In this document: in pieces, positions 1-64,000 of the stretch
Layout of the letters: each line of letters begins with the position of its first letter
Numbering within the stretch: the stretch's first letter is position 1
Assembly: GCF_001983995.1 (NCBI RefSeq)
Contig: NZ_CP019450.1
Coordinates: 1,798,001-1,862,000, forward strand
Source of the DNA: Halioglobus japonicus
Lineage (GTDB): Bacteria > Pseudomonadota > Gammaproteobacteria > Pseudomonadales > Halieaceae
Direction: 5' to 3'
Length of the DNA: 64,000 nucleotides
The notes under the pieces: model-generated
The model's input: the letters and a program-made list of their open reading frames with translations, nothing else
Told to the model about the DNA's origin: nothing
Database searches by the model: none
Program-made: the position numbers and the translations under genes

Positions 1-236
1 CTGAACCCTATCTCGACGAAGAGGGTCGTCTGCGGGCAGATCGCAAGGAGCTCGACCCTGCGGTGCAGGCGGCGGTGGCCGATCTTTGGCAGGATATTAA
101 TACTGACACGCTACACGATCTTTCCGACTTCGCTGGCTACAAGCGCGAATTCCTGCAGCTGTTCGGGTTCGAGGTTGACGGTGTTGATTATGAAGCCGAT
201 GTCGATACAGTTGCGCCCATCGAGAACCTGGTGTAA
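1..236 (+). CDS. fabV: Enoyl-[ACP]/trans-2-enoyl-CoA reductase FabV, C-terminal fragment
   Basis: The gene enters from the left edge and only its last 77 codons are visible, read in the frame that ends at TAA 234-236. The tail contains [16 protein letters not shown], which matches the conserved C-terminus of FabV-type NADH-dependent enoyl reductases. These enzymes carry out the last reduction of each fatty-acid elongation cycle. The catalytic YX8K region lies outside the window. The next gene starts two bases after the stop, so the two are probably co-transcribed. Identification rests on the C-terminal signature alone. Confidence 0.75.
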
Positions 237-238
237 TC

Positions 239-1075
239 GTGCTTGATCACGGCGTACCGTTTCGTCTGAACGCCAGGGTCAGGCGTATTGTGGCTCCCAA
301 CCCCGGGGTGATGACCGGTGCGGGAACCAACACGTACCTGCTGGGGGATGAGCAGATCGCCGTGCTTGACCCTGGGCCGGCGATTCCCGAGCACATTGAT
401 GCCATCCTGGAAGCTGGCGGTGACAAGATCAAATGGGTGGTATGCACTCACACCCATCCGGACCACTCGCCCGCCTGGAAAGCTATTGCCGACGCCACCG
501 GCGCCAAGCCCCTGGGTATGTCGCCAGAAGATAAAATGTTTCAGGATGAGACATTCAAGCCGATCTGGGAGCTTGAGCACGACGACGTGTTACGCAGCGA
601 CGAGTTCACGCTGCGGGCGGTTCATACGCCGGGTCATGTGAGCAACCATTTCTGCTTCTTTCTGGAAGAAGAGCGTATGTTGTTTGCTGGTGACCATATT
701 ATGAACGGTTCCACGGTTGTTATCGTACCGCCCAGCGGCGATATGAAGGCCTACATCGAGTCACTGCAGCTGTTGCTGGAGTACGATCTGGAGCTGATTG
801 CACCGGGACACGGTGAGGTGATGGAAAATTCCAAGGCCATCGTGGAGTGGCTGGTGAACCATCGCCTGCAGCGTGAGGCCAAGGTCATCAAGGGCTTGCA
901 GCACACCGGTCGGGCCAATCTCGATACGCTGGTCAAGGTGGTTTACGACGATGTCGATGAAGGTCTGCACGAGATGGCCAAACTGTCGATGAGTGCCCAT
1001 TTGATCAAGTTGCAGCAGGAGCAAAAGGTCCTGCAGCACGCGGATGACGACAGCTGGGAGCTGGTCAACAGCTAA
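239..1075 (+). CDS. MBL-fold metallo-hydrolase (LACTB2-like)
   Basis: A 278-residue protein starting at GTG 239, two bases after the fabV stop. The metal-binding signature THTHPDH is at about residues 70-76, a bridging-Asp motif FAGDHIMNG near 150 and PGHGEVM near 189, so the beta-lactamase-fold dinuclear zinc site looks complete. The last 70 or so residues resemble the winged-helix tail of LACTB2-like hydrolases, which act on thioesters, nucleic acids or glyoxalase-type substrates. The substrate cannot be told from sequence. It precedes the steroid operon but is separated from it by 149 bases containing a regulatory array, so it probably belongs to the fabV unit. Confidence 0.8.
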   Translation: MLDHGVPFRLNARVRRIVAPNPGVMTGAGTNTYLLGDEQIAVLDPGPAIPEHIDAILEAGGDKIKWVVCTHTHPDHSPAWKAIADATGAKPLGMSPEDKMFQDETFKPIWELEHDDVLRSDEFTLRAVHTPGHVSNHFCFFLEEERMLFAGDHIMNGSTVVIVPPSGDMKAYIESLQLLLEYDLELIAPGHGEVMENSKAIVEWLVNHRLQREAKVIKGLQHTGRANLDTLVKVVYDDVDEGLHEMAKLSMSAHLIKLQQEQKVLQHADDDSWELVNS

Positions 1076-1084
1076 GTCTCTGTT

Positions 1085-1166
1085 TTCTTAGAACTTCTGC
1101 GGATAGTGGGCGCTATTCTTAGAATAAATGGCGCTATTCGTAGAAAATTGAACCAATAGCTACGAA
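1085..1166 (+). promoter_or_regulatory. Phased operator array upstream of fadD3 (putative Lrp/AsnC site)
   Basis: Four copies of a near-palindromic 9-mer are seen: TTCTTAGAA at 1085-1093 and 1116-1124, TTCGTAGAA at 1137-1145, and AGCTACGAA (reverse-strand TTCGTAGCT) at 1158-1166. Start-to-start spacing is 31, 21 and 21 bases, close to three, two and two helical turns, so all boxes face one side of the DNA. The two middle boxes lie in a longer direct repeat beginning GGCGCTATTC. The array ends just upstream of a plausible -35 element. Such arrays are typical for Lrp/AsnC proteins, two of which are encoded in this operon. The regulator assignment is inference. Confidence 0.6.
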
Positions 1167-1172
1167 ATCCGG

Positions 1173-1201
1173 TTGTTGGCCCCGTCGAAGGCGCCTATGA
1201 T
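1173..1201 (+). promoter_or_regulatory. Putative promoter of the steroid operon
   Basis: A -10-like TATGAT at 1196-1201 lies 17 bases after a weak -35-like TTGTTG at 1173-1178. The weak -35 fits a promoter that needs activation. If transcription starts near 1208, the operator boxes centre near -46, -67, -88 and -119, typical of an activator. Confidence 0.4.
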
Positions 1202-1224
1202 GCATCTCACTCGAATGCAGAGGG

Positions 1225-2813
1225 ATGCCCGCAATCATGTCGGACGCCTACCAGCCCCGAACCCTGCCGCAGCTGGTCACCCAGGCCGCTGCCACTCATG
1301 GCGCACGCACGGCCATTACCGATGGCGATGTAACGCTTAGCTACACCCAGCTCGATGAGGCCCGGATTGCGGCCGGCCGGGCATTTATTGCTGCCGGGCT
1401 TGGGAAGGGCGACCGCATTGCCATCTGGGCTCCCAATATCTATCAGTGGATTATTGCCGCGATTGGTGCGCAGTCAGTAGGCGGCGTGCTGGTACCGCTG
1501 AATACCCGCATGAAAGGGGCAGAGGCGGCCTATGTGCTGCAAGCCAGCGGCGCGAAATTACTCTTTACCGTTGGCGACTTTCTGGGGGTGAACTACCCAG
1601 CACTGCTGCAGGAGCAGGCACTACCCGCGCTGGAGCAGGTGGTGATGCTAGACGGGGGTGACGGTGGAGTGTCTTGGGAGATATTTCTGGCCGAGGGCGA
1701 TTCTGTGGCTGCCCAAGAGGTGGCGGCCCGTGCCGATGAACTGACGCCAGATGATGTGCTCGACATCCTCTTTACATCCGGTACGACAGGCAATCCCAAG
1801 GGCGTGGTGACCTGTCATGGCCAAAATATCCGGACCTTTGAAAACTGGAGTGCTACGGTCGGTCTGCGCGCTGATGACAACTATCTGGTCATCAATCCCT
1901 TCTTCCATTCCTTTGGCTATAAAGCTGGCTGGCTGGCCTGCATTATCCGCGGCGCTCATATGTTGCCGGTAAAGAACTTCGACCTCGATGCGGTAATGGC
2001 GCAGATTGCCCGCGAACGTATCTCTATGATTCCCGGCCGCCAACGATTTACCAATCGCTGCTGGCGCACCCGCAGCGCGCTGACTATGACTTGTCCAGCC
2101 TTCGCCTTGCAGTGACTGGTGCTGCACCGGTCCCGGTTTCGCTGGTCGAGCAAATGCGTGAGGCGTTGGGCTTTGAGGTGGTCGTCACCGCTTATGGACT
2201 CACGGAATCCTGCGGCGTGGTGTCGATCTGTAGGGCCGATGACAGCGCGGAGCGCATTTCCCACAGTTCGGGAAAAGCCATGGACGGTGTTGAGATGAAA
2301 TGTGTCGACGCCGCCGGGACTACTGTGGCAGCTGGCCAAGAGGGCGAAATTTGGTTCCGCGGCTTCAACGTGATGCGCGGCTATCTCGATAACCCCGAGG
2401 AGACTGCGAAGACCGTGACCGTCGATGGTTGGCTCAAAACCGGTGACGTTGGCGTGATGGACGCAGAAGGTTATGTGCGCATTACCGACCGCATCAAGGA
2501 CATGTTTATCGTCGGTGGCTTCAACACCTATCCGGCAGAGATCGAAAATATTCTCTGTGGCATGCCCGGCGTGGCACGCGCTGCCGTCATTGGTGTGCCC
2601 GACGAGCGTATGGGTGAGGTCGCCCGGGCGTATATTGTGCGCGAGGCGGGTGCCGACCTTGATGAGGCCGCGGTCATTGCCTGGTCCCGCGAGCAAATGG
2701 CGAATTATAAGGTGCCCCGCAGCGTCGGATTCCTCGACGAGTTTCCCATGAACGCCGGTGGCAAAATCTTGAAGAATAACCTGCGCGACCTGGCGGCAAA
2801 GGAGCTGGCATGA
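1225..2813 (+). CDS. fadD3: HIP-CoA ligase FadD3-like (frameshifted)
   Basis: An acyl-CoA synthetase of the AMP-forming family, about 529 residues once one missing base is restored. The nucleotide-binding loop LFTSGTTGNPKGV is near residues 182-194. After the break come TAYGLTES, the hinge region GWLKTGDVGVMDAEGY with ITDRIKDMF, and a C-terminal catalytic lysine in GGKILKNN. The frame changes at about 2031-2041, where GGCCGCC should read GGCCCGCC; without it the reading stops at 2115. FadD3 activates HIP, the two-ring product left after rings A and B are removed. The assignment relies on the IpdABC and EchA20 genes downstream. ATG 1237 is an alternative start, since the AGAGGG motif directly abuts ATG 1225. 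Confidence 0.75.
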
Positions 2814-3304
2814 ACCTCGCCGCAACCAGCGACCAGTCTGCGCCGATTGAGCTCGACGCCACCGATGTGGGCATCATCGAGCTGCTGCGAGAAGACGGTC
2901 GCATGGCGTTCCGCGCCATAGCGCGAGAGCTGAATATTACTGAGGCCACCGTGCGCAGCCGGGTGCGCCGCCTCGAAGAATCAAACACCATGCGTGTCGT
3001 CGCCGTGACAGATACCCAGGCCGCTGGCTTTGACATGCTGTTGGCCGTAGGTGTGCAGGTAGAGGGCAGGGCGCCGGAAGAGGTTGCCCGCGACCTGGCC
3101 AGTATTCCTGAGGTGTTCTCGGTGAACGCAGTAGTAGGCGCTCACGATATAGAGATTCTTGTTGTGGCGCCTGATCAACAGGGCCTGAATGCACTGCTCA
3201 GTGACACCCTAGGTACCTTACCCGGTGTGCGCAAGTTAACCCCATCACTGGCGGTCGATGTACTCAAGAATCAACCGGACTGGGTGCCGTTTCATGACGC
3301 GTAG
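2810..3304 (+). CDS. Lrp/AsnC family transcriptional regulator (first copy)
   Basis: A 164-residue protein overlapping the fadD3 stop by ATGA. Residues about 20-65 form the AsnC-type helix-turn-helix (AIARELNITEATVRSRVRRL), and the remainder is a RAM/SAM-like effector and oligomerisation domain containing VFSVNAVVGAHDIEILV. An extension of about 18 residues precedes the HTH domain. The position inside a catabolic operon suggests it senses a pathway intermediate, amino acid or CoA ester and acts on the array at 1085-1166. Mycobacterial HIP genes use the TetR-type KstR2 instead. The family call is secure; the effector is unknown. Confidence 0.9.
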   Translation: MNLAATSDQSAPIELDATDVGIIELLREDGRMAFRAIARELNITEATVRSRVRRLEESNTMRVVAVTDTQAAGFDMLLAVGVQVEGRAPEEVARDLASIPEVFSVNAVVGAHDIEILVVAPDQQGLNALLSDTLGTLPGVRKLTPSLAVDVLKNQPDWVPFHDA

Positions 3305-3758
3305 GCTGGACGAGGTGGATGCCGCTATTGTTGAGCGTCTGGCGCCGGACGCCCGCATCAGCAATCGTGAAATTGCTGAGAGCCTGGGTGTGAGTGAAGG
3401 TACCGTGAGGGCGCGTATCAAGCGCATGGAAGAAGAACGCCAGGTGCGCATTACCGCGGTCACCAATATCGATCGCTTTGACAATCACGCGCTGGCCTAT
3501 ATCTGGATCGAGGTAGAGCGCAGTGACCAGGCGCGCGAGGTAGCGAGCCGACTGGCCGAAGTGGGAGAGCTGGGTTTTGTCGGCGTCATGCTGGGGCGCT
3601 CTGACATCCTGGCGATCACCATGGTCCGCAATGCCGAGCACCTGGCGCACTTTATTCACGACCGAATTACCAGCATCGAGGGCGTGCGTCGCACTGAAAG
3701 TACCCTCGGCGTCAATTTCATCAAACACGATTACCGCATGGCGCGGATCGTCAGTTAA
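3294..3758 (+). CDS. Lrp/AsnC family transcriptional regulator (second copy)
   Basis: A 154-residue paralogue of the preceding gene. Start ATG 3294 lies inside the end of that gene (11-base overlap) and gives the usual compact AsnC N-terminus MTRRLDEVDAAIVERL. The HTH is NREIAESLGVSEGTVRARI, followed by a RAM domain with LGFVGVMLGRSDILAITMV. An upstream in-frame start at 3258 adds residues with no family counterpart. The two translationally coupled Lrp-type proteins may form mixed dimers or octamers. The downstream spacer carries the ribosome-binding site of ipdA. Confidence 0.9.
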   Translation: MTRRLDEVDAAIVERLAPDARISNREIAESLGVSEGTVRARIKRMEEERQVRITAVTNIDRFDNHALAYIWIEVERSDQAREVASRLAEVGELGFVGVMLGRSDILAITMVRNAEHLAHFIHDRITSIEGVRRTESTLGVNFIKHDYRMARIVS

Positions 3759-3772
3759 GTAAGGAAAACGAC

Positions 3773-4644
3773 ATGAACAAGCAGATGACAGCGGCTGACG
3801 TTGTCGCTCAACTGGAAGATGGCATGACCATCGGCATTGGCGGTTGGGGCCGCGGCGCAAGCCGATGGCGCTGGTGCGGGAAATCCTGCGCTCTGACCTC
3901 AAGGATCTCACCGTAGTGTCCTACGGAGGCGCCGACGTGGGCATGCTCTGTGCGGCCGGCAAGGTGAAAAAGGTGGTATTCGCGTTTGTGTCACTGGATT
4001 TTATCCCGCTGGAGCCTTACTTCCGTCAGGCGCGTCAGTCAGGTGCCATCGAGGTGATGGAAATTGATGAGGGCATGATGTTGCTGGGGCTGCGCGCCGC
4101 TGCCTGGGGTGTGCCTTACATCCCCACCGAGGTTGGTCTGGGTACAGACATCGTGACCAAGAACCCCGACATCAAGGTGATTGATAGCCCTTACGATGAC
4201 AAAGAGTGGGTCGCCATGCCGGCACTGAAGCTCGACGCGTCATTGATTCACGCTGACCGCGCTGACGAGCGCGGGGTCTGCCAGATCGCCGGCCCCGATC
4301 ATTATATGGACGACTGGTTCGCTCGCGCCGCCGACAAAACCTTTGTCTCCTGTGACGAGCTGGTTGCCACCGAATACTTCCACGACCCTGCCCAGGCTCG
4401 CCTGGTGCACTGGGAACGCTCGCAGACGACAGGTGTGGTGCCTATTGCCGGTGGCGCGCACCCGACCTCTTGCTCACCGATGTATGGCTTCGATGTGCCC
4501 CACTTCAAGGCCTACACAGGTTCTGCGAAAGAGGGCGGTATCCAGGCGTACTTCGATAAGTACCTGGGTGCCTCTGAGGAGGAGTACCAGCAGAACGTCG
4601 GTGGCCTCGACGCCATCCGCGCCATTGAATTGCCCACTTACTGA
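3773..4644 (+). CDS. ipdA: Ring-opening hydrolase IpdA, CoA-transferase-like alpha subunit (frameshifted)
   Basis: ATG 3773 follows an AAGGA ribosome-binding site and opens with MNKQMTAADVVAQLEDGMTI, the usual start of a glutaconate-CoA-transferase-like alpha subunit. The frame breaks at about 3850, where GGGGCCGCGG should be GGGGCCCGCGG; restoring one C gives 290 residues and the continuous motif GIGGWGPRRKPMAL. Downstream of the break an open frame can also start at TTG 3844. IpdAB is a class I CoA-transferase homologue that opens the last steroid ring by hydrolysing COCHEA-CoA. The family's catalytic Glu lies near residue 105 in the mycobacterial protein; Glu100 here is the closest candidate but is unaligned. 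Confidence 0.8.
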
Positions 4645-4661
4645 TCGGCAAGGAGATCAAC

Positions 4662-5462
4662 ATGACTGTAGCAAGTGATTACACCCTGGCCGAACTCTGC
4701 ATCGTAGCGGCGAGCAAGGCTTTTGCCGATGAGGGCGAGGTTCTCGCGACCGGTATCGGTGTGATTCCCCGCCTGGCCGCGAGCCTGGCGATGAAAACCA
4801 CCAACCCCGACCTGATGATGACGGATTCAGAGGCCTGGATGCTCAGCGAGCCCAATCCGATTGGCAAGCGCGGCGAAGACCATATGCAGGCCAACGAGAG
4901 CTGGATGGGCTTTTCCCGCATTTTTGACAACGTCTGGAGCGGCAAGCGTCACGCCATGCTCGGCCCCACCCAGATCGACAAGTACGGCCAGACCAATACA
5001 TCTGCGCTGGGCGGCACCTATGAGGCGCCCAAGGTGATGATGCTGGGCGCCCGTGGATTCCCGGGTAATTCAATCTCTCACCCCAACAGCTTCTTTGTGC
5101 CCAGCCACAATACCCGCGTGTTCATGGACGGCGAGTGCGATTTCGTTTCCTCCATCGGCTACAACCCCGAGCGTCTGCCCAAGGGCCACAGCCTGGACGA
5201 TATCGATATCCGCCTGATTGTGACCGACCTGTGTGTTATGGATTTTGGTGGGCCGGATCACCAGATTCGCCTGGTATCCCTGCATCCCGGCGTCACCGCC
5301 GAGCAGGTGCAGGAAAACACGGCGTATGCCGTGCATATCGAAGGCGACATTCCCACCACCGAAGCGCCCACTGAGGAGCAGCTGGCGATCATCGCGCAAA
5401 TGGACCCGCACAATCAGCGCGCTTACCAGATCAAGGACAATCCTCCGGGCGTTCGGAGCTAG
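4662..5462 (+). CDS. ipdB: Ring-opening hydrolase IpdB, CoA-transferase-like beta subunit
   Basis: A 266-residue protein with a strong AAGGAG ribosome-binding site before ATG 4662. It carries the CoA-transferase beta-subunit fold, including GIGVIPRLAASLAM, LGARGFPGNSISHPNSFFVP and a C-terminal VSLHPGVTAEQVQENT stretch. It follows ipdA by 17 bases and should form the IpdAB heteromer, which cleaves ring C of the steroid remnant after EchA20 has opened ring D. Homologues in the Comamonas steroid cluster are called ScdL1L2. The pairing and the neighbours ipdC and echA20 make this more likely than glutaconate or 3-oxoadipate CoA-transferase. Confidence 0.85.
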   Translation: MTVASDYTLAELCIVAASKAFADEGEVLATGIGVIPRLAASLAMKTTNPDLMMTDSEAWMLSEPNPIGKRGEDHMQANESWMGFSRIFDNVWSGKRHAMLGPTQIDKYGQTNTSALGGTYEAPKVMMLGARGFPGNSISHPNSFFVPSHNTRVFMDGECDFVSSIGYNPERLPKGHSLDDIDIRLIVTDLCVMDFGGPDHQIRLVSLHPGVTAEQVQENTAYAVHIEGDIPTTEAPTEEQLAIIAQMDPHNQRAYQIKDNPPGVRS

Positions 5463-5465
5463 GCC

Positions 5466-6530
5466 ATGCTGCAAACGCGACTGACAGAACTGCTGGGCTG
5501 CCAATACCCCATCGTGCAAACCGCGATGGGGTGGGTGGCCGATCCACGCCTGGTAGCCGGTAGCTGTAATGCCGGTGGCTTTGGTTTTCTCGCCGGGGCG
5601 ACGATTCCCGCCGACGAAATGGAGCGCGATATCCTGCGGGTCAAGGAGCTGACCGATAAGCCCTTTGGTGTGAACTTCCATATGTATCAGCCGAATGCGG
5701 CTGGGATCGTGGATATGGTGATACGCCACGGCGTGAAGGCAGTCAGTTATTCGCGCTCACCGGGCCCGGACATGATTGCCAGGCTCAAGGACGCGGGCGT
5801 TATCTGTATGCCTACAGTCGGTCTGCCCAAGCACGCCATTAAGGCGGTGGAGCTCGGGGCTGATGTGGTCACCGTGCAGGGCGGTGAGGGTGGCGGCCAT
5901 ACCGGTGCCATTCCCACCACATTGCTGATTCCCCAGATTGTGGATGCGGTGGGCGACAAGGTGCCTGTGGTCGCAGCCGGTGGCTTCAAGGACGGTCGTG
6001 GCCTGACGGCAGCGCTGTCCTGGGGCGCCGATGGTATTGCCATGGGAACACGCTTCCTGATGACAGAGGAGAGCCCGGTTCCCCGGGAGACACTGCAGCG
6101 CTATATCGATTGTCGCAACCCCGGCGAGATTATTGTCTCTAAAGCCATGGATGGGTTGCCGCAACGCATGATCATGAATGAGTTGCTCACTGATCTTGAG
6201 AAAGCCGGGCCATTGAAAAAGCTGATGATAGCCCTGCGCAATGGTCTCGCGTTTCGCGAGCATACCGGTGCCACGTTCACGAGTCTGCTGAAGTCTGCCT
6301 GGCAAATGCATAACGATTCAGACCTCACCACGGCCCAGGCAATGATGTCGGCCAACGCCCCGATGATTATTCAGAAAGCCATGGTTGAGGGACACCCCTC
6401 TGAGGGTGTGCTGCCCTCCGGCCAGGTGGCCGGCGTGATTGACGAACTGCTCAGCTGTGAAGAGCTGATTCATTCCATTGTGAGCGAAGCCGAAGCGCGC
6501 CTCACAGCGCTCGCCCAGCGCGTTCAATAA
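5466..6530 (+). CDS. ipdC: IpdC, nitronate-monooxygenase-like flavoenzyme of HIP degradation
   Basis: A 354-residue TIM-barrel flavoprotein of the nitronate monooxygenase/2-nitropropane dioxygenase family, starting three bases after ipdB. Visible features are the N-terminal CQYPIVQTAMGWVADPRL, the FMN-phosphate region VQGGEGGGHTGAIPTT and VPVVAAGGFKDGRGLTAAL, and GADGIAMGTRFLMT. In steroid degraders IpdC is required to convert the 5-hydroxy-HIC-CoA intermediate before ring D hydrolysis; it is not a true nitronate oxidase. The operon position between ipdB and echA20 supports this. Cofactor use is inferred from the family. Confidence 0.85.
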   Translation: MLQTRLTELLGCQYPIVQTAMGWVADPRLVAGSCNAGGFGFLAGATIPADEMERDILRVKELTDKPFGVNFHMYQPNAAGIVDMVIRHGVKAVSYSRSPGPDMIARLKDAGVICMPTVGLPKHAIKAVELGADVVTVQGGEGGGHTGAIPTTLLIPQIVDAVGDKVPVVAAGGFKDGRGLTAALSWGADGIAMGTRFLMTEESPVPRETLQRYIDCRNPGEIIVSKAMDGLPQRMIMNELLTDLEKAGPLKKLMIALRNGLAFREHTGATFTSLLKSAWQMHNDSDLTTAQAMMSANAPMIIQKAMVEGHPSEGVLPSGQVAGVIDELLSCEELIHSIVSEAEARLTALAQRVQ

Positions 6531-6542
6531 CAGGAGCTGAAG

Positions 6543-7298
6543 ATGTCCAAGCCCTTTAATACCAGTATCGAGAACGGCATTGCCGAAATGATTCTGGATC
6601 ATCCCCCTGTCAATGCCTTTGACAGCGCAGGCTGGTTTGCGATTGCCGACGAGATCGACGCACTGGGCGTTAACGATGATGTTCGCGTGATTATCATCGG
6701 CTCTGCCAGCAAAGGTTTTTGTGCTGGCGTTGATATCAAGGAACTCGCCGCCGACGGCAGCAAGATCGTTGATGTGAACAAGGGGAATTACGAAACCTTT
6801 CGCGCGATTCACCGCAACCCCAAGCCGGTCATCGTTGCGCTACACAATTTTGTGCTCGGCGGTGGTATCGGCATGGCGGGCGCTGCGGACATCATTGTCT
6901 GCTCCGAATGTGCGCGCTTTGGTGTGCCTGAGATTGACCGCGGTGCCATGGGCGGTGGCGCTCATCTTCAGCGCATGTTCCCCGTACAAAAAGTGCGCTA
7001 CATGTACTTCACCGGTGAATTTATTGATGCGCAGGAAGCCTATCGCCTCGGTGCGGTCGAGAAGGTGGTTCCCCTTGAGGAATTGCTGCCCAATGCACGG
7101 GAGATTGCCGCAAAAATTGCCGACAAATCCCCCGCCATGGTCCGGCTCGCCAAAGAGGCGCTGACCGGTATCGAGGATGGCAATCTGGAAGACAAGTATC
7201 GTTGGGAGCAGGGCTTCACGCTCGAGGCCTATACGATGGGCGATTCGCAGGAATCACGCGACGCCTTTGTTGAGAAGCGCGACGCGAAATTCGATTGA
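6543..7298 (+). CDS. echA20: EchA20-like crotonase, ring D hydrolase
   Basis: A 251-residue crotonase-fold enzyme with ATG 6543 and an upstream AGGAGCTG ribosome-binding site. The oxyanion-hole segments are GFCAGVDIKEL and HNFVLGGGIGMAGAADI, followed by FGVPEIDRGAMGGGAHLQRM. In the HIP pathway EchA20 hydrolyses the carbon-carbon bond of ring D to give the substrate of IpdAB. The PEIDRGAMGGGAHL region differs from ordinary enoyl-CoA hydratases and, together with the gene order, supports the EchA20 assignment. A generic enoyl-CoA hydratase role is the main alternative. Confidence 0.8.
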   Translation: MSKPFNTSIENGIAEMILDHPPVNAFDSAGWFAIADEIDALGVNDDVRVIIIGSASKGFCAGVDIKELAADGSKIVDVNKGNYETFRAIHRNPKPVIVALHNFVLGGGIGMAGAADIIVCSECARFGVPEIDRGAMGGGAHLQRMFPVQKVRYMYFTGEFIDAQEAYRLGAVEKVVPLEELLPNAREIAAKIADKSPAMVRLAKEALTGIEDGNLEDKYRWEQGFTLEAYTMGDSQESRDAFVEKRDAKFD

Positions 7299-7307
7299 GA
7301 GTAAAGA

Positions 7308-8474
7308 ATGGACCTGAATTTTACTGAAGAGCAAAACGCATTTCGTGAAGAAGTGCGTAGCTGGCTGGCGGCCAATGTGCCGGCGCAGCCGCTGACTACC
7401 TTTGATACAGCCGAGGGCTTCGCGCAGCACCGCGAGTGGGAGGCCAAACTGAACGAAGGCCGCTGGGGCATGGTGACCTGGCCTGAAGAACTGGGCGGCC
7501 GCAGCTGCGACCTGATCGAGTGGCTGATTTTCGAAGAAGAATACTACAAGGCGCGCGCGCCGCTGCGGGTGAACCAGAACGGTATTTTTCTGCTCGGCCC
7601 CACCCTGATGGAGTACGGCACCGAAGAACAAAAGGCGCGCATTCTGCCGAAGATGGCGACCGGTGAAGAGGTCTGGGCCCAGGGTTGGTCTGAGCCCAAT
7701 GCCGGATCAGACATGGCGGCTATCCGCTCCACTGCGCGCCTGGAAGGGGATAAGTACATTATTAACGGCCAGAAAACCTGGTCTACCCGGGCGGTCTGGG
7801 CTGACTGGTGTTTTGGTATGTTCCGCACCGATCCTGATTCGGAACGTCATCGCGGTTTGACGTTTATTCTGGTGCCGCTGGATTCACCGGGTATTACGGT
7901 GCGGCCCATCCCCCAGCTGGACGGCCTGCCGGGTTTTGCAGAAATATTCTTTGATAACGTGGAAGTGGATGTTTCCAATCGCCTCGGTGACGAGGGCGCT
8001 GGCTGGAGTGTGGCTATGGCGACCGCAGGTTTTGAACGCGGCTTGATGTTGCGCTCTCCTGCGCGGTTCCAGGAAACCGCCCGTCGCCTGGTAGAACTCT
8101 ACAAGGAAAATCGCGCCTCGGCGGATCGCGATCCGTCGGTGAAGGATGCCGTGTTGCGTGCCTACATGGACGCAGAGAGCTATTGCCTCACCACCTATCA
8201 AACTGCCTGTCGCCTGAACAAAGGCGGCAAAATTGGTGCAGAGTCCTCAACGAACAAGATCTTCTGGTCTGAGCTCGATCAAAACATGCACGCGACTGCT
8301 ATGAGCATTCTCGGTGCCCGGGCAGAGCTATTGTCCCATGCGCCAGATGCGAAAGGGGTGGGCACCTGGTTGGATGGGTGGCTGTTTTCCCAGTCCGGTC
8401 CCATTTATGCCGGGACTAACGAAGTCCAGAGAAACATTATTGCCGAGCGCATGCTCGGTATGCCGAGGAAGTAA
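7308..8474 (+). CDS. Acyl-CoA dehydrogenase, pair 1 large subunit
   Basis: A 388-residue acyl-CoA dehydrogenase (FadE30/31 type) with GWSEPNAGSDMAAI for flavin and substrate binding, KTWSTRAVWADWC, and the C-terminal PIYAGTNEVQRNIIAERMLG. The medium-chain-type catalytic Glu before GT is replaced by Ala (YAGT), but a Glu is present in helix G (AGFERGLML), the isovaleryl/long-chain type position. It is followed three bases later by a smaller dehydrogenase lacking that Glu, so the two probably form a mixed alpha2-beta2 enzyme. It should act in beta-oxidation of HIP-CoA or of the ring-opened product. Confidence 0.85.
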   Translation: MDLNFTEEQNAFREEVRSWLAANVPAQPLTTFDTAEGFAQHREWEAKLNEGRWGMVTWPEELGGRSCDLIEWLIFEEEYYKARAPLRVNQNGIFLLGPTLMEYGTEEQKARILPKMATGEEVWAQGWSEPNAGSDMAAIRSTARLEGDKYIINGQKTWSTRAVWADWCFGMFRTDPDSERHRGLTFILVPLDSPGITVRPIPQLDGLPGFAEIFFDNVEVDVSNRLGDEGAGWSVAMATAGFERGLMLRSPARFQETARRLVELYKENRASADRDPSVKDAVLRAYMDAESYCLTTYQTACRLNKGGKIGAESSTNKIFWSELDQNMHATAMSILGARAELLSHAPDAKGVGTWLDGWLFSQSGPIYAGTNEVQRNIIAERMLGMPRK

Positions 8475-8477
8475 GTC

Positions 8478-9524
8478 ATGGATTTCACTTTTAGCGAAGA
8501 TCAATTGCTGTTCCAGGATTCCGTGCGCGACTTTCTAGTCAACGAAATTACGCCTGAGCGCATTCGCTCAAGCTGGGATACCGAGACGGGTCGCAGCCAG
8601 GAGCTATGGGCGCAGCTCGCGGAGTTGGGTCTGACGGGACTTACTGTCCCGGAAGCCTTCGGTGGGCTGGGCATGAGCGAACTCGATTTCGTATTGTTGG
8701 CACAGGAGTGCGGCTACGTGGCCCTGCCGGAGCCGCTGGTTAACAGTGTGCTTGTAGCGGTGCCGCTCCTGAAGACCATCGGTGGCGACCTGGCGGAACA
8801 ATGGTTGCCACAGGTGGCCACTGGCGAGGCGCGGGTTGTTGCCGGTATTGAGCAAAATTTGCTGGCGGAAGACGCACATGTGGCTGACCTGGTGCTGTGG
8901 TACACAGAAGGTAGCTGGTATGCGCTGACCCAGGAGCAGATGACGCTACAACACAACGAGTCGGTTGACCCCTCACGCAGGCTGTTCAGTGTGAGTGTGA
9001 ATAGCGACGTCGATGCGGTAGCAAATGGCGAACAGGCAGCGACGCTGCTGGAAGCTGCTCTCAATCGTGGGGCGCTCGGCGCCGCGGCGCAAGCGCTTGG
9101 TCTGGCCCAGCGCATGATCGATATCTCTGTTCAATATACCAGCGAGCGGCAGCAGTTCGGCCAGGCCATCGGTACCTTTCAGGCTGTCAAACATCACATG
9201 GCCAATGTTGCTGTGCGCCTTGAATATGCCAAGGCGCCAGTGCATCGCGCGGCTTACAGCATTGCTCATGGCGAAGCCGTTGCAGCTCATGCGGTGTCGC
9301 AGGCCAAACTGATGGCCTGTGAGGCGGCCAATCTTGCGGCCAAGAACTGTCTTCAGGTGCATGGGGCCATGGGTTACACCTGGGAAGTTGATCTGCATAT
9401 CTTTATGAAAAAAGCCTGGGCAATGGCCAATACCTGGGGCGACGCTGCGTATCACAAAGAGCGCGTGGCAGAACACATTTTTGCGGACGGTGCGGCACTC
9501 GGTGCCGACGGCACGCTCGGCTAA
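8478..9524 (+). CDS. Acyl-CoA dehydrogenase, pair 1 small subunit
   Basis: A 348-residue acyl-CoA dehydrogenase, shorter than its partner. The N-terminal helical domain (FTFSEDQLLFQDSVRDFL) and the C-terminal helical domain with YTSERQQFGQAIGTFQAVKH and QVHGAMGYTWEVDLHIFMKK are clear, whereas the middle beta domain is reduced. Neither known position for the catalytic Glu carries one: helix G reads NRGALGAAAQALG. In mycobacterial steroid FadE pairs one subunit brings the catalytic base and the other helps hold FAD. The three-base spacing to its partner supports that reading. Confidence 0.85.
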   Translation: MDFTFSEDQLLFQDSVRDFLVNEITPERIRSSWDTETGRSQELWAQLAELGLTGLTVPEAFGGLGMSELDFVLLAQECGYVALPEPLVNSVLVAVPLLKTIGGDLAEQWLPQVATGEARVVAGIEQNLLAEDAHVADLVLWYTEGSWYALTQEQMTLQHNESVDPSRRLFSVSVNSDVDAVANGEQAATLLEAALNRGALGAAAQALGLAQRMIDISVQYTSERQQFGQAIGTFQAVKHHMANVAVRLEYAKAPVHRAAYSIAHGEAVAAHAVSQAKLMACEAANLAAKNCLQVHGAMGYTWEVDLHIFMKKAWAMANTWGDAAYHKERVAEHIFADGAALGADGTLG

Positions 9525-9539
9525 GTAAGGAGATTAGAA

Positions 9540-10688
9540 ATGGCAGATGCTTATATTGTAGATGCGGTGCGTTCACCTACCGGGCGACGCAAAGGCGGGC
9601 TGGCTCACGTGCATGGCGCCGACCTGGGCGCGCATGTGCTCAAGACACTGGTAGCGCGCAACAGTATTCCCGACGATGAGTATGACGATGTGATGTTTGG
9701 CTGTGTCGACACGATCGGGCCGCTGGCGGGCGATATTGCCCGTACCTGCTGGTTGGCTGCCGGTCTTTCCGATGTGGTGCCGGGAACCACGATTGATCGT
9801 CAGTGTGGTTCGTCACAGCAGGCTGTGCATTTCGCCGCACAGGCCATTATGGCCGGCGTGAACGATGTTGTGATTGCCGGCGGTGTGCAAACTATGACGC
9901 AGATTCCGATCTCGTCTGCGATGATCGCGGCTGAGCCGCTGGGCTTCAGCGATCCTTTCACCGGTTCCAAGGGCTGGGTAGAGCGCTACGGCGATGTACC
10001 CCCGACCCAGTTCCGCTCGGCGCAGATGATAGCGGACAAGTGGGAGTTGTCGCGCGAAGATCTCGAAGTCTATTCGCTTGAATCCCACACCCGTGCGCTG
10101 AAGGCAATTAAAGAAGGTCGCTTTGATCGCGAGATCGCACCGCTGGAAGGGGTGACCATGGACGAGACACCGCGCGAATCCACCCTCGAGAAAATGGCGG
10201 AGCTGGGCTATCTGTTTGGCTGCGACAAGGTCACTGCGGGTGTGTCCAGCCAGACCTGCGATGGATCTTCCGCCATGTTGATCGTGTCAGAAGAGGCGCT
10301 TAAGCGCTACAACCTGACCCCTCGTGCACGTATCGCGCATATGAGTGTGCGCGCTGCGGATCCTATCTGGATGCTGACTGCGCCGATTCCCGCCACGGAA
10401 TACGCTTTGAAAAAGACCGGCATGAGCATGAGCGATATCGATCGTGTGGAAATCAATGAGGCGTTTGCCTCTGTGGCCATGGCCTGGCTGAAGGAAACCG
10501 GTTACGACCACGAAAAAACCAATGTGAATGGCGGTGCGATTGCCCTTGGTCATCCGCTGGGTGCCACGGGTACCAAGCTGATGACCACATTGCTGCATGA
10601 ACTCGAGCGCAGCGGTGGTAAGTACGGCCTGCAAACCATGTGTGAAGGGGGTGGTCAGGCCAACGTCACCATCCTGGAAAGATTGTAA
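9540..10688 (+). CDS. fadA6: FadA6-like thiolase
   Basis: A 382-residue thiolase with all three catalytic blocks: the nucleophile Cys in DRQCGSSQQAVHFAAQA, the His in NVNGGAIALGHPLGATG, and the second Cys in QTMCEGGGQANVTI. From memory, it closely resembles Mycobacterium tuberculosis FadA6 in DRQCGSSQQA, SAMIAAEPLGF, ARAADP-type and GGAIALGHPLGATG stretches, and in length. FadA6 performs thiolysis in HIP side-chain removal and in breakdown of the opened ring. A ribosome-binding site AAGGAG precedes ATG 9540. Confidence 0.8.
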   Translation: MADAYIVDAVRSPTGRRKGGLAHVHGADLGAHVLKTLVARNSIPDDEYDDVMFGCVDTIGPLAGDIARTCWLAAGLSDVVPGTTIDRQCGSSQQAVHFAAQAIMAGVNDVVIAGGVQTMTQIPISSAMIAAEPLGFSDPFTGSKGWVERYGDVPPTQFRSAQMIADKWELSREDLEVYSLESHTRALKAIKEGRFDREIAPLEGVTMDETPRESTLEKMAELGYLFGCDKVTAGVSSQTCDGSSAMLIVSEEALKRYNLTPRARIAHMSVRAADPIWMLTAPIPATEYALKKTGMSMSDIDRVEINEAFASVAMAWLKETGYDHEKTNVNGGAIALGHPLGATGTKLMTTLLHELERSGGKYGLQTMCEGGGQANVTILERL

Positions 10689-10702
10689 GAAGGAATAGAT
10701 TG

Positions 10703-11590
10703 ATGAGTGGAATTCTCGAAGGACGCGTCGCGATTGTCACTGGCGCTGGTGGCGGCCTGGGTGCTGCCCACGCAAAGGTCTTTGCCAGCGAAGGCTGTGC
10801 CGTGATCGTTAACGACATTAACACTGATGCCGCTCAGGCGGTTGTCGATGACATCGTTGCCGCTGGCGGCAGGGCGGAGGTCAACAGCTCCGACATTACT
10901 CACTATGACGACAGCCTTAACGCTATCAAGCAGGCTATCGACGGCTTTGGCGGCCTGCACATTGTGCTTAACAACGCCGGCATCAACCGTGACCGTATGT
11001 TCGCCTCCATGACCGAGGCAGAGTGGGACGCGATTATGAGTGTGCACCTCAAGGGGCATTTCTGCATGAGCTCGCATGCTGTTCACTACTGGCGCGGTCA
11101 GGCCAAAGAAGGCAATACCGTTGATGCTCGCATTATCAATACCACTTCAGGGGCCGGTCTTCAGGGCTCTATCGGTCAGTCTAACTACGCAGCCGCCAAG
11201 GCGGGTATTGCCGCGCTGACCTTGAACCAGGCTGCGGAGCTGGGACGTTATGGTATTACAGCGAATGCGATCGCGCCCTCTGCGCGTACTGGCATGACCA
11301 CCGCAGTGCCGGAAATGGCCGAGCGCATGAAGAAGCCCGACGACGGCAGCTTTGACCACTTCGCACCTGAGAATGTTTCCAACCTGCTGGCCTGGCTGGC
11401 ATCGCCCGCCGCGGCGAACGTGTCCGGTCGTGTATTTGAAGCTGAGGGTGGCCGCATTTGTATCTGCGACGGCTGGCGCACAACCGACGGCGTCGATCGC
11501 GGCGCTGCCTGGGCGCCCGCCGAGATCGGCGAGGCGATGGAAGAGCTGCTGGCCAAGGAATCCCCCGCGCAAAAAGTCTGGGGTACCTGA
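10703..11590 (+). CDS. Short-chain dehydrogenase (HSD17B4-like)
   Basis: A 295-residue SDR beginning at ATG 10703, chosen over TTG 10700 because it sits properly behind AAGGAA. The NAD-binding motif is TGAGGGLG, NNAG follows, and the active-site Ser-Tyr-Lys is in TTSGAGLQG and NYAAAK. The sequence and C-terminal extension resemble hydroxyacyl-CoA dehydrogenase domains of peroxisomal multifunctional enzyme type 2 and SDRs of actinobacterial steroid clusters. It probably oxidises a beta-hydroxyacyl-CoA or ring hydroxyl in C/D-ring breakdown. The exact step is not resolved. A long inverted repeat follows the stop codon. Confidence 0.8.
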   Translation: MSGILEGRVAIVTGAGGGLGAAHAKVFASEGCAVIVNDINTDAAQAVVDDIVAAGGRAEVNSSDITHYDDSLNAIKQAIDGFGGLHIVLNNAGINRDRMFASMTEAEWDAIMSVHLKGHFCMSSHAVHYWRGQAKEGNTVDARIINTTSGAGLQGSIGQSNYAAAKAGIAALTLNQAAELGRYGITANAIAPSARTGMTTAVPEMAERMKKPDDGSFDHFAPENVSNLLAWLASPAAANVSGRVFEAEGGRICICDGWRTTDGVDRGAAWAPAEIGEAMEELLAKESPAQKVWGT

Positions 11591-11595
11591 TCCAA

Positions 11596-11653
11596 AAATG
11601 GGGGACAGACCCCATTTTTTGAAGAGCAAAAAACGGGGTCTGTCCCCCCATTT
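11596..11653. repeat. Inverted repeat with GGGGACAGACC core (REP-like)
   Basis: Two arms face each other in the 74-base gap between two operon genes. The left arm (11596-11619) contains ATGGGGGACAGACCCCAT, itself nearly palindromic, and the right arm (11628-11653) contains CGGGGTCTGTCCCCCCAT. RNA from here would fold into a strong hairpin with a short loop. The same GGGGACAGACC core occurs at 42859-42983, so it is a dispersed element. It could reduce expression of the downstream acyl-CoA dehydrogenases or protect the upstream mRNA. Confidence 0.75.
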
Positions 11654-11664
11654 AGAGAACGACG

Positions 11665-12837
11665 ATGGAATTTGCATTTACTGAAGAGCAGGAAATGATC
11701 CGCGATACCGCGGAGGCTTTCCTTGCTGAGGTGTCTACCAGCGAGGCCGTGCGTTCAGCGATGGCCACTGAAGCCGGTTATGACGCCGAGCTATGGCAGC
11801 GTATCTGCGGCGAAATGTACTGGCAGGCTATTCACATTCCCGAAGAGTACGGGGGTATGGGGCTGGGGTATGTCGAAGTCGTTGCGATGATGGAACAAAT
11901 GGGCCGCTATCTGCTGTGTTCACCATTTTTTGCCACGGTCTGCCAGGGAGCGAATGCGTTGCTGCTGGCCGGCAGCGATGAGCAAAAAACGCATTGGCTG
12001 GGCAAGCTTTGTGAAGGTGGGCTCACAGCCACCATCGCCAGCAATGGTGGCGTCTCAAGTTGGGGACCGGAGTCGGTGACAGCCACCTGGCGACGCGACG
12101 GCGATGCCTATGTTCTTGATGGCAGCTATCGCTATGTGATCGACGGCCATACAGCACAGTTGATTGTGGTCGCTGCTCGTGAAGTAGGCAGTGAGGAAGA
12201 AAGCGGTATCAGTCTTTTCCTGTTGCCCGCAGATACCCCGGGACTGAGCCGGGAATGGCTGCCCACCATGGACCAGACACGCAAGCAGGCGGCACTGTCT
12301 TTGGATGGCGTGCGCCTCGAAGCCGATGCCCTGCTGGGTGACGCCGGCTCTGGTTGGGCAGTGCTGAGCCAGGTGCAGGATTTGGCGGCCATTGCGCTCG
12401 CGGCAGAGCAGGTTGGTGGCTGCCAGCAGTTGCTCGATAGCGCGGTTGAATACACCAGTGAGCGGGTCCAGTTTGGCCGTACCATTGCCAGCTTCCAGGC
12501 CGTGAAGCACAAGGCTGCTGACATGATGCTGCTGACCGAAGTAGCGCGCTCGGCGATTTACTACGCCGCCTGTGTTGCACAGGAGGCACTGCAAGGCACA
12601 GAGCTGGCTGCGGAGTTGCCCGAGGCGGCGAGCGTGGTTAAGTCCTATTGTTCCGATGCCTACTTCGCTATCGCCGGTGACACGCTGCAGTTGCATGGGG
12701 GTGTTGGTTTTACCTGGGAATACGACGTGCACCTGTATTTCAAGCGAGCGAAGTCGTCCGAACAGTTATTGGGTAATGGTACGCAGCATCGCGAGCGCCT
12801 GGCCGCACAACTGCTGGACGCGGAGGACGCGGCATGA
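11665..12837 (+). CDS. Acyl-CoA dehydrogenase, pair 2 subunit without catalytic Glu
   Basis: A 390-residue acyl-CoA dehydrogenase beginning FAFTEEQEMIRDTAEAFLAE. C-terminal helices carry YTSERVQFGRTIASFQAVKH and QLHGGVGFTWEYDVHLYFKR. The helix G segment reads DLAAIALAAEQVGG, with Ala where isovaleryl-type enzymes have catalytic Glu, and no Glu is visible at the medium-chain position. The stop overlaps the start of the next dehydrogenase by four bases (ATGA), so subunits are made in step. It likely forms a heteromer with that product. Confidence 0.85.
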   Translation: MEFAFTEEQEMIRDTAEAFLAEVSTSEAVRSAMATEAGYDAELWQRICGEMYWQAIHIPEEYGGMGLGYVEVVAMMEQMGRYLLCSPFFATVCQGANALLLAGSDEQKTHWLGKLCEGGLTATIASNGGVSSWGPESVTATWRRDGDAYVLDGSYRYVIDGHTAQLIVVAAREVGSEEESGISLFLLPADTPGLSREWLPTMDQTRKQAALSLDGVRLEADALLGDAGSGWAVLSQVQDLAAIALAAEQVGGCQQLLDSAVEYTSERVQFGRTIASFQAVKHKAADMMLLTEVARSAIYYAACVAQEALQGTELAAELPEAASVVKSYCSDAYFAIAGDTLQLHGGVGFTWEYDVHLYFKRAKSSEQLLGNGTQHRERLAAQLLDAEDAA

Positions 12838-14036
12838 AACTGAGTTTTAGCCCGGAAGATGAAAAGTTCCGTGAAGAGATTGCTGGCTGGTTGAGCCAGA
12901 ACCTGACCGGTGAGTTTGAGAAACTGAAGTATCGCGGCGGCCCTGGTGATGAGCACATGTATCCGCAAGAGCGTCAGGGCTGGGAAAAGAAACTAGCCGA
13001 GGGCGGCTGGACCTGCGTGGGTTGGCCCGAGGAGCACGGCGGTCGCGGCTGCAGTATCGAGCAGCAGGTCATCTTTTTTGAAGAGTATGCCCGCGCCGGT
13101 GCGCCGGGCCGCGTAGGACACATTGGCGAAGGATTGGCCGGTCCTACCATTATTGCCTTTGGTACCGAAGAGCAGAAACGTAAGTACCTGCCAGGTATTG
13201 TGGCCGGTACTGAGCTGTGGTGTCAGGGATACTCGGAACCGAGCGCCGGTTCAGACCTGGCAAACGTGAAAACCAAGGCCCGCTTTGACCAAGCAAAGGG
13301 CAAGTGGATTATCAATGGACAGAAGGTGTGGACCTCATTGGCTCACGAGTCCGACTACTGTTTCGTCATCGCCCGAACAGACCCGGATTCTGTGGCGCAC
13401 AAGGGCCTGGGCTTCTTCCTGATCAAAATGGATCAGCCGGGAATCGATGTTCGTCCTATTGAGCAAATCACGGGCACCTCCGAATTCAACGAAGTGTTTT
13501 TTGACGACGCCGAATGCGACGCCACAGATATAGTTGGCGCGCCCGGCGAGGGCTGGAAGGTGGCCATGGGGCTGCTCGGCTTTGAGCGTGGCGTCTCCAC
13601 CCTGGGCCAGCAAATGCAATTCCAGAACGAGCTGGATGAAGTCGTCAAAGTTGCGAAATCCAATGGCGCCGCCAGTGACCCTGTGATTCGCCAGCGAATT
13701 GCCAAGGCACACGCTGAACTCAAGATCATGCGCTACAACGCCATGCGTATGTTGTCGGGCCAAAGTGGCTCAGATGGTTCGCTGCAGAAGGAAGCGCTGA
13801 TTTACAAGTTGTTCTGGGCTACGTGGCACCGCAGTCTGGGTGAACTCGCTATGGATGTGATGGGCCCTGAATGTGAGATTCTGGAGGGCGGCCCGTATGA
13901 GCTGAGTCGCCTGCAGTCCATGTATCTATTTGTGCGCTCCGACACGATTTATGGCGGCACCAATCAGATCCAGAGAAATATCATCGCCGAGCGCGGTTTG
14001 GGCATGCCCAAGGAACCAAAGGGAAAAGCAGTATGA
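12834..14036 (+). CDS. Acyl-CoA dehydrogenase, pair 2 catalytic subunit
   Basis: A 400-residue acyl-CoA dehydrogenase with WCQGYSEPSAGSDLANV, INGQKVWTSLAHESDYC and the C-terminal TIYGGTNQIQRNIIAERGLG. As in pair 1, the medium-chain Glu position is Gly (YGGT), while helix G has Glu in LGFERGVSTLG. Together with the overlapping upstream gene it repeats the arrangement seen at 7308-9524. It is a candidate for FadE30-type oxidation of HIP-CoA or a later step; sequence alone does not separate them. The stop overlaps the next SDR gene by four bases. Confidence 0.85.
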   Translation: MKLSFSPEDEKFREEIAGWLSQNLTGEFEKLKYRGGPGDEHMYPQERQGWEKKLAEGGWTCVGWPEEHGGRGCSIEQQVIFFEEYARAGAPGRVGHIGEGLAGPTIIAFGTEEQKRKYLPGIVAGTELWCQGYSEPSAGSDLANVKTKARFDQAKGKWIINGQKVWTSLAHESDYCFVIARTDPDSVAHKGLGFFLIKMDQPGIDVRPIEQITGTSEFNEVFFDDAECDATDIVGAPGEGWKVAMGLLGFERGVSTLGQQMQFQNELDEVVKVAKSNGAASDPVIRQRIAKAHAELKIMRYNAMRMLSGQSGSDGSLQKEALIYKLFWATWHRSLGELAMDVMGPECEILEGGPYELSRLQSMYLFVRSDTIYGGTNQIQRNIIAERGLGMPKEPKGKAV

Positions 14037-14824
14037 GTCTTAAAAAGCCGGAGTATGTCCCCGGGCATGGCCTGATCAAAGGTAAGTCTGTACTGATTAC
14101 CGCAGCAGCCGGTGCTGGCATTGGTTTTTCTGCTGCAACCAAGGCCGCAGAGGAGGGCGCCCGCGCCATTGTGCTGAGCGATATCCACGAGGAGCGCCTG
14201 GAAGCAGCGGTCGAAAAGCTGAAGCAGGATACAGGTCTGACCGAGGTTTATGGCAAGACCGGTAACGTCGCCGTAGAAGAGGATGTACAGGCGCTGGTCG
14301 ATTTTGCCGAGGAAACACTTGGCGGGGTTGATATCCTGATTAACAACGCCGGCCTAGGCACGTCAAAGCTGCTGATCGATATGGAAGACGACGAGTGGCA
14401 CAAGGTGATTGACGTCACGCTTAACGGCACCATGCGGATGACGCGTTACATGATGAAGGTGATGAAGGCCCGGGGCGAAGGCGGTGTTATCGTTAACAAC
14501 GCTTCGGTGCTGGGTTGGCGGGCACAAAAAGAGCAGGCGCATTACGCCGCGGCCAAAGCCGGTGTTATGGCGCTGACTCGCTGCGCTGCGCTGGAAGCTG
14601 CAGAGTTTGACGTGCGGATTAACGCTGTATCGCCGTCGATTGTATTGCATCCCATGCTGCGTAAGTCAGCCTCTGAGGAACTTCTCGAGGAGCTTGAGTC
14701 CAAAGAGGCCTACGGTCGCGCAGCAGAGGCCTGGGAAGTCGCCAATGTCATGATGTTCCTGGCTTCCGATTATTCAAGTTATATGACTGGCGAGATTGTC
14801 TCTGTGTCCAGTCAGCGTTCCTGA
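14033..14824 (+). CDS. ipdF: IpdF-like short-chain dehydrogenase
   Basis: A 263-residue SDR with the unusual cofactor motif [16 protein letters not shown] in place of TGxxxGIG. This TAAAGxGIGF form is characteristic of actinobacterial Ipd[10 protein letters not shown] and the catalytic YAAAK (with NNASVLGWR for Ser) are present. IpdF is the beta-hydroxyacyl-CoA dehydrogenase of HIP side-chain oxidation. ATG 14033 overlaps the preceding stop. The assignment uses the motif from memory plus context; another SDR role in the pathway cannot be excluded. Confidence 0.75.
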
Positions 14825-14850
14825 TCCATTTATCTCAAGGGGAGAAAACC

Positions 14851-16053
14851 ATGAGAGAAGCAGTTATCGTATCCACCGCCCGCACCGGCCTGGCTAAATC
14901 ATTCCGCGGTGGTTTTAACAATACTGAAGCGCCGGCCATGGGTGGTCACGTCGTGCGCGCTGCCGTAGAGCGGGCCGGTATCGACGCCGCTGAAGTCGAC
15001 GATTGTATTTTCGGTGCCGCCGCTCAGCAGGGTACCCAGGGTTACAACATTGGCCGCCTGTGCGGCGTTGCCGGTGGCCTGCCTAAAACAGTGGCAGGGA
15101 TGTCCATGGACCGCCAGTGTTCCTCCGGCCTGATGTCGATCGCCACTGCCGCCAAGAGCATTATGTGCAATGAGTATGACATTGCTGTCGCCGGTGGTGT
15201 GGAGTCCATCTCGCTGGTTCAGACCAAGCACAAGAATACCCACAAGGCGGTCTCTGAGACTGTTACCGCTATCGACCCCACGGCCTACATGCCGATGCTG
15301 GAAACCGCTGAGGTGGTCAGCGATCGCTACGGCATCAGCCGCGAGTCCCAGGATGAGTACTCGTTGCAGAGCCAGCAGCGCGTTGCCGCTGCCCAGGAAG
15401 CCGGCCTGTTTGCCGATGAAATTGTGCCTATGAATGCCACCATGGCCGTGTTCAATCGCGAGACCAAGGAGACGACCTTCCAGGAAACGGTGGTGGACCG
15501 TGATGACTGCAACCGCCCCAGTACGACTCTGGAAAGCCTGGCTTCATTGGAGCCGGTCTTCAAGGATGGCCAATGGGTGAAAGAAGGCCACTTTATTACG
15601 GCGGGCAACGCCTCCCAGCTCTCCGATGGCGCCTCAGCCTGTGTAGTTATGGACAGCAAACTGGCTCAGCAGAAGGGGCTGGCCCCACTGGGTATTTATC
15701 GTGGTCTGGCGGTGGCTGGCTGCAAATCCGACGAGATGGGCATCGGTCCTGTGTTCGCCGTACCCAAATTGCTCAAACGCCACGGCCTGAGCATTAATGA
15801 CATTGATCTGTGGGAACTTAATGAGGCGTTTGCTTGTCAGGTTATCTACAGTCGTGACCAGTTGGGCATTGACAATGACAAGCTGAACGTGAATGGCGGC
15901 TCTATTGCTATTGGCCACCCCTTCGGCATGAGCGGGGCGCGCATGGTCGGTCACGCCCTGATCGAAGGTAAGCGCCGCGGAGCAAAATACGTGGTTGTCA
16001 CCATGTGTATTGGTGGCGGCATGGGTGCTGCAGGCTTGTTCGAGGTCGCCTGA
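14851..16053 (+). CDS. Acetyl-CoA acyltransferase (thiolase)
   Basis: A 400-residue thiolase with the nucleophile Cys in [17 protein letters not shown], His in [17 protein letters not shown], and Cys in [13 protein letters not shown]. It is the last gene of the steroid operon, preceded by AAGGGGAGAA. Unlike the FadA6-type thiolase at 9540, it has the standard CSSG block of broad-range degradative thiolases. It could handle side-chain thiolysis or the final cleavage to acetyl-CoA and succinyl-CoA-type products. Confidence 0.85.
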
Positions 16054-16088
16054 TACCTCCCATTGTCATTGCATCTACTGCTACAATG

Positions 16089-16114
16089 GCGGCCATTCCA
16101 TCCGGGGTGGCCGC
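16089..16114 (+). terminator. Weak hairpin at the end of the steroid operon
   Basis: The arms GCGGCCA (16089-16095) and TGGCCGC (16108-16114) can pair across a 12-base loop 36 bases after the last thiolase stop. Only three T residues follow, so termination may be partial or factor-dependent. No other terminator is seen before gspE. Confidence 0.35.
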
Positions 16115-16159
16115 TTTCCGGTCGCGCTGATGAAATTTTAAACAGCTGCCTGGAGCACA

Positions 16160-17899
16160 ATGAAAAAAATCGGCGAATTGCTGGTAGAGCAGGGAAAACT
16201 CTCAGAGCGCGATGTAGAGCGGGCACTGCTCGCCCAGAGTGAAATGGGCGAAATGTTTGGCCAGGTCCTTGTCAAACTCGGACTGGTATCTGAGCTCGAC
16301 TTTGCCAATGTGCTCTCGACCCAGATTGACATCCCCCTGCTCAGCGCCTCGGATTACCCCGAGGAACCCGTGCAACTAGACGCGCTCGCTCAGGATTTCA
16401 TGTTCAGCCACCACGTGGTGCCGCTGGCAAAAAGCGATGCCGGCGTCAGCTTCGCCGCGGCTGTTCCCCAGGACCCGTTCCTGGCGAAGGCGCTGCGTAT
16501 GGCACTTGATTGCCCGGTCGACATATCCCTGGGGCTGGAATCTGACATCAATCGTGCCCTGCAGCTGTATTTGCAGCAGGACGAGAGTGAAGAAGACGAG
16601 GTCTTCGACCAGTTTGGCGGGCAGAGTGACGATGAATTTATCGAGCACCTGAAAGATCTCGCCAGTGAAGCACCGGTCATTCGTCTGGTGAACCAGATTA
16701 TCCACCGGGCCGTGGACATGCAGGCCTCGGATATCCATATTGAACCCTTCGAAGACGGGCTGCATCTGCGCTACCGCATTGATGGCGTTCTGCAGGATCA
16801 CCCGGATCCCCCGGCTGCCAATCTGTCTGCCGCGATCGCATCCCGTATCAAGCTGCTGTCACATATGAATATTGCCGAGCAGCGCTTGCCCCAGGACGGC
16901 CGGATTATGACTCGCGTCAAAGGCCACGAACTGGACCTGCGTGTCTCCACTATTCCCACCGTGCATGGCGAGAGCATCGTCATGCGTGTGCTCGATCGCG
17001 AGAGTATTCGCCTGAGTCTGCCCGACATGGGCTTCTCGGAAGATACGCTGAGCAAGTATCAGGATTTGCTGGCCCGCCCCCATGGGGTATTGCTCGTGAC
17101 CGGTCCGACTGGCTCAGGTAAGACCACAACGCTTTACGCCTCGCTGGCATCACTGGATTCCGATCGGCTCAAGATCATCACGGTTGAAGACCCGGTCGAA
17201 TACCAGTTGCAGGGGGTGAATCAGATACAGGTTCAGGCCCAGATTGAACTCACCTTCGCGCGGGCGCTGCGAGCTATTCTGCGTCAGGACCCGGACATCA
17301 TCATGATTGGTGAAATGCGCGATACTGAGACAGCACAAATCGGCGTGCAGTCTGCGCTTACCGGTCACCTGGTGCTCTCTACGCTGCACACCAACACCGC
17401 GGCAGGTGCCATTACTCGCCTCGAGGACATGGGGGTTGAACGATATCTGATTACCTCGTCAGTCAATGGGGTACTTGCGCAGCGCCTGGTGCGGACTCTA
17501 TGCAGTCACTGTAAGGAAGAAGTTCCCCTGGGCAGTGCGGACATGGAGGCGTCGGGGATTGCCGCATTCCTCGAGCCTGGCCAGAAAACGGTGTATCAGG
17601 CGGTGGGCTGTGAACACTGCATGCATACCGGTTACTCCGGCCGGACCTCTATTCACGAACTGTTCCCCCTGGACGATGAAATGCACCGGGTCATTATGAT
17701 GGGCGCCGACGCAACCACGCTGCATGCGGCGGCACGACGCCAGGGTATGTATACGCTGTATGAAGACGGCCTGCGCAAAGTGGCGAAAGGGCTCACATCT
17801 ATGGAAGAGGTGCTGCGTGTCACCCAGGATCAGAGCGATGATGTTGTCGAGGACGTCGCCGCTGTCGAGAGCCTGGATGTCGAGCAGGCGGTGATTTAA
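16160..17899 (+). CDS. gspE: Type II secretion ATPase GspE
   Basis: A 579-residue secretion ATPase. Residues about 1-150 form the N-terminal GspE/MshEN-type domains; the ATPase core has the Walker A motif GPTGSGKTTTLYASL, Asp-box VEDPVEYQL, Walker B region DPDIIMIGEMRD and the His box TGHLVLSTLHTN. A zinc-binding pair CSHC and CEHC lies in the C-terminal domain, diagnostic for GspE/PilB. It would power pseudopilus assembly from the cytoplasmic face of the inner membrane. First gene of an eleven-gene operon. Confidence 0.95.
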   Translation: MKKIGELLVEQGKLSERDVERALLAQSEMGEMFGQVLVKLGLVSELDFANVLSTQIDIPLLSASDYPEEPVQLDALAQDFMFSHHVVPLAKSDAGVSFAAAVPQDPFLAKALRMALDCPVDISLGLESDINRALQLYLQQDESEEDEVFDQFGGQSDDEFIEHLKDLASEAPVIRLVNQIIHRAVDMQASDIHIEPFEDGLHLRYRIDGVLQDHPDPPAANLSAAIASRIKLLSHMNIAEQRLPQDGRIMTRVKGHELDLRVSTIPTVHGESIVMRVLDRESIRLSLPDMGFSEDTLSKYQDLLARPHGVLLVTGPTGSGKTTTLYASLASLDSDRLKIITVEDPVEYQLQGVNQIQVQAQIELTFARALRAILRQDPDIIMIGEMRDTETAQIGVQSALTGHLVLSTLHTNTAAGAITRLEDMGVERYLITSSVNGVLAQRLVRTLCSHCKEEVPLGSADMEASGIAAFLEPGQKTVYQAVGCEHCMHTGYSGRTSIHELFPLDDEMHRVIMMGADATTLHAAARRQGMYTLYEDGLRKVAKGLTSMEEVLRVTQDQSDDVVEDVAAVESLDVEQAVI

Positions 17900-17902
17900 G
17901 CG

Positions 17903-19111
17903 GTGGCAACCTATAGTTACAAGGCGGTCGGACGCGACGGCAAGCCTCGCGATGGCCTCGTAGAAGCCGATGGCCTGGAGCTGGCGTCACGCCAGTTGCG
18001 AGCCCAGGGCCTGACCCTGCTCAAGCTTGAAGCCGGCGACAAACTGGCAGGTTCCGCCAAGAAAGTAGCGACCAAGCCCCCTGGCAGGCAGGAAGTCCTG
18101 TCGATGACAACCGAACTGGCGGTGCTGTTGCGCGCCGGCCTGCCGCTGGATCGCGCCCTCAAGGTGCTGATTGATATGGCGTCGCATCCTGCCATGGAAG
18201 CCCTGCTGCAGGATTTGCTCAAAAACGTGAAGGGCGGTAAGCCGCTCAGTGCCGCGCTTGAGCCACACGAGAGTGTCTTCGGGTCGTTTTACATCAGTAT
18301 GGTGCGAGCGGGCGAGGCCAGCGGTCAGCTGTCTGCGGTGCTCGATCGTCTGGTCGAATATCTGGAAAACGCCAAGGCCAATCGCGACAGCGTCATTTCT
18401 GCACTTATTTATCCCACTATTCTGCTGGTGGTTGCCGTGCTGTCTGTAGTGCTCATGCTCGGCTTTGTTGTGCCCCAGTTTGAGGCCCTGTTCGAGGATA
18501 TGGGCGACGCATTGCCGTTACTCACCCAGTGGGTGCTTGCGGGGGCCGACTTCATCAAGTCCTGGGGGTGGTTGCTGGCGCTATTGGTTGTCGGTGGCGG
18601 TATAGCGTTTCGCAACTGGGCCAGTTCTGATGCGGGCAAGATGTCGCTGGATGAGCGGATGTTAAAATTACCACTGGCTGGCGGGATCGTCTTCGAATTT
18701 GAGATGTCGAAGTTCGCTCGAACGGTGGGAACCCTGCTGGGCAATGGGGTGTCGCTGCTGAAAGCAATATCCATCGCGATTGATACCGTCGACAATCGGG
18801 TCATGCGCGATTCCCTGCAGGTGCTGCCACCTGCGGTCAAGGGCGGCCAGCGGATGTCGGTAGCCCTGGAAGACTCAGGTAAGTTCACGCCCATGGTGAT
18901 ACAGATGGTGCGGGTGGGCGAGGAATCGGGCAGCCTTGATACGATGTTGCTGGAACTCGCCAAGGTGTTCGATGATCACGTGCAGTCCGGCGTTAAGCGC
19001 GGTCTGGCGTTGCTGGAGCCGGTCCTGATTCTCACCATGGGATTTGTCATCGCGATTATTATTATTGCCATTCTAATGGGCATTATGTCGGTCAATAACC
19101 TGGCCATTTAG
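17903..19111 (+). CDS. gspF: Type II secretion inner-membrane platform protein GspF
   Basis: A 402-residue protein starting at GTG 17903, three bases after gspE. It contains two GspF repeats (about 70-195 and 270-395) with three hydrophobic segments, including ILLVVAVLSVVLMLGFVVP and a C-terminal ILTMGFVIAIIIIAILMGIM. N-terminal YSYKAVGRDGK is typical of the family. GspF links the ATPase to the pseudopilus in the inner membrane. Confidence 0.95.
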   Translation: MATYSYKAVGRDGKPRDGLVEADGLELASRQLRAQGLTLLKLEAGDKLAGSAKKVATKPPGRQEVLSMTTELAVLLRAGLPLDRALKVLIDMASHPAMEALLQDLLKNVKGGKPLSAALEPHESVFGSFYISMVRAGEASGQLSAVLDRLVEYLENAKANRDSVISALIYPTILLVVAVLSVVLMLGFVVPQFEALFEDMGDALPLLTQWVLAGADFIKSWGWLLALLVVGGGIAFRNWASSDAGKMSLDERMLKLPLAGGIVFEFEMSKFARTVGTLLGNGVSLLKAISIAIDTVDNRVMRDSLQVLPPAVKGGQRMSVALEDSGKFTPMVIQMVRVGEESGSLDTMLLELAKVFDDHVQSGVKRGLALLEPVLILTMGFVIAIIIIAILMGIMSVNNLAI

Positions 19112-19123
19112 AGGAAAAAAAAG

Positions 19124-19567
19124 ATGGAACTGAACAAGCAAGCTCGCTTGGGGCGGCGCCTTCAAAGCGGCTTTACCCTGATGGAACTGCTGGTGGTGCT
19201 GGCTATTCTTGGCCTGTTGATGGCGCTGGTAGGCCCCAATGTACTCAACCAGTTGGGCGGGGCAAAAACCAAGACCGCAGGCATCCAGATCAAGGACCTG
19301 GAGCAGGCGCTGGAAATGTATAAATTGGACGTCGGCCGTTATCCCTCGACTCAGGAAGGCCTTGAGGCATTGGTGAGCAAGCCCGGCAGCATCACCGGCT
19401 GGAATGGCCCCTACCTCAAATCCGACGTGCCCATGGATCCCTGGAATCGTCCCTACAACTACAAGTACCCCGGTGACAACGCCGAGGTCGACATCTTTAC
19501 CTACGGCGCCAATGGTACGCCGGGCGGTGAAGGTGAAGATCGCGACGTGGGTAACTGGAAGCAATAA
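19124..19567 (+). CDS. gspG: Major pseudopilin GspG
   Basis: A 147-residue major pseudopilin. The prepilin peptidase site is QSG before FTLMELLVVLAILGLL, giving a 16-residue leader and Glu at mature position 5. Family features GPNVLNQLGGAKTKTAGIQIKDLE-type helix and the C-terminal calcium-loop region (YPSTQEGLEAL, DPWNRPYNYKYPG) are present. RBS is GAGGAAAA. It should be the main pseudopilus subunit. No prepilin peptidase (gspO) lies in this window. Confidence 0.95.
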   Translation: MELNKQARLGRRLQSGFTLMELLVVLAILGLLMALVGPNVLNQLGGAKTKTAGIQIKDLEQALEMYKLDVGRYPSTQEGLEALVSKPGSITGWNGPYLKSDVPMDPWNRPYNYKYPGDNAEVDIFTYGANGTPGGEGEDRDVGNWKQ

Positions 19568-19590
19568 TCCAAAACCGGCGCCTGGCGGGT

Positions 19591-20055
19591 ATGAACCTCG
19601 CGACGAATCGCAATCCGGGCGCTGGTTTCACTATGGTGGAGCTGCTGGTGGCTATCGCCATCGTCGGCCTGCTCATGGCAGTGTCGGTACCTGCCACACT
19701 TAATTTCTACGAATCTGTTCAATATCGTCAGGCGGTGCGTGACGTCATCACCACGTTGGGTACCGCTCGCCAGCGCGCCCTCGATACCGGCCAGGCGCTG
19801 GATGTTGCGTTTGACCCGGAGCGGATGACCTTTGGCCTCGGCGATGACCAGCAACCGCTGCCCGAAGGCTTTAATCTCGGGGTATCTACCGCGGCCGAGG
19901 TCAATCGCAAGGGCATCGGCATTATCCGTTTCTATCCAGAAGGCAATTCCAGTGGCGGCGATGTCGTGCTTGAGTCGCCCACCGGGCGCGGCGTAAGAAT
20001 CTCAGTGGACTGGCTGCTTGGTGGTGTGAGTCAGGAGACGTTTGATGCGCCCTGA
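19591..20055 (+). CDS. gspH: Minor pseudopilin GspH
   Basis: A 154-residue prepilin-like protein with the cleavage site GAG before FTMVELLVAIAIVGLLMAV and Glu5. The position between gspG and gspI and the length fit GspH. The C-terminal half is mostly beta-rich with RGVRISVDWLLGG near the end. The stop overlaps the gspI start. Confidence 0.85.
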   Translation: MNLATNRNPGAGFTMVELLVAIAIVGLLMAVSVPATLNFYESVQYRQAVRDVITTLGTARQRALDTGQALDVAFDPERMTFGLGDDQQPLPEGFNLGVSTAAEVNRKGIGIIRFYPEGNSSGGDVVLESPTGRGVRISVDWLLGGVSQETFDAP

Positions 20056-20422
20056 TGCACGCGGTTTTTCGCTGCTGGAAATGCTGGTGGCGATCGTCAT
20101 TTTATCGCTGTCGTTGGGCGCACTTTATCAGGCCGCCACGGGCGCTACGCGCAATGTCCGTACTGCAGAACGCTATGCCTATGGGGTGGAGTTGGCGCGC
20201 TCGCTTTTGGCGCAAAATGCGCAGGTGCCCGCCAGTGGCGTCGGCGAAGCCGGTGAAACTGCGAGCGGATATCGCTGGGAAGTGAGTAGCGAATTGCGCG
20301 AGCAGGCGCGTGGTAGTCGGATGCGCGCTCAGCTTCATGATCTTAAGGTCGTTGTTACTTGGGCGGATGGCAGTAAGACTCGGCAAATTGTTCTCGATTC
20401 TGTGGTCGAGGCTTATCGATGA
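20045..20422 (+). CDS. gspI: Minor pseudopilin GspI
   Basis: A 125-residue pseudopilin starting at ATG 20045 (TTG 20042 is less likely), overlapping gspH by 11 bases. The cleavage site is ARG before FSLLEMLVAIVILSLS with Glu5. GspI nucleates the GspI-J-K tip complex of the pseudopilus. Its stop overlaps gspJ by ATGA. Confidence 0.88.
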   Translation: MRPDARGFSLLEMLVAIVILSLSLGALYQAATGATRNVRTAERYAYGVELARSLLAQNAQVPASGVGEAGETASGYRWEVSSELREQARGSRMRAQLHDLKVVVTWADGSKTRQIVLDSVVEAYR

Positions 20423-21024
20423 CCACTTCACCGCACCGAGCAAAGGGTTTCACCCTGGTGGAAGTCATGGTGGCTATCAGCATTTTGTCGCTGGTGATGC
20501 TGGCCGTTGTGACTGGATTGCGCACGCTGGGAAATACCCAGGTAGCACTGGAGCGAAAGACGCAACGCGTCGATGAAATTCGTACGCTCAGCGGCTTTTT
20601 GCGCGATCTGATGGAGTCCGCCGTGGTGGGTGAAGAGAGAGGTGGCCTCACGCTGGGTGGTGGTGGTCGTGACTCAACTTATTTCCGCCTCCGTGATGGT
20701 GGCGTTGAATGGAAGTCGACCATTCTCTTTGGAGAGGCTTACGGCGGGTCACATGTTGTGCGACTGGCGCTTGAGGGCGACGAATTGGTCTTGCGTTGGG
20801 CAGAGCCGACTGAAACCGGCGATGCCCCCGATAAGTGGGATGAAAGCCCATCGCGAGGTTTGTTGGCTGGGGTAGAGGAATTTACTTTGGCTTTTCGCCC
20901 TGAATTCAAGGAGGACTGGGTTGATCGCTGGGACAAGGAAAACGTGGCCCCGGCACTGGTGAGGTTGAACATCAAGTCCGGCGGTCGATACTGGCCACCG
21001 CTGATCATGCAGGTGCAGCGATGA
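20419..21024 (+). CDS. gspJ: Minor pseudopilin GspJ
   Basis: A 201-residue pseudopilin with AKG before FTLVEVMVAISILSLVML and Glu5. Length and order match GspJ, whose globular domain is larger than that of GspI. The C-terminus NIKSGGRYWPPLIMQV is typical for the family. ATGA overlaps occur at both ends. Confidence 0.88.
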   Translation: MTTSPHRAKGFTLVEVMVAISILSLVMLAVVTGLRTLGNTQVALERKTQRVDEIRTLSGFLRDLMESAVVGEERGGLTLGGGGRDSTYFRLRDGGVEWKSTILFGEAYGGSHVVRLALEGDELVLRWAEPTETGDAPDKWDESPSRGLLAGVEEFTLAFRPEFKEDWVDRWDKENVAPALVRLNIKSGGRYWPPLIMQVQR

Positions 21025-21878
21025 AAAGGCAGCAGGCGGGTGTCGCGCTGGCCTTGGTGGTCTGGTTTCTGGCGGGCATGTCCCTGCTGGTCGCAGGGAT
21101 TGTGTCGATAGCAAGGGTGGATGCCGGCATGACCCAGTTACATCTGGCCCGAGCCAAGGCCGTCGCTGTAGGGGATGGGGCAATCTCTCTGGCAATGGTT
21201 GAACTTACCCAGAATCGCACGGGCAGCGCAATGCAACCGGTTGTGACGCAGAGCAGTCATTCGCTCGGCGATGTGCAGGTCAAGGTGCAGTTGATTCCCT
21301 CGAATGGTCTCGTCAACCTCAACAATGCACCGGATAAAATTCTCGCGGGGCTGTTCGCGATCGGCGGTGCGATTGACCCCGGCGATGCGCAAATACTGGC
21401 AGACAATGTGGTAAAGTGGCGCAAGCCAAAGGTGACTGGTCGTAATCTGCGCGTTGCCAGCGCAAAGCGTTTCTATGCGCCCGAAGATTTGCTGCGGGTA
21501 GACGGGGTTACACGTGGCCTACTGGATTCCATTCGAGATTATGTCGTGGTCGGGCCCTGGGCCTCTGGTGGGATAGATTGGAACTCCTCACCTGAGGCGA
21601 TCATGGGCTTGCTTGATGATGTGAATCCAGGGCGCGCCAAAATGCTCCGGGACAGACGTGAAAATTTGGCACGAACGGACGGCGCAAACGCGGGTCTCAG
21701 GAGAGGTGGAGGAGTAGACTCTTACCGCGCAGACGCTCTGGTAGAGTATGGTGGTCGTACCTGGTTGCGGCGCCGCTGGATTAGTATGACTCCCGGCAAT
21801 AAGTCGGCTCTGCCGTGGCGCGTGGTGCGTACCGAACCTCCCAGAGTGGTGGAGGCAGGGATACGGGATAGAGAATAA
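21021..21878 (+). CDS. gspK: Minor pseudopilin GspK
   Basis: A 285-residue protein with a leader ending QAG before VALALVVWFLAGMSLLVAG. It lacks Glu at mature position 5, as is usual for GspK, the largest minor pseudopilin that caps the tip. The middle contains helix-hairpin-helix-like segments (NLNNAPDKILAGLFAIGG and APEDLLRVDGVTRGLL) known from the GspK alpha domain. The start overlaps the gspJ stop. Confidence 0.88.
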   Translation: MKRQQAGVALALVVWFLAGMSLLVAGIVSIARVDAGMTQLHLARAKAVAVGDGAISLAMVELTQNRTGSAMQPVVTQSSHSLGDVQVKVQLIPSNGLVNLNNAPDKILAGLFAIGGAIDPGDAQILADNVVKWRKPKVTGRNLRVASAKRFYAPEDLLRVDGVTRGLLDSIRDYVVVGPWASGGIDWNSSPEAIMGLLDDVNPGRAKMLRDRRENLARTDGANAGLRRGGGVDSYRADALVEYGGRTWLRRRWISMTPGNKSALPWRVVRTEPPRVVEAGIRDRE

Positions 21879-21891
21879 ATGAGACGGATTG

Positions 21892-22902
21892 ATGTTTGAG
21901 TCGGAACAGAATTGGGAACTGTTCGGCTACGATATGCGCAACGTGGGGCGGCATTTCAGTGCTGCCTGGCGAGATTTTCTATGGGCGTATGATTCTCCTG
22001 TAAGACACCGTTTGGATGAAGCGGTGCGCCTGCAGTCAGCAGATGGCGTGTCCTTCTATCAAGCCGGCGACGTCTGTGATGATGTGTCCGCCCAATGTAG
22101 CGCGGTACTGTTGCCCGACGACCTGGTGCTCGATCGGTTGCTGCGCATGCCGCTGGCCGTTGAGAGTGAGCTGCCGTCTGTCATCGCTCTCGAAGTCAAC
22201 GCCAACAGCCCTTTCTCCGCCGACGATACCGCCTATGGGTGGCGTGTTGTGGGCCGTGACGAGCAGAATTTGCAGGTGGCTCTGGCGATTGTTTCCCGCA
22301 GTGCTGCCATGACTTATGTGGCTCAGCAATATGGCAGTCACGATCCTCACGCCCAGGAACTCTGGGTGAATAGCAACGGGGTTAAAGTGGTGATCGAAGG
22401 CTTTGGCGAAGGTAAGCGACTGGAGCGCTATCGTCGCCGGCTGTTGTGGGTCAGTGGTTTGCTCGGTGGCGCAGCACTGGTGTTTTTGTTGGCTATCGCG
22501 ATATCGGCGGGTCTTAAGAATATCGAGCTGGGCGCTGTTCAGGAAATTGCCCAGACAACCCAGCGCGACACAGCCAATGCCTCGCAAATGCGCGCTGCCC
22601 TGGGGCAGGCCAACGAGGCTATTGCTGTTATCAATGAGTTGCAGATTGCCCATCCGAGTGCACATTTGGAGCTGGCGCGCTTAACTGCACTGGTCGGCGA
22701 TGACGCCTATATTGAACGGTTTTCGATGAACGGGACGAATATTGATCTGCGGGGCCGGGCCGTCGATGCCTCGAGCCTCATGCAGTTGCTCACGGAGCAG
22801 GGCGTTTACCGCTCTGTATCAGCCGCCAGCCCTATTCGCCGCGCACCGGGCCAGGAAAAAGAGCAGTTCCACCTGAAAATCAGCATGGGAGAACCGGGTT
22901 AA
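21892..22902 (+). CDS. gspL: Type II secretion protein GspL (PilM/PilN-like)
   Basis: A 336-residue protein starting at ATG 21892; the in-frame TTG three bases upstream is less likely. The N-terminal two-thirds forms a cytoplasmic actin-like region, followed by one membrane segment (LLWVSGLLGGAALVFLLAIA, near residues 182-201) and a periplasmic helix plus ferredoxin-like domain. GspL anchors GspE to the inner membrane with GspM. The sequence is divergent, so the call relies on layout and order. Confidence 0.8.
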   Translation: MFESEQNWELFGYDMRNVGRHFSAAWRDFLWAYDSPVRHRLDEAVRLQSADGVSFYQAGDVCDDVSAQCSAVLLPDDLVLDRLLRMPLAVESELPSVIALEVNANSPFSADDTAYGWRVVGRDEQNLQVALAIVSRSAAMTYVAQQYGSHDPHAQELWVNSNGVKVVIEGFGEGKRLERYRRRLLWVSGLLGGAALVFLLAIAISAGLKNIELGAVQEIAQTTQRDTANASQMRAALGQANEAIAVINELQIAHPSAHLELARLTALVGDDAYIERFSMNGTNIDLRGRAVDASSLMQLLTEQGVYRSVSAASPIRRAPGQEKEQFHLKISMGEPG

Positions 22903-23471
22903 TGATTGCCTGGGTGAAAACACACCAACGCAGTGCGGCTATTTGTGGCGCAACTCTGCTGATTCCGGTACTTATCTACCTTAGCCTGGTTTTTGATGCC
23001 TGGGGACTTCGCGCCTCCTACCAGGAGGATATTGAGCGCCTGCAACCCCGCATCGCTCGCATGCAGGGCGTACAGGCTTTTGAGGGTGAACTCAGTGCAT
23101 CGGCAGGAACCGTGCAGGATCAGATTTCCAGCCTCGTTTATCCGCCCACCATCGACGCTGCCTCAGCGGGCGCGTCACTGCAAAAAGATATTCGCCAATT
23201 GATGGCCACCGCCGGGCTGACCGTGAGCAATAGCCAGCTGCTGCCGGTGCGGGAAGAAGAAAAGTTTGATTACATCAGTCTGAAATTGACGGTGGCCGGA
23301 GAAATGCCTGCTTTTGATGCAGCGCTGGCTTCACTGATGGAATTCTCCCCGCGGGTGACGTTGGCGATGCTCGATACCTGGCCCACACGCCAGCGCCGTA
23401 GTAAGGGGGCGCCACAGGCTCAACAGGTGACGGCCACCATTGAACTGGTCGCGCTGAGGGCATTGCTATGA
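22902..23471 (+). CDS. gspM: Type II secretion protein GspM
   Basis: A 189-residue bitopic protein with one N-terminal membrane segment (AAICGATLLIPVLIYLSLVF) after a short basic tail, a coiled helix and a periplasmic ferredoxin-like domain. The start overlaps the gspL stop by one base. It resembles the GspM_b subgroup of xps-type systems rather than the enterobacterial form. It partners GspL. Confidence 0.8.
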   Translation: MIAWVKTHQRSAAICGATLLIPVLIYLSLVFDAWGLRASYQEDIERLQPRIARMQGVQAFEGELSASAGTVQDQISSLVYPPTIDAASAGASLQKDIRQLMATAGLTVSNSQLLPVREEEKFDYISLKLTVAGEMPAFDAALASLMEFSPRVTLAMLDTWPTRQRRSKGAPQAQQVTATIELVALRALL

Positions 23472-24172
23472 TGTCTTTGCGACAGCGGTATTCGATTGCC
23501 CAGGAGCCCCTGCGCAGTGAGCGGCGTGCAGAGCTGGTATTGTTGGTCAGCGCGGCTATGCTGCTGCTGTTGTTGATCTGGGGTGGCTACCGAGCGGTGT
23601 CGCCAGCTCTGGCTGCGCCCATTCCGCCCTCCAGTGATTCACTGCTGGTGACTCCCGTCAGCGATGCTGGTGAACCGACACTTGAGCAACGTAAAGAAAT
23701 TCAAGCCCGCCCCCTGTTCTGGGAGAGTCGGGCGCCGCTGGAACCGGTCGCTATTGAAGTGGTCGAGGAAGCACCGGTTGCCGCTCAGGCAAAGCCACTT
23801 AAGGGCGTAACGCTCAAGGGTGTCTTCGGCGCTGGCGAGGACGCTGGTATTATTGTTCTGGCCAAGGGCAAGAAACGCCGCCTGATGGTCGGTGACGATG
23901 TGAACGGATGGACACTGGATTCGGTAGAGCCGACCCAGGTACGCCTGGTTGACGGTGCCCGGGAGGCGGTTCTGGAGCTCAAGCGCGGCAAACTCGTGGC
24001 GCAGGTGACTGAATCTGCCGGAAACGGTGGTAACAAAAAGAACGCTGCATCCAAAGCAGGGACGCCCCCATCAGAAGGGCGGCGGCAGCGCGCCGCATCT
24101 GGCGGAAGCGCTGCGCGATCAAGCCTGGGACTGGGCGGTGGGGACCGCGACAGACAGGGCGATAAGAAGTGA
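23468..24172 (+). CDS. Type II secretion GspC/XpsN-like clamp protein
   Basis: A 234-residue bitopic protein overlapping gspM by ATGA. It has a cytoplasmic tail, a membrane segment rich in Leu (ELVLLVSAAMLLLLLIWGGY), a linker, and a small domain with LKGVTLKGVFGAGEDAGIIV and GDDVNGWTLDSVEPTQVRLV, which matches the homology region of GspC and PilP-like proteins. No PDZ domain follows; the tail is instead a low-complexity Gly/Ser/Arg stretch. It occupies the position of xpsN and should link the inner-membrane platform to the secretin GspD. Confidence 0.75.
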   Translation: MMSLRQRYSIAQEPLRSERRAELVLLVSAAMLLLLLIWGGYRAVSPALAAPIPPSSDSLLVTPVSDAGEPTLEQRKEIQARPLFWESRAPLEPVAIEVVEEAPVAAQAKPLKGVTLKGVFGAGEDAGIIVLAKGKKRRLMVGDDVNGWTLDSVEPTQVRLVDGAREAVLELKRGKLVAQVTESAGNGGNKKNAASKAGTPPSEGRRQRAASGGSAARSSLGLGGGDRDRQGDKK

Positions 24173-24201
24173 AACAGACTAAAAATCAAAGGCCTATAGG
24201 G

Positions 24202-26397
24202 ATGAAAACAGTGAGATATTCTTTGTCGATGTTGCTGGTACTGGCGCTAGCCAGTTGTGCAACCCTCGATGAAAGTGCGGATACAGAGAGCGCTTCGGCG
24301 CCTTCGTCCGCCGAGCCCCAATTGGCCACAACGGCCGAGGATCTTGCCGAAGCCGCGGAACTGGGAGAGCAGGAATCCAGCGAAGAAAGAGAAGCGGTCG
24401 TCTACAAGGGTACCGATCGAGTGGTCAGGCTGCCTGCCAAGGAGGAGGCAGTGCGCTTCCTGGGCGACGATGTCAGCTTGAATTTCGAGCAGGCTCCGCT
24501 TTCCGAGGTTACCCATGCCATCATGGGCGATATCCTCAAACTCGACTACGTCGTGGATCACCAGATCCAGGGGCAGGTGACCCTGCGCACGCGCACGCCG
24601 ATTCCCCGCGACCAGTTGCTGAATGTGCTGGAATCGCTACTCAAGGCGAACAACACGATCATGATACGGGACAGCGACGGCCGCTATCTCGTCACGGGTG
24701 TTGGGCGTGGTACCAAACTCAATCCCACTGTCTCGAATGCAGGCAACAGCGCAGCCGGCTACTCCACCATTATCGTGCCGCTGCGCTATATCAGTGCCAA
24801 TAATATGGCGGAAATCCTGCGCCCGGTCGCGGAAGAATCTGCTTTTGTGCGGATCGATACCAGCCGCAATCTGCTGATGCTGGCAGGTACGCGCAGTCAG
24901 CTGGATGGCTGGCTAGATATCGTCAGCACCTTTGATGTCGATCAGCTGCAGGGCATGTCAGTGGGTCTCTTCCCGCTGGAGAACTCCAGCGTAGAGGAGG
25001 TTAATACGGCCCTGGAGACCCTGCTGTCCAGCGAGGGTAGTAACCTCAAGGATCTGATTCGTGTGGTGCCGGTGGAGCGCCTCAACAGTATTCTGATTGT
25101 GACGCCGCGCTCCCACTATCTCGATACTGTACAGGAGTGGATCAAGCGCCTGGATGAGGCTCACTATTCAGAGCTTTCCCAGCGATTGTTCGTTTACCCC
25201 GTTCAGAACACCACGGCCAGCCGCCTTGCTGACCTGATCAATAGCCTCTACATGGGCCAGAGCAGCCCTCGTCAAAACAACCAAGGGGTGGGTGATGCCG
25301 GTGGCGTTGCACCTGGGCTGACGTCCGAGAATCTCGGTTCTACCCGCAGTGGCAGCCTCTCAAATAGCAGTTTCCGTACCCGCAGCAGTACGCGCAATAC
25401 GGGTAGGAGTGCAGCCGCGACGACCTCCAGTTCCAGTATCTCCATGGACGCCGGTGGCGGTCTGGGCGGCGCAGAGATGGTTGGCGATGTGCGCGTCGTC
25501 GCCGATGAAGAAAACAACTCCTTGATGATATTCGCTACTGCGATGCAGTACCGGATTATCGAAGCCGCGCTCAAACAACTGGATGTAGTGGCGACTCAAG
25601 TCATGATTGAGGCAAGCATCGTTGAGGTCACCCTCACTGACGAGCTCAGCTATGGCCTGGAATGGAATTTTAAGAACAGCCTTGGCAGTGATTACAGTGG
25701 CACTGGCTTTCTCTCAAGTATTGAGGGGGCAAATTCGCCAGCCTCGATTGTTCCTGGTTTTTCATACACCATCACAAATAGTGCCGCGCAGGTGAGTGCA
25801 GTGCTTAACGCCCTGGCGAAGGAAAGTCTGCTAAATATCATTTCCACGCCATCAGTGATGGTGCTGGATAACCACGAGGCCTATATTCACGTGGGCCAGC
25901 AGGTGCCGATTATTGATTCCCAGACAGAGTCGTTGGCCACCGATAATGACCGCGTAACCCAGTCGATATCCTATCGCGACACGGGTGTGAAGCTCACAGT
26001 AAAACCGTCGGTCAATGCCGGTGGTCTGGTAACGATGGATGTAGAGCAGTCTGTTACTGATGTCGGCCCGATTGACGATGCCTCCGGCCAGCGCCGCTTT
26101 CTGGAGCGCAATATACAGAGCCGGGTCGCTGTCCGCTCCGGTGAGCCAGTGGTGCTGGGTGGGCTGATCCGTGAAAACTCCGGGACGGCGTCGCAAGGTG
26201 TTCCATTTCTACATAGCATACCCGTAGTGGGTAGCCTGTTCGGCACCGACACCGACACCACAGACCGTACCGAGCTGCTCGTGATTATCACCCCGAAGGC
26301 AATCTACAACGAATCCGAGCTGCGCGACGTCAGCAAAGAGCTTCGTTCGCGGATCCGTAATCTGGATCTCATTGAACCCGAAACCGGGCCGCTGTAA
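24202..26397 (+). CDS. gspD: Type II secretion secretin GspD (lipoprotein)
   Basis: ATG 24202 gives a 731-residue protein with a lipoprotein signal ending LALASC (Cys19); it sits nine bases after AAAGG. GTG 24169 is the alternative and would overlap the previous gene. After an acidic linker comes the N0 domain (VSLNFEQAPLSEVTHAIM), N1-N3 repeats, a Ser/Thr-rich loop near 395-425, and the secretin core ending VPFLHSIPVVGSLFG and TELLVIITPKAI. It forms the outer-membrane channel. A secretin with its own lipid anchor may not need a separate pilotin. Confidence 0.93.
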   Translation: MKTVRYSLSMLLVLALASCATLDESADTESASAPSSAEPQLATTAEDLAEAAELGEQESSEEREAVVYKGTDRVVRLPAKEEAVRFLGDDVSLNFEQAPLSEVTHAIMGDILKLDYVVDHQIQGQVTLRTRTPIPRDQLLNVLESLLKANNTIMIRDSDGRYLVTGVGRGTKLNPTVSNAGNSAAGYSTIIVPLRYISANNMAEILRPVAEESAFVRIDTSRNLLMLAGTRSQLDGWLDIVSTFDVDQLQGMSVGLFPLENSSVEEVNTALETLLSSEGSNLKDLIRVVPVERLNSILIVTPRSHYLDTVQEWIKRLDEAHYSELSQRLFVYPVQNTTASRLADLINSLYMGQSSPRQNNQGVGDAGGVAPGLTSENLGSTRSGSLSNSSFRTRSSTRNTGRSAAATTSSSSISMDAGGGLGGAEMVGDVRVVADEENNSLMIFATAMQYRIIEAALKQLDVVATQVMIEASIVEVTLTDELSYGLEWNFKNSLGSDYSGTGFLSSIEGANSPASIVPGFSYTITNSAAQVSAVLNALAKESLLNIISTPSVMVLDNHEAYIHVGQQVPIIDSQTESLATDNDRVTQSISYRDTGVKLTVKPSVNAGGLVTMDVEQSVTDVGPIDDASGQRRFLERNIQSRVAVRSGEPVVLGGLIRENSGTASQGVPFLHSIPVVGSLFGTDTDTTDRTELLVIITPKAIYNESELRDVSKELRSRIRNLDLIEPETGPL

Positions 26398-26608
26398 GGC
26401 CCTAGAAGATAAATTGGTATTTTTTTACACATCGGCGATTATCGCGCTCATGCGGCGATGATCGCCACCGGTTCTTCGGCCTTCCTCACTCGTTTGCGGT
26501 GGACGAAAGCCGCGGTTGATCCGCACCGATTCACGTCTCTGCCCCATAACTGTGCACGGTCAGCCTTTGGTGAGCACTGCTCACATATCAATTTTTTATT
26601 TCATCGCG

Positions 26609-26614
26609 TATAAT
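26609..26614 (+). promoter_or_regulatory. -10 element before the lipoprotein gene
   Basis: A perfect TATAAT lies 20 bases before ATG 26634, with no clear -35. The 236-base gap after gspD otherwise shows only an AT-rich stretch and GCGATNATCGC-type short palindromes near 26430-26475. Confidence 0.45.
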
Positions 26615-26633
26615 CGCGCCCCTTTCCACTTAA

Positions 26634-27092
26634 ATGATCAAGAAAAACAGTATGTTAGCCAAAATTATGCGGCCCCTGATGCTGCTGCTTCCCGCCTTTT
26701 TAGTGGCCTGTGATCAGCCCATTGAAGAGTCAACGGAACTCACTGATGCGCAGCGTAATGCGCTTGAACTTCGTGTCGAAGAACGGTGGCGAGCCAGGAT
26801 TGCTCACGACTGGGAAAAGGCCTGGGAATACACCTCGCCCGCTTACCGAGAAGTTTTTCCTAAACACCTGTATGTAAAAAAGTTTTCATATACGGCTAAC
26901 TGGGAGTTGACAGGTTTGGAAGTCACCAATTATGATCCCTCTGCAGCTGTGGCAAGTGTGGTGGTGCGGGTCATGTCCTCACCTACCAAACAAACCTCTG
27001 CAGCGGCTAAAGCGATTGGTGCGATGCCACGCGAACTGCACGAAAGGTGGATCCTTGTCGACGGTGAGTGGTGGTTTAGTGCCAATTATTAG
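26634..27092 (+). CDS. Small lipoprotein of unknown function
   Basis: A 152-residue protein with a lipoprotein signal ending FLVAC (Cys26). Asp directly follows the Cys, which by the enterobacterial rule would keep it in the inner membrane. The mature part has Trp-rich motifs ERWRARIAHDWEKAWEYTSP and a C-terminal WILVDGEWWFSANY, resembling NTF2-like/SnoaL-shaped folds. ATG 26652 is an alternative start. Function not recognised. It lies between the secretion operon and the abundant surface-protein gene. Confidence 0.7.
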   Translation: MIKKNSMLAKIMRPLMLLLPAFLVACDQPIEESTELTDAQRNALELRVEERWRARIAHDWEKAWEYTSPAYREVFPKHLYVKKFSYTANWELTGLEVTNYDPSAAVASVVVRVMSSPTKQTSAAAKAIGAMPRELHERWILVDGEWWFSANY

Positions 27093-27105
27093 CTGTTTAT
27101 GTAAG

Positions 27106-27133
27106 TTGACAGCTGGCTGCAGCTAGCAATAAT
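27106..27133 (+). promoter_or_regulatory. Strong sigma-70 promoter of the surface-protein gene
   Basis: A perfect -35 TTGACA (27106-27111), a 16-base spacer and AATAAT (27128-27133, five of six consensus bases). The hexamer GCTAGC occurs at 27122-27127 and 27136-27141, flanking the -10, and may be an operator. Downstream, TAGGAGTCTCCTA (27178-27190) is palindromic and contains the AGGAG ribosome-binding site. Confidence 0.65.
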
Positions 27134-27189
27134 AGCGCTAGCAACTTTTACTTTAGGTTGTAAACAAGACTAAACATTAGGAGTCTCCT

Positions 27190-28695
27190 ATGAACGCAAA
27201 CTTTAAGCCTCTCGGCCTCGCTGCTGCAGTTGCAACTGCAACCGCTGGCTACGCAGGTGTTGCGAATGCACAGTCCTACGCATCTGCGACTGAGCTTGGC
27301 GACCTGGCTATCGTTCCTTACTACACAGTACTGGAAGGCTATGCCACCGGCGTAAATATCATCAACACTGCTAACCAGACCCAGGTCATCAAGTTCCGCT
27401 TCCGTCGCGCGACTGATTCCATGGACGCTCTGGACTTTAACGTTGTACTGTCTCCTTACGACATGTACACCGGCTTCCTGTCCGCTGCTGGCGACGATAT
27501 CACCTGGACGTCTAACGACAACAGCTGTACCGTGCCTGCGATGAACGGCAACACTTTCACAATGCCTGGCATCTACCGTGCAGACGCCGACACTGGTTAC
27601 ATCGAAATCATCTCCATGGGTTCTCCCGAAGATGAAGACATGAACCTGGCTGTCAACGCCCTGCACGATAGCGACGGCATTCCCGAAGACTGCGACGCGG
27701 TTCGCGAAAACTTCTTCGACATGGAAGGTGAGGACTACGGTAACGTTAACCACTTCACCACGATGGATAACTCCACTCCTAGCGCCACCAACGATCCTGT
27801 AACGACCTACGTAGCGTCTCCCGACTCTTTGAAGGTTTCATACTTCATTAAGTCAGATGAGACTGGTGTTGAATTCGGCGACAACGCTGTACACGTTGCT
27901 GGCTTCCTTGACACCCCTGCTATGACCAACCAGGAAAAAGGTATCTTCTCCGGCGACCTGTCCGGCTTTGACTACCCCGACCTGAACGGTGGTGTACCGC
28001 TGACTGATCCCGCGAGCCGTGGCAAGTACAACGAACTACGTGGCATCCTGGCTGCAGAGCAGCTGATCAACGACTGGTCCAAGAACTCTGCTGGCGACTT
28101 CACCGTCGACACTGACTGGGTTATCACTTACCCCGGCCAGTACGCCATGCTGTCTCTGCCGACTTACCTGACTAGCCTGGTTGACGAAGACGTTGACTGT
28201 AAGCGTACGTCTGACCTAACTCTGGGTACCGCGGCTCCTTGTGACTTCCGTGACATCCCCATGACCGCTGCTATCACTGTTTACGATCGTGAAGAGCAGG
28301 GCATCGTGGTTGAAGATGGCGAGCTGGTAGTTTCTCCTCAGCCTCCCATCGACACTCCAACTCTCGAACTGCCTTACGAGGTTAACGTAATCCAGTGGGG
28401 CGAGACTCCTGTACTGAACGCTCCCGTAGCGATCACTGGCCTGGCGACTCCTCCCGGTGCAGTCTTTGGTTGGGCGTCTCTTGAGACTGAGCCTGCTGAT
28501 GGCATGCTGATGGTGTGTGATTGGAATTTGGCTGCATTTGCACCTGGTTCCACCGAAGATCCCTACACTTGTGGAGCCGCTGAAGGCGACGCTGCAGTTG
28601 TTGGTTTCGTAGCTTGGCAGCGTGCTTTCGCTTCCCTGCCTGCTGCAAACTACGGCCGCATCGTAGAGCACAGCCGCGTACAGTCCGCCAGCTAA
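27190..28695 (+). CDS. Abundant secreted/surface protein, function unknown
   Basis: A 501-residue protein with a signal peptide cut after ANA (residue 27). The mature part is acidic, begins QSYASATELGDLAIVPYYT, and includes TQVIKFRFRRATDSMDALDF and several Cys pairs. No membrane anchor, sorting tail or enzyme motif is seen. Codon choice favours GCT, TCT, CGT, GTT and GTA, like groEL in this window and unlike its neighbours, which with the strong promoter, good ribosome-binding site and strong terminator indicates very high expression. It may be an S-layer, sheath or matrix protein and a possible client of the upstream secretion system or target of the downstream glycan enzymes. These roles are inference. 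Confidence 0.75.
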   Translation: MNANFKPLGLAAAVATATAGYAGVANAQSYASATELGDLAIVPYYTVLEGYATGVNIINTANQTQVIKFRFRRATDSMDALDFNVVLSPYDMYTGFLSAAGDDITWTSNDNSCTVPAMNGNTFTMPGIYRADADTGYIEIISMGSPEDEDMNLAVNALHDSDGIPEDCDAVRENFFDMEGEDYGNVNHFTTMDNSTPSATNDPVTTYVASPDSLKVSYFIKSDETGVEFGDNAVHVAGFLDTPAMTNQEKGIFSGDLSGFDYPDLNGGVPLTDPASRGKYNELRGILAAEQLINDWSKNSAGDFTVDTDWVITYPGQYAMLSLPTYLTSLVDEDVDCKRTSDLTLGTAAPCDFRDIPMTAAITVYDREEQGIVVEDGELVVSPQPPIDTPTLELPYEVNVIQWGETPVLNAPVAITGLATPPGAVFGWASLETEPADGMLMVCDWNLAAFAPGSTEDPYTCGAAEGDAAVVGFVAWQRAFASLPAANYGRIVEHSRVQSAS

Positions 28696-28714
28696 GCTGT
28701 AGGCTATTCGCTTC

Positions 28715-28746
28715 AAAAGCCGACGCCTTCGGGTGTCGGCTTTTTT
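28715..28746 (+). terminator. Rho-independent terminator after the surface-protein gene
   Basis: AAAAGCCGACGCC, a TTCG-type loop and GGTGTCGGC followed by six T residues form a classic terminator 19 bases after the stop. It makes the surface-protein mRNA largely monocistronic. Confidence 0.9.
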
Positions 28747-28759
28747 GTACCCCCCTTTT

Positions 28760-29701
28760 ATGAAACAGATTGGTTTAACAATGAAATTACTCAAGATAAC
28801 AGTCCTGCAGCTGCTTGTTCTTCTGTCCGCAACCGCATCGGCCTCTCCCCAGCAAGACAACCCGGTTGCGGTACAGGACGGTGATGTGGTGATCACAGAA
28901 CAGGAATTGGCGTATCTTGTGACGACATGGACAGGCCAAATGCGCAGCGTCGCCGCTGAGGATGAAGGCGATCGCCTGGAGCTGCTGAATTTGATGATGG
29001 CCAACAAGCGCGTTGCCGCTGAGGCGGATGAACTCGTGAGCGATAACCCCGAGCTGTACTATCAATACCAGCATGCGCTTGAGGGCTTCAAGCGTGACTT
29101 TGTACTGCGGACCTACAAAGACAGCATCGAGAGTCCAGATTTTACCGATCTGGCTAGAGAGCAGTACGTCGTTAATAAAAACAAATATGCGGTTGTTCCA
29201 GAAACCCGACTATCGTCTCATATCCTTTTTGAGGTTCGGCCTGGAACATCTGCTGACATCCGCAATGTGGTCAGGGAAGAAGCTCAGGCCGTACTCGATG
29301 AACTGCGTGCTGGCGCCGATTTTGAAGAGATGGTGACGCTTCATTCTGACGAGCCCGGTGCCTCACAGCGAAAGGGCAAGTTCGACCGCTGGATTCGGTA
29401 CGGTGACGCAGGTGTGAGTGCCCCTTACGTGGAAGGATTGTTCGCAATTCAGGGCGTGGGTGTCTATTCTGACCTGGTTCAAACCCAGTTTGGCCTGCAC
29501 ATCATTCGCCTCGACGGTATTCAGGAAAAAAGCTACAAGCCTTTTGAAGAGGTTGCTGGCAAAATCGTGACTGATCTCCAAAACGAATTCATCAAGCTCT
29601 CTATGAAGGACTTTGTTACCAAATTTAATTTTAGTGACGATGTCATGATTGACGAAGAGGTCGTCACTCGCGTTCTGGCGCCTTACCAACCACAGCAGTG
29701 A
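28760..29701 (+). CDS. Periplasmic parvulin-type peptidyl-prolyl isomerase
   Basis: About 313 residues with a signal peptide (KLLKITVLQLLVLLSATASA). A helical N-terminal segment is followed by a rotamase domain near residues 145-265 with RLSSHILFEVRP, GADFEEMVTLHSDEPGASQR and FGLHIIRLDG. Such proteins catalyse proline isomerisation and assist folding of exported proteins. ATG 28760 and ATG 28781 are both possible starts. The place between the abundant exported protein and the glycan genes suggests it folds that protein, but this is inferred. Confidence 0.8.
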   Translation: MKQIGLTMKLLKITVLQLLVLLSATASASPQQDNPVAVQDGDVVITEQELAYLVTTWTGQMRSVAAEDEGDRLELLNLMMANKRVAAEADELVSDNPELYYQYQHALEGFKRDFVLRTYKDSIESPDFTDLAREQYVVNKNKYAVVPETRLSSHILFEVRPGTSADIRNVVREEAQAVLDELRAGADFEEMVTLHSDEPGASQRKGKFDRWIRYGDAGVSAPYVEGLFAIQGVGVYSDLVQTQFGLHIIRLDGIQEKSYKPFEEVAGKIVTDLQNEFIKLSMKDFVTKFNFSDDVMIDEEVVTRVLAPYQPQQ

Positions 29702-30624
29702 TCTTGGAGCTGCCTCGCCTTGCCGTCCTTCTATGTACTTACAATGGGGGGCGGTATCTGGCGGAGCAACTGCACTCCATAGCAATCCCGGACAGTTACT
29801 CCGGTGCTGTCTTTGCGTCGGACGATGCTTCCACCGATAACACACTTGAGGTGCTGGAGCGCTATGCCAGAGGTTCCTTGCTGCCGCTCGAGGTGAGGGC
29901 AGGGCCAAGACGCGGGCACGCAGCCAACTTTCTATCGCTGGTATGCGCGCCCGGCATTGATGCTGACTACTTTGCCTACGCCGACCAGGATGACCTTTGG
30001 GACAGTGACAAACTGGCCCGGGCGCTCGAGCATCTCTCCCGGCTGGACGCGCGAGAACCCGCGCTCTACTGCGGTCGCACCAGGACGGTTTCGGAGAGAG
30101 GTGATATTGAGGGGAATAGTCCGCTATTCACGCGTCCGCCGTCCTTTGCCAATGCGCTGATCCACAATATCGGTGGCGGCAACACTATGGTCTTTAACAG
30201 GGCTGCTCATGAACTGCTGCAGCGCGCTGGTGTGGTCGACGTGGTAAGCCACGACTGGTGGACCTATCTGCTGGTGGCCGGTGCTGGTGGCAAGGTTATC
30301 TACGATCCGTCGCCGTCTCTTTCCTATCGACAGCACAGCGCCAATTCTATTGGTGCCAATACGGGCATGCTCAACCGCAGCCAACGCTACCTCTGCTTTC
30401 TCTCAGGCCGCAATCGAGGATGGAATGCGCGCAATCTGCAAGCGCTTTCGTCTGTCAGGGGCTTGCTTACCGATGAAAATCAACGCCTTTTAGAGGTCTA
30501 CACTGAGATGCGTGAAGGTGGAGTGCTCAGTCGAATGAAGGCATTGCGCAGCGGTGGGTTCTATGCCCAAACCAGTTGGGGTAATTTTGGGCTTCTTGCC
30601 GCCACTTTGTTAAAGAAAATCTAA
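29698..30624 (+). CDS. Family 2 glycosyltransferase (rhamnosyltransferase-like)
   Basis: A 308-residue GT-A enzyme starting at GTG 29698, overlapping the previous stop. N-terminal VLLCTYNGGRYLAEQLHSI binds the nucleotide sugar, ASDDASTDNT and the DxD-type YADQDDLWD bind metal, and VSHDWWTYLL supplies the catalytic region. The DQDDLW/SHDWW pair is common in rhamnosyl- and related transferases of O-antigen and glycoprotein loci. No membrane segment is seen; it should act on the cytoplasmic face. Confidence 0.85.
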   Translation: MILELPRLAVLLCTYNGGRYLAEQLHSIAIPDSYSGAVFASDDASTDNTLEVLERYARGSLLPLEVRAGPRRGHAANFLSLVCAPGIDADYFAYADQDDLWDSDKLARALEHLSRLDAREPALYCGRTRTVSERGDIEGNSPLFTRPPSFANALIHNIGGGNTMVFNRAAHELLQRAGVVDVVSHDWWTYLLVAGAGGKVIYDPSPSLSYRQHSANSIGANTGMLNRSQRYLCFLSGRNRGWNARNLQALSSVRGLLTDENQRLLEVYTEMREGGVLSRMKALRSGGFYAQTSWGNFGLLAATLLKKI

Positions 30625-30634
30625 GCAGTTTGCG

Positions 30635-30640
30635 TATAAT
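30635..30640 (+). promoter_or_regulatory. -10 element before the 1202-residue fusion gene
   Basis: TATAAT lies 54 bases before ATG 30694, preceded by TTGCG. No convincing -35 is visible. It could start transcription of the sulfotransferase genes separately from the upstream glycosyltransferase. Confidence 0.4.
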
Positions 30641-30693
30641 GCGTGGGCATAACTAATGGTTAATTCCCGCTCTTTGTCCTAGTTTCTGAATAT

Positions 30694-33600
30694 ATGTCCA
30701 ACCCAGAAAAGCTGATTGTGGTGCTGGGCGCGCACCGCTCTGGTACGTCGCTCTGTGCAGCTGCGATAGAATCCCTAGGCGCGAGTGCCTGCCTGGGTGA
30801 GCACTATGCCAATGCTGAGAACAGCAAAGGTTTTTTCGAACACCCCGATATCGTTGCTTTTAATGACCGGCTGCTCAATCACCTGGGGGGGAGCTGGGAC
30901 AATCCCTTGTTCGAGGGCAGTGAGGCTATCGCCGCTGCCAGGCTCGATGACTGGGCTGAGGAAGCCAGGGCGTTGTTTACTGAGATTTACGGCGCGGCTG
31001 AGGCTGTCGTTCTCAAAGACCCCCGTATTTGCCAGCTGCTGGATTTCTGGAAACCGGTGTTCATTGCAGCTGGCGTTGCCCCGGAAAATACCTTCTACGT
31101 TCATACGCTGCGCGACCCGGTTGAAGTCGCGCTTTCGCAGCGTAGCCGGGCACAGTCGAATCTGGACTTCTATGAATTCGGCCGAGAACTGGCCGAGGGC
31201 GCTGCACTGTGGCTTGCGCTAACGGCCCAGGCGATGGCGGCTACCCGCGAAGACGCGGTTCATTATGTGTCTTACGCGGGGCTTATGACGAGCCCTGACG
31301 AAGTGCTGCAAGGGCTGGCGGCCTTCACCGGCTTGCAGGCGGATTCCGACAGCGTCCGCGACTACTGTGAAGGGTTTGTCGACAGCGCGTTGTATCGCAG
31401 CAGCGCCAGTGACGATGCTCGCGAGCAGGTTCGCGCAACGCTTCCCCAGGTGCTTGCATACGAATCAACTCTGCATCCGGTTCTCGATACGGGTAAGCAT
31501 GCCCCGGCATTGGTAGATGCCTGCCTTGCAATCGCCAGCGATTCGCAAACCCGGGCGGCGATGGTGGCAGCGGTCAGCCCTGCACTGTCGCGATTAAGCG
31601 AGGCATGTAGAGACGACAGGCTGGAGCGCAGGCGCGGTGAGGAAGTCATCGCCGACCTTGAAGCGCAGGCACGCGAATTGAATGACAATACGGAGCGTAT
31701 GCGCCTTGACCACCAGGCAGTGCTGGAGCCGCTGGAGGTGGAGGTAAAGAGCCTGCAGGATGGCACCCGCCAGCTCAAGTCACAATTGAGCGAGCAGCGC
31801 ACTGAAATTACCCGGGTTAACCAGGTTGCCGAGGAGCACTGGGCGAACATAGGCAAATTGGAGACGACCCTGGAAGAGAGCAGGGCGGAATGGTCAGGCA
31901 AGGTCGAAGAGTGGTCGCGCAAGGCCGATGAGCTGGGGAACGAGATCACCGTATTGGGTGAAGAGCGTGACTACCTCGGTGAACGCATTCACGAGATGGA
32001 ACACTCCAGCTCCTGGCGTTTGACCCGCCCGTTGCGGAGCGCGAGTTTCCGCATTCAGCGCCTGAGGGCCTGGAGCGCCAGTCAATGGGTGCAGTTCCGA
32101 TTAAAAGCTATCCTGATCTATCACCGCATGAGTCTGCGTTATCCGGCGCTGGCCTGGACTATTCGTCGTCTGGTAAGGCCGTTCTTCCGGCTGGCCAATC
32201 GCTTGACCAAGGTGGAAGCGCGTGACATGCACACGTCTGCGAGTCCTGGTTTGCTAACCCCTATGCGCTACCAGCAGCAGGAGCAGAGTGAAGGATATGC
32301 GCCGCTGGTATCTGTGATTGTGCCCAACTTTAATCACGCGCCGTACTTGCCGCTGCGGTTAGAGTCCATTTTCTCCCAGTCATACGAAAACTTTGAGGTC
32401 ATTCTGCTGGACGACGCCTCCAGCGATGACAGTGCCAGAGTGCTGCGGGAATTTCACGATCGCTATCCCGATAAATCCACGCTGGTCATCAACGAGCAGA
32501 ACTCTGGCGGTGTATTCCACCAGTGGGAGCGCGGGCTTAATCTGGCCAAAGGCGACATCGTCTGGATAGCGGAAAGTGACGACTGGTGTACTGAGAATTT
32601 TCTCGAAACGCTGGTGCCGTATTTCGAAAACGAGGCCATTACCCTGGCCTATGCGCGCACCGTGTTTATGGACGGTGACGGTGAAAGACAGATCTGGTCG
32701 ATCAACGAGTACCTGCACGATATCGATCCGCAGCGCTGGAACGCGCCGATTATCGAAACAGGGCCGGCTATTGTGCGTGAGGCCTTTGCAGTTAAGAACA
32801 TCGTGCCAAATGTTAGCTCGGCATTGTTCCGTACTCCGCGGCAGTTGGAAATTCTCGACGATCCCGAGTGGCGGAAAATGCGCACCTGCGGCGACTGGGT
32901 ACTGTACCTGCACCTGATGCGTGGCGGGATGCTGGCCTATTCCCCGGAGGCCTGTAATTACTATCGGATTCACGGGCAGAATACGTCGGTCAGCTCCTAT
33001 TCACAGGACGCTTTCTATCGTGAGCATGAGCTGGTCGCCAAGACTGTGCAGCGCTATTTCGATGTCCCGGCCAGCGTGTTTGAGCAGTTGCGTGACAATC
33101 TCGAGATTCACTGGCGCGAAACACGCGGTGATTATAGTGATGAGGCTCTGGAGAACTGCTACAGCCTGGCCCGCATAGCGTCCGAGGCCGAGCAGAGAGC
33201 GCCCAACCTGCTAATGGCATCCTATGCGTTCTGCTCGGGTGGTGGAGAAACCTTCCCGGTTAGTCTGGCGAATATCATGAAGCGGTATGGATATAACGTG
33301 ACCTACCTGGACTGCGCCCGTGAACCGCGGATGGAGGGTGTGTACGGTAAGCTTCGCAAGGATATTCCCATCGTATCCGACTTCGGCCAGCTGGAGCGGA
33401 TTATTGAGGATTTCGACATCGATCTGGTGCACTCACACCATGCCTGGATGGATAGCACGATTCTCGATTTGCTGCCGGAAGATGTAGATTGCAAGACCGT
33501 GGTGACCTTGCACGGCATGTACGAGACTATTAACGAATATGACCTGAGGCCCATTCTTCCGCGCCTGGTCAAGCGCAGTGCGCGCTTGATATATGTTGCC

Positions 33601-34302
33601 GAGAAGAACCTGGAGGCGATTAATAGCCACGGTCTGCTGCAGTACGCGCGTACCAGCTGTATCGACAACGCCCTGGAGCTTGAAAACTTCGAGCCGCTGA
33701 GCCGCGAGATGCTCGGGCTGCCCGAAGACGCGTTTGTCTTTACGCTCGTCAGCCGGGCTATGGCGGAAAAGGGCTGGGCTGAGGCTATTGCCGCCACCGG
33801 CGTCGCGCGCGAGCAAAGCGGTCGTGATATCCATCTATTGCTGGTGGGTGACGGCCCTGAATACGATCGTCTTGCGACCAGTGAGCTGCCAGACTACGTG
33901 CACCTGGAAGGTTTTCAGCGCAATGTGCGCGGCTACTTTGCCGTGGCCGATGTGGGCTTTCTGCCGTCGAAGTTCCGCGGTGAGAGTTTCCCTCTGGTGA
34001 TTATTGAATGCCTGCAGACAGGCGTGCCTTATCTGGCCACTGATCTGGGTGAAATTTCGCGTATGCTGGACAGCAGTCAGGGGCCAGCGGGTGCGGTGGT
34101 CCCCCTGGATGACCACGAAATTGATATCGCTCGTCTGGCAAGTGAAATGGCGCGCCTGGCGGGAGATGCTGACTATTACGCTTCACTGCATGCAGCGGTA
34201 CCTGCTGCGGCCGAAAAATTTGATCCTGCGGTACTGGCCGAAAAACATGACGAGGCCTATCGTCTCGCGCTGCTCGAGCCAGGATTACACGCAACCGTAT
34301 AG
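30694..34302 (+). CDS. Trifunctional sulfotransferase-GT2-GT4 fusion protein
   Basis: A 1202-residue cytoplasmic protein with four parts. Residues 1-260 form a sulfotransferase-like domain with the PAPS-binding loop GAHRSGTSLCAA and a second phosphate-binding region HTLRDPVEVALSQRSRAQ. Residues about 300-435 form a coiled coil ending in SSSWRLTRPLR, a linker motif recurring in large glycosyltransferases. Residues about 535-800 are GT2 (VSVIVPNFNHAPYLPLR, LLDDASSDDS, ESDDW). Residues about 835-1195 are GT4 (FCSGGGETFPVSLANIMK, HSHHAWMD, VSRAMAEKGW, SFPLVIIECLQTGVP). It would add two sugars and a sulfate to one glycan. The acceptor is unknown. Confidence 0.85.
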   Translation: MSNPEKLIVVLGAHRSGTSLCAAAIESLGASACLGEHYANAENSKGFFEHPDIVAFNDRLLNHLGGSWDNPLFEGSEAIAAARLDDWAEEARALFTEIYGAAEAVVLKDPRICQLLDFWKPVFIAAGVAPENTFYVHTLRDPVEVALSQRSRAQSNLDFYEFGRELAEGAALWLALTAQAMAATREDAVHYVSYAGLMTSPDEVLQGLAAFTGLQADSDSVRDYCEGFVDSALYRSSASDDAREQVRATLPQVLAYESTLHPVLDTGKHAPALVDACLAIASDSQTRAAMVAAVSPALSRLSEACRDDRLERRRGEEVIADLEAQARELNDNTERMRLDHQAVLEPLEVEVKSLQDGTRQLKSQLSEQRTEITRVNQVAEEHWANIGKLETTLEESRAEWSGKVEEWSRKADELGNEITVLGEERDYLGERIHEMEHSSSWRLTRPLRSASFRIQRLRAWSASQWVQFRLKAILIYHRMSLRYPALAWTIRRLVRPFFRLANRLTKVEARDMHTSASPGLLTPMRYQQQEQSEGYAPLVSVIVPNFNHAPYLPLRLESIFSQSYENFEVILLDDASSDDSARVLREFHDRYPDKSTLVINEQNSGGVFHQWERGLNLAKGDIVWIAESDDWCTENFLETLVPYFENEAITLAYARTVFMDGDGERQIWSINEYLHDIDPQRWNAPIIETGPAIVREAFAVKNIVPNVSSALFRTPRQLEILDDPEWRKMRTCGDWVLYLHLMRGGMLAYSPEACNYYRIHGQNTSVSSYSQDAFYREHELVAKTVQRYFDVPASVFEQLRDNLEIHWRETRGDYSDEALENCYSLARIASEAEQRAPNLLMASYAFCSGGGETFPVSLANIMKRYGYNVTYLDCAREPRMEGVYGKLRKDIPIVSDFGQLERIIEDFDIDLVHSHHAWMDSTILDLLPEDVDCKTVVTLHGMYETINEYDLRPILPRLVKRSARLIYVAEKNLEAINSHGLLQYARTSCIDNALELENFEPLSREMLGLPEDAFVFTLVSRAMAEKGWAEAIAATGVAREQSGRDIHLLLVGDGPEYDRLATSELPDYVHLEGFQRNVRGYFAVADVGFLPSKFRGESFPLVIIECLQTGVPYLATDLGEISRMLDSSQGPAGAVVPLDDHEIDIARLASEMARLAGDADYYASLHAAVPAAAEKFDPAVLAEKHDEAYRLALLEPGLHATV

Positions 34303-34341
34303 CGAGAACCCGGTGCTTAATCCGGGTTATAGAGAGGAAGA

Positions 34342-36297
34342 ATGAAGAAGAAGTTGTACGTGCATATCGGCATGGGTAAGACCGGTACCACGGCATTGCA
34401 GAATTTCTTCTGGGATAACCGCAAGGCTCTCAAGGAGCTGGATATCTGCTACCCGCGTCAGGGCATTATGTCCAACGCGCACCACCTGCTGTCACCGCAT
34501 ATCCCCCGTTTCCTCGAAGACCAGTGGAATTTCCAGACGGTGGAAGAGTGGGCGCCTAAGCTCGCCGACTGCGCCGAGGGAAATGTGTTGCTCTCTTCGG
34601 AGCTTATGGCCTGGGCTGAGGAATCCAAAGCTCGCCGTTTCTGTGCACAGGTGTCAGCCTGGTTTGATGTGCACGTGGTGGTATACCTGCGCCGACAGGA
34701 CAACATCATCATGGCCAGCTACAACCAGCAGATTAAGGCCGGGCCGCAGAAACGTCGCATCGATCTGATTTACCGGAAACAGCAGGAACGCTTCGACTAC
34801 CTGAAAGTGCTGGCCCCCTGGGCTGATTCCCTGGAACCTGGCAAATTGATTGTGCGCCCTTATGAGCGTGAACAGTTCCACAAAGGGGATATCCGCCGCG
34901 ATTTCATGTACCACGTGTTTCGTCAGGACATCGCCGAGGATAATTTCAGCCTGAAAGGCGGCAACTCTAACCCGCGTCTTTCACTGGCCGCAGGCGAGTA
35001 CAAGCGGATGATTAATACGCTGGTGACTGACTCCAAGAAGAATGGGCGCTTTAATCAGTTGCTCATGCAGTTCTCGGCTGAAAAAGACCAATCTTCCACC
35101 AGTTATTTTGCCAGTCAGTCATTATTGTCACCGGCTCAGCGCCGTGAAATCCTCGATGCCAGTGCGCATGCCAATGAAGTGATTGCCCGAGATTACTTCG
35201 GGCGGGCCGACGGCAAGCTGTTTTACGAGGAAGAGCCTGCTGGCGATGAGCCCTGGGAGGGGATCGACTTGTCGCGGGCTGATGCGCAGGAGATTACCAC
35301 TTATATCAAAGGTCAGGATGCCAAGTTAATGCGGCATCTGGCGGACAAGATTAACGCGCACAAGGATGACCTGGCCTATCAGATCAGACATTCCGCCCGG
35401 TTCCTGTCCCACAGTGTATTGGCAGCTGGTGAGGCGGTACCGGTTTACCGCATCGCGCGGGAAGACGCTGCGCCTGTTGTTATCGGCGGTCTCGGCGGCA
35501 GTGGTACTCGACTGGTTGTGACATTGCTGCGCCGCATGGGTGTGCATTTTGGCGGCGAGCTTAATGATTCGCTGGATAATCTCTGGTTCACCCTGCTGTT
35601 TTTGCGTCGCTCGCTATTGCTGAAATCGGATGACGAAGTCGAGAAGTTGAGCTGGATTTTTGCCAATGCCATGCGCCACGGCGTGGAACTTTCCGAAGAG
35701 CTGCGTGTTCTTCTTGACGAGGCCACAGCGCTTGACCGGGCGCCGGTCGTGCCGGCAGAGCATTTGCAGCGCGCCCGCGATTCGCTGTTACACAGTCCAA
35801 CCCACGATCGTCGCCACGAGCACTGGGGCTGGAAGGAGCCGAATTCACACATCATGCTGCCGCAGCTGGATCGCTGCTTCCAGGACATGAAATACGTTTT
35901 CGTGGTGCGCAATGGTCTGGATATGGCCTTTAGTAACAACCAGAACCAGCTCAAGTATTTCTGGGGTGAGCTGATGCTCGATCAGAAGCTTGAGCCTGGC
36001 CCGGCGGCTGCGTTGCGTTATTGGGTGGCGAGCCACAAGAGGATGCAGGGCTTCCGCAAGCGTCTGGGGCACCGTCTTCATTTTCTCAGTTTTGATCGCC
36101 TGTGCGCCGATCCCGAGGGAGAACTGGAAGCGCTGCGGGAATTTGCGGCGATTCAGATCAGTAAAAAAGACATGGCCGACATTGCCGCGTCGGTGCGTGC
36201 CCCTGCAACCGCAGGCCGTTTCCGTGATCAGGACCTGTCGCAGTTTGACCCTGCCGATATCGAATTTGTCCGTCAGATGGGTTTCGATGTCGATTGA
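34342..36297 (+). CDS. Double sulfotransferase
   Basis: A 651-residue protein with two sulfotransferase-like domains. The first begins KLYVHIGMGKTGTTALQNFF, with a 3'-phosphate region YLRRQDNIIMASYNQQIK. The second begins near residue 378 with VVIGGLGGSGTRLVVTLLRR and contains WGWKEPNSHI and VFVVRNGLDMAFSNNQ. Both loops that hold the 5'-phosphosulfate of PAPS look intact. The ribosome-binding site GAGAGGAAGA precedes ATG 34342. Two fused domains with different loops suggest two different acceptor positions. No PAPS synthesis genes are in the window. Confidence 0.85.
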   Translation: MKKKLYVHIGMGKTGTTALQNFFWDNRKALKELDICYPRQGIMSNAHHLLSPHIPRFLEDQWNFQTVEEWAPKLADCAEGNVLLSSELMAWAEESKARRFCAQVSAWFDVHVVVYLRRQDNIIMASYNQQIKAGPQKRRIDLIYRKQQERFDYLKVLAPWADSLEPGKLIVRPYEREQFHKGDIRRDFMYHVFRQDIAEDNFSLKGGNSNPRLSLAAGEYKRMINTLVTDSKKNGRFNQLLMQFSAEKDQSSTSYFASQSLLSPAQRREILDASAHANEVIARDYFGRADGKLFYEEEPAGDEPWEGIDLSRADAQEITTYIKGQDAKLMRHLADKINAHKDDLAYQIRHSARFLSHSVLAAGEAVPVYRIAREDAAPVVIGGLGGSGTRLVVTLLRRMGVHFGGELNDSLDNLWFTLLFLRRSLLLKSDDEVEKLSWIFANAMRHGVELSEELRVLLDEATALDRAPVVPAEHLQRARDSLLHSPTHDRRHEHWGWKEPNSHIMLPQLDRCFQDMKYVFVVRNGLDMAFSNNQNQLKYFWGELMLDQKLEPGPAAALRYWVASHKRMQGFRKRLGHRLHFLSFDRLCADPEGELEALREFAAIQISKKDMADIAASVRAPATAGRFRDQDLSQFDPADIEFVRQMGFDVD

Positions 36298-36329
36298 CTA
36301 TCGGCCCCTGAGGCACCGGGAGGGTTGCA

Positions 36330-37583
36330 GTGAGTAACCCCGCAACGCCCTGGCGCGAGGCGATTTTTAATCGCCGCATGCTGATTTGTATCTTTACCGG
36401 CTTTGCCTCAGGCCTGCCGCTGTATGTACTGATTCAGCTGGTGCCGGCCTGGTTGCGCGAGGGGGGAGTGTCCCTCACCGAGATCGGCTTCTTCGCGCTC
36501 ATTCTTATGCCTTACAACTGGAAGTTCTTGTGGGCGCCATTCCTGGACCGCTGGGAATTGCCTCTGCTGGGGCGCCGTCGCGGCTGGTTACTGCTCTTTC
36601 AGCTCGGCCTACTGCTGTCGATCGGGCTACTTGGCTGGTTCCAGCCCGGTTCTCAGACCGCCACGATTGCATGGGCAGCGCTGATCGTCGCGTTTTTCGG
36701 AGCCAGCCAGGACGTTGTCATTGATGCTTATCGTCGCGAAATCCTGCCGGATGAGGAACTCGGGCTAGGTAACTCTATTCATGTTCAGGCCTACAGGCTG
36801 TCCGGCCTGATTCCGGGGTCGCTGTCACTGATTCTGGCCGACATTCTGCCCTGGGAGTCAGTATTCTGGATTACCGCCGGATTCATGCTGGCGGGCATTG
36901 GCATGACGTTGTGTGTTGCTGAACCTGAAACGGAGCGCCCTCCGGCGATGGGACTGTATGGCTCTGTGGTGGCGCCGTTTAAGGAGTATCTGCAGCGCAA
37001 GGGCTGGCAGGCTTTGTTGCTTATTCTGTGCTTTATGTTCCTGTATAAGCTCGGCGATAACATGGCGACGGCGTTATCCACCCCGTTTTATCTGGACCTC
37101 GGTTTCACCAAGACCGAAATAGGTCTTGTTGCCAAGAATGCGGCACTTTGGCCGGCGATCATCGGCGGACTGCTCGGTGGCGGGCTGATGATTAAGCTCG
37201 GTATTAATCGCGCCCTGTGGTTGTTCGGCGTCGTTCAGGTGGTCAGCATTCTGGGCTTCGCCGTGCTGGCGGCCAGCGGGGCCAAGCTCTGGTTGCTGGC
37301 ATTGGTGATTGGTTTTGAGTATCTGGGGGTCGGCCTGGGTACGGCGGCTTTTACTGCCTTTATTGCCCGGGAAACCTCCAAGATGTACGCAGCGACCCAG
37401 TTCGCCTTGTTTACCGCGCTGGCTGCATTGCCGCGCACGTTTGCTAATGCCAGTACCGGATGGATTGTCGAGCAGATCGGCTGGGTAGAATTTTTTGTGC
37501 TATGTGCCGTGCTGGCTCTGCCGGGCATGCTACTCCTGTTCTGGGTGGCCCCCTGGCGCAGCGATGAGAGTGTCAGATCGTGA
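36330..37583 (+). CDS. ampG: AmpG-like MFS permease
   Basis: A 417-residue major facilitator with about 12 membrane segments, starting at GTG 36330 after GGGAGGG. Motifs ALILMPYNWKFLWAPFLDRW, GASQDVVIDAYRREILP and NSIHVQAYRLSGLIPGSLSL match AmpG, the importer of anhydromuropeptides for cell-wall recycling. The stop overlaps the next sulfotransferase start, so it is translated with glycan-sulfation genes. Either it is ordinary AmpG placed here or it carries a related glycan fragment. The family call is firm; the substrate in this setting is not. Confidence 0.8.
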   Translation: MSNPATPWREAIFNRRMLICIFTGFASGLPLYVLIQLVPAWLREGGVSLTEIGFFALILMPYNWKFLWAPFLDRWELPLLGRRRGWLLLFQLGLLLSIGLLGWFQPGSQTATIAWAALIVAFFGASQDVVIDAYRREILPDEELGLGNSIHVQAYRLSGLIPGSLSLILADILPWESVFWITAGFMLAGIGMTLCVAEPETERPPAMGLYGSVVAPFKEYLQRKGWQALLLILCFMFLYKLGDNMATALSTPFYLDLGFTKTEIGLVAKNAALWPAIIGGLLGGGLMIKLGINRALWLFGVVQVVSILGFAVLAASGAKLWLLALVIGFEYLGVGLGTAAFTAFIARETSKMYAATQFALFTALAALPRTFANASTGWIVEQIGWVEFFVLCAVLALPGMLLLFWVAPWRSDESVRS

Positions 37584-38743
37584 AGCGTCTGGTGATTCAC
37601 GCCGGCATGGCTAAAACTGGTACCACGACCATTCAGGAATCCCTGGGCGAGATGGCCTCTGAGCTGCGCTCAGCCAATGTGGTTTACCCGGGCTGGCGGC
37701 CCTACAACCACTCATATGAACTGGCAGCCCTGTTTCGCCGTAACCCCAAGGTCGGGTTCTATTATCGCCAATTTGCCCCTCCGTCAGATGAGGCCTGGGA
37801 AGAAGAGCGAGAGCGATTGCTAGAACAATGGCGCGCGTTCTTTACCTCCTTCGACGAGGGTACGGCAATTGTCTCCGCAGAGGGGCTAGAGCAATTTTTT
37901 GTCGATGAGTTGCGTGCGTTTCTGGATTTCGCCGAACCGTTCTTCGACGAATGTGTCGCGGTTATCTATGTGCGTCATCCGCTGACGTCTATCAAGAGTC
38001 GTTGGGAGCAGGCAGTCAAGCAGCTCGATGCGCTGTCATCAGGCGAAGCGCTGTTGCAGGATTGCAAGCGCCGTACGCGTTTTGCCGCCGTGCGACGCTG
38101 GGCAAACGCGATTGGCGAGGACAGGCTGAAAGTGCGGGCATTTGACCCCGATCAGTTTGTGGGTGGCAACCCTGTCGATGATTTTTTACATTCGATCGAC
38201 CTGGGGTATCTGACGCTGCCAATAGCAACTGAGCGCGCCAGCAATACGTCGCTGGGTTTCAACGGCACTTCACTCTTATTGCAGCTTAACGGCCAGTACC
38301 CCCTCTATCTGGATGGGGTTTATAACCCGGAGCGGGGTATGGCCCAGCATCAGGAACTACTGCATCGCCTGATGCGGGAAATCGAAGATACGCCGTTATC
38401 CATCGATGTGAAGTTCAATGATGAAGAAGCGGCTGCAATCAATCACGAAATTGCACTGGTTAATCAGTTCTTGCCCGGTGATGCGCAGTTTGCACAGGTA
38501 CAGGCCAGTGATGGTGAATCGGATGTGCCTGAGCCGGACAAGGTTGCACCGCGCTATGTTGCCGCGCTGGTCAATGGCCTGCTGGGCTTGTTAGAGCGGG
38601 AAAAGGCCGACCGACAGCATCTTGCGCGAGAGGTGAAGCGGCTATCGACCGAGATGTTGGCACGGGAGGGTGAGCTTGCGGCCTTGCGTGAACTGTATCC
38701 GGAAGACGACGAGGTTGCAGCTAGTCCCAACGATAACGATTAA
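37580..38743 (+). CDS. Sulfotransferase-like protein
   Basis: A 387-residue protein starting at GTG 37580 (GTGA overlap with ampG). The PAPS loop is RLVIHAGMAKTGTTTIQESL and the second site is VIYVRHPLTSIKSRWEQA. The C-terminal 60 residues form a charged helix, probably a coiled coil (REKADRQHLAREVKRLSTEM). It resembles the first domain of the double sulfotransferase at 34342. Its end overlaps the convergent alkyltransferase-like gene by 23 bases. Confidence 0.8.
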   Translation: MKRLVIHAGMAKTGTTTIQESLGEMASELRSANVVYPGWRPYNHSYELAALFRRNPKVGFYYRQFAPPSDEAWEEERERLLEQWRAFFTSFDEGTAIVSAEGLEQFFVDELRAFLDFAEPFFDECVAVIYVRHPLTSIKSRWEQAVKQLDALSSGEALLQDCKRRTRFAAVRRWANAIGEDRLKVRAFDPDQFVGGNPVDDFLHSIDLGYLTLPIATERASNTSLGFNGTSLLLQLNGQYPLYLDGVYNPERGMAQHQELLHRLMREIEDTPLSIDVKFNDEEAAAINHEIALVNQFLPGDAQFAQVQASDGESDVPEPDKVAPRYVAALVNGLLGLLEREKADRQHLAREVKRLSTEMLAREGELAALRELYPEDDEVAASPNDND

Positions 38744-39047
38744 GATCGATAGATTTATTGGCCTTGAAGCCCACACCCTCTGCCTCCAGTCTTTCCCTTT
38801 GGGTATACTGCGATGCAGAACCTTCTGGAAGTGAAATGCGCCCCTGCGAGTTAACTACCCGGTGCCAAGGAATAAGGGTGTCCTCAGGGAGTCCCTTAAG
38901 CGCTCTGCCGACCCGCCGTGCGGCGCCTGGCAGTCCTGACTTGTGAGCCACATCGCCGTAGGTCGACACCTTGCCTTCGGGAATGAGTAATACGACCTGC
39001 CAGATGCGTTCATTGATATCAGTGTTCAACCGTGCGACCCGCACCAC
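38721..39047 (-). CDS. Alkyltransferase-like protein (Atl/YbaZ type)
   Basis: About 108 residues from GTG 39047 on the minus strand. It has the DNA-binding fold of O6-alkylguanine methyltransferases, with PEGKVSTYGDVAHKSGLPGAARRVGRAL, but the active-site PCHR is PWHRVV, so it cannot accept an alkyl group. Such proteins bind O6-alkylguanine and hand it to nucleotide-excision repair. A longer reading to ATG 39116 would overlap the divergent gene and adds no family sequence. A TTG start at the Leu before NTDINERIW is also possible. Confidence 0.82.
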   Translation of the reverse strand: MVRVARLNTDINERIWQVVLLIPEGKVSTYGDVAHKSGLPGAARRVGRALKGLPEDTLIPWHRVVNSQGRISLPEGSASQYTQRERLEAEGVGFKANKSIDLNRYRWD

Positions 39048-39097
39048 GAGAAAACAGATAATCCATGCACCATAAAATTCTCCGGATCGGCTCTGCA

Positions 39098-40117
39098 ATG
39101 TCTTCGACTCGATCAATCCTGCTGCTGTTGGCAGTGCTTTTTACATCCCACAATGCATTAGCTGATCGCATATATTTCACTGATGGAGAGTCTATCACCG
39201 GCGTTATGGTCGGCATAGATGACGGCAAAGTGAGTTGGACGTCGGCGATACTCGGCGATTTACAAATTGAACTTCGCCACGTGGATTTCATAGAGAGCGG
39301 CGACCACTTCGACCTCAAGCTGACAGGCGAGGAACTCCACAATTGCTGGATGTTCGTGAAGCTGGATGAGCAGCATTTGCATTGTGATGAGGGTGTGCGG
39401 CCCTTATTGGACTGGAAGCTCGTGGTGGGGGCAGGGGAAACGCTGATGGATCCTCAGCCACTGTTGCAGCAGAAGGGCTCGGTTGCGCTGGCGCTTGAGG
39501 ACTCATCTGGCAACAGCGATATCACCAAGTATGACGTCAATGCACGCAGTGAATTCCGGTTGTTGGACTCCCGTCATACCCTGGCGCTGCGCTATCAGGA
39601 CGAAAGCGCCGATGGAGAGAAAACCCGTGAGTCCTGGCTGGGCAGCTACCAGTACGACCAATTTTTCACCGACCAGTGGTTTGTCACCGGGAACGGATTT
39701 TATGAGACCGATGAATTCAGGGAGCTGGATGAACGTTATTCCGTTGGTATGGGGATGGGATATCAGTTCCTGGAAACCGTTTATTTTGATCTGCTTGGCA
39801 AGGGGACGGTGAACTACGTAAACGAGGATTTCGCCACCGGCGAATCCCGCAGCCGTCCGGCATTCCTGTGGAATCTGGACTTTGCCTGGCGTATCGATGG
39901 GGGCGGGGTAGAAATGTTCCACCGCCACGCCTTGCTGCAGTCTTTTGAAGAGGGTACGGATTACGAGGTGAATACCCTCACCGGCTTCAAGTATCCAATT
40001 AGCGGCCAGCTCAGCTCGGTGGTGCAATTGGAATACAACTACGACAATCTGCCTGCAGAAGAGGCTATCGAAAAGGTCGACCGCAAATGGTCTGTGGGCG
40101 TCAACTACGCGTTTTAG
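39098..40117 (+). CDS. DUF481 (YdiY-like) outer-membrane protein
   Basis: About 339 residues with a signal peptide (SILLLLAVLFTSHNALA) from ATG 39098; ATG 39065 is an alternative. The N-terminal 70 residues contain DRIYFTDGESITGVMVGIDDG, a small beta domain often found before DUF481. The remainder is a 12-strand-like beta-barrel with alternating aromatic strands and a C-terminal Phe (SVGVNYAF). Function is unknown; relatives respond to salt or pH stress. It stands divergent to the alkyltransferase-like gene. Confidence 0.75.
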   Translation: MSSTRSILLLLAVLFTSHNALADRIYFTDGESITGVMVGIDDGKVSWTSAILGDLQIELRHVDFIESGDHFDLKLTGEELHNCWMFVKLDEQHLHCDEGVRPLLDWKLVVGAGETLMDPQPLLQQKGSVALALEDSSGNSDITKYDVNARSEFRLLDSRHTLALRYQDESADGEKTRESWLGSYQYDQFFTDQWFVTGNGFYETDEFRELDERYSVGMGMGYQFLETVYFDLLGKGTVNYVNEDFATGESRSRPAFLWNLDFAWRIDGGGVEMFHRHALLQSFEEGTDYEVNTLTGFKYPISGQLSSVVQLEYNYDNLPAEEAIEKVDRKWSVGVNYAF

Positions 40118-40173
40118 AGACCTTGCAAATTCGTAGAGTGCCCCCATAGTTTCTCAGCGAGAGAGAGGACACA

Positions 40174-40599
40174 ATGCGACTATTTTTTCTGCTTCTGCCA
40201 TGGCTGGAGCTTTTCACATTAATACAGCTGGGGATTGAAACTTCCGCGCTCACGGCTATTTTTTACGTGCTCGCCACGCTGGTGCTTGGAATGGCTATTT
40301 TGCGCCGTCAGGGCATGCAATTGTTCCAGCAGCTGCGCGAAGCCCAGCAGGGGGCGGTCCTTGGTCCGCGGTTACTGGTGGATGATATGGCGATGGGCCT
40401 GGCGGGCATTCTGATTGCCGTTCCCGGCATATTGACCGATATTGCCGCCCTGGTGGTGATGATTGGCCCCTTGCGCCGGCGTGTGGCCCGTTTTTTTGGC
40501 GCTCCCGAGCCAGAACCCTACCGGCCCCAGTATGATCAGTCTGCCGACTCCGTTATCGAGGGGCAATTTCGCCGTGTCGATGACGATATGAGGCCATAA
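40174..40599 (+). CDS. fxsA: FxsA family membrane protein
   Basis: A 141-residue protein with about three membrane segments (LFFLLLPWLELFTLIQLG, FYVLATLVLGMAIL, MAMGLAGILIAVPGILTDIA) and the FxsA signature around RRQGMQLFQQL and PGILTD. FxsA suppresses F-exclusion of phage T7 in E. coli; its normal role is unclear. Placement directly before groES is conserved in many proteobacteria. Confidence 0.88.
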   Translation: MRLFFLLLPWLELFTLIQLGIETSALTAIFYVLATLVLGMAILRRQGMQLFQQLREAQQGAVLGPRLLVDDMAMGLAGILIAVPGILTDIAALVVMIGPLRRRVARFFGAPEPEPYRPQYDQSADSVIEGQFRRVDDDMRP

Positions 40600-40651
40600 G
40601 GTATTGAAAATAAGGGTATAAATTTACTTTCAGGCCTTTCTGTCCAGCCCC

Positions 40652-40679
40652 TTGACCCCGCCGTAACTCGCACTAGAAT
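40652..40679 (+). promoter_or_regulatory. Sigma-70 promoter of groESL
   Basis: TTGACC (40652-40657), a 16-base spacer and TAGAAT (40674-40679), the latter sharing its last base with the CIRCE operator. Confidence 0.65.
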
Positions 40680-40705
40680 TAGCACTCTCTTAAAAAGAGT
40701 GCTAA
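40679..40705 (+). promoter_or_regulatory. CIRCE element (HrcA operator)
   Basis: A perfect inverted repeat TTAGCACTC, nine spacer bases, GAGTGCTAA, identical to the CIRCE consensus. It overlaps the promoter start region, so HrcA would repress groESL and release it on heat stress. No hrcA gene is in the window. Confidence 0.95.
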
Positions 40706-40796
40706 CCGCCCCTTGAAATGCTCCGGGGCGGCCCCATGAACCTAGCAGCGCCCCGCTGAGGGCTCTCATAACATTGTCACTAGGAGAAACAGACAA

Positions 40797-41086
40797 ATGA
40801 GTATCCGTCCCCTGTACGACCGCGTGGTCGTTCGTCGCAACGCAGAGGAAGAAACCAGTGCAGGTGGCATTCTGCTGCCCGGTTCCGCCAAGGAAAAGCC
40901 CAATCAGGGCGAGATCGTTGCAGTTGGTGAAGGCAAGGTCCTGGATAACGGCGAAGTACGCCCCTGGCCGTAAAAATTGGCGATACCGTGGTCTTCGGCC
41001 AGTACGCCGGCAGCAACACCATCGAAATCGACGGTGAAGAACTGATCATCATGGGTGAGAGCGAGATCTTCGCTGTGGTCGAATAA
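40797..41086 (+). CDS. groES: Co-chaperonin GroES (frameshifted)
   Basis: ATG 40797 follows AGGAG. The protein reads [14 protein letters not shown], has the mobile loop [18 protein letters not shown], and after one restored C continues as [19 protein letters not shown] to a normal C-terminus, 96 residues in all. The break is at about 40960-40964, where CGCCCCTGG should be CGCCCCCTGG; as given, translation stops at a TAA inside the gene. GroES is essential, so an error in the sequence is likely. It caps the GroEL ring and is co-transcribed with it. Confidence 0.93.
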
Positions 41087-41133
41087 GACCCGCCCGAATA
41101 GAACACGACCAGATTAAGTTTTAAGGAATTTAG

Positions 41134-42783
<1,650 letters not shown>

Positions 42784-42805
42784 GCCCAGCCTCTCAGGCA
42801 AACCC

Positions 42806-42835
42806 AAAAAGCCCGGCCCAGTGCCGGGCTTTTTC
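42806..42835 (+). terminator. Rho-independent terminator of groESL
   Basis: AAAAAGCCCGGC and GCCGGGCTTTTT pair with a short loop 26 bases after the groEL stop and are followed by T residues. Confidence 0.92.
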
Positions 42836-42858
42836 GTTTTTTGGGGGGGACATTTTTT

Positions 42859-42983
42859 GGGGACAGACCACAATTGTTTGGGGATCGACCGCGCTGTAGG
42901 GGACAGACCACATTTATTTGGGGAGAGAACAAGGTACGACCCGGGGAGTGCGGTCGGTCCCCTAATAAATGTGGTCTGTCCCC
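42859..42983. repeat. GGGGACAGACC repeat cluster (REP-like)
   Basis: Three copies of one unit: GGGGACAGACCACA at 42859-42872, GGGGACAGACCACATTTATT at 42899-42918, and its exact 20-base reverse complement at 42964-42983. The last two could form a large hairpin. The same core occurs at 11596-11653. Such elements are spread by REP-associated tyrosine transposases in many gammaproteobacteria; none is encoded here, so the link is inferred. Confidence 0.8.
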
Positions 42984-43071
42984 GAATGCTGGCCCGGTTT
43001 TGGTGGCCTTTGCCGCCGGTTTGCACTACGGTATACGCCCTCAGAACAGAACAATCCCTCCAGAGGTATCC

Positions 43072-43773
43072 ATGTCACAAATCGTCACCTTCACCGAAGA
43101 AGAAAAGTACTGCCTGATCCAGATGGATGACGGCAAGGCCAATGCCATTTCATTTGTGATGCTCGAGCAGCTTGGTGCTGCGTTCGATCAGGCTGAAGCC
43201 GCGGGCAAGGTCGTTGTCCTTGCGGGGCGCGCTGGCAAGTTTTCGGCGGGCTTCGATCTCTCCGTTATGGGGCAGGGTGGCGATGCGATGATGGATCTCG
43301 TTACCCGTGGTGGCGATCTGGCCCGGCGTATGCTGACCTTCCCAACCCCGGTAGTGCTGGCCGTTACCGGCCATGCCCTGGCCATGGGTGCGATTATGCT
43401 GATGTCGGCCGATTACCGTATTGGAGCCTCAGGGCCCTTTAAGCTGGGTCTGAATGAGGTAGCTATCGGTATGACGCTGCCTTACTTCGGGGTAGAGATT
43501 GCCCGGGCCAAGCTTGCCCCGGCGCATTTTGATCGGGCCGTTAACTGTGGCGTATTGTACAACGCTGACGGTGGTGTAGCGGCGGGCTACGTGGATGAAG
43601 CCGTTGATGTGGACGGTGTGATGGCGCGTGCTGTTGCTGTGGCAGAACAGTTGTCTGGCATTAATATGGCTGCGCACAAGGCCACCAAGGAACGCGTTCG
43701 CGCGCCGCTGTTTGCCGCGCTTGAGCAGGCACAGCAGTTGGATGCGGAGAGCCTCAAGGCACTGATGGCCTGA
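43072..43773 (+). CDS. Crotonase-fold enoyl-CoA hydratase/isomerase family protein
   Basis: A 233-residue crotonase beginning at ATG 43072 behind AGAGG. The open frame extends upstream through the repeat cluster, but those residues have no family character. Oxyanion-hole blocks are GRAGKFSAGFDLSVM and TGHALAMGAIMLMSADYRIG. The usual catalytic Glu positions are not obvious (KLGLNEVAIGMTLPYFG holds one Glu), so the reaction is uncertain. It stands alone, ended by a terminator shared with sodB. Confidence 0.8.
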   Translation: MSQIVTFTEEEKYCLIQMDDGKANAISFVMLEQLGAAFDQAEAAGKVVVLAGRAGKFSAGFDLSVMGQGGDAMMDLVTRGGDLARRMLTFPTPVVLAVTGHALAMGAIMLMSADYRIGASGPFKLGLNEVAIGMTLPYFGVEIARAKLAPAHFDRAVNCGVLYNADGGVAAGYVDEAVDVDGVMARAVAVAEQLSGINMAAHKATKERVRAPLFAALEQAQQLDAESLKALMA

Positions 43774-43805
43774 GTATTTTCCCGCCAGGGGAAATCACTG
43801 ATTCA

Positions 43806-43845
43806 TAAAAAAGGCCCTGCACCGGGATCGGTGCAGGGCCTTTTC
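43806..43845. terminator. Bidirectional terminator between the crotonase gene and sodB
   Basis: AAAAAAGGCCCTGCACC and GGTGCAGGGCCTTTT form a long stem with A residues on one side and T residues on the other, serving the two convergent genes. Confidence 0.9.
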
Positions 43846-43865
43846 TGTTGTTTCGCGATGCGAAA

Positions 43866-44447
43866 TCAGGCGAAGTTCGCGTTGACGAATTCCCAGTTAA
43901 CCAGCGCCCAGAAGGCTGCCATGTACTTGGGGCGCGCATTGCGATAGTCGATGTAGTAGGCGTGCTCCCACAGATCGACTGTCAGCAGCGGTGTCACGCC
44001 TTCTTCAGTCAGCGGGGTAGCAGCATTGGAAGTGTTAACGATGGCCACGGAGCCGTCTGCATTTTTGACCAGCCAGGTCCAGGAAGAGCCGAAGTTGTTG
44101 ATGGCGCTTTCGGTGAAGGCTGTCTTGAACGCGTCGAAAGATCCGAAGGCTGCATCGATGGCTGCAGCGATATCGTCGGTGGCTTCGCCGCCGCCATTGG
44201 GGCTCAGGCAGTTCCAGTAAAAGCTGTGGTTCCAGATCTGGGCCGCGTTGTTGAAGACGCCGCCTTCAGAGGTTTTTACGACTTCTTCGAGAGTTTTGCC
44301 TTCCAGGCCATTGGCTGCGGCCAGGCCATTCAGTTTGTCGACGTAAGTCTGGTGGTGTTTGCCGTAGTGGAATTCCAGCGTCTCGGCGGAGATGTGGGGC
44401 TCGAGCGCATCTTTGGCGTAGGGCAGGGCAGGCAGTTCAAAGGCCAT
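43866..44447 (-). CDS. sodB: Superoxide dismutase (Fe type)
   Basis: A 193-residue SodB from ATG 44447, chosen because AFELPALPYAKDALEPHIS is the standard N-terminus and GAGGA lies upstream. Metal ligands are present in FHYGKHHQTYV, NHSFYWNCL and VDLWEHAYYIDY. The NNAAQIWNHSFYW and GSSWTWLV segments point to the iron-type enzyme. It removes cytoplasmic superoxide. A terminator-shaped hairpin lies in its leader. Confidence 0.95.
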   Translation of the reverse strand: MAFELPALPYAKDALEPHISAETLEFHYGKHHQTYVDKLNGLAAANGLEGKTLEEVVKTSEGGVFNNAAQIWNHSFYWNCLSPNGGGEATDDIAAAIDAAFGSFDAFKTAFTESAINNFGSSWTWLVKNADGSVAIVNTSNAATPLTEEGVTPLLTVDLWEHAYYIDYRNARPKYMAAFWALVNWEFVNANFA

Positions 44448-44493
44448 GAGCAGTGTCCTCAATGTCGGTAGTGGTGGATGTACAACAGGAAAA

Positions 44494-44512
44494 CCCCTAC
44501 GAAGCGTAGGGG
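44494..44512 (-). promoter_or_regulatory. Hairpin followed by T run in the sodB leader
   Basis: On the minus strand CCCCTACG, loop CTT and CGTAGGGG are followed by TTTT, 47 bases before the sodB start. The form is that of a small terminator or attenuator. No minus-strand promoter was clearly placed, so whether it lies in the sodB mRNA is unknown. Confidence 0.45.
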
Positions 44513-44548
44513 CTAGAAATCGCGCCTTTCGCGGCGCCGGCGCAAGTG

Positions 44549-44554
44549 TATAAT
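44549..44554 (+). promoter_or_regulatory. -10 element before the PuuD-like gene
   Basis: TATAAT preceded by AGTG lies 38 bases before ATG 44593. No clear -35 is seen. Confidence 0.45.
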
Positions 44555-44592
44555 CAACGGGCGACCACAACAATTAAAAAGGGGGGTATCGC

Positions 44593-45213
44593 ATGATTCT
44601 CGAGTTTATTTTCCGCTGGGCCCACGTGCTGTTTGGCATTACGTGGATCGGCCTGCTCTATTACTTCAACTTCGTACAGACAGAATACTTCAAGGAAGCC
44701 GAGGCAGACGCCAAGGCCGATGCCGTAAAGAAACTGGCTCCGCGCGCGTTGTGGTGGTTCCGTTGGGGCGCCATGTTCACGTTCCTTACCGGTCTGGTAC
44801 TGCTGCACCTGGTCGGTGCATCAACCAACCTCAAAGGTATGCCGGTGATCTGGATTGGCTCCCTGGCGGGTATCCTGATGTTCCTGAACGTATGGCTCAT
44901 CATCTGGCCTAACCAGCAGATTGTTATTGGCCTGAAAGAAGGCGACGGCCCTGCAGCGGCTGCGAAGGCTGGCCTGGCATCACGCACCAATACGCTGTTT
45001 TCTGGCCCCATGCTGTTCGGTATGCTCGGTTCCAAGCACCTGTACATTGCCGATATCAGCATGGCCGGTGTCGGCGCGTGCGCGGCGATTATTCTGGCGC
45101 TCGAAGCCAACGCCCTGTTCGGTAAAACTGGCCCGATGACCTCAGTGAAAGGTGTCATTCACTGCAGTGTCGCACTGACGGCTGTTATCTGGGCGTTGCT
45201 GGCTTTCCTGTAA
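44593..45213 (+). CDS. Urate hydroxylase PuuD-type membrane domain protein
   Basis: A 206-residue integral membrane protein with about five or six hydrophobic segments. It begins ILEFIFRWAHVLFGITWIGL and contains ALWWFRWGAMFTFLTGLVLL and MFLNVWLIIWPNQQIVIGL, which match the N-terminal domain of PuuD membrane urate oxidases. The cytochrome c domain that full PuuD carries is absent. No other purine genes are nearby, so urate oxidation is doubtful; the family is often found as a stand-alone protein of unknown role. Confidence 0.75.
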   Translation: MILEFIFRWAHVLFGITWIGLLYYFNFVQTEYFKEAEADAKADAVKKLAPRALWWFRWGAMFTFLTGLVLLHLVGASTNLKGMPVIWIGSLAGILMFLNVWLIIWPNQQIVIGLKEGDGPAAAAKAGLASRTNTLFSGPMLFGMLGSKHLYIADISMAGVGACAAIILALEANALFGKTGPMTSVKGVIHCSVALTAVIWALLAFL

Positions 45214-45230
45214 GCACCAGGCAGTTCCTG

Positions 45231-45255
45231 AGAAGCCCGTTCGCGGGCTTCTTTT
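45231..45255 (+). terminator. Rho-independent terminator after the PuuD-like gene
   Basis: AGAAGCCCG and CGGGCTTCTTTT pair around a TTCG loop 18 bases after the stop. Confidence 0.9.
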
Positions 45256-45336
45256 CGTTTGAATTTGCCGAAATTGTCGCTGGGGTGCCGGGCCTTGTTC
45301 CTGTAAGATAGCGTCCCAGTTCAGGAGAGGTGAGAT

Positions 45337-46086
45337 ATGCCCCAGATGACTGGTGAAAAGAAGTACAAGCGCATTCTGCTCAAGTTGAGCGGCGAGGCGC
45401 TGACCGGCAGTGAAGCTTTTGGCATTGACCCCAAAGTGCTCGACCAGATGGCGCTGGAAATCGGCCAGTTGGTTGGTATTGGTGTGCAGGTGGGCCTGGT
45501 AGTAGGTGGCGGTAATCTGTTCCGCGGCGCCGCGCTGCAGACAGCGGGTCTGGACCGGGTCACCGGTGACCATATGGGCATGCTGGCCACGGTGATGAAT
45601 GCACTGGCACTGCGCGACGCGCTGGAACGCTCCAACATCTCAACCCAGGTCATGTCTGCGATTCCCATGAGTGGCGTGGTAGATCACTATGATCGCCGCA
45701 AGGCCATTCGAGCGTTGAATAACGGTGATGTGGTTATTTTTTCAGCAGGCACCGGTAACCCCTTCTTTACCACAGATTCGTCGGCCTGCCTTAGAGGCAT
45801 CGAGGTCGATGCGGAGCTGGTGCTCAAGGCGACCAAGGTCGATGGCGTGTACTCGGCCGACCCCATGAAAGTGGCGGATGCCGTTAAGTATGATCGCCTC
45901 ACTTACGATGAGGTGCTGGACAAAAAACTTGAGGTGATGGACCTCACCGCAATTTGCCTGTGTCGGGATCACGATATGCCGGTGCGGGTATTCGAAATGG
46001 AGAAGCAGGGCGCCCTGCTCAATATCGTCCGCGGTGGCGATGACGGTACTTTGATTGAACAATCGGCGCCACAGGAGGAATCATAA
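45337..46086 (+). CDS. pyrH: Uridylate kinase
   Basis: A 249-residue UMP kinase of the amino-acid-kinase fold. [16 protein letters not shown] binds the phosphates, VGGGNLFRG and [18 protein letters not shown] follow, and [18 protein letters not shown] contacts UMP. It makes UDP for all pyrimidine nucleotides and sugars. In most gammaproteobacteria rpsB and tsf precede it; here a terminator and an unrelated gene do. RBS AGGAGAGG precedes ATG 45337. Confidence 0.96.
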
Positions 46087-46088
46087 AC

Positions 46089-46645
46089 GTGATCGACGAT
46101 ATTAAATCTGAAGCTGGAGAGCGCATGGGAAAAAGCCTCGACGCGCTGAATCACAATTTCAACAAAATCCGCACAGGCCGTGCGCACCCCAGCCTGCTTG
46201 ATGGCCTGAAGGTAGAGTATTACGGTTCCGATACCCCCTGAATCAGGTGGCTAACGTGAACGTGGAAGATGCACGCACCCTGTCTCTGACTGCCTGGGAC
46301 AAGACTATGATCCCGGCCATTGAAAAAGCGATTATGAAGTCCGACCTCGGCCTGAACCCGGCGACGGCAGGCGAGGTGATTCGTATCCCGATGCCGATGC
46401 TGACCGAGGAAACCCGCAAGGGCTATATTCGCCAGGCGCGCCAGGAGGCGGAGTCTGCTCGCGTCTCTATTCGCAATGCCCGTCGCGATGCCAATGGCAT
46501 GCTCAAGGACCTCGTCAAGGAAAAGGAAATTTCTGAGGACGATGAGCGTCGCGGTCAGGATGAGGTGCAAAAGCTCACCGACGGCTTCGTTGCCAAAGTT
46601 GAAAAAATGTTGGCTGAGAAAGAAGCCGACCTCATGGAGATCTAG
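46089..46645 (+). CDS. frr: Ribosome recycling factor (frameshifted)
   Basis: GTG 46089 starts [20 protein letters not shown], two bases after the pyrH stop, and the frame ends prematurely in GATACCCCCTGA. Restoring one C in the run at 46234-46238 gives [20 protein letters not shown] and a 185-residue protein with the family block [23 protein letters not shown] splits ribosomes after termination and is essential, so the break is most likely a sequence error. Confidence 0.93.
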
Positions 46646-46668
46646 GGCCCTTAGCCCTGGTCTCAGCC

Positions 46669-47448
46669 ATGTCTGAATCCAATTCGCGGGGCGAAACTGA
46701 CAGTCGCGAAACCGTTGTGCCACGGCATGTTGCCATCATCATGGATGGCAACAATCGCTGGGCAAAGCGCAACGGCGTTCCCGGCCCAGCCGGCCATCGC
46801 GCCGGCGTAGAAGCAGTCCGCAATATTCTCCGAGCCTGCCGTAACCACGGCGTTGAAGTGCTCACCCTATTTGCTTTCAGCAGTGAAAACTGGGGTCGTC
46901 CGCTGCCCGAGGTGCGGGCATTGCTGGCCCTGTTGTCGCGCTATTTGCGCAGTGAAGTGCGCGAACTGCACAAGGACGGTATTCGCCTGCGGTTTATTGG
47001 CGAGCGCTCGCGATTCAGTGGCCGCCTGCAGCGCTTGATGCAGCAGTCTGAACATCTCACTGCTGGCAATACCGAGGCCACTGTCGTGATTGCGGTAGAT
47101 TACGGCGGCCAGTGGGACATCGCCCAGGTAGCGCAAAAGCTGGCCCGCCAGGCCCAATTGGGAGAGCTTGACCCCGACAGCATCGACGCTCAGATGATTG
47201 ATCGGAATATCTCTATTGCCGACCTGCCGCGCCCCGACCTTTGCATACGCACCGGGGGCGATGCTCGTATCAGTAATTTCATGCTGTGGCATTTCGCTTA
47301 CAGTGAGCTGTATTTCACGAACACTCTGTGGCCTGATTTTGGCGAACTGGAATTCGCCCGGGCGCTGGCTGACTATAGCCGCCGCGAACGGCGTTTCGGG
47401 CTGCGTGATCCCGATGGCCTGGTGGCAGGAGCAGATCTCGATGCTTAA
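46669..47448 (+). CDS. uppS: Isoprenyl transferase (undecaprenyl diphosphate synthase)
   Basis: A 259-residue cis-prenyltransferase. HVAIIMDGNNRWAKRNG contains the catalytic Asp, with FSSENWGRP and RTGGDARISNFMLW for diphosphate binding. It makes the C55 carrier lipid for peptidoglycan and O-antigen. The stop overlaps the cdsA start by eight bases. Confidence 0.96.
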   Translation: MSESNSRGETDSRETVVPRHVAIIMDGNNRWAKRNGVPGPAGHRAGVEAVRNILRACRNHGVEVLTLFAFSSENWGRPLPEVRALLALLSRYLRSEVRELHKDGIRLRFIGERSRFSGRLQRLMQQSEHLTAGNTEATVVIAVDYGGQWDIAQVAQKLARQAQLGELDPDSIDAQMIDRNISIADLPRPDLCIRTGGDARISNFMLWHFAYSELYFTNTLWPDFGELEFARALADYSRRERRFGLRDPDGLVAGADLDA

Positions 47449-48276
47449 GCAGCGCATTATTACTGCGCTGATAATGGCGGGCCTCTTTCTCGCCGCTATC
47501 GCCTTTCTCTCGGTCCCTGCTCTGGCGTTGGCGATTGCCCTGATTGTGCTCGCCGGCGGTTGGGAATGGTCGCGTCTGGCCGGCTGGGAAAGTGCCCCTG
47601 CCAGAGGCCTGTTTGTAGCAGTGCTGGGCAGCGTACTGGGTGTTATCTACGTAACATGCGGCTTGGGTCAAAACCCGGCTCGTGAACAGGTTCAGCCGAT
47701 TCTTGGTCTGGCGACCCTGTGGTGGTCATTTGCCCTGTTGTGGATTAAGTCCTACCCGGGAAGTGCGGTGCTCTGGAGTAACCGGTGGATGCGCTCCCTG
47801 ATCGGGTTGCTGGTGCTTGCGCCGGCCTGGACAGCGGCGATCTACCTGCTGAGCTTCTCTCAGGGAGGCCTGTTGTTGATTTCCATGGTGGTCATCGTTG
47901 TGGCAGCGGATGTCGGTGCGTATTTCAGCGGGAAGTCCCTGGGCAAACACAAGCTGGCGCCGGCGGTCAGCCCGCGAAAACCTGGGAGGGTTTCTGGGGT
48001 GGTGAGATTGCCGCTGCTGCGGTCGGTGTTGCGTTGTGGTTTTTCCTGCCCGCCCAGGGCGCACATATTTCCCTGCTGGCCGTGCTGGCCATTGTAGTGG
48101 CGACCAGTATTGCCTCAGTCGTGGGTGACCTGACCGTCAGCATGGTCAAACGCGAAAGTGGCTGCAAAGACAGCGGTAGCCTGCTGCCGGGTCACGGTGG
48201 TTTCCTCGACCGTCTCGACAGTCTCTGTGGAGCCGCACCGGTATTTACCCTGGGTCTGGTTCTGGCGGGCTGGTGA
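47441..48276 (+). CDS. cdsA: Phosphatidate cytidylyltransferase (frameshifted)
   Basis: A membrane enzyme with about eight hydrophobic segments starting [14 protein letters not shown]. The CdsA signature is split: [13 protein letters not shown] is in one frame and [11 protein letters not shown] in the next. The break is at about 47971-47976, where one G or C is missing; restored length is 278 residues. The end carries [20 protein letters not shown] and [14 protein letters not shown], with the family's conserved Asp residues. It makes CDP-diacylglycerol. The gene is essential, so sequence error is likely. Confidence 0.92.
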
Positions 48277-48278
48277 CG

Positions 48279-49469
48279 ATGAGCAGTGCGGTACGTCAGG
48301 TCTCTGTTCTAGGGTCCACAGGTTCTATTGGTGTCAGCACCCTCGATGTGATCGGGCGCCACCCCGAAGATTTCCAGGTGTATGCCCTGGCCGCACACCG
48401 CTCGGTAGACGCCATGCTTGCCCAATGTGAGCAGTTCCAGCCGCGCTATGCCGTTATGGCTGATGAAAGGGCTGCTGAGGCCCTGCGCAAGGGGCTGGCA
48501 GCGGGTTCGGTCACCGAGGTATTGTGTGGTGATGCAGGCCTGGAGCAGGTTGTGACTGCCCCGGAAGTCGACTGTGTCATGGCGGCCATCGTCGGTGCCG
48601 CCGGCCTGCCTTCTACCCTCGCGGCGGCGCGAGCGGGCAAAACTCTGTTGCTGGCGAACAAGGAGTCGCTGGTCATGGGAGGCCATCTCCTGATGCAGGC
48701 CGTGCGCGATTCAGGCGCCCGATTGTTGCCTATCGACAGCGAACACAACGCGATTTTTCAGTGCATGCCCGCTGATAGCGAGGCGCGCCCTCAACTCAAG
48801 GGCGTGAGTAAGGTTTTGCTGACGGCCTCTGGTGGCCCGTTCCGCAACTGGACCCACGCGCAAATGGCCGAGGCCACCCCGGATCAGGCTTGCGCGCACC
48901 CTAACTGGTCCATGGGGCGCAAGATTTCCGTAGACTCCGCAAGCCTGATGAACAAGGGGTTGGAATTTATCGAAGCCTGCTGGATTTTTGATGTCGGCCC
49001 GGAACAGGTTGATGTGATTGTGCACCCGCAGAGTATTATTCACTCCATGGTGCAGTATGTGGACGGTTCGGTGATTGCCCAGCTCGGCAATCCCGATATG
49101 CGTACCCCCATAGCTTACGGGCTAGCCTGGCCCCAGCGGGTGGATGCCGGCGTGGCGCCGCTGGATCTGATTACCACCGCCAGGCTCGATTTCGAGGCTC
49201 CGGACGAGCAGCGGTTCCCCTGTTTGCGCCTGGCCCGTGAGTCGGTGGCGAGCGGTGGCACGGCCATGGCTATCTGTAATGCTGCCAATGAGGTGGCGGT
49301 AGAGGCATTTCTGGACGAGAGAATTCGCTTTACGGACATTCCGCGAGTGATTGAGTCGGCCATGGAACGGGTGACCTCGGTTGAACCGACGGACCTCGAT
49401 GTGGTCGAAACTGCAGACAGGGAGGCCCGGGAGGCCGCCCGCGAAGCGATAGGGACGCTGGTCAGCTAA
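48279..49469 (+). CDS. dxr: 1-deoxy-D-xylulose 5-phosphate reductoisomerase
   Basis: A 396-residue Dxr starting at ATG 48279 (GTG 48273 also possible). NADPH is bound by [18 protein letters not shown], and active-site blocks are [34 protein letters not shown] and [25 protein letters not shown] residues near 210-230. It catalyses the first committed step of the MEP isoprenoid pathway, supplying the uppS substrate two genes upstream. Confidence 0.96.
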
Positions 49470-50824
49470 TGGACATGTTGTACACCATACTTATCACGCT
49501 CTTCACCCTGGCCGTGCTGGTGGCGGTGCACGAGTACGGCCATTTCTGGGTGGCCCGCAAGTGCGGCGTTAAAGTCATTCGATTCTCCATCGGCTTCGGC
49601 AAATCCCTCGGCAGCTGGCGGGACAGCCAGGGCACGGAATATTCAGTCGCCGCCATTCCCCTGGGCGGCTACGTCAAAATGTTGGACGAGCGCGAGGGCG
49701 ACGTGCCCGAGGAAGAGCTCGAACAGGCATTTAATCGCAAACCCGTACTCCAGCGCATTGCCGTTGTGGCCGCCGGCCCGCTGGCAAACCTGTTATTGGC
49801 TGTGGTCGCCTACTGGTTCCTGTTTATGGCTGGTGAGCGCGGCTATGCGCCGGTTATTGGTGAGGTAGAGACCGGCTCCATCGCCGATGTGGCGGGCCTG
49901 GAGACTGGTCAGGAAATTGTCGCGGTAGATGGCACCGATACCCCCACCTGGCGCGCCCTGAGCTTTGCATTGCTGGATCGTATCGGTGATTCCGGCACCA
50001 TTGAATTTGCGGTGAGCTACCCCGGTTCCGATATGGTCTATGAGTCAGAGGTGGTTATTGACCGCTGGCTGTCTGAGCAGGAGGAACCCGATCTGTTCGG
50101 CGGCCTGGGTATTGCCATGTACACCCCGGATGTACCGCCTGTGGTAGACAGCGTGAGCGAGGGCAGCCCCGCTGCCGCTGCTGGCCTGCAGACCGGCGAC
50201 CGGGTGCTGCGGGCAGATGCTGTGCCCATGGAAAAGTGGATGGATTGGGTGGAATATGTGCGCGCCCGACCAGGCCAGCCCATTACCCTTGAGATTGAGC
50301 GCGACGGCCAGATTGAGCAGCGTGTCATCACCCCTGAACGCGTGGTGGAAGAGGGTGCTGAGCCCTTTGGCCGCGTCGGTGTGGGCGTTGCCCTGCCGGA
50401 AATGCCCCCGGAAATGATTCGCACCTTCCAGCGCGGCCCGATTGAGTCAATGGGGGCTGCGGTGGTGCAGACCTGGGAACTGGTCGGATTTACCCTGAAT
50501 TCGATCAAGAAAATGATCATGGGGCTCATCTCGCCGAAAAACTTGAGCGGCCCTATTACCATTGCTAAAGTGGCCTCCGCCTCCGCCAAGTCGGGGCTGG
50601 AGTCCTATATTGGCTTCCTGGCCCTGCTCAGTGTAAGCCTCGGCGTATTGAACCTGTTGCCGGTCCCGGTACTGGACGGGGGACACCTGTTGTTTTACAC
50701 CGTGGAGCTCTTGGCTGGACGGCCTGTACCTGAGAAAATACAGGCCCTTGGATACCAGGTGGGCCTGTTTCTGGTGCTGGGAATGATGGCACTGGCTCTA
50801 TATAACGATTTTACGCGCTTGTAG
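49469..50824 (+). CDS. rseP: Site-2 metalloprotease RseP
   Basis: A 451-residue inner-membrane zinc protease. HEYGH at residues 21-25 lies in the first membrane segment, and the third ligand is in NLLPVPVLDGGHLLFY near 393-408. Two PDZ domains fill the periplasmic middle (EVETGSIADVAGLETGQEIV and VSEGSPAAAAGLQTGDRVL). It cleaves anti-sigma factor RseA in the envelope stress response and clears signal peptides. The start overlaps the dxr stop by one base. Confidence 0.96.
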   Translation: MDMLYTILITLFTLAVLVAVHEYGHFWVARKCGVKVIRFSIGFGKSLGSWRDSQGTEYSVAAIPLGGYVKMLDEREGDVPEEELEQAFNRKPVLQRIAVVAAGPLANLLLAVVAYWFLFMAGERGYAPVIGEVETGSIADVAGLETGQEIVAVDGTDTPTWRALSFALLDRIGDSGTIEFAVSYPGSDMVYESEVVIDRWLSEQEEPDLFGGLGIAMYTPDVPPVVDSVSEGSPAAAAGLQTGDRVLRADAVPMEKWMDWVEYVRARPGQPITLEIERDGQIEQRVITPERVVEEGAEPFGRVGVGVALPEMPPEMIRTFQRGPIESMGAAVVQTWELVGFTLNSIKKMIMGLISPKNLSGPITIAKVASASAKSGLESYIGFLALLSVSLGVLNLLPVPVLDGGHLLFYTVELLAGRPVPEKIQALGYQVGLFLVLGMMALALYNDFTRL

Positions 50825-50876
50825 CGAACAGTAAGAACAACTCAGCTACATGCTGAATCTGTCGATTGAGTGAATT

Positions 50877-53450
50877 TTGATTAAGCGATATTGCAAACAC
50901 CTGGCCGTGGTACTTCTCCTTTTGGTACCTCATGCCTACGCCGAGACATTTATCATCTCTGACATTCGGGTGGAGGGACTGCAGCGGATTTCAGCCGGTA
51001 GTGTCTTTGCTTCGCTGCCGGTGGCGGTGGGCGACATGGTGGACGAGCGCGCGATTCGCGCCTCGGCACGCAGCCTGTTCTCGACAGGTAATTTTGACGA
51101 TATTCGCATCGGCCGGGACGGCAATGTCCTTGTGGTCGTGGTGGCCGAGCGCCCCAGCATTAGCGAGATCAATATCGACGGCAACAAGGCGATCGAAACC
51201 GAAGCTCTGCTCGAAGGCCTCAAGGGTGCGGGCCTGGCGGTTGGCCAGGTATTCCAGCGGTCTACCCTCGAAGGCATGCAATTGGAACTGCAGCGCCAGT
51301 ACGTCCAGCAGGGTCGTTATGACGCCAGCATTGATACCGAGGTGGTGCCGGAGCCGCGCAACCGGGTCACAATCAATATCGACGTCAACGAAGGTACCGT
51401 GGCGGCGATCAAGCACATCAACGTGGTGGGCAATGAAGTATTCACCGACGATGAGCTCGGGGAAGTCTTCGAACTCAAAACGACGGGCTGGCTGTCCTTT
51501 TTTACCAACGACGACAAGTATTCCAAAGAGAAGCTGACCGGTGACCTGGAATCCCTGACCTCTTACTACATGGACCGCGGCTATCTGCAGTTCCGCATCG
51601 ACTCTACCCAGGTGTCGGTATCCCCCAACAAAGAAGAAGTCTACATTACCGCCAACGTGACCGAGGGCGACAAGTTCACTGTGGGCAGCGTCGATCTGTC
51701 CGGAGACCTGGTGTTACCTGAGGAAGACCTGCGTCGCTTCATGCTGGTAGCAGAGGGGCAGACCTTCTCACAGCAGCTGGTGACGAGTACCGAGGAATAT
51801 ATGACTCGTCGCCTGGGCAATGAAGGCTATAACTTCGCCAAGGTGACCGGTATTCCCGAGGTGGAAGAAGGTGAAACCACGGTAAGCATGAAGTTCTTCG
51901 TTGATCCCGGCAAACGCACCTACGTGCGCCGCATCAGCTTCAAGGGCAACATGAAGACGGCCGACGATGTACTGCGCCGTGAAATGCGCCAGATGGAGAG
52001 TGCCCCCGCCTCCTCGGCCAAAATTGAGCAGTCTCGCGTTCGTCTGGAGCGACTGGGCTATTTCAGCCGGGCCACGGTGGAAACACCACAGGTGCCTGGC
52101 CACGATGATTTGATTGACGTCGAATACAGCGTGGAAGAGCAGTCCTCGGGCAGTATTGGCGCCAGCTTCGGCTACGCCCAGGACGCGGGCCTGATTCTCG
52201 GCCTGAATCTGCAGCAGGATAACTTCATGGGTACTGGTAAGCGGGTTGGTATTAACCTGAACTCCTCGCGCTACCAGGATCTTTATAACTTCAGCTACAC
52301 CAACCCTTATTACACTGAAGACGGTGTGAGCCGCGGCTTTAATGTGTTCTACCGCTCCACTGACCTTTCCGAGGTGAACGTGGCCAGCTATACCACCGAT
52401 ACCATGGGCGCATCCCTGAACTTCGGTTACCCGATTAAGGAAACCCAGCGTCTGGGTTTCAGCTTCGGTATCTCCGACACCGAGATCACAGCCGGTCGCT
52501 TTGCCGTCCAGGAGATCAAGGCCAGCCCACGTCTGGAAGACGGGGTGGAGTACTGGTTTGACAGCACCCAGCTGCCCGATGGCACCTTTGCCGGACCTGA
52601 AGAGGTGTTCCCGATCGATACGCTGCCACCGTCGTATCTGACACCGCCTGCTGACCTGGGCTTCCTCGATGAGAACGGCGACGAATTCTTGAACTGGACC
52701 ATCACCGCCAGCTGGACACAATCCACCCTGAACCGCGGTCGTTTCGCCACCCGAGGTACCTCGAACTCAGTTTCGCTGGAAGTGGCCATGCCGGGCTCTG
52801 ACCTGGAGTTCTACAAGCTGAATTACCGCGGTGAAGTCTACTTCCCGATCAAGGGTGAGTGGGTAATGCGCTTCCGCGGAGAACTGGGCTATGGCGACGG
52901 TTATGGCGATGCCACCGAGCTGCCGTTCTACGAGCACTTCTTTGCCGGCGGTTTCGGCAGTGTGCGTGGCTTCGAGAGCAACACCTTGGGACCGCGTTCC
53001 ACGCCCGCAGAGCTCTATGAGGGCCGCGGCGCGGTGACAGAGGTCGACGAGGAAACCGGCGAGCCCACCGCCATCGGCGACTTTGGTTATGTCGCGGTTG
53101 ATGACAAATTGCTCTATGAGACTCTCAACGACGACCCCGATCCCTTCGGTGGCAACGTGTTGGTTGAGGGTAGTGCTGAGCTCCTGTTCCCGCTGCCGTT
53201 CATCAAGGATCGCAGCCAGCTGCGCTCTGCCTTCTTCGTGGACGTGGGCAACGTATTCAATACCAACTGCGGTGTAAACCAGATCAACTGCTTCGATATC
53301 GATGCCGATGAACTGCGTTATTCCGTGGGTGTGGGCGTAACCTGGATTACCGGGTTCGGCCCCATGACATTCAGCCTGGCCAAGCCGCTTAATGCCGGCG
53401 ACGAGGATGAGGAAGAAGCCTTCCAGTTCACCCTCGGCCGAGGCTTCTGA
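50877..53450 (+). CDS. bamA: Outer-membrane assembly factor BamA
   Basis: An 857-residue Omp85 protein with signal peptide LAVVLLLLVPHAYA, five POTRA domains (about 22-420) and a C-terminal barrel. The barrel lid motif VRGFESNTLGPRS and a terminal aromatic (FQFTLGRGF) are present. The only visible in-frame start before the signal is TTG 50877, which is weak for an essential gene and might be titrated. It inserts beta-barrel proteins, and lies before its periplasmic chaperone Skp. Confidence 0.95.
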   Translation: MIKRYCKHLAVVLLLLVPHAYAETFIISDIRVEGLQRISAGSVFASLPVAVGDMVDERAIRASARSLFSTGNFDDIRIGRDGNVLVVVVAERPSISEINIDGNKAIETEALLEGLKGAGLAVGQVFQRSTLEGMQLELQRQYVQQGRYDASIDTEVVPEPRNRVTINIDVNEGTVAAIKHINVVGNEVFTDDELGEVFELKTTGWLSFFTNDDKYSKEKLTGDLESLTSYYMDRGYLQFRIDSTQVSVSPNKEEVYITANVTEGDKFTVGSVDLSGDLVLPEEDLRRFMLVAEGQTFSQQLVTSTEEYMTRRLGNEGYNFAKVTGIPEVEEGETTVSMKFFVDPGKRTYVRRISFKGNMKTADDVLRREMRQMESAPASSAKIEQSRVRLERLGYFSRATVETPQVPGHDDLIDVEYSVEEQSSGSIGASFGYAQDAGLILGLNLQQDNFMGTGKRVGINLNSSRYQDLYNFSYTNPYYTEDGVSRGFNVFYRSTDLSEVNVASYTTDTMGASLNFGYPIKETQRLGFSFGISDTEITAGRFAVQEIKASPRLEDGVEYWFDSTQLPDGTFAGPEEVFPIDTLPPSYLTPPADLGFLDENGDEFLNWTITASWTQSTLNRGRFATRGTSNSVSLEVAMPGSDLEFYKLNYRGEVYFPIKGEWVMRFRGELGYGDGYGDATELPFYEHFFAGGFGSVRGFESNTLGPRSTPAELYEGRGAVTEVDEETGEPTAIGDFGYVAVDDKLLYETLNDDPDPFGGNVLVEGSAELLFPLPFIKDRSQLRSAFFVDVGNVFNTNCGVNQINCFDIDADELRYSVGVGVTWITGFGPMTFSLAKPLNAGDEDEEEAFQFTLGRGF

Positions 53451-53476
53451 TTTTTACCTGACGATTGGAGATAACC

Positions 53477-53989
53477 GTGTCTAAATTTTTCAAAGTAACC
53501 CTTGCTGCGCTGGCGTTTACACTGTCTGGCGCTGCGATGGCCCAGGGCAAAATTGCCGTTGTAAACCTGCAGGAAGCTATTCTGCAGACTGATCTGGCCC
53601 AGAAGCGCATTGAAGAAGTGCGCAACGGAGACGACTACAAGGCCGACAAAGCCGAGTTCGACAAGCTCAAAGCCGAAATGGAAGAGCTGGTGAAGTCTTT
53701 CCAGAAAGATGCCGCGGTGATGAGCCAGGAACAACAGACCGCTGCGCGCCAGAAGCTGGCCAGCAAGCAGTCAGACCTTGAGCACGTTGGTGGCAAACTG
53801 CAGCAGGCCGAGCAGGTGGCGGGCCAGCAGTTGCTGCAGGAGCTGTCTCCCAAGGTTCAGGAAGTCCTGCGTGAACTGATCGCTACTGAAGGCATTGGCC
53901 TGCTGATGCCGCGCGCTTCCGTGATTCACGCGGATCCCGGCTACAGCATTACCGCCAAGGTGACTGACAAGCTCAACCAGGCCAACTAA
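53477..53989 (+). CDS. skp: Periplasmic chaperone Skp/OmpH
   Basis: A 170-residue protein from GTG 53477, placed behind TGGAG and giving a clean signal peptide (FFKVTLAALAFTLSGAAMA). The mature part starts QGKIAVVNLQEAILQTDLAQ, a Skp signature, and then forms the long charged helices of the tentacles. It escorts unfolded outer-membrane proteins to BamA. The in-frame TTG 53465 is less likely. Confidence 0.92.
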   Translation: MSKFFKVTLAALAFTLSGAAMAQGKIAVVNLQEAILQTDLAQKRIEEVRNGDDYKADKAEFDKLKAEMEELVKSFQKDAAVMSQEQQTAARQKLASKQSDLEHVGGKLQQAEQVAGQQLLQELSPKVQEVLRELIATEGIGLLMPRASVIHADPGYSITAKVTDKLNQAN

Positions 53990-54001
53990 GGCGCCCTGGT
54001 A

Positions 54002-55003
54002 ATGACTCTCGGGGAGCTGGCGGAACAATTGGGCCTGACACTCTCAGGCGATCCCCAGCGCCCCGTGTCCGGCCTTGGCACCCTCGCCAATGCTGGCCCC
54101 GAGGAAGTGACCTTCCTCGCCAATCCCAAGTTCCTGTCCCAACTCGAAAAAACCCGAGCCGCAGCGGTGATTTTACGTGCGGATATGGTCGAGGCCTGTC
54201 CGGTGGGCAGCCTGGCTGCCGAAGACCCATATCTTAGCTACGCCCGCGCTACGGCGCTGTTTGATGGGGCGCCCGCTGTCCCTGAGGGCGTGCACCCCAG
54301 CGCAACGGTTGCCGCGGAAGCAAACATCGGTGAGGGAGCCTCTATTGGCCCCAATGCGGTGGTGGAAACCGGGGCTGATATCGGTGCCGGTGTCTCTATC
54401 GGGGCGAACGTGGTGGTCGGACAAAACTGTCGGATTGGCGCCGGCAGTGCCCTGATGCCCGGTGTGGTGCTCTACCACGACGTGCACCTGGGTGAACGCT
54501 GCCTCATCCACAGCCAGACCGTGATTGGCTCCGATGGCTTTGGCTTTGCCCCCTGTAAGGCCGGCTGGCAAAAAATCCATCAGCTGGGCGGCGTGCGCAT
54601 CGGTAATGACGTGGAAATTGGCGCCGGTGTGACGATTGATCGCGGTGCACTTGAGCATACGGTGCTCGAAGATGGTGTGATAATCGACAACCAGGTGCAC
54701 ATCGCCCACAACTGTCGTATCGGCAAAAATACCGCGATAGCAGGTTGCACCGGAATGGCCGGAAGTTCGATCATAGGCGCTAACTGTACGCTGGCTGGAA
54801 TGGTGGGTGTGGCAGGGCATCTCGAGATTTGTGACAACGTCCATGTGACAGGCATGAGCATGGTGAGCAAGTCCATTACCGAGCCCGGTTCCTACTCCTC
54901 CGGTACGCCAATGATGCCCTCGCGGGACTGGCGCAGAAGCGCGGTGCGCTTTAGCCAATTGGAACGTATCTACCAGCGGCTGGCCTCCCTTGAAGACAAG
55001 TAA
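54002..55003 (+). CDS. lpxD: UDP-3-O-acylglucosamine N-acyltransferase LpxD
   Basis: A 333-residue enzyme with an N-terminal uridine-binding domain ([20 protein letters not shown]), a left-handed helix of hexapeptide repeats from about residue 100, and the catalytic region [14 protein letters not shown] followed by [20 protein letters not shown]. It adds the second 3-hydroxyacyl chain in lipid A synthesis. Twelve bases separate it from skp. Confidence 0.95.
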
Positions 55004-55032
55004 GGGCCCTAGCTCCAAAGGAACAGCAATTC

Positions 55033-55464
55033 ATGATGGATGTCATCGAAATCCGCAAACACCTTCCGCATCGCTACCCGTTTTTGCTGGTAGACCGGGT
55101 GGTGGAACTGAATCTGGGCGAATCAATCGTCGCCTACAAGAATCTTTCGGTTAACGAACCGTTTTTTGACGGTCACTTTCCTGACCAACCCGTTTTCCCC
55201 GGTGTACTGTTGGTAGAGGCCATGGCCCAGGCGGCCGGTATCCTCGGTTTCAAAACCATGGACAAGACGCCTGCTGACGGCTCTATCTACTACTTTGTCG
55301 GCGCCGATAACCTGCGCTTTAAGCGTCCCTGTGTGCCAGGAGACCAGGTGATGCTGCGGGCCTCCATTGTCGGCGAGCGCCGCGGTATCTGGAAATTCGA
55401 CGTCAAGTCTGATGTCGATGGCGAGCTGGCGGCTTCCGCCACGATTCTCTGCGCTGACCGATGA
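55033..55464 (+). CDS. fabZ: 3-hydroxyacyl-[ACP] dehydratase FabZ
   Basis: A 143-residue hot-dog enzyme with [16 protein letters not shown], and the active-site His and Glu in [20 protein letters not shown]. It dehydrates 3-hydroxyacyl-ACP, competing with LpxD and LpxA for substrate, which explains its place in this operon. ATG 55036 is an equally possible start. The stop overlaps lpxA by ATGA. Confidence 0.96.
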
Positions 55465-56231
55465 TTCACGAACTGGCTCTTGTCGATCCTTCCGCAAAGC
55501 TTGCGGATGACGTGGTGGTCGGCCCATGGTCGATGATCGGGCCTGAGGTCGAAATTGGCCCCGGGACGATTATCGAGCCCCATGTGATTATCCGTGGCCC
55601 CACCGTTATCGGTGCCAATAACCACGTTTACCAGTTCTCCAGCATTGGCGAGGCTACTCCTGATCTCAAGTATCGCAACGAGCCGACCCGGCTGGTGATT
55701 GGCGACAACAACATTATCCGTGAGAACGTGACGATTCATCGTGGCACGGTGCAGGACCGTTCCGAGACCACGATTGGTAACGGCAACCTGATCATGGCCT
55801 ACGTTCATATTGGCCACGACTCGGTGGTGGGCAACAACACTATTCTGGTTAACAACACCGCCCTGGCTGGCCATGTGCATGTGGGTGACTGGGCGATTCT
55901 CAGTGGCTATACCCTCGTGCATCAGTTCTGCAAGATCGGCGCACACAGCTTCAGCGGTATGGGCACTGCCATTGGCAAGGATGTACCTGCCTATGTCACG
56001 GTCAGCGGCTCACCCGCTGAGGCCAAAACGATCAATATCGAAGGCCTGCGTCGCCGCGGTTTATCCGCCGATGCCATTAGTCAGCTGCGCCGTGCATTCA
56101 AGATTCTCTATCGCCAGGGCCTGACCCTGGATATTGCCCTGCAACGGCTGGAGTCTATGCTCCGAGAAACGCCCGAAGTGCAGATTCTTATCGATTCCGT
56201 GCGCGCTTCTGAGCGCGGCATCGTCAGGTAG
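55461..56231 (+). CDS. lpxA: UDP-N-acetylglucosamine acyltransferase LpxA
   Basis: A 256-residue acyltransferase with hexapeptide repeats and the catalytic His in [13 protein letters not shown]. The chain-length region reads [20 protein letters not shown], like Pseudomonas aeruginosa LpxA, where Met replaces the Gly of E. coli and limits the pocket to 3-hydroxydecanoyl chains. C10 specificity is therefore predicted. It performs the first step of lipid A synthesis. Confidence 0.96.
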
Positions 56232-56236
56232 TATTC

Positions 56237-57382
56237 ATGCCTTCGGGCACATTGCGTATTGGTGTCCTTGCCGGCGAAGCCTCTGGCGATATTCTCGGCT
56301 CCCGAGTGCTGGCAGCACTTCGAGAACAATGCGACGAACTCATCGTTGAAGGCATTGGCGGCCCGCTAATGGAAGCCCAGGGCCTGCAGAGCATGTTTCC
56401 CATGGACCGTCTGTCGGTCATGGGCTTTGTCGAGCCACTCAAGCGCCTGCCAGAACTGTTGCGTATCCGCCGCACGGTGTTCGAGCATTTTCGCGACAAT
56501 CCGCCGGATTTATTCCTCGGCATTGATGCACCGGACTTCAACCTGACCCTGGAGCGCAAGCTCAAGGCCCACGGCGTCAAAACTGCGCATCTGGTCAGTC
56601 CCTCAGTGTGGGCCTGGCGACAGCGCCGCATCCACAAGATCAAGCGCTCTGTCGATCTGATGCTGTGCTTGTTTCCATTTGAGACGCGCATTTACGAAGA
56701 GCACGATGTGCCCGTGCGGTTTGTGGGGCATCCCCTGGCCGATGAGCTGCCTGATCGCGCCGATGCGGCTGCGGCCCGCAACGACCTGAATTTGCCCGCT
56801 CAGGGCAAGATACTCGCCTTACTGCCCGGCAGTCGCGGCGGTGAGGTTCGCATGTTGGCCCCGGTATTCCTGCAGGCGGCTCGCCTTTTGTGGCAACTCA
56901 ACCCCCAGCTCAGCTTTGTGTTGCCTGCTGCAAATCAGGCCCGGGAAGCCGAACTGCGCAAGCTACTGACCCAACAAACCGACCTGCCGGTAACTCTGAT
57001 TAGTGGCCGCTCCCGCGAGGTGATGGCCGCCGCTGATGCCATTCTGCTGGCCTCCGGTACCGCCACCCTGGAGGCCGCATTGGTGAAGCGTCCTATGGTC
57101 GTGGCTTACCGCATGGCCGCGCTGTCCTGGTGGCTGGTGCTGCGCCTGGCCATCACTCCGTTTGCGGCATTGCCAAACGTATTGTCGGGTCGAGCACTGG
57201 TGCCAGAGCTGCTGCAGGATGGCGCCACGGCGGAGGCCATGGCCGCCTCAGCAGAACCGCTTCTGGAGGGCGGTGAGGCCGCCCAGAAGCAGATCAGTGC
57301 CTTCGACGATATCCATGCCACCCTGCGCCGCGACTATGCGCACCGGGCTGCCGAAGCCCTGCTGGAGCTGGCCCGTGGATGA
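56237..57382 (+). CDS. lpxB: Lipid-A-disaccharide synthase LpxB
   Basis: A 381-residue GT19 enzyme with [31 protein letters not shown] region, [19 protein letters not shown] and [17 protein letters not shown]. It joins lipid X and UDP-diacylglucosamine at the inner membrane. The last eight bases overlap rnhB. Confidence 0.96.
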
Positions 57383-57965
57383 CCTGTTCGAAGTCAGTTA
57401 TGAAGGTGCCGATCTTGCTGGTGTCGACGAAGTAGGGCGGGGCCCGCTGGCGGGCGACGTGGTGGCTGCCGCAGTCATCCTCGATCCGGCGCGGCCGATC
57501 GAGGGCCTGCGCGATTCCAAGAAACTCACCGAGGCTCGCCGTGAATCACTGGCAAAGGCTATCAAGGAACACGCCATTGCCTGGTCTATCGCCCGGGCTT
57601 CGGTGGCGGAGATCGACGAACTCAATATTCTGCATGCATCAATGCTGGCCATGAAACGCGCGGTTGAAGCGCTGGCCCCACAGCCGGGCTATGTATTGGT
57701 TGATGGCAATCGCCTGCCGGTCTGGCATTACGCCTCGGAGCCGGTCGTCAAGGGCGATGATCGGGTGCCGGCCATTGCGGCGGCGTCGATTCTGGCCAAG
57801 GTGCAGCGCGACAATGAGCTGATTGAGCTGGAAGCCCGTTATCCGGGTTACGGTTTCGCGAAGCACAAGGGCTACCCGACGGCAGCCCATCTGAGTGCCT
57901 TGCGCGAGCTGGGGGTGACGCCTGTGCATCGTCGGTCGTTCGGGCCTGTCAGAGAGCTATTGTAG
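57375..57965 (+). CDS. rnhB: Ribonuclease HII
   Basis: A 196-residue enzyme from GTG 57375. The Asp-Glu active-site pair is in [33 protein letters not shown] follows, and the third Asp lies in [29 protein letters not shown] is diagnostic. A longer frame from 57162 only reads through lpxB. It removes RNA from RNA-DNA hybrids. Confidence 0.95.
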
Positions 57966-58442
57966 TTCTTTAGTGCCCCGCCGCAGCGCGGGTGGCCGGT
58001 GAGGCTTACCTCACGGCCGCATGCTCCGCTTCGGCGGCTACGGCCTCGGGGCAACTCGGCGTGGGATTGCTGCGCAATCCTCAAGCACGCCTCAAACACT
58101 TACCGAGGAAAGCCCTTCGCCGCCTCTCGCTGCGCATTGGCGCGGTCTGATGGTGAGGTAAGCCCCACCGACCATCCGCACTGCTCTTGGCGTGAAAGGC
58201 CTCATGATAGTGGCGCCTCATTTTACCTGCCTTGTGGTACGGATCGATGAGCGGAGGCAGCTGTAAGCCTTCAGAAATCGTCGGGAGGCATGGATGCCGT
58301 GCGCCGAAGCGCGCCATGGATGGCCTTGCAGCGGTTTCTGAAGGCTTACAGGTGACTCCGATCCGGTTAGCAAAAACTCCGCAAACACTTCGAGCGAGAG
58401 AAAACTGCTGCCGAAAAAACCCAACAAATGTACACTGCATGA
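57966..58442. other. Hairpin-rich intergenic region without genes
   Basis: This 477-base stretch between rnhB and dnaE has no supported gene. It contains a 12-base inverted pair (GGCTTACCTCAC 58003-58014 with 58153-58164), a hairpin GGATTGC/GCAATCC near 58064-58080 extended by GGCGTG/CACGCC, and a 17-base inverted repeat at 58261-58351. The short open frames here have no family character. Promoter elements of dnaE probably lie in its last 80 bases but were not placed. Confidence 0.6.
58261..58351. repeat. Inverted repeat of 17 bases with a palindromic centre
   Basis: CTGTAAGCCTTCAGAAA (58261-58277) pairs exactly with TTTCTGAAGGCTTACAG (58335-58351). The 57 bases between carry a second, imperfect palindrome around CATGGATGCCGTGCGC, CGAA, GCGCGCCATGGATGG. 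The whole could form a long cruciform. No coding potential or target-site duplication is evident; a small non-autonomous mobile element or repetitive palindrome is possible. Confidence 0.75.
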
Positions 58443-61400
58443 ATGACTTCGTTTGTGCATTTACGCCTCCACTCCGAGTATTCAATTGTCGATGGCCTGG
58501 TGCGGCTCAAGCCCCTGATGGGCAGGGTAGCCGAGCTGGGCATGCCCGCCGTAGCAGTCACTGACTTCACCAATTTCTACGGCCTGGTAAAGGCCTACAA
58601 AGCTGCCTTTGGCGCCGGTGTGCAGCCCATTTTTGGCACCGACCTCAGGGTGATGGAAGCCGACGATCCCGAGAAGTCCTACCCCATGTGCCTACTGGCC
58701 ATGAATGAGGCCGGTTACAAGAACCTTACGCTGCTGATATCCCAGGCCTATACCGATGGCCAGTATCTCGGTGAGCCCTATGTGCGCAAAGCCTGGCTTG
58801 AGGAGTGCGCTGAAGGCGTGATTGCCCTGTCGGCCGGTGCTGCCGGTGATGTGGGCCATGCACTGCTCAGCGATAAGCCCGAGCTTGCCCGGGAGCGGGC
58901 TGAGTACTGGATGAATCTTTACCCTGGGCGCTACTACCTCGAGTTGCATCGCACCGGGCGTGAAGGTGACGAGACTCATCTGCACCGGGCCGTGGCACTG
59001 GCTGGAGAACTGGAGTGTCCCGTGGTGGCGACAAACGATGTGCGCTTCCTGGAGGCCTCAGAGTTTGAGGCGCATGAGGCGCGGGTGTGTATTGGTGAGG
59101 GCAGGGCGCTGGACGACCCGCGCCGGGTGCGCGCTTATACCGATCAGCAGTACCTGCGCTCGCCCCAGGAAATGCAGGAGCTGTTTGCAGATATTCCCGA
59201 AGCACTGGCCAACTCGGTAGCTATTGCCCGCCGTTGTAACGTCGTGTTGGAGTTAGGCAAACCGTATCTGCCCGATTATCCCATCCCCGATGGCATGACC
59301 ATGGATGAGTTTTTCCGGCAGTTGTCCCACGATGGGTTGGATGCGCGCCTGGAAGTTTTGTTTGATACCAGTGCCAGCGATTTTCCCGAGGTGCAACAAC
59401 GCTATCGCGAGCGCCTGGATTTTGAGCTCGACACCATTGTGCAAATGGGTTTCCCCGGCTACTTCCTGATCGTGATGGACTTTATCCGCTGGGCCAAGGA
59501 GCACGATATTCCCGTCGGGCCAGGGCGGGGTTCCGGTGCCGGTTCGCTGGTGGCCTATGCGATGGAGATTACCGACCTCGATCCCATCGAATACGACCTG
59601 CTGTTCGAGCGCTTCCTTAACCCCGAGCGGGTATCCATGCCTGACTTTGACGTCGACTTCTGTATGGAGAAGCGCGACAAGGTTATCGAGTACGTGGCGG
59701 ATAACTACGGCCGCGAGGCCGTTTCGCAGATTATTACGTTCGGCACCATGGCCGCCAAGGCGGTGGTGCGCGACGTGGCCCGGGTTCAGGGTAAGTCCTA
59801 CGGCCTGGCCGACAAACTCTCGAAGATGATTCCCTTTGAAGTGGGCATGACCCTGGAAAAAGCGCTCGAGCAGGAAGAGCCACTGCGTGAGTTTCTTGCC
59901 GAGGATGACCAGGCCCAAGAAATCTGGGACATGGCCGAGCAACTCGAGGGGGTGACCCGGGGTGTGGGCAAACACGCCGGTGGTGTGGTGATCGCGCCTT
60001 CCAAACTGACGGATTTCTCGCCGCTTTATTGCGACGAAACGGGTTCCGGCCTCGTCACCCAATACGACAAGGGCGACGTGGAAGACGCCGGGCTGGTCAA
60101 GTTCGACTTCCTCGGCCTGCGTACCCTCACAATCATCGATTGGGCCGTGAAAATGATTAACCCGGCTAGGGCGCGCGCCGGTGAAGAGCCTCTGGATATT
60201 ATGCAGATTCCGCTGGACGACGCGCCCAGTTTCCGCCTGCTCATGTCCGCCGAGACTACCGCCGTGTTCCAGCTGGAATCGCGCGGTATGAAAGATCTGA
60301 TCAAACGCCTGCAGCCAGACTGTTTCGAGGACATTGTGGCACTGGTGGCCCTGTTCCGCCCAGGCCCACTGCAGTCGGGCATGGTAGATAACTTTATCAA
60401 CCGCAAGCACGGGCGCGAGGAAATCTCTTACCCCGACGCGCAATACCAGCACGAGTGGCTGCAGCCGATTCTGCAGCCCACCTACGGCATCATCCTGTAC
60501 CAGGAGCAGGTGATGCAGATAGCCCAGGAGCTGGCCGGCTATACCCTGGGTGGTGCGGATATGCTGCGTCGTGCCATGGGTAAGAAAAAGCCCGAGGAGA
60601 TGGCCAAGCAGCGCGCCATCTTCGAAGAGGGTGCCCAGGGCAAGGGTGTTGACGGCACCCTGGCCATGAAGATTTTCGACCTGGTGGAAAAGTTTGCCGG
60701 CTACGGTTTTAACAAGTCGCACTCGGCAGCATATGCACTGGTCTCCTATCAGACCTGCTGGCTGAAGACGCATTACCCCGCACCATTTATGGCGGCGGTG
60801 ATGAGTTCGGAACTCGACAATACCGACAAGATTGTGATCTTTGTCGAAGAGTGCCGGCGCATGAAGCTGTCGCTCAAACTGCCCGATGTGAACGAAGGGC
60901 AGTACATGTTCACCGTGAACGAGCAGGACGATATCATCTATGGTCTCGGTGCGATTAAAGGCCTCGGTGAGGGCCCGATCGAGAATATTCTCAAGGCCCG
61001 TGAAGAGGGCGGTCCATTTAAGGACCTGTTTGATTTCTGTGCGCGCACCGATCCGCGCAAGGTTAATCGCAAGGCGATTGAAGCTCTGATTCGTTCCGGT
61101 GCTCTGGACTCCATGGGCGAGACCCGCTGGGTGCTGATGGCCAGCATGGAGGATGCACTCAAGGCTGCAGAGCAGAGTGCCAGCAACCGGGATGCCGGCA
61201 TCGATGATTTGTTTGGCGAGGTGGTGCCCAGCCAGGGAAGCGGCCACGAGGATGTGTACGCACCGTTTCGCAATATGCGCCCCTGGCCTGATAAGGAGCG
61301 CCTGGGCGGCGAAAAGGACACGTTGGGGCTGTATATTACCGGGCATCCCATCGACGAGTATGAGCGTGAGATCCGTAAATTCGCGCCGACGCGCATCGCC

Positions 61401-61931
61401 GATTTACGTGCCGACAAGCAGGGGAATCAGGTGCTGGCCGGACTGATTGTGGCCATGCGCACCATGAAGACCAAGCGCGGCGATACCATGGCCATTCTTA
61501 CGCTCGATGATCGCAGCGCGCGCCTCGAAGTCACGGTGTACGCCGAGGCGTTTAATGAGGCGCGTGAGTTGCTCGGTAAAGACAAGATCGTGATTGTCGA
61601 GGGCAAGGTGGCCCACGATGACTATTCAGGTGGCCTGGCCATGCGCGTTAGCGGCGTGCGCGATCTGACCCAGGCCCGCCAGAGCTATGCCTCAGCCCTG
61701 AGCCTGCAGTTGCGCGGCGAGCAACTCAATGACACATTTGTTGCCCAGTTACAGCGCACCCTGGAGTCAGGGCGCGGCGGCAGCTGTCCGGTGTCTATGA
61801 TGTACCTGCAGGGCCATAACCAGGCTCGCTTCACCTGCGGGGAGAACTGGCGTGTGTCGCCGACCGATGAACTGCTGCAATCGCTGCGCGACCAGTTAGG
61901 TCAGGACAGAGTGGCGCTGGAATACCGGTGA
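58443..61931 (+). CDS. dnaE: DNA polymerase III alpha subunit
   Basis: A 1162-residue DnaE1. The PHP domain begins [19 protein letters not shown]; the catalytic aspartates lie in PDFDVDF with Asp401 and Asp403 at the same numbers as in E. coli. [36 protein letters not shown] and the helix-hairpin-helix and OB-fold regions ([18 protein letters not shown]) follow. It is the replicative polymerase. accA, a usual neighbour, is not found downstream. Confidence 0.98.
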
Positions 61932-62401
61932 GGCTTACTGCGGCGCTAGTGCTGACGCTTCTGTTGGCCGCTTGCGCGGACTCTTCCCGTCCCTGCCCTC
62001 ACCAGGGCAAGGCCGATTTTGCTCCTTCCGGGGGGTGCCTCGCGGTGGTCCACGGTAAGATTTTGTTGATTGAGAATTTGGCCCGAAAAGTGTCGCCCCC
62101 TGGTGGCAAATCGTTGCAGGGTGAATCGGCGCAATGTACTGCCCATCGGGAAACTTACGAAGAGATCGGCCTGGACCTGGTCCCCGGTCGACTGTTGCAC
62201 GTGTTTGATACCGGATTTCATCTTTACCATTGCCAGATTCACGCTGAATCGGGTCAGATCAAGCCCGCTGTACTCGAGGCCCGTCGCGCGATATGGCTCC
62301 CTGTAACAGACGTCGATGACGTCGAATGGCGCTTCCCCGGGCAGGGTGCTGCCCTGCGAACTATACTGAATACCCCCTACCAGCAACTCGAACAAGAGTA
62401 G
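61928..62401 (+). CDS. Nudix hydrolase with lipoprotein signal
   Basis: A 157-residue protein starting at GTG 61928, overlapping the dnaE stop. The N-terminus [12 protein letters not shown] is a lipoprotein signal with Cys16. A full Nudix box follows: Gly, five residues, Glu, seven residues, then [11 protein letters not shown]. Nudix enzymes usually act on nucleoside diphosphate derivatives in the cytoplasm, so a membrane-anchored, exported form is unusual. Possible substrates are periplasmic nucleotide sugars, dinucleotides or diphosphate lipids. Confidence 0.8.
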
Positions 62402-62411
62402 AGAAATCAAC

Positions 62412-62702
62412 ATGTCAGACACCGACAAAATTGAAGCGGCGGTGTTTCGCCGCCTTCTTGAACACCTCGACAGCCGCAAGGATGTGCAGAACATTGAATT
62501 GATGAACCTGGCTGGTTTCTGCCGCAACTGCCTGTCCAAGTGGTATGTGGCCGCGGCACAAGAGCAGGGCGAGAGTGTCGACTATGACGCCGCCCGTGAG
62601 CGTGTCTATGGCATGCCGTATGGCGAGTGGAAAGCGCGTTACCAAACCAAGGCTACCCCGGAACAAATGGCGGCGTTTGCGAATAACAAACCCGCTGAAT
62701 AA
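62412..62702 (+). CDS. DUF1244 family protein
   Basis: A 96-residue soluble protein with the conserved DUF1244 block VQNIELMNLAGFCRNCLSKW and MPYGEWKARYQTKATPEQM. The two Cys in FCRNC could bind metal. Function is unknown. RBS is weak (GAGAAATCAAC), ten bases after the Nudix gene. Confidence 0.85.
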   Translation: MSDTDKIEAAVFRRLLEHLDSRKDVQNIELMNLAGFCRNCLSKWYVAAAQEQGESVDYDAARERVYGMPYGEWKARYQTKATPEQMAAFANNKPAE

Positions 62703-62723
62703 TTCCAGCGACGAGGAACGATA

Positions 62724-64000
62724 ATGATAAAACTCATCAAACACACGTTATTATTTTGCGCGTTTGCCGTCGTGCCTGCCCTGGCAGACGACAAGCCCAA
62801 TATCCTGGTGTTCTGGGGTGATGATATCGGCATTACCAATATCAGCGCCTACAGCGACGGCATTATGGGTTATCGCACGCCGAATATTGATCGTATCGCC
62901 GATGAGGGCGTGCGCTTTACTGACTACTACGGCGACCAAAGTTGTACCGCCGGCCGCTCCAGTTTCATTACCGGTCAGTCGCCATTGCGTACCGGCTTGT
63001 CGAAAGTCGGTATGCCGGGCGCTGAACTAGGCCTCATGGATCGCGACCTGACAATTGCCGAGGTGCTCAAAGATCACGGTTACGCTACCGGGCAATTTGG
63101 CAAAAATCACCTGGGTGACAAAGACGAACATTTGCCCACCAATCACGGGTTCGATGAGTTCTTCGGAAATCTCTATCACCTCAATGCCGAGGAAGAACCT
63201 GAAGATGTGGACTACCCGACTGCACCGTGGTTCAAACAAAAGTTTGGCCCCCGTGGTGTTATCCGCTCTTATGCGGACGGTCGTATTGAAGATACCGGGC
63301 CACTGACGCGCAAGCGCATGGAGAACGTCGACGAAGAAATCGTCGCCGCGGCGAAGAAGTTTGTCGATCAGTCTGTGAAGGCGGACAAGCCGTTTTTTGT
63401 CTGGGTGAATACCACCGGCATGCACTTCCGTACTCACCCTGCTGAGAAACACCTGGGTAAGTCTGGCCAGGATTTTTACAACGACGTCATGGTGGCTCAC
63501 GATGAATTAGTGGGTGCAATGCTCGACCAGTTGGATGAACTCAAGATCGCCAAAAACACCATTGTGTTCTACTCCACCGATAATGGCGTGCACTACAACA
63601 CCTGGCCTGATGCCGGTATTACGCCGTTCCGCAGTGAGAAAAATTCCAACTGGGAAGGCGCTTATCGCGTGCCCGCTGTCATGCGCTGGCCCGCTAAGGT
63701 TGAAGCCGGCCAGGTCTCTAATGCGGTGATGTCACACCTGGATTGGATGCCCACCCTCGTGGCCGCAGCCGGCGATGCCGATCTCAAAGCGGATTTATTG
63801 AAAGGCAAGCGCGTCGGAAAGAAGAAATCCAAGCTTCATCTTGATGGTTATAACTTCGTTCCTTACCTGACCGGTGAAAGCGAGGAAGGCCCACGCAAGG
63901 AGTTCATTTACCACAATGACGGCGGCTTACCAGTATGTGTGCGCGTTGGCGACTGGAAGATTGTGTATGCAGAGAACCGCGCCCAGACCATGGCGCTGTG
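62724..64000 (+). CDS. Sulfatase (arylsulfatase family), cut by the right edge
   Basis: The first 425 codons of an exported sulfatase. A signal peptide (HTLLFCAFAVVPALA) is followed by NILVFWGDDIGITNISAYS with metal-binding Asp residues. The modification motif is CTAGR at Cys74, convertible to formylglycine, and GQFGKNHLGDKDEHLPTNHG, YSTDNGVHYNTWPDAG and SEKNSNWEGAYRVPAVMRWP complete the active site. It should hydrolyse sulfate esters in the periplasm. Substrate unknown; sulfated algal polymers or sterol sulfates are candidates. Confidence 0.9.
   Translation, partial: MIKLIKHTLLFCAFAVVPALADDKPNILVFWGDDIGITNISAYSDGIMGYRTPNIDRIADEGVRFTDYYGDQSCTAGRSSFITGQSPLRTGLSKVGMPGAELGLMDRDLTIAEVLKDHGYATGQFGKNHLGDKDEHLPTNHGFDEFFGNLYHLNAEEEPEDVDYPTAPWFKQKFGPRGVIRSYADGRIEDTGPLTRKRMENVDEEIVAAAKKFVDQSVKADKPFFVWVNTTGMHFRTHPAEKHLGKSGQDFYNDVMVAHDELVGAMLDQLDELKIAKNTIVFYSTDNGVHYNTWPDAGITPFRSEKNSNWEGAYRVPAVMRWPAKVEAGQVSNAVMSHLDWMPTLVAAAGDADLKADLLKGKRVGKKKSKLHLDGYNFVPYLTGESEEGPRKEFIYHNDGGLPVCVRVGDWKIVYAENRAQTMAL

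What the first reader, a model, noticed from the sequence alone, without database searches (positions are those of the whole stretch)
1085..1166. Four helically phased boxes: a probable Lrp/AsnC operator for steroid catabolism
Four TTCKTAGAA-type boxes occur at intervals of 31, 21 and 21 bases, directly upstream of a weak promoter for fadD3, and two Lrp/AsnC genes lie in the same operon. Helical phasing fits DNA wrapping round an Lrp octamer. Known HIP-pathway control in actinobacteria uses KstR2 of the TetR family, so this would be a different control scheme.
Basis: partly seen in the sequence, partly recalled or inferred. Interest (0 to 1): 0.72.

Follow-up and report, generated by a model that had tools for sequence, protein, structure and literature searches.

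The report
Conserved switch site for steroid-degradation genes
Upstream of a marine bacterium's genes for breaking down the last steroid rings lies a small mirror-image DNA site, kept almost unchanged in many related bacteria and found together with the same pair of regulator genes, so it is very probably the on/off switch of steroid breakdown in these bacteria, whose control was largely unknown.

Summary
The boxes are real, but the conserved unit is not a four-box array. Boxes 3 and 4 (box 4 inverted) form one dyad, TTCGTA-N18-TACGAA (1137-1166), ending 6 bp before a weak -35. Of 53 scorable fadD3 upstream regions (window, 51 named relatives, one unnamed), 49 have exact TKCGTA-N18-TACGMA, three have one mismatch and one has spacing 19; 0 of 10,600 mononucleotide shuffles do. 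The degenerate motif occurs once in the 4.1-Mb genome. All 17 fadD3-lrp1-lrp2 loci fetched from other families of the order carry it, four with one mismatch. It follows the Lrp pair: 26 of 26 ipdA+ genomes with the pair have it, 0 of 11 without. In two distant genomes with the pair it precedes kshA, once with one mismatch. Boxes 1 and 2 are genus-level accessories; an unlisted half-site (1095-1105) makes four sites 21 bp apart. Best reading: Lrp1 and Lrp2, probably together, bind the dyad and control, probably activate, the HIP operon. Binding, sign and ligand are inferred.

The parts
1135..1168 (.). core operator: inverted repeat TATTCGTA-N18-TACGAAAT (half-sites TTCGTA 1137-1142 and TACGAA 1161-1166; dyad axis 1151.5)
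   Evidence: 49 of 53 fadD3 upstream regions have exact TKCGTA-N18-TACGMA, 3 one mismatch, 1 spacing 19; 17 of 17 fetched fadD3-lrp1-lrp2 loci outside the family, 13 exact and 4 one mismatch; degenerate motif once in the own genome
1114..1126 (.). box 2, accessory site TATTCTTAGAATA (odd-centred perfect palindrome)
   Evidence: site at the same place in 3 of 8 same-genus loci
   Evidence: offset -40 on the minus strand, best-scoring upstream offset in the genus, z = 4.7 over 8 loci, above the cut in 5 of 8
1085..1093 (+). box 1, accessory site TTCTTAGAA
   Evidence: in only one other same-genus locus of 8, L094
1173..1178 (+). -35 element TTGTTG, 6 bp after the dyad
   Evidence: same offset scored in 52 loci; mean 3.15 of 6 consensus matches
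1196..1201 (+). -10 element TATGAT, 29 bp after the dyad
   Evidence: same offset scored in 52 loci; mean 4.08 of 6 consensus matches, the best of the offsets 50 to 71
1225..2813 (+). fadD3 (HIP-CoA ligase), reading frame broken near 2020-2035; ORFs 1225-2115 and 2091-2813
2810..3304 (+). lrp1, Lrp/AsnC-family regulator
   Evidence: Pfam PF13404 and PF01037 above cut-off; fold match to Lrp structures
3258..3758 (+). lrp2, Lrp/AsnC-family regulator, overlapping lrp1 (in-frame ATG at 3294 also possible)
   Evidence: Pfam PF13404, PF22482 and PF01037 above cut-off; translation
3844..16053 (+). rest of the HIP operon: ipdA, ipdB, ipdC-like, enoyl-CoA hydratase, acyl-CoA dehydrogenases, fadA6-like thiolase, SDRs, second thiolase

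Best explanation
The conserved element is the operator of the operon's own two Lrp/AsnC regulators. Lrp1 and Lrp2, probably as a mixed oligomer, place two dimers 21 bp (two helical turns) apart on the inverted pair TKCGTA-N18-TACGMA just upstream of a weak -35, and so control, most likely activate, transcription of fadD3-lrp1-lrp2-ipdAB and the rest of the HIP operon. A steroid-ring intermediate such as HIP-CoA would be the signal. In this genus further weak half-sites upstream, in 21-bp register, probably extend the complex. Shown here: conservation, position, uniqueness in the genome, co-occurrence with the regulator pair. Inferred: binding, mixed oligomer, activation, ligand.
For: Half-sites are 83-89% identical pairwise across 52 loci, against 43% in the spacer and 30% upstream. 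49 of 53 loci have the exact dyad at spacing 18; 0 of 10,600 mononucleotide shuffles. In 618 kb of named loci there is one other exact hit, a second copy upstream of fadD3 in L051, and 0 in reversed sequence. 17 of 17 other-family fadD3-lrp1-lrp2 loci, 13 exact and 4 with one mismatch; reversed control: 0 exact, 4 with one mismatch, against 15 and 10. Where the pair sits elsewhere the site does too: before kshA and in the fadD3/SDR gap in G074, and near kshA, a TonB receptor and SDR genes in G989 of another class. The motif is unique in G000, as expected for a local regulator. Of nine paralogous Lrp pairs, none has an exact site and one (L198) has a one-mismatch site nearby that I count as uncertain. 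Lrp sites of 13-17 bp with centres two or three turns apart are known (PMC2995911, section read). A dyad next to a poor -35 with a better -10 fits an activator.
Against: No binding data. The halves are conserved as 8-bp outer arms; the inner arms are only A/T-rich, so each is not a clean 13-bp Lrp palindrome. Both HTH regions are strongly conserved, so base changes could not be assigned to one protein. The 11 Lrp-less clusters have more distant fadD3 and other gene orders, and in two of them (G043, G053) fadD3 was not in the fetched stretch. Second sites near ipdA, kshA and TonB genes do not keep the fadD3 promoter spacing. In G051 the dyad precedes the lrp genes, not fadD3, and the -35-like hexamer is shifted; in G300 the two sites have one mismatch each and neither is before fadD3. 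One-mismatch sites also fall inside genes, such as in acad4 of G074. The window's own kshA locus has no such site.
Confidence: 0.82

Rival explanations
1. Same operator and regulators, but repression: the Lrp pair holds the promoter shut and a HIP-derived ligand releases it, as KstR2 does in actinobacteria.
For: KstR2 is a repressor of the same pathway released by HIP-CoA (PMC8399759 and PMC5380842, passages). Lrp proteins can repress, and bind by wrapping DNA (PMC2995911, passages).
Against: The dyad stays clear of -35 and -10 (ends 6 bp before -35) and the -35 averages 3.15 of 6 matches, the layout of an activated promoter.
Confidence: 0.3
2. The dyad is bound by an unrelated regulator encoded elsewhere, and the Lrp genes only happen to be in the operon.
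For: No binding data; Lrp-less clusters must be controlled by something, and none of 10 ORFs checked in or near them was a recognised regulator.
Against: 26 of 26 against 0 of 11 association; the site moves with the Lrp pair to kshA loci; a single site in the genome fits a local regulator.
Confidence: 0.1
3. The four boxes together form one octamer-wrapped operator.
For: In the window four sites are 21 bp apart (centres 1099, 1120, 1141, 1162), and the -40 half-site scores above the cut in 5 of 8 genus loci.
Against: Over 52 loci the best upstream offsets (-16, -15, -10) have mean scores near -21.6, no half-site match, although they stand out from the other offsets (z about 3.5). Box 1 and box 2 occur in 2 and 3 of 8 genus loci.
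Confidence: 0.25
4. The repeats are a transcription terminator or RNA element of the upstream hydrolase gene, or chance.
For: They lie just after an upstream gene that ends at 1075.
Against: No terminator-like site; 18-nt spacer and no T-run; the dyad persists where the hydrolase gene is further away or not found; 0 of 10,600 shuffles.
Confidence: 0.02

Closest known systems
KstR2 (TetR-family repressor of the actinobacterial HIP regulon)
   Same: Controls fadD3, ipdAB, ipdC, fadA6 and related genes; one pathway-specific regulator for HIP catabolism (PMC5380842, passages).
   Different: TetR family and repressor; homologues reported absent from bile-acid-degrading Proteobacteria (PMC8399759, passages). 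Here two Lrp/AsnC proteins and another operator.
TesR/TeiR and HsdR of Comamonas testosteroni
   Same: Positive regulators of steroid degradation in Proteobacteria (PMC8399759 and PMC6678751, passages).
   Different: Reported there as a membrane protein acting through a kinase cascade and as a LysR-type regulator; not Lrp/AsnC. Presence of either in the window's genome was not tested.
Archaeal and bacterial Lrp/AsnC regulators (FL11, Ss-LrpB, LysM, E. coli Lrp)
   Same: HTH plus RAM domains; sites two or three helical turns apart with A/T-rich centres (PMC2995911).
   Different: Known natural sites are described there as degenerate and the effectors named in the passages read are amino acids; here a near-invariant dyad of fixed spacing, two paralogues in tandem, and a steroid pathway.
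Tandem Lrp/AsnC genes in a Sphingobium sp. Chol11 bile-salt cluster
   Same: Two contiguous Lrp/AsnC genes in a steroid catabolic cluster (PMC12882949, passages).
   Different: The passage names no operator or target for them and suggests amino-acid metabolism; orthology to the pair here was not tested.

Membership tests
Lrp/AsnC family (Lrp1, Lrp2) | AsnC-type HTH plus RAM ligand-binding domain | tested here: met
   PF13404 and PF01037 above gathering score in both; Lrp1 model (mean pLDDT 72.7) matches Lrp/AsnC structures, best 7fby E 8.3e-13
Lrp-type operator | 13-17 bp imperfect inverted repeat per dimer with A/T-rich centre | tested here: inconclusive
   Box 2 is one; in the core dyad only the outer 8 bp of each site are conserved, inner part A/T-rich
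Lrp-type operator | site centres two or three helical turns apart | tested here: met
   21 bp for core and box 2, 31 bp for box 1 to box 2 (criterion)
Lrp-type operator | bound by an Lrp/AsnC protein | not testable with these tools
   only co-occurrence: 26 of 26 against 0 of 11
HIP catabolic operon | fadD3, ipdA, ipdB, ipdC, fadA6 and acyl-CoA dehydrogenases together | tested here: met
   fadD3 assigned by its two halves, each below the full-length cut-off; ipdA and ipdB by CoA-transferase domains and conserved order
KstR2 regulon | TetR-family KstR2 encoded with the cluster | tested here: not met
   no TetR family among the matches shown for 18 proteins scanned from 239 to 17899; the regulators found are Lrp/AsnC; genome-wide absence not tested

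The most novel reading that the evidence does not exclude
Steroid catabolism in many Gammaproteobacteria and some other Proteobacteria is run by one ancient two-protein Lrp switch: a mixed Lrp1-Lrp2 oligomer that senses a steroid-CoA intermediate and reads TKCGTA-N18-TACGMA, controlling the HIP operon in Halieaceae-type bacteria and kshA, uptake and SDR genes in other lineages, a counterpart of the KstR/KstR2 system from a different protein family.
Probability: 0.45. Interest if true: 0.8.

Novelty: new variant of a known kind. Interest (0 to 1): 0.64.

Why it matters
A 2021 review calls distinct regulatory mechanisms in bile-acid-degrading Proteobacteria still largely unknown and reports no KstR1/KstR2 homologues there (PMC8399759, passages), although Halieaceae and Spongiibacteraceae are reported as marine steroid degraders with isolates (PMC5790920, passages). 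This gives a precise regulator pair, a base-level operator and target genes that one gel shift can test, and a motif for finding steroid regulons in uncharacterised genomes. It would also be an Lrp/AsnC system devoted to a steroid pathway rather than to amino acids.

Tried and rejected
Terminator or RNA element: rejected. Four-box array as the conserved unit: rejected outside the genus. Assigning half-sites to Lrp1 or Lrp2 through T/G covariation with HTH residues: not decisive; Lrp1 residue 46 is N in 18 of 34 T/T loci and 1 of 18 loci with a G, but the groups may simply follow descent. Further targets in the window's own genome: none convincing; of two one-mismatch hits one lies inside an ORF and one is not near the start of any ORF of 100 aa or more, and the kshA locus has no site below two mismatches. 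A replacement regulator in Lrp-less clusters: not found among 10 ORFs checked. The AlphaFold model of Lrp1 is moderate (mean pLDDT 72.7, pTM 0.49) and was used for fold only. Literature: listings; passages or one section of seven papers were read, none whole, and the other listed papers were not opened.

Full report
Setting. The window lies at C1:1798001-1862000 of a 4.1-Mb genome. The nearest named records by Lrp1 are HTCC2148, Pseudohalioglobus, Seongchinamella, Haliea, Halioglobus and others; I infer that the window belongs to the Halieaceae. From 1225 to 16053 the main ORFs run the same way: fadD3, two Lrp/AsnC genes, ipdA, ipdB, an ipdC-like enzyme, an enoyl-CoA hydratase, several acyl-CoA dehydrogenases, a fadA6-like thiolase, SDRs and a second thiolase. 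This is the pathway for the last two steroid rings. Upstream are pyruvate-dehydrogenase genes, an amylase-like gene, a trans-2-enoyl-CoA reductase and a hydrolase; none of the seven proteins scanned upstream of the window matched a regulator family at the cut-off used.

Observation. The fourth box is an inverted copy. Seen this way, boxes 3 and 4 are the arms of one dyad, TTCGTA-N18-TACGAA, at 1137-1166.

Conservation. I took the region upstream of fadD3 from the 57 loci. Five of them gave no fadD3 match and one (L036) is cut by the contig end; with the window and L094 (genome G002) 53 regions remain. 49 of 53 carry exact TKCGTA-N18-TACGMA, three (L037, L038, L055) one mismatch, and L047 a 19-bp spacer. 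No other spacing from 8 to 30 is found in more than one locus. Arms are 83-89% identical pairwise over 52 loci, the spacer 43%, the sequence before 30%. At a fixed distance after the dyad stand a -35 (3.15 of 6 consensus matches on average) and a -10 (4.08 of 6) in the 52 loci measured; in 5 of the 52 the -10 hexamer has 3 matches or fewer. One locus, L025, is labelled Halioglobus japonicus BC5_1, probably the sponge isolate BC51 listed among steroid degraders in PMC5790920 (passages); that identity is inferred from the name.

Link to the Lrp pair. Among 58 related genomes 37 have ipdA. Of these, 26 have the Lrp pair and all 26 have the dyad: 16 by pattern at the expected distance upstream of lrp1, G051 with one mismatch, and nine through the matching named locus, identified by contig coordinates, one of these (G023 = L047) with the 19-bp spacer. 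In the other 11, the fetched stretches (183 kb) hold no TKCGTA-N18-TACGMA at up to one mismatch. These 11 clusters also differ in fadD3 similarity and gene order, so the contrast is not free of phylogeny.

Wider range. An order-wide search found Lrp1 matches in 31 of 341 genomes, 22 of them outside the family. Two of the 22 (G044, G051) had been fetched before; I fetched stretches from the other 20. Seventeen stretches hold fadD3-lrp1-lrp2 and all 17 have the dyad upstream of fadD3, 13 exact and 4 with one mismatch; two of the 17 (L180, L185) repeat named loci (L055, L054). In G559 the cluster lies on a short contig that ends before fadD3 (L208). Four other stretches hold paralogous pairs; three have no site and L198 has a one-mismatch site about 130 bp before its lrp1. 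Five further paralogous pairs in the family have none at one mismatch. In 14 outside-family fadD3 promoters the -10-like hexamer sits at the same offset in 10 and, read by eye, one base nearer in 4. A class-wide sample gave 2 further genomes of 369: in G074 the pair is in an operon led by kshA with the dyad 64 bp before it, plus a second exact dyad between divergent fadD3 and an SDR, and a one-mismatch match inside acad4; in G300 there are two one-mismatch sites, before an acyl-CoA-dehydrogenase-like gene and before a TonB receptor, and none before fadD3. A phylum-wide sample gave one new genome of 398, G989, in another class: the pair is next to kshA, with one exact site and three one-mismatch sites, near an SDR-MFS pair, kshA, a TonB receptor and another SDR.

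Accessory boxes. Scoring with the half-site matrix in the 8 genus loci singles out an inverted half-site at -40 (z = 4.7; above the cut in 5 of 8) and, weaker, box 2 at -21 (z = 2.9; 3 of 8); box 1 is seen in 2 of 8. Over 52 loci no upstream offset shows a half-site; the best have mean scores near -21.6, though they stand out from the rest (z about 3.5), perhaps from A/T-richness. So the array is a genus-level addition to a family-wide dyad, in the 21-bp register that Lrp proteins are known to use (PMC2995911, section read).

Mechanism. The dyad centre lies at about -56 from the expected start of transcription (inferred from the -10), clear of the promoter elements, next to a poor -35: an activator layout, though Lrp proteins can also repress. 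One exact degenerate site in the genome fits a regulator that controls its own operon. The two Lrp genes overlap in the window and both were found in the 52 loci where they could be looked for, which fits a mixed oligomer. The ligand is unknown; HIP-CoA is the effector of KstR2 in actinobacteria (PMC5380842, passages) and is the natural first candidate.

Novelty. KstR1 and KstR2 homologues are reported absent from bile-acid-degrading Proteobacteria (PMC8399759, passages); the regulators described there and in PMC6678751 (passages) are TesR/TeiR and HsdR of Comamonas. The only mention of tandem Lrp genes in a steroid cluster that I found is for Sphingobium Chol11, without operator (PMC12882949, passages). 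The AsnC mentions in PMC6498646 concern aromatic and amino-acid gene clusters (passages). In the listings I saw no title, abstract start or passage that describes this system; the library lacks most subscription journals. I file it as a new variant of a known kind: Lrp/AsnC control, but with a paired regulator, a strict operator and a steroid pathway.

Noticed in passing
window 1225-2813: The fadD3 reading frame is broken near 2020-2035 (two overlapping ORFs), a sequencing error or a real lesion.
   Followed up: partly
L005 7046-7842: ipdA of HTCC2148 is split into two frames near 7375.
   Followed up: no
L102 2472-2501 and L051 3317-3346: This relative (G034) carries a second copy of the operator, 29 of 30 bases alike, 971 bp further upstream.
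   Followed up: partly
L195 9983-10012, L185 4256-4285, L156 6784-6813, L208 1892-1921: Some lineages have a second operator-like site between lrp2 and ipdA (exact in L195, one mismatch in the others), without the fadD3 promoter spacing in the three measured.
   Followed up: partly
L165-L169, L192, L193, L197, L198: Other tandem Lrp pairs (29-44% identical to this one) occur in the same and related families; their targets are unknown.
   Followed up: partly
window 1095-1136: A 21-nt direct repeat (71% identical) suggests that the accessory boxes arose by tandem duplication.
   Followed up: no
window 19705-19713: A further TTCGTAGAA lies inside a pilin-like ORF (19591-20055) and is probably chance.
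   Followed up: yes
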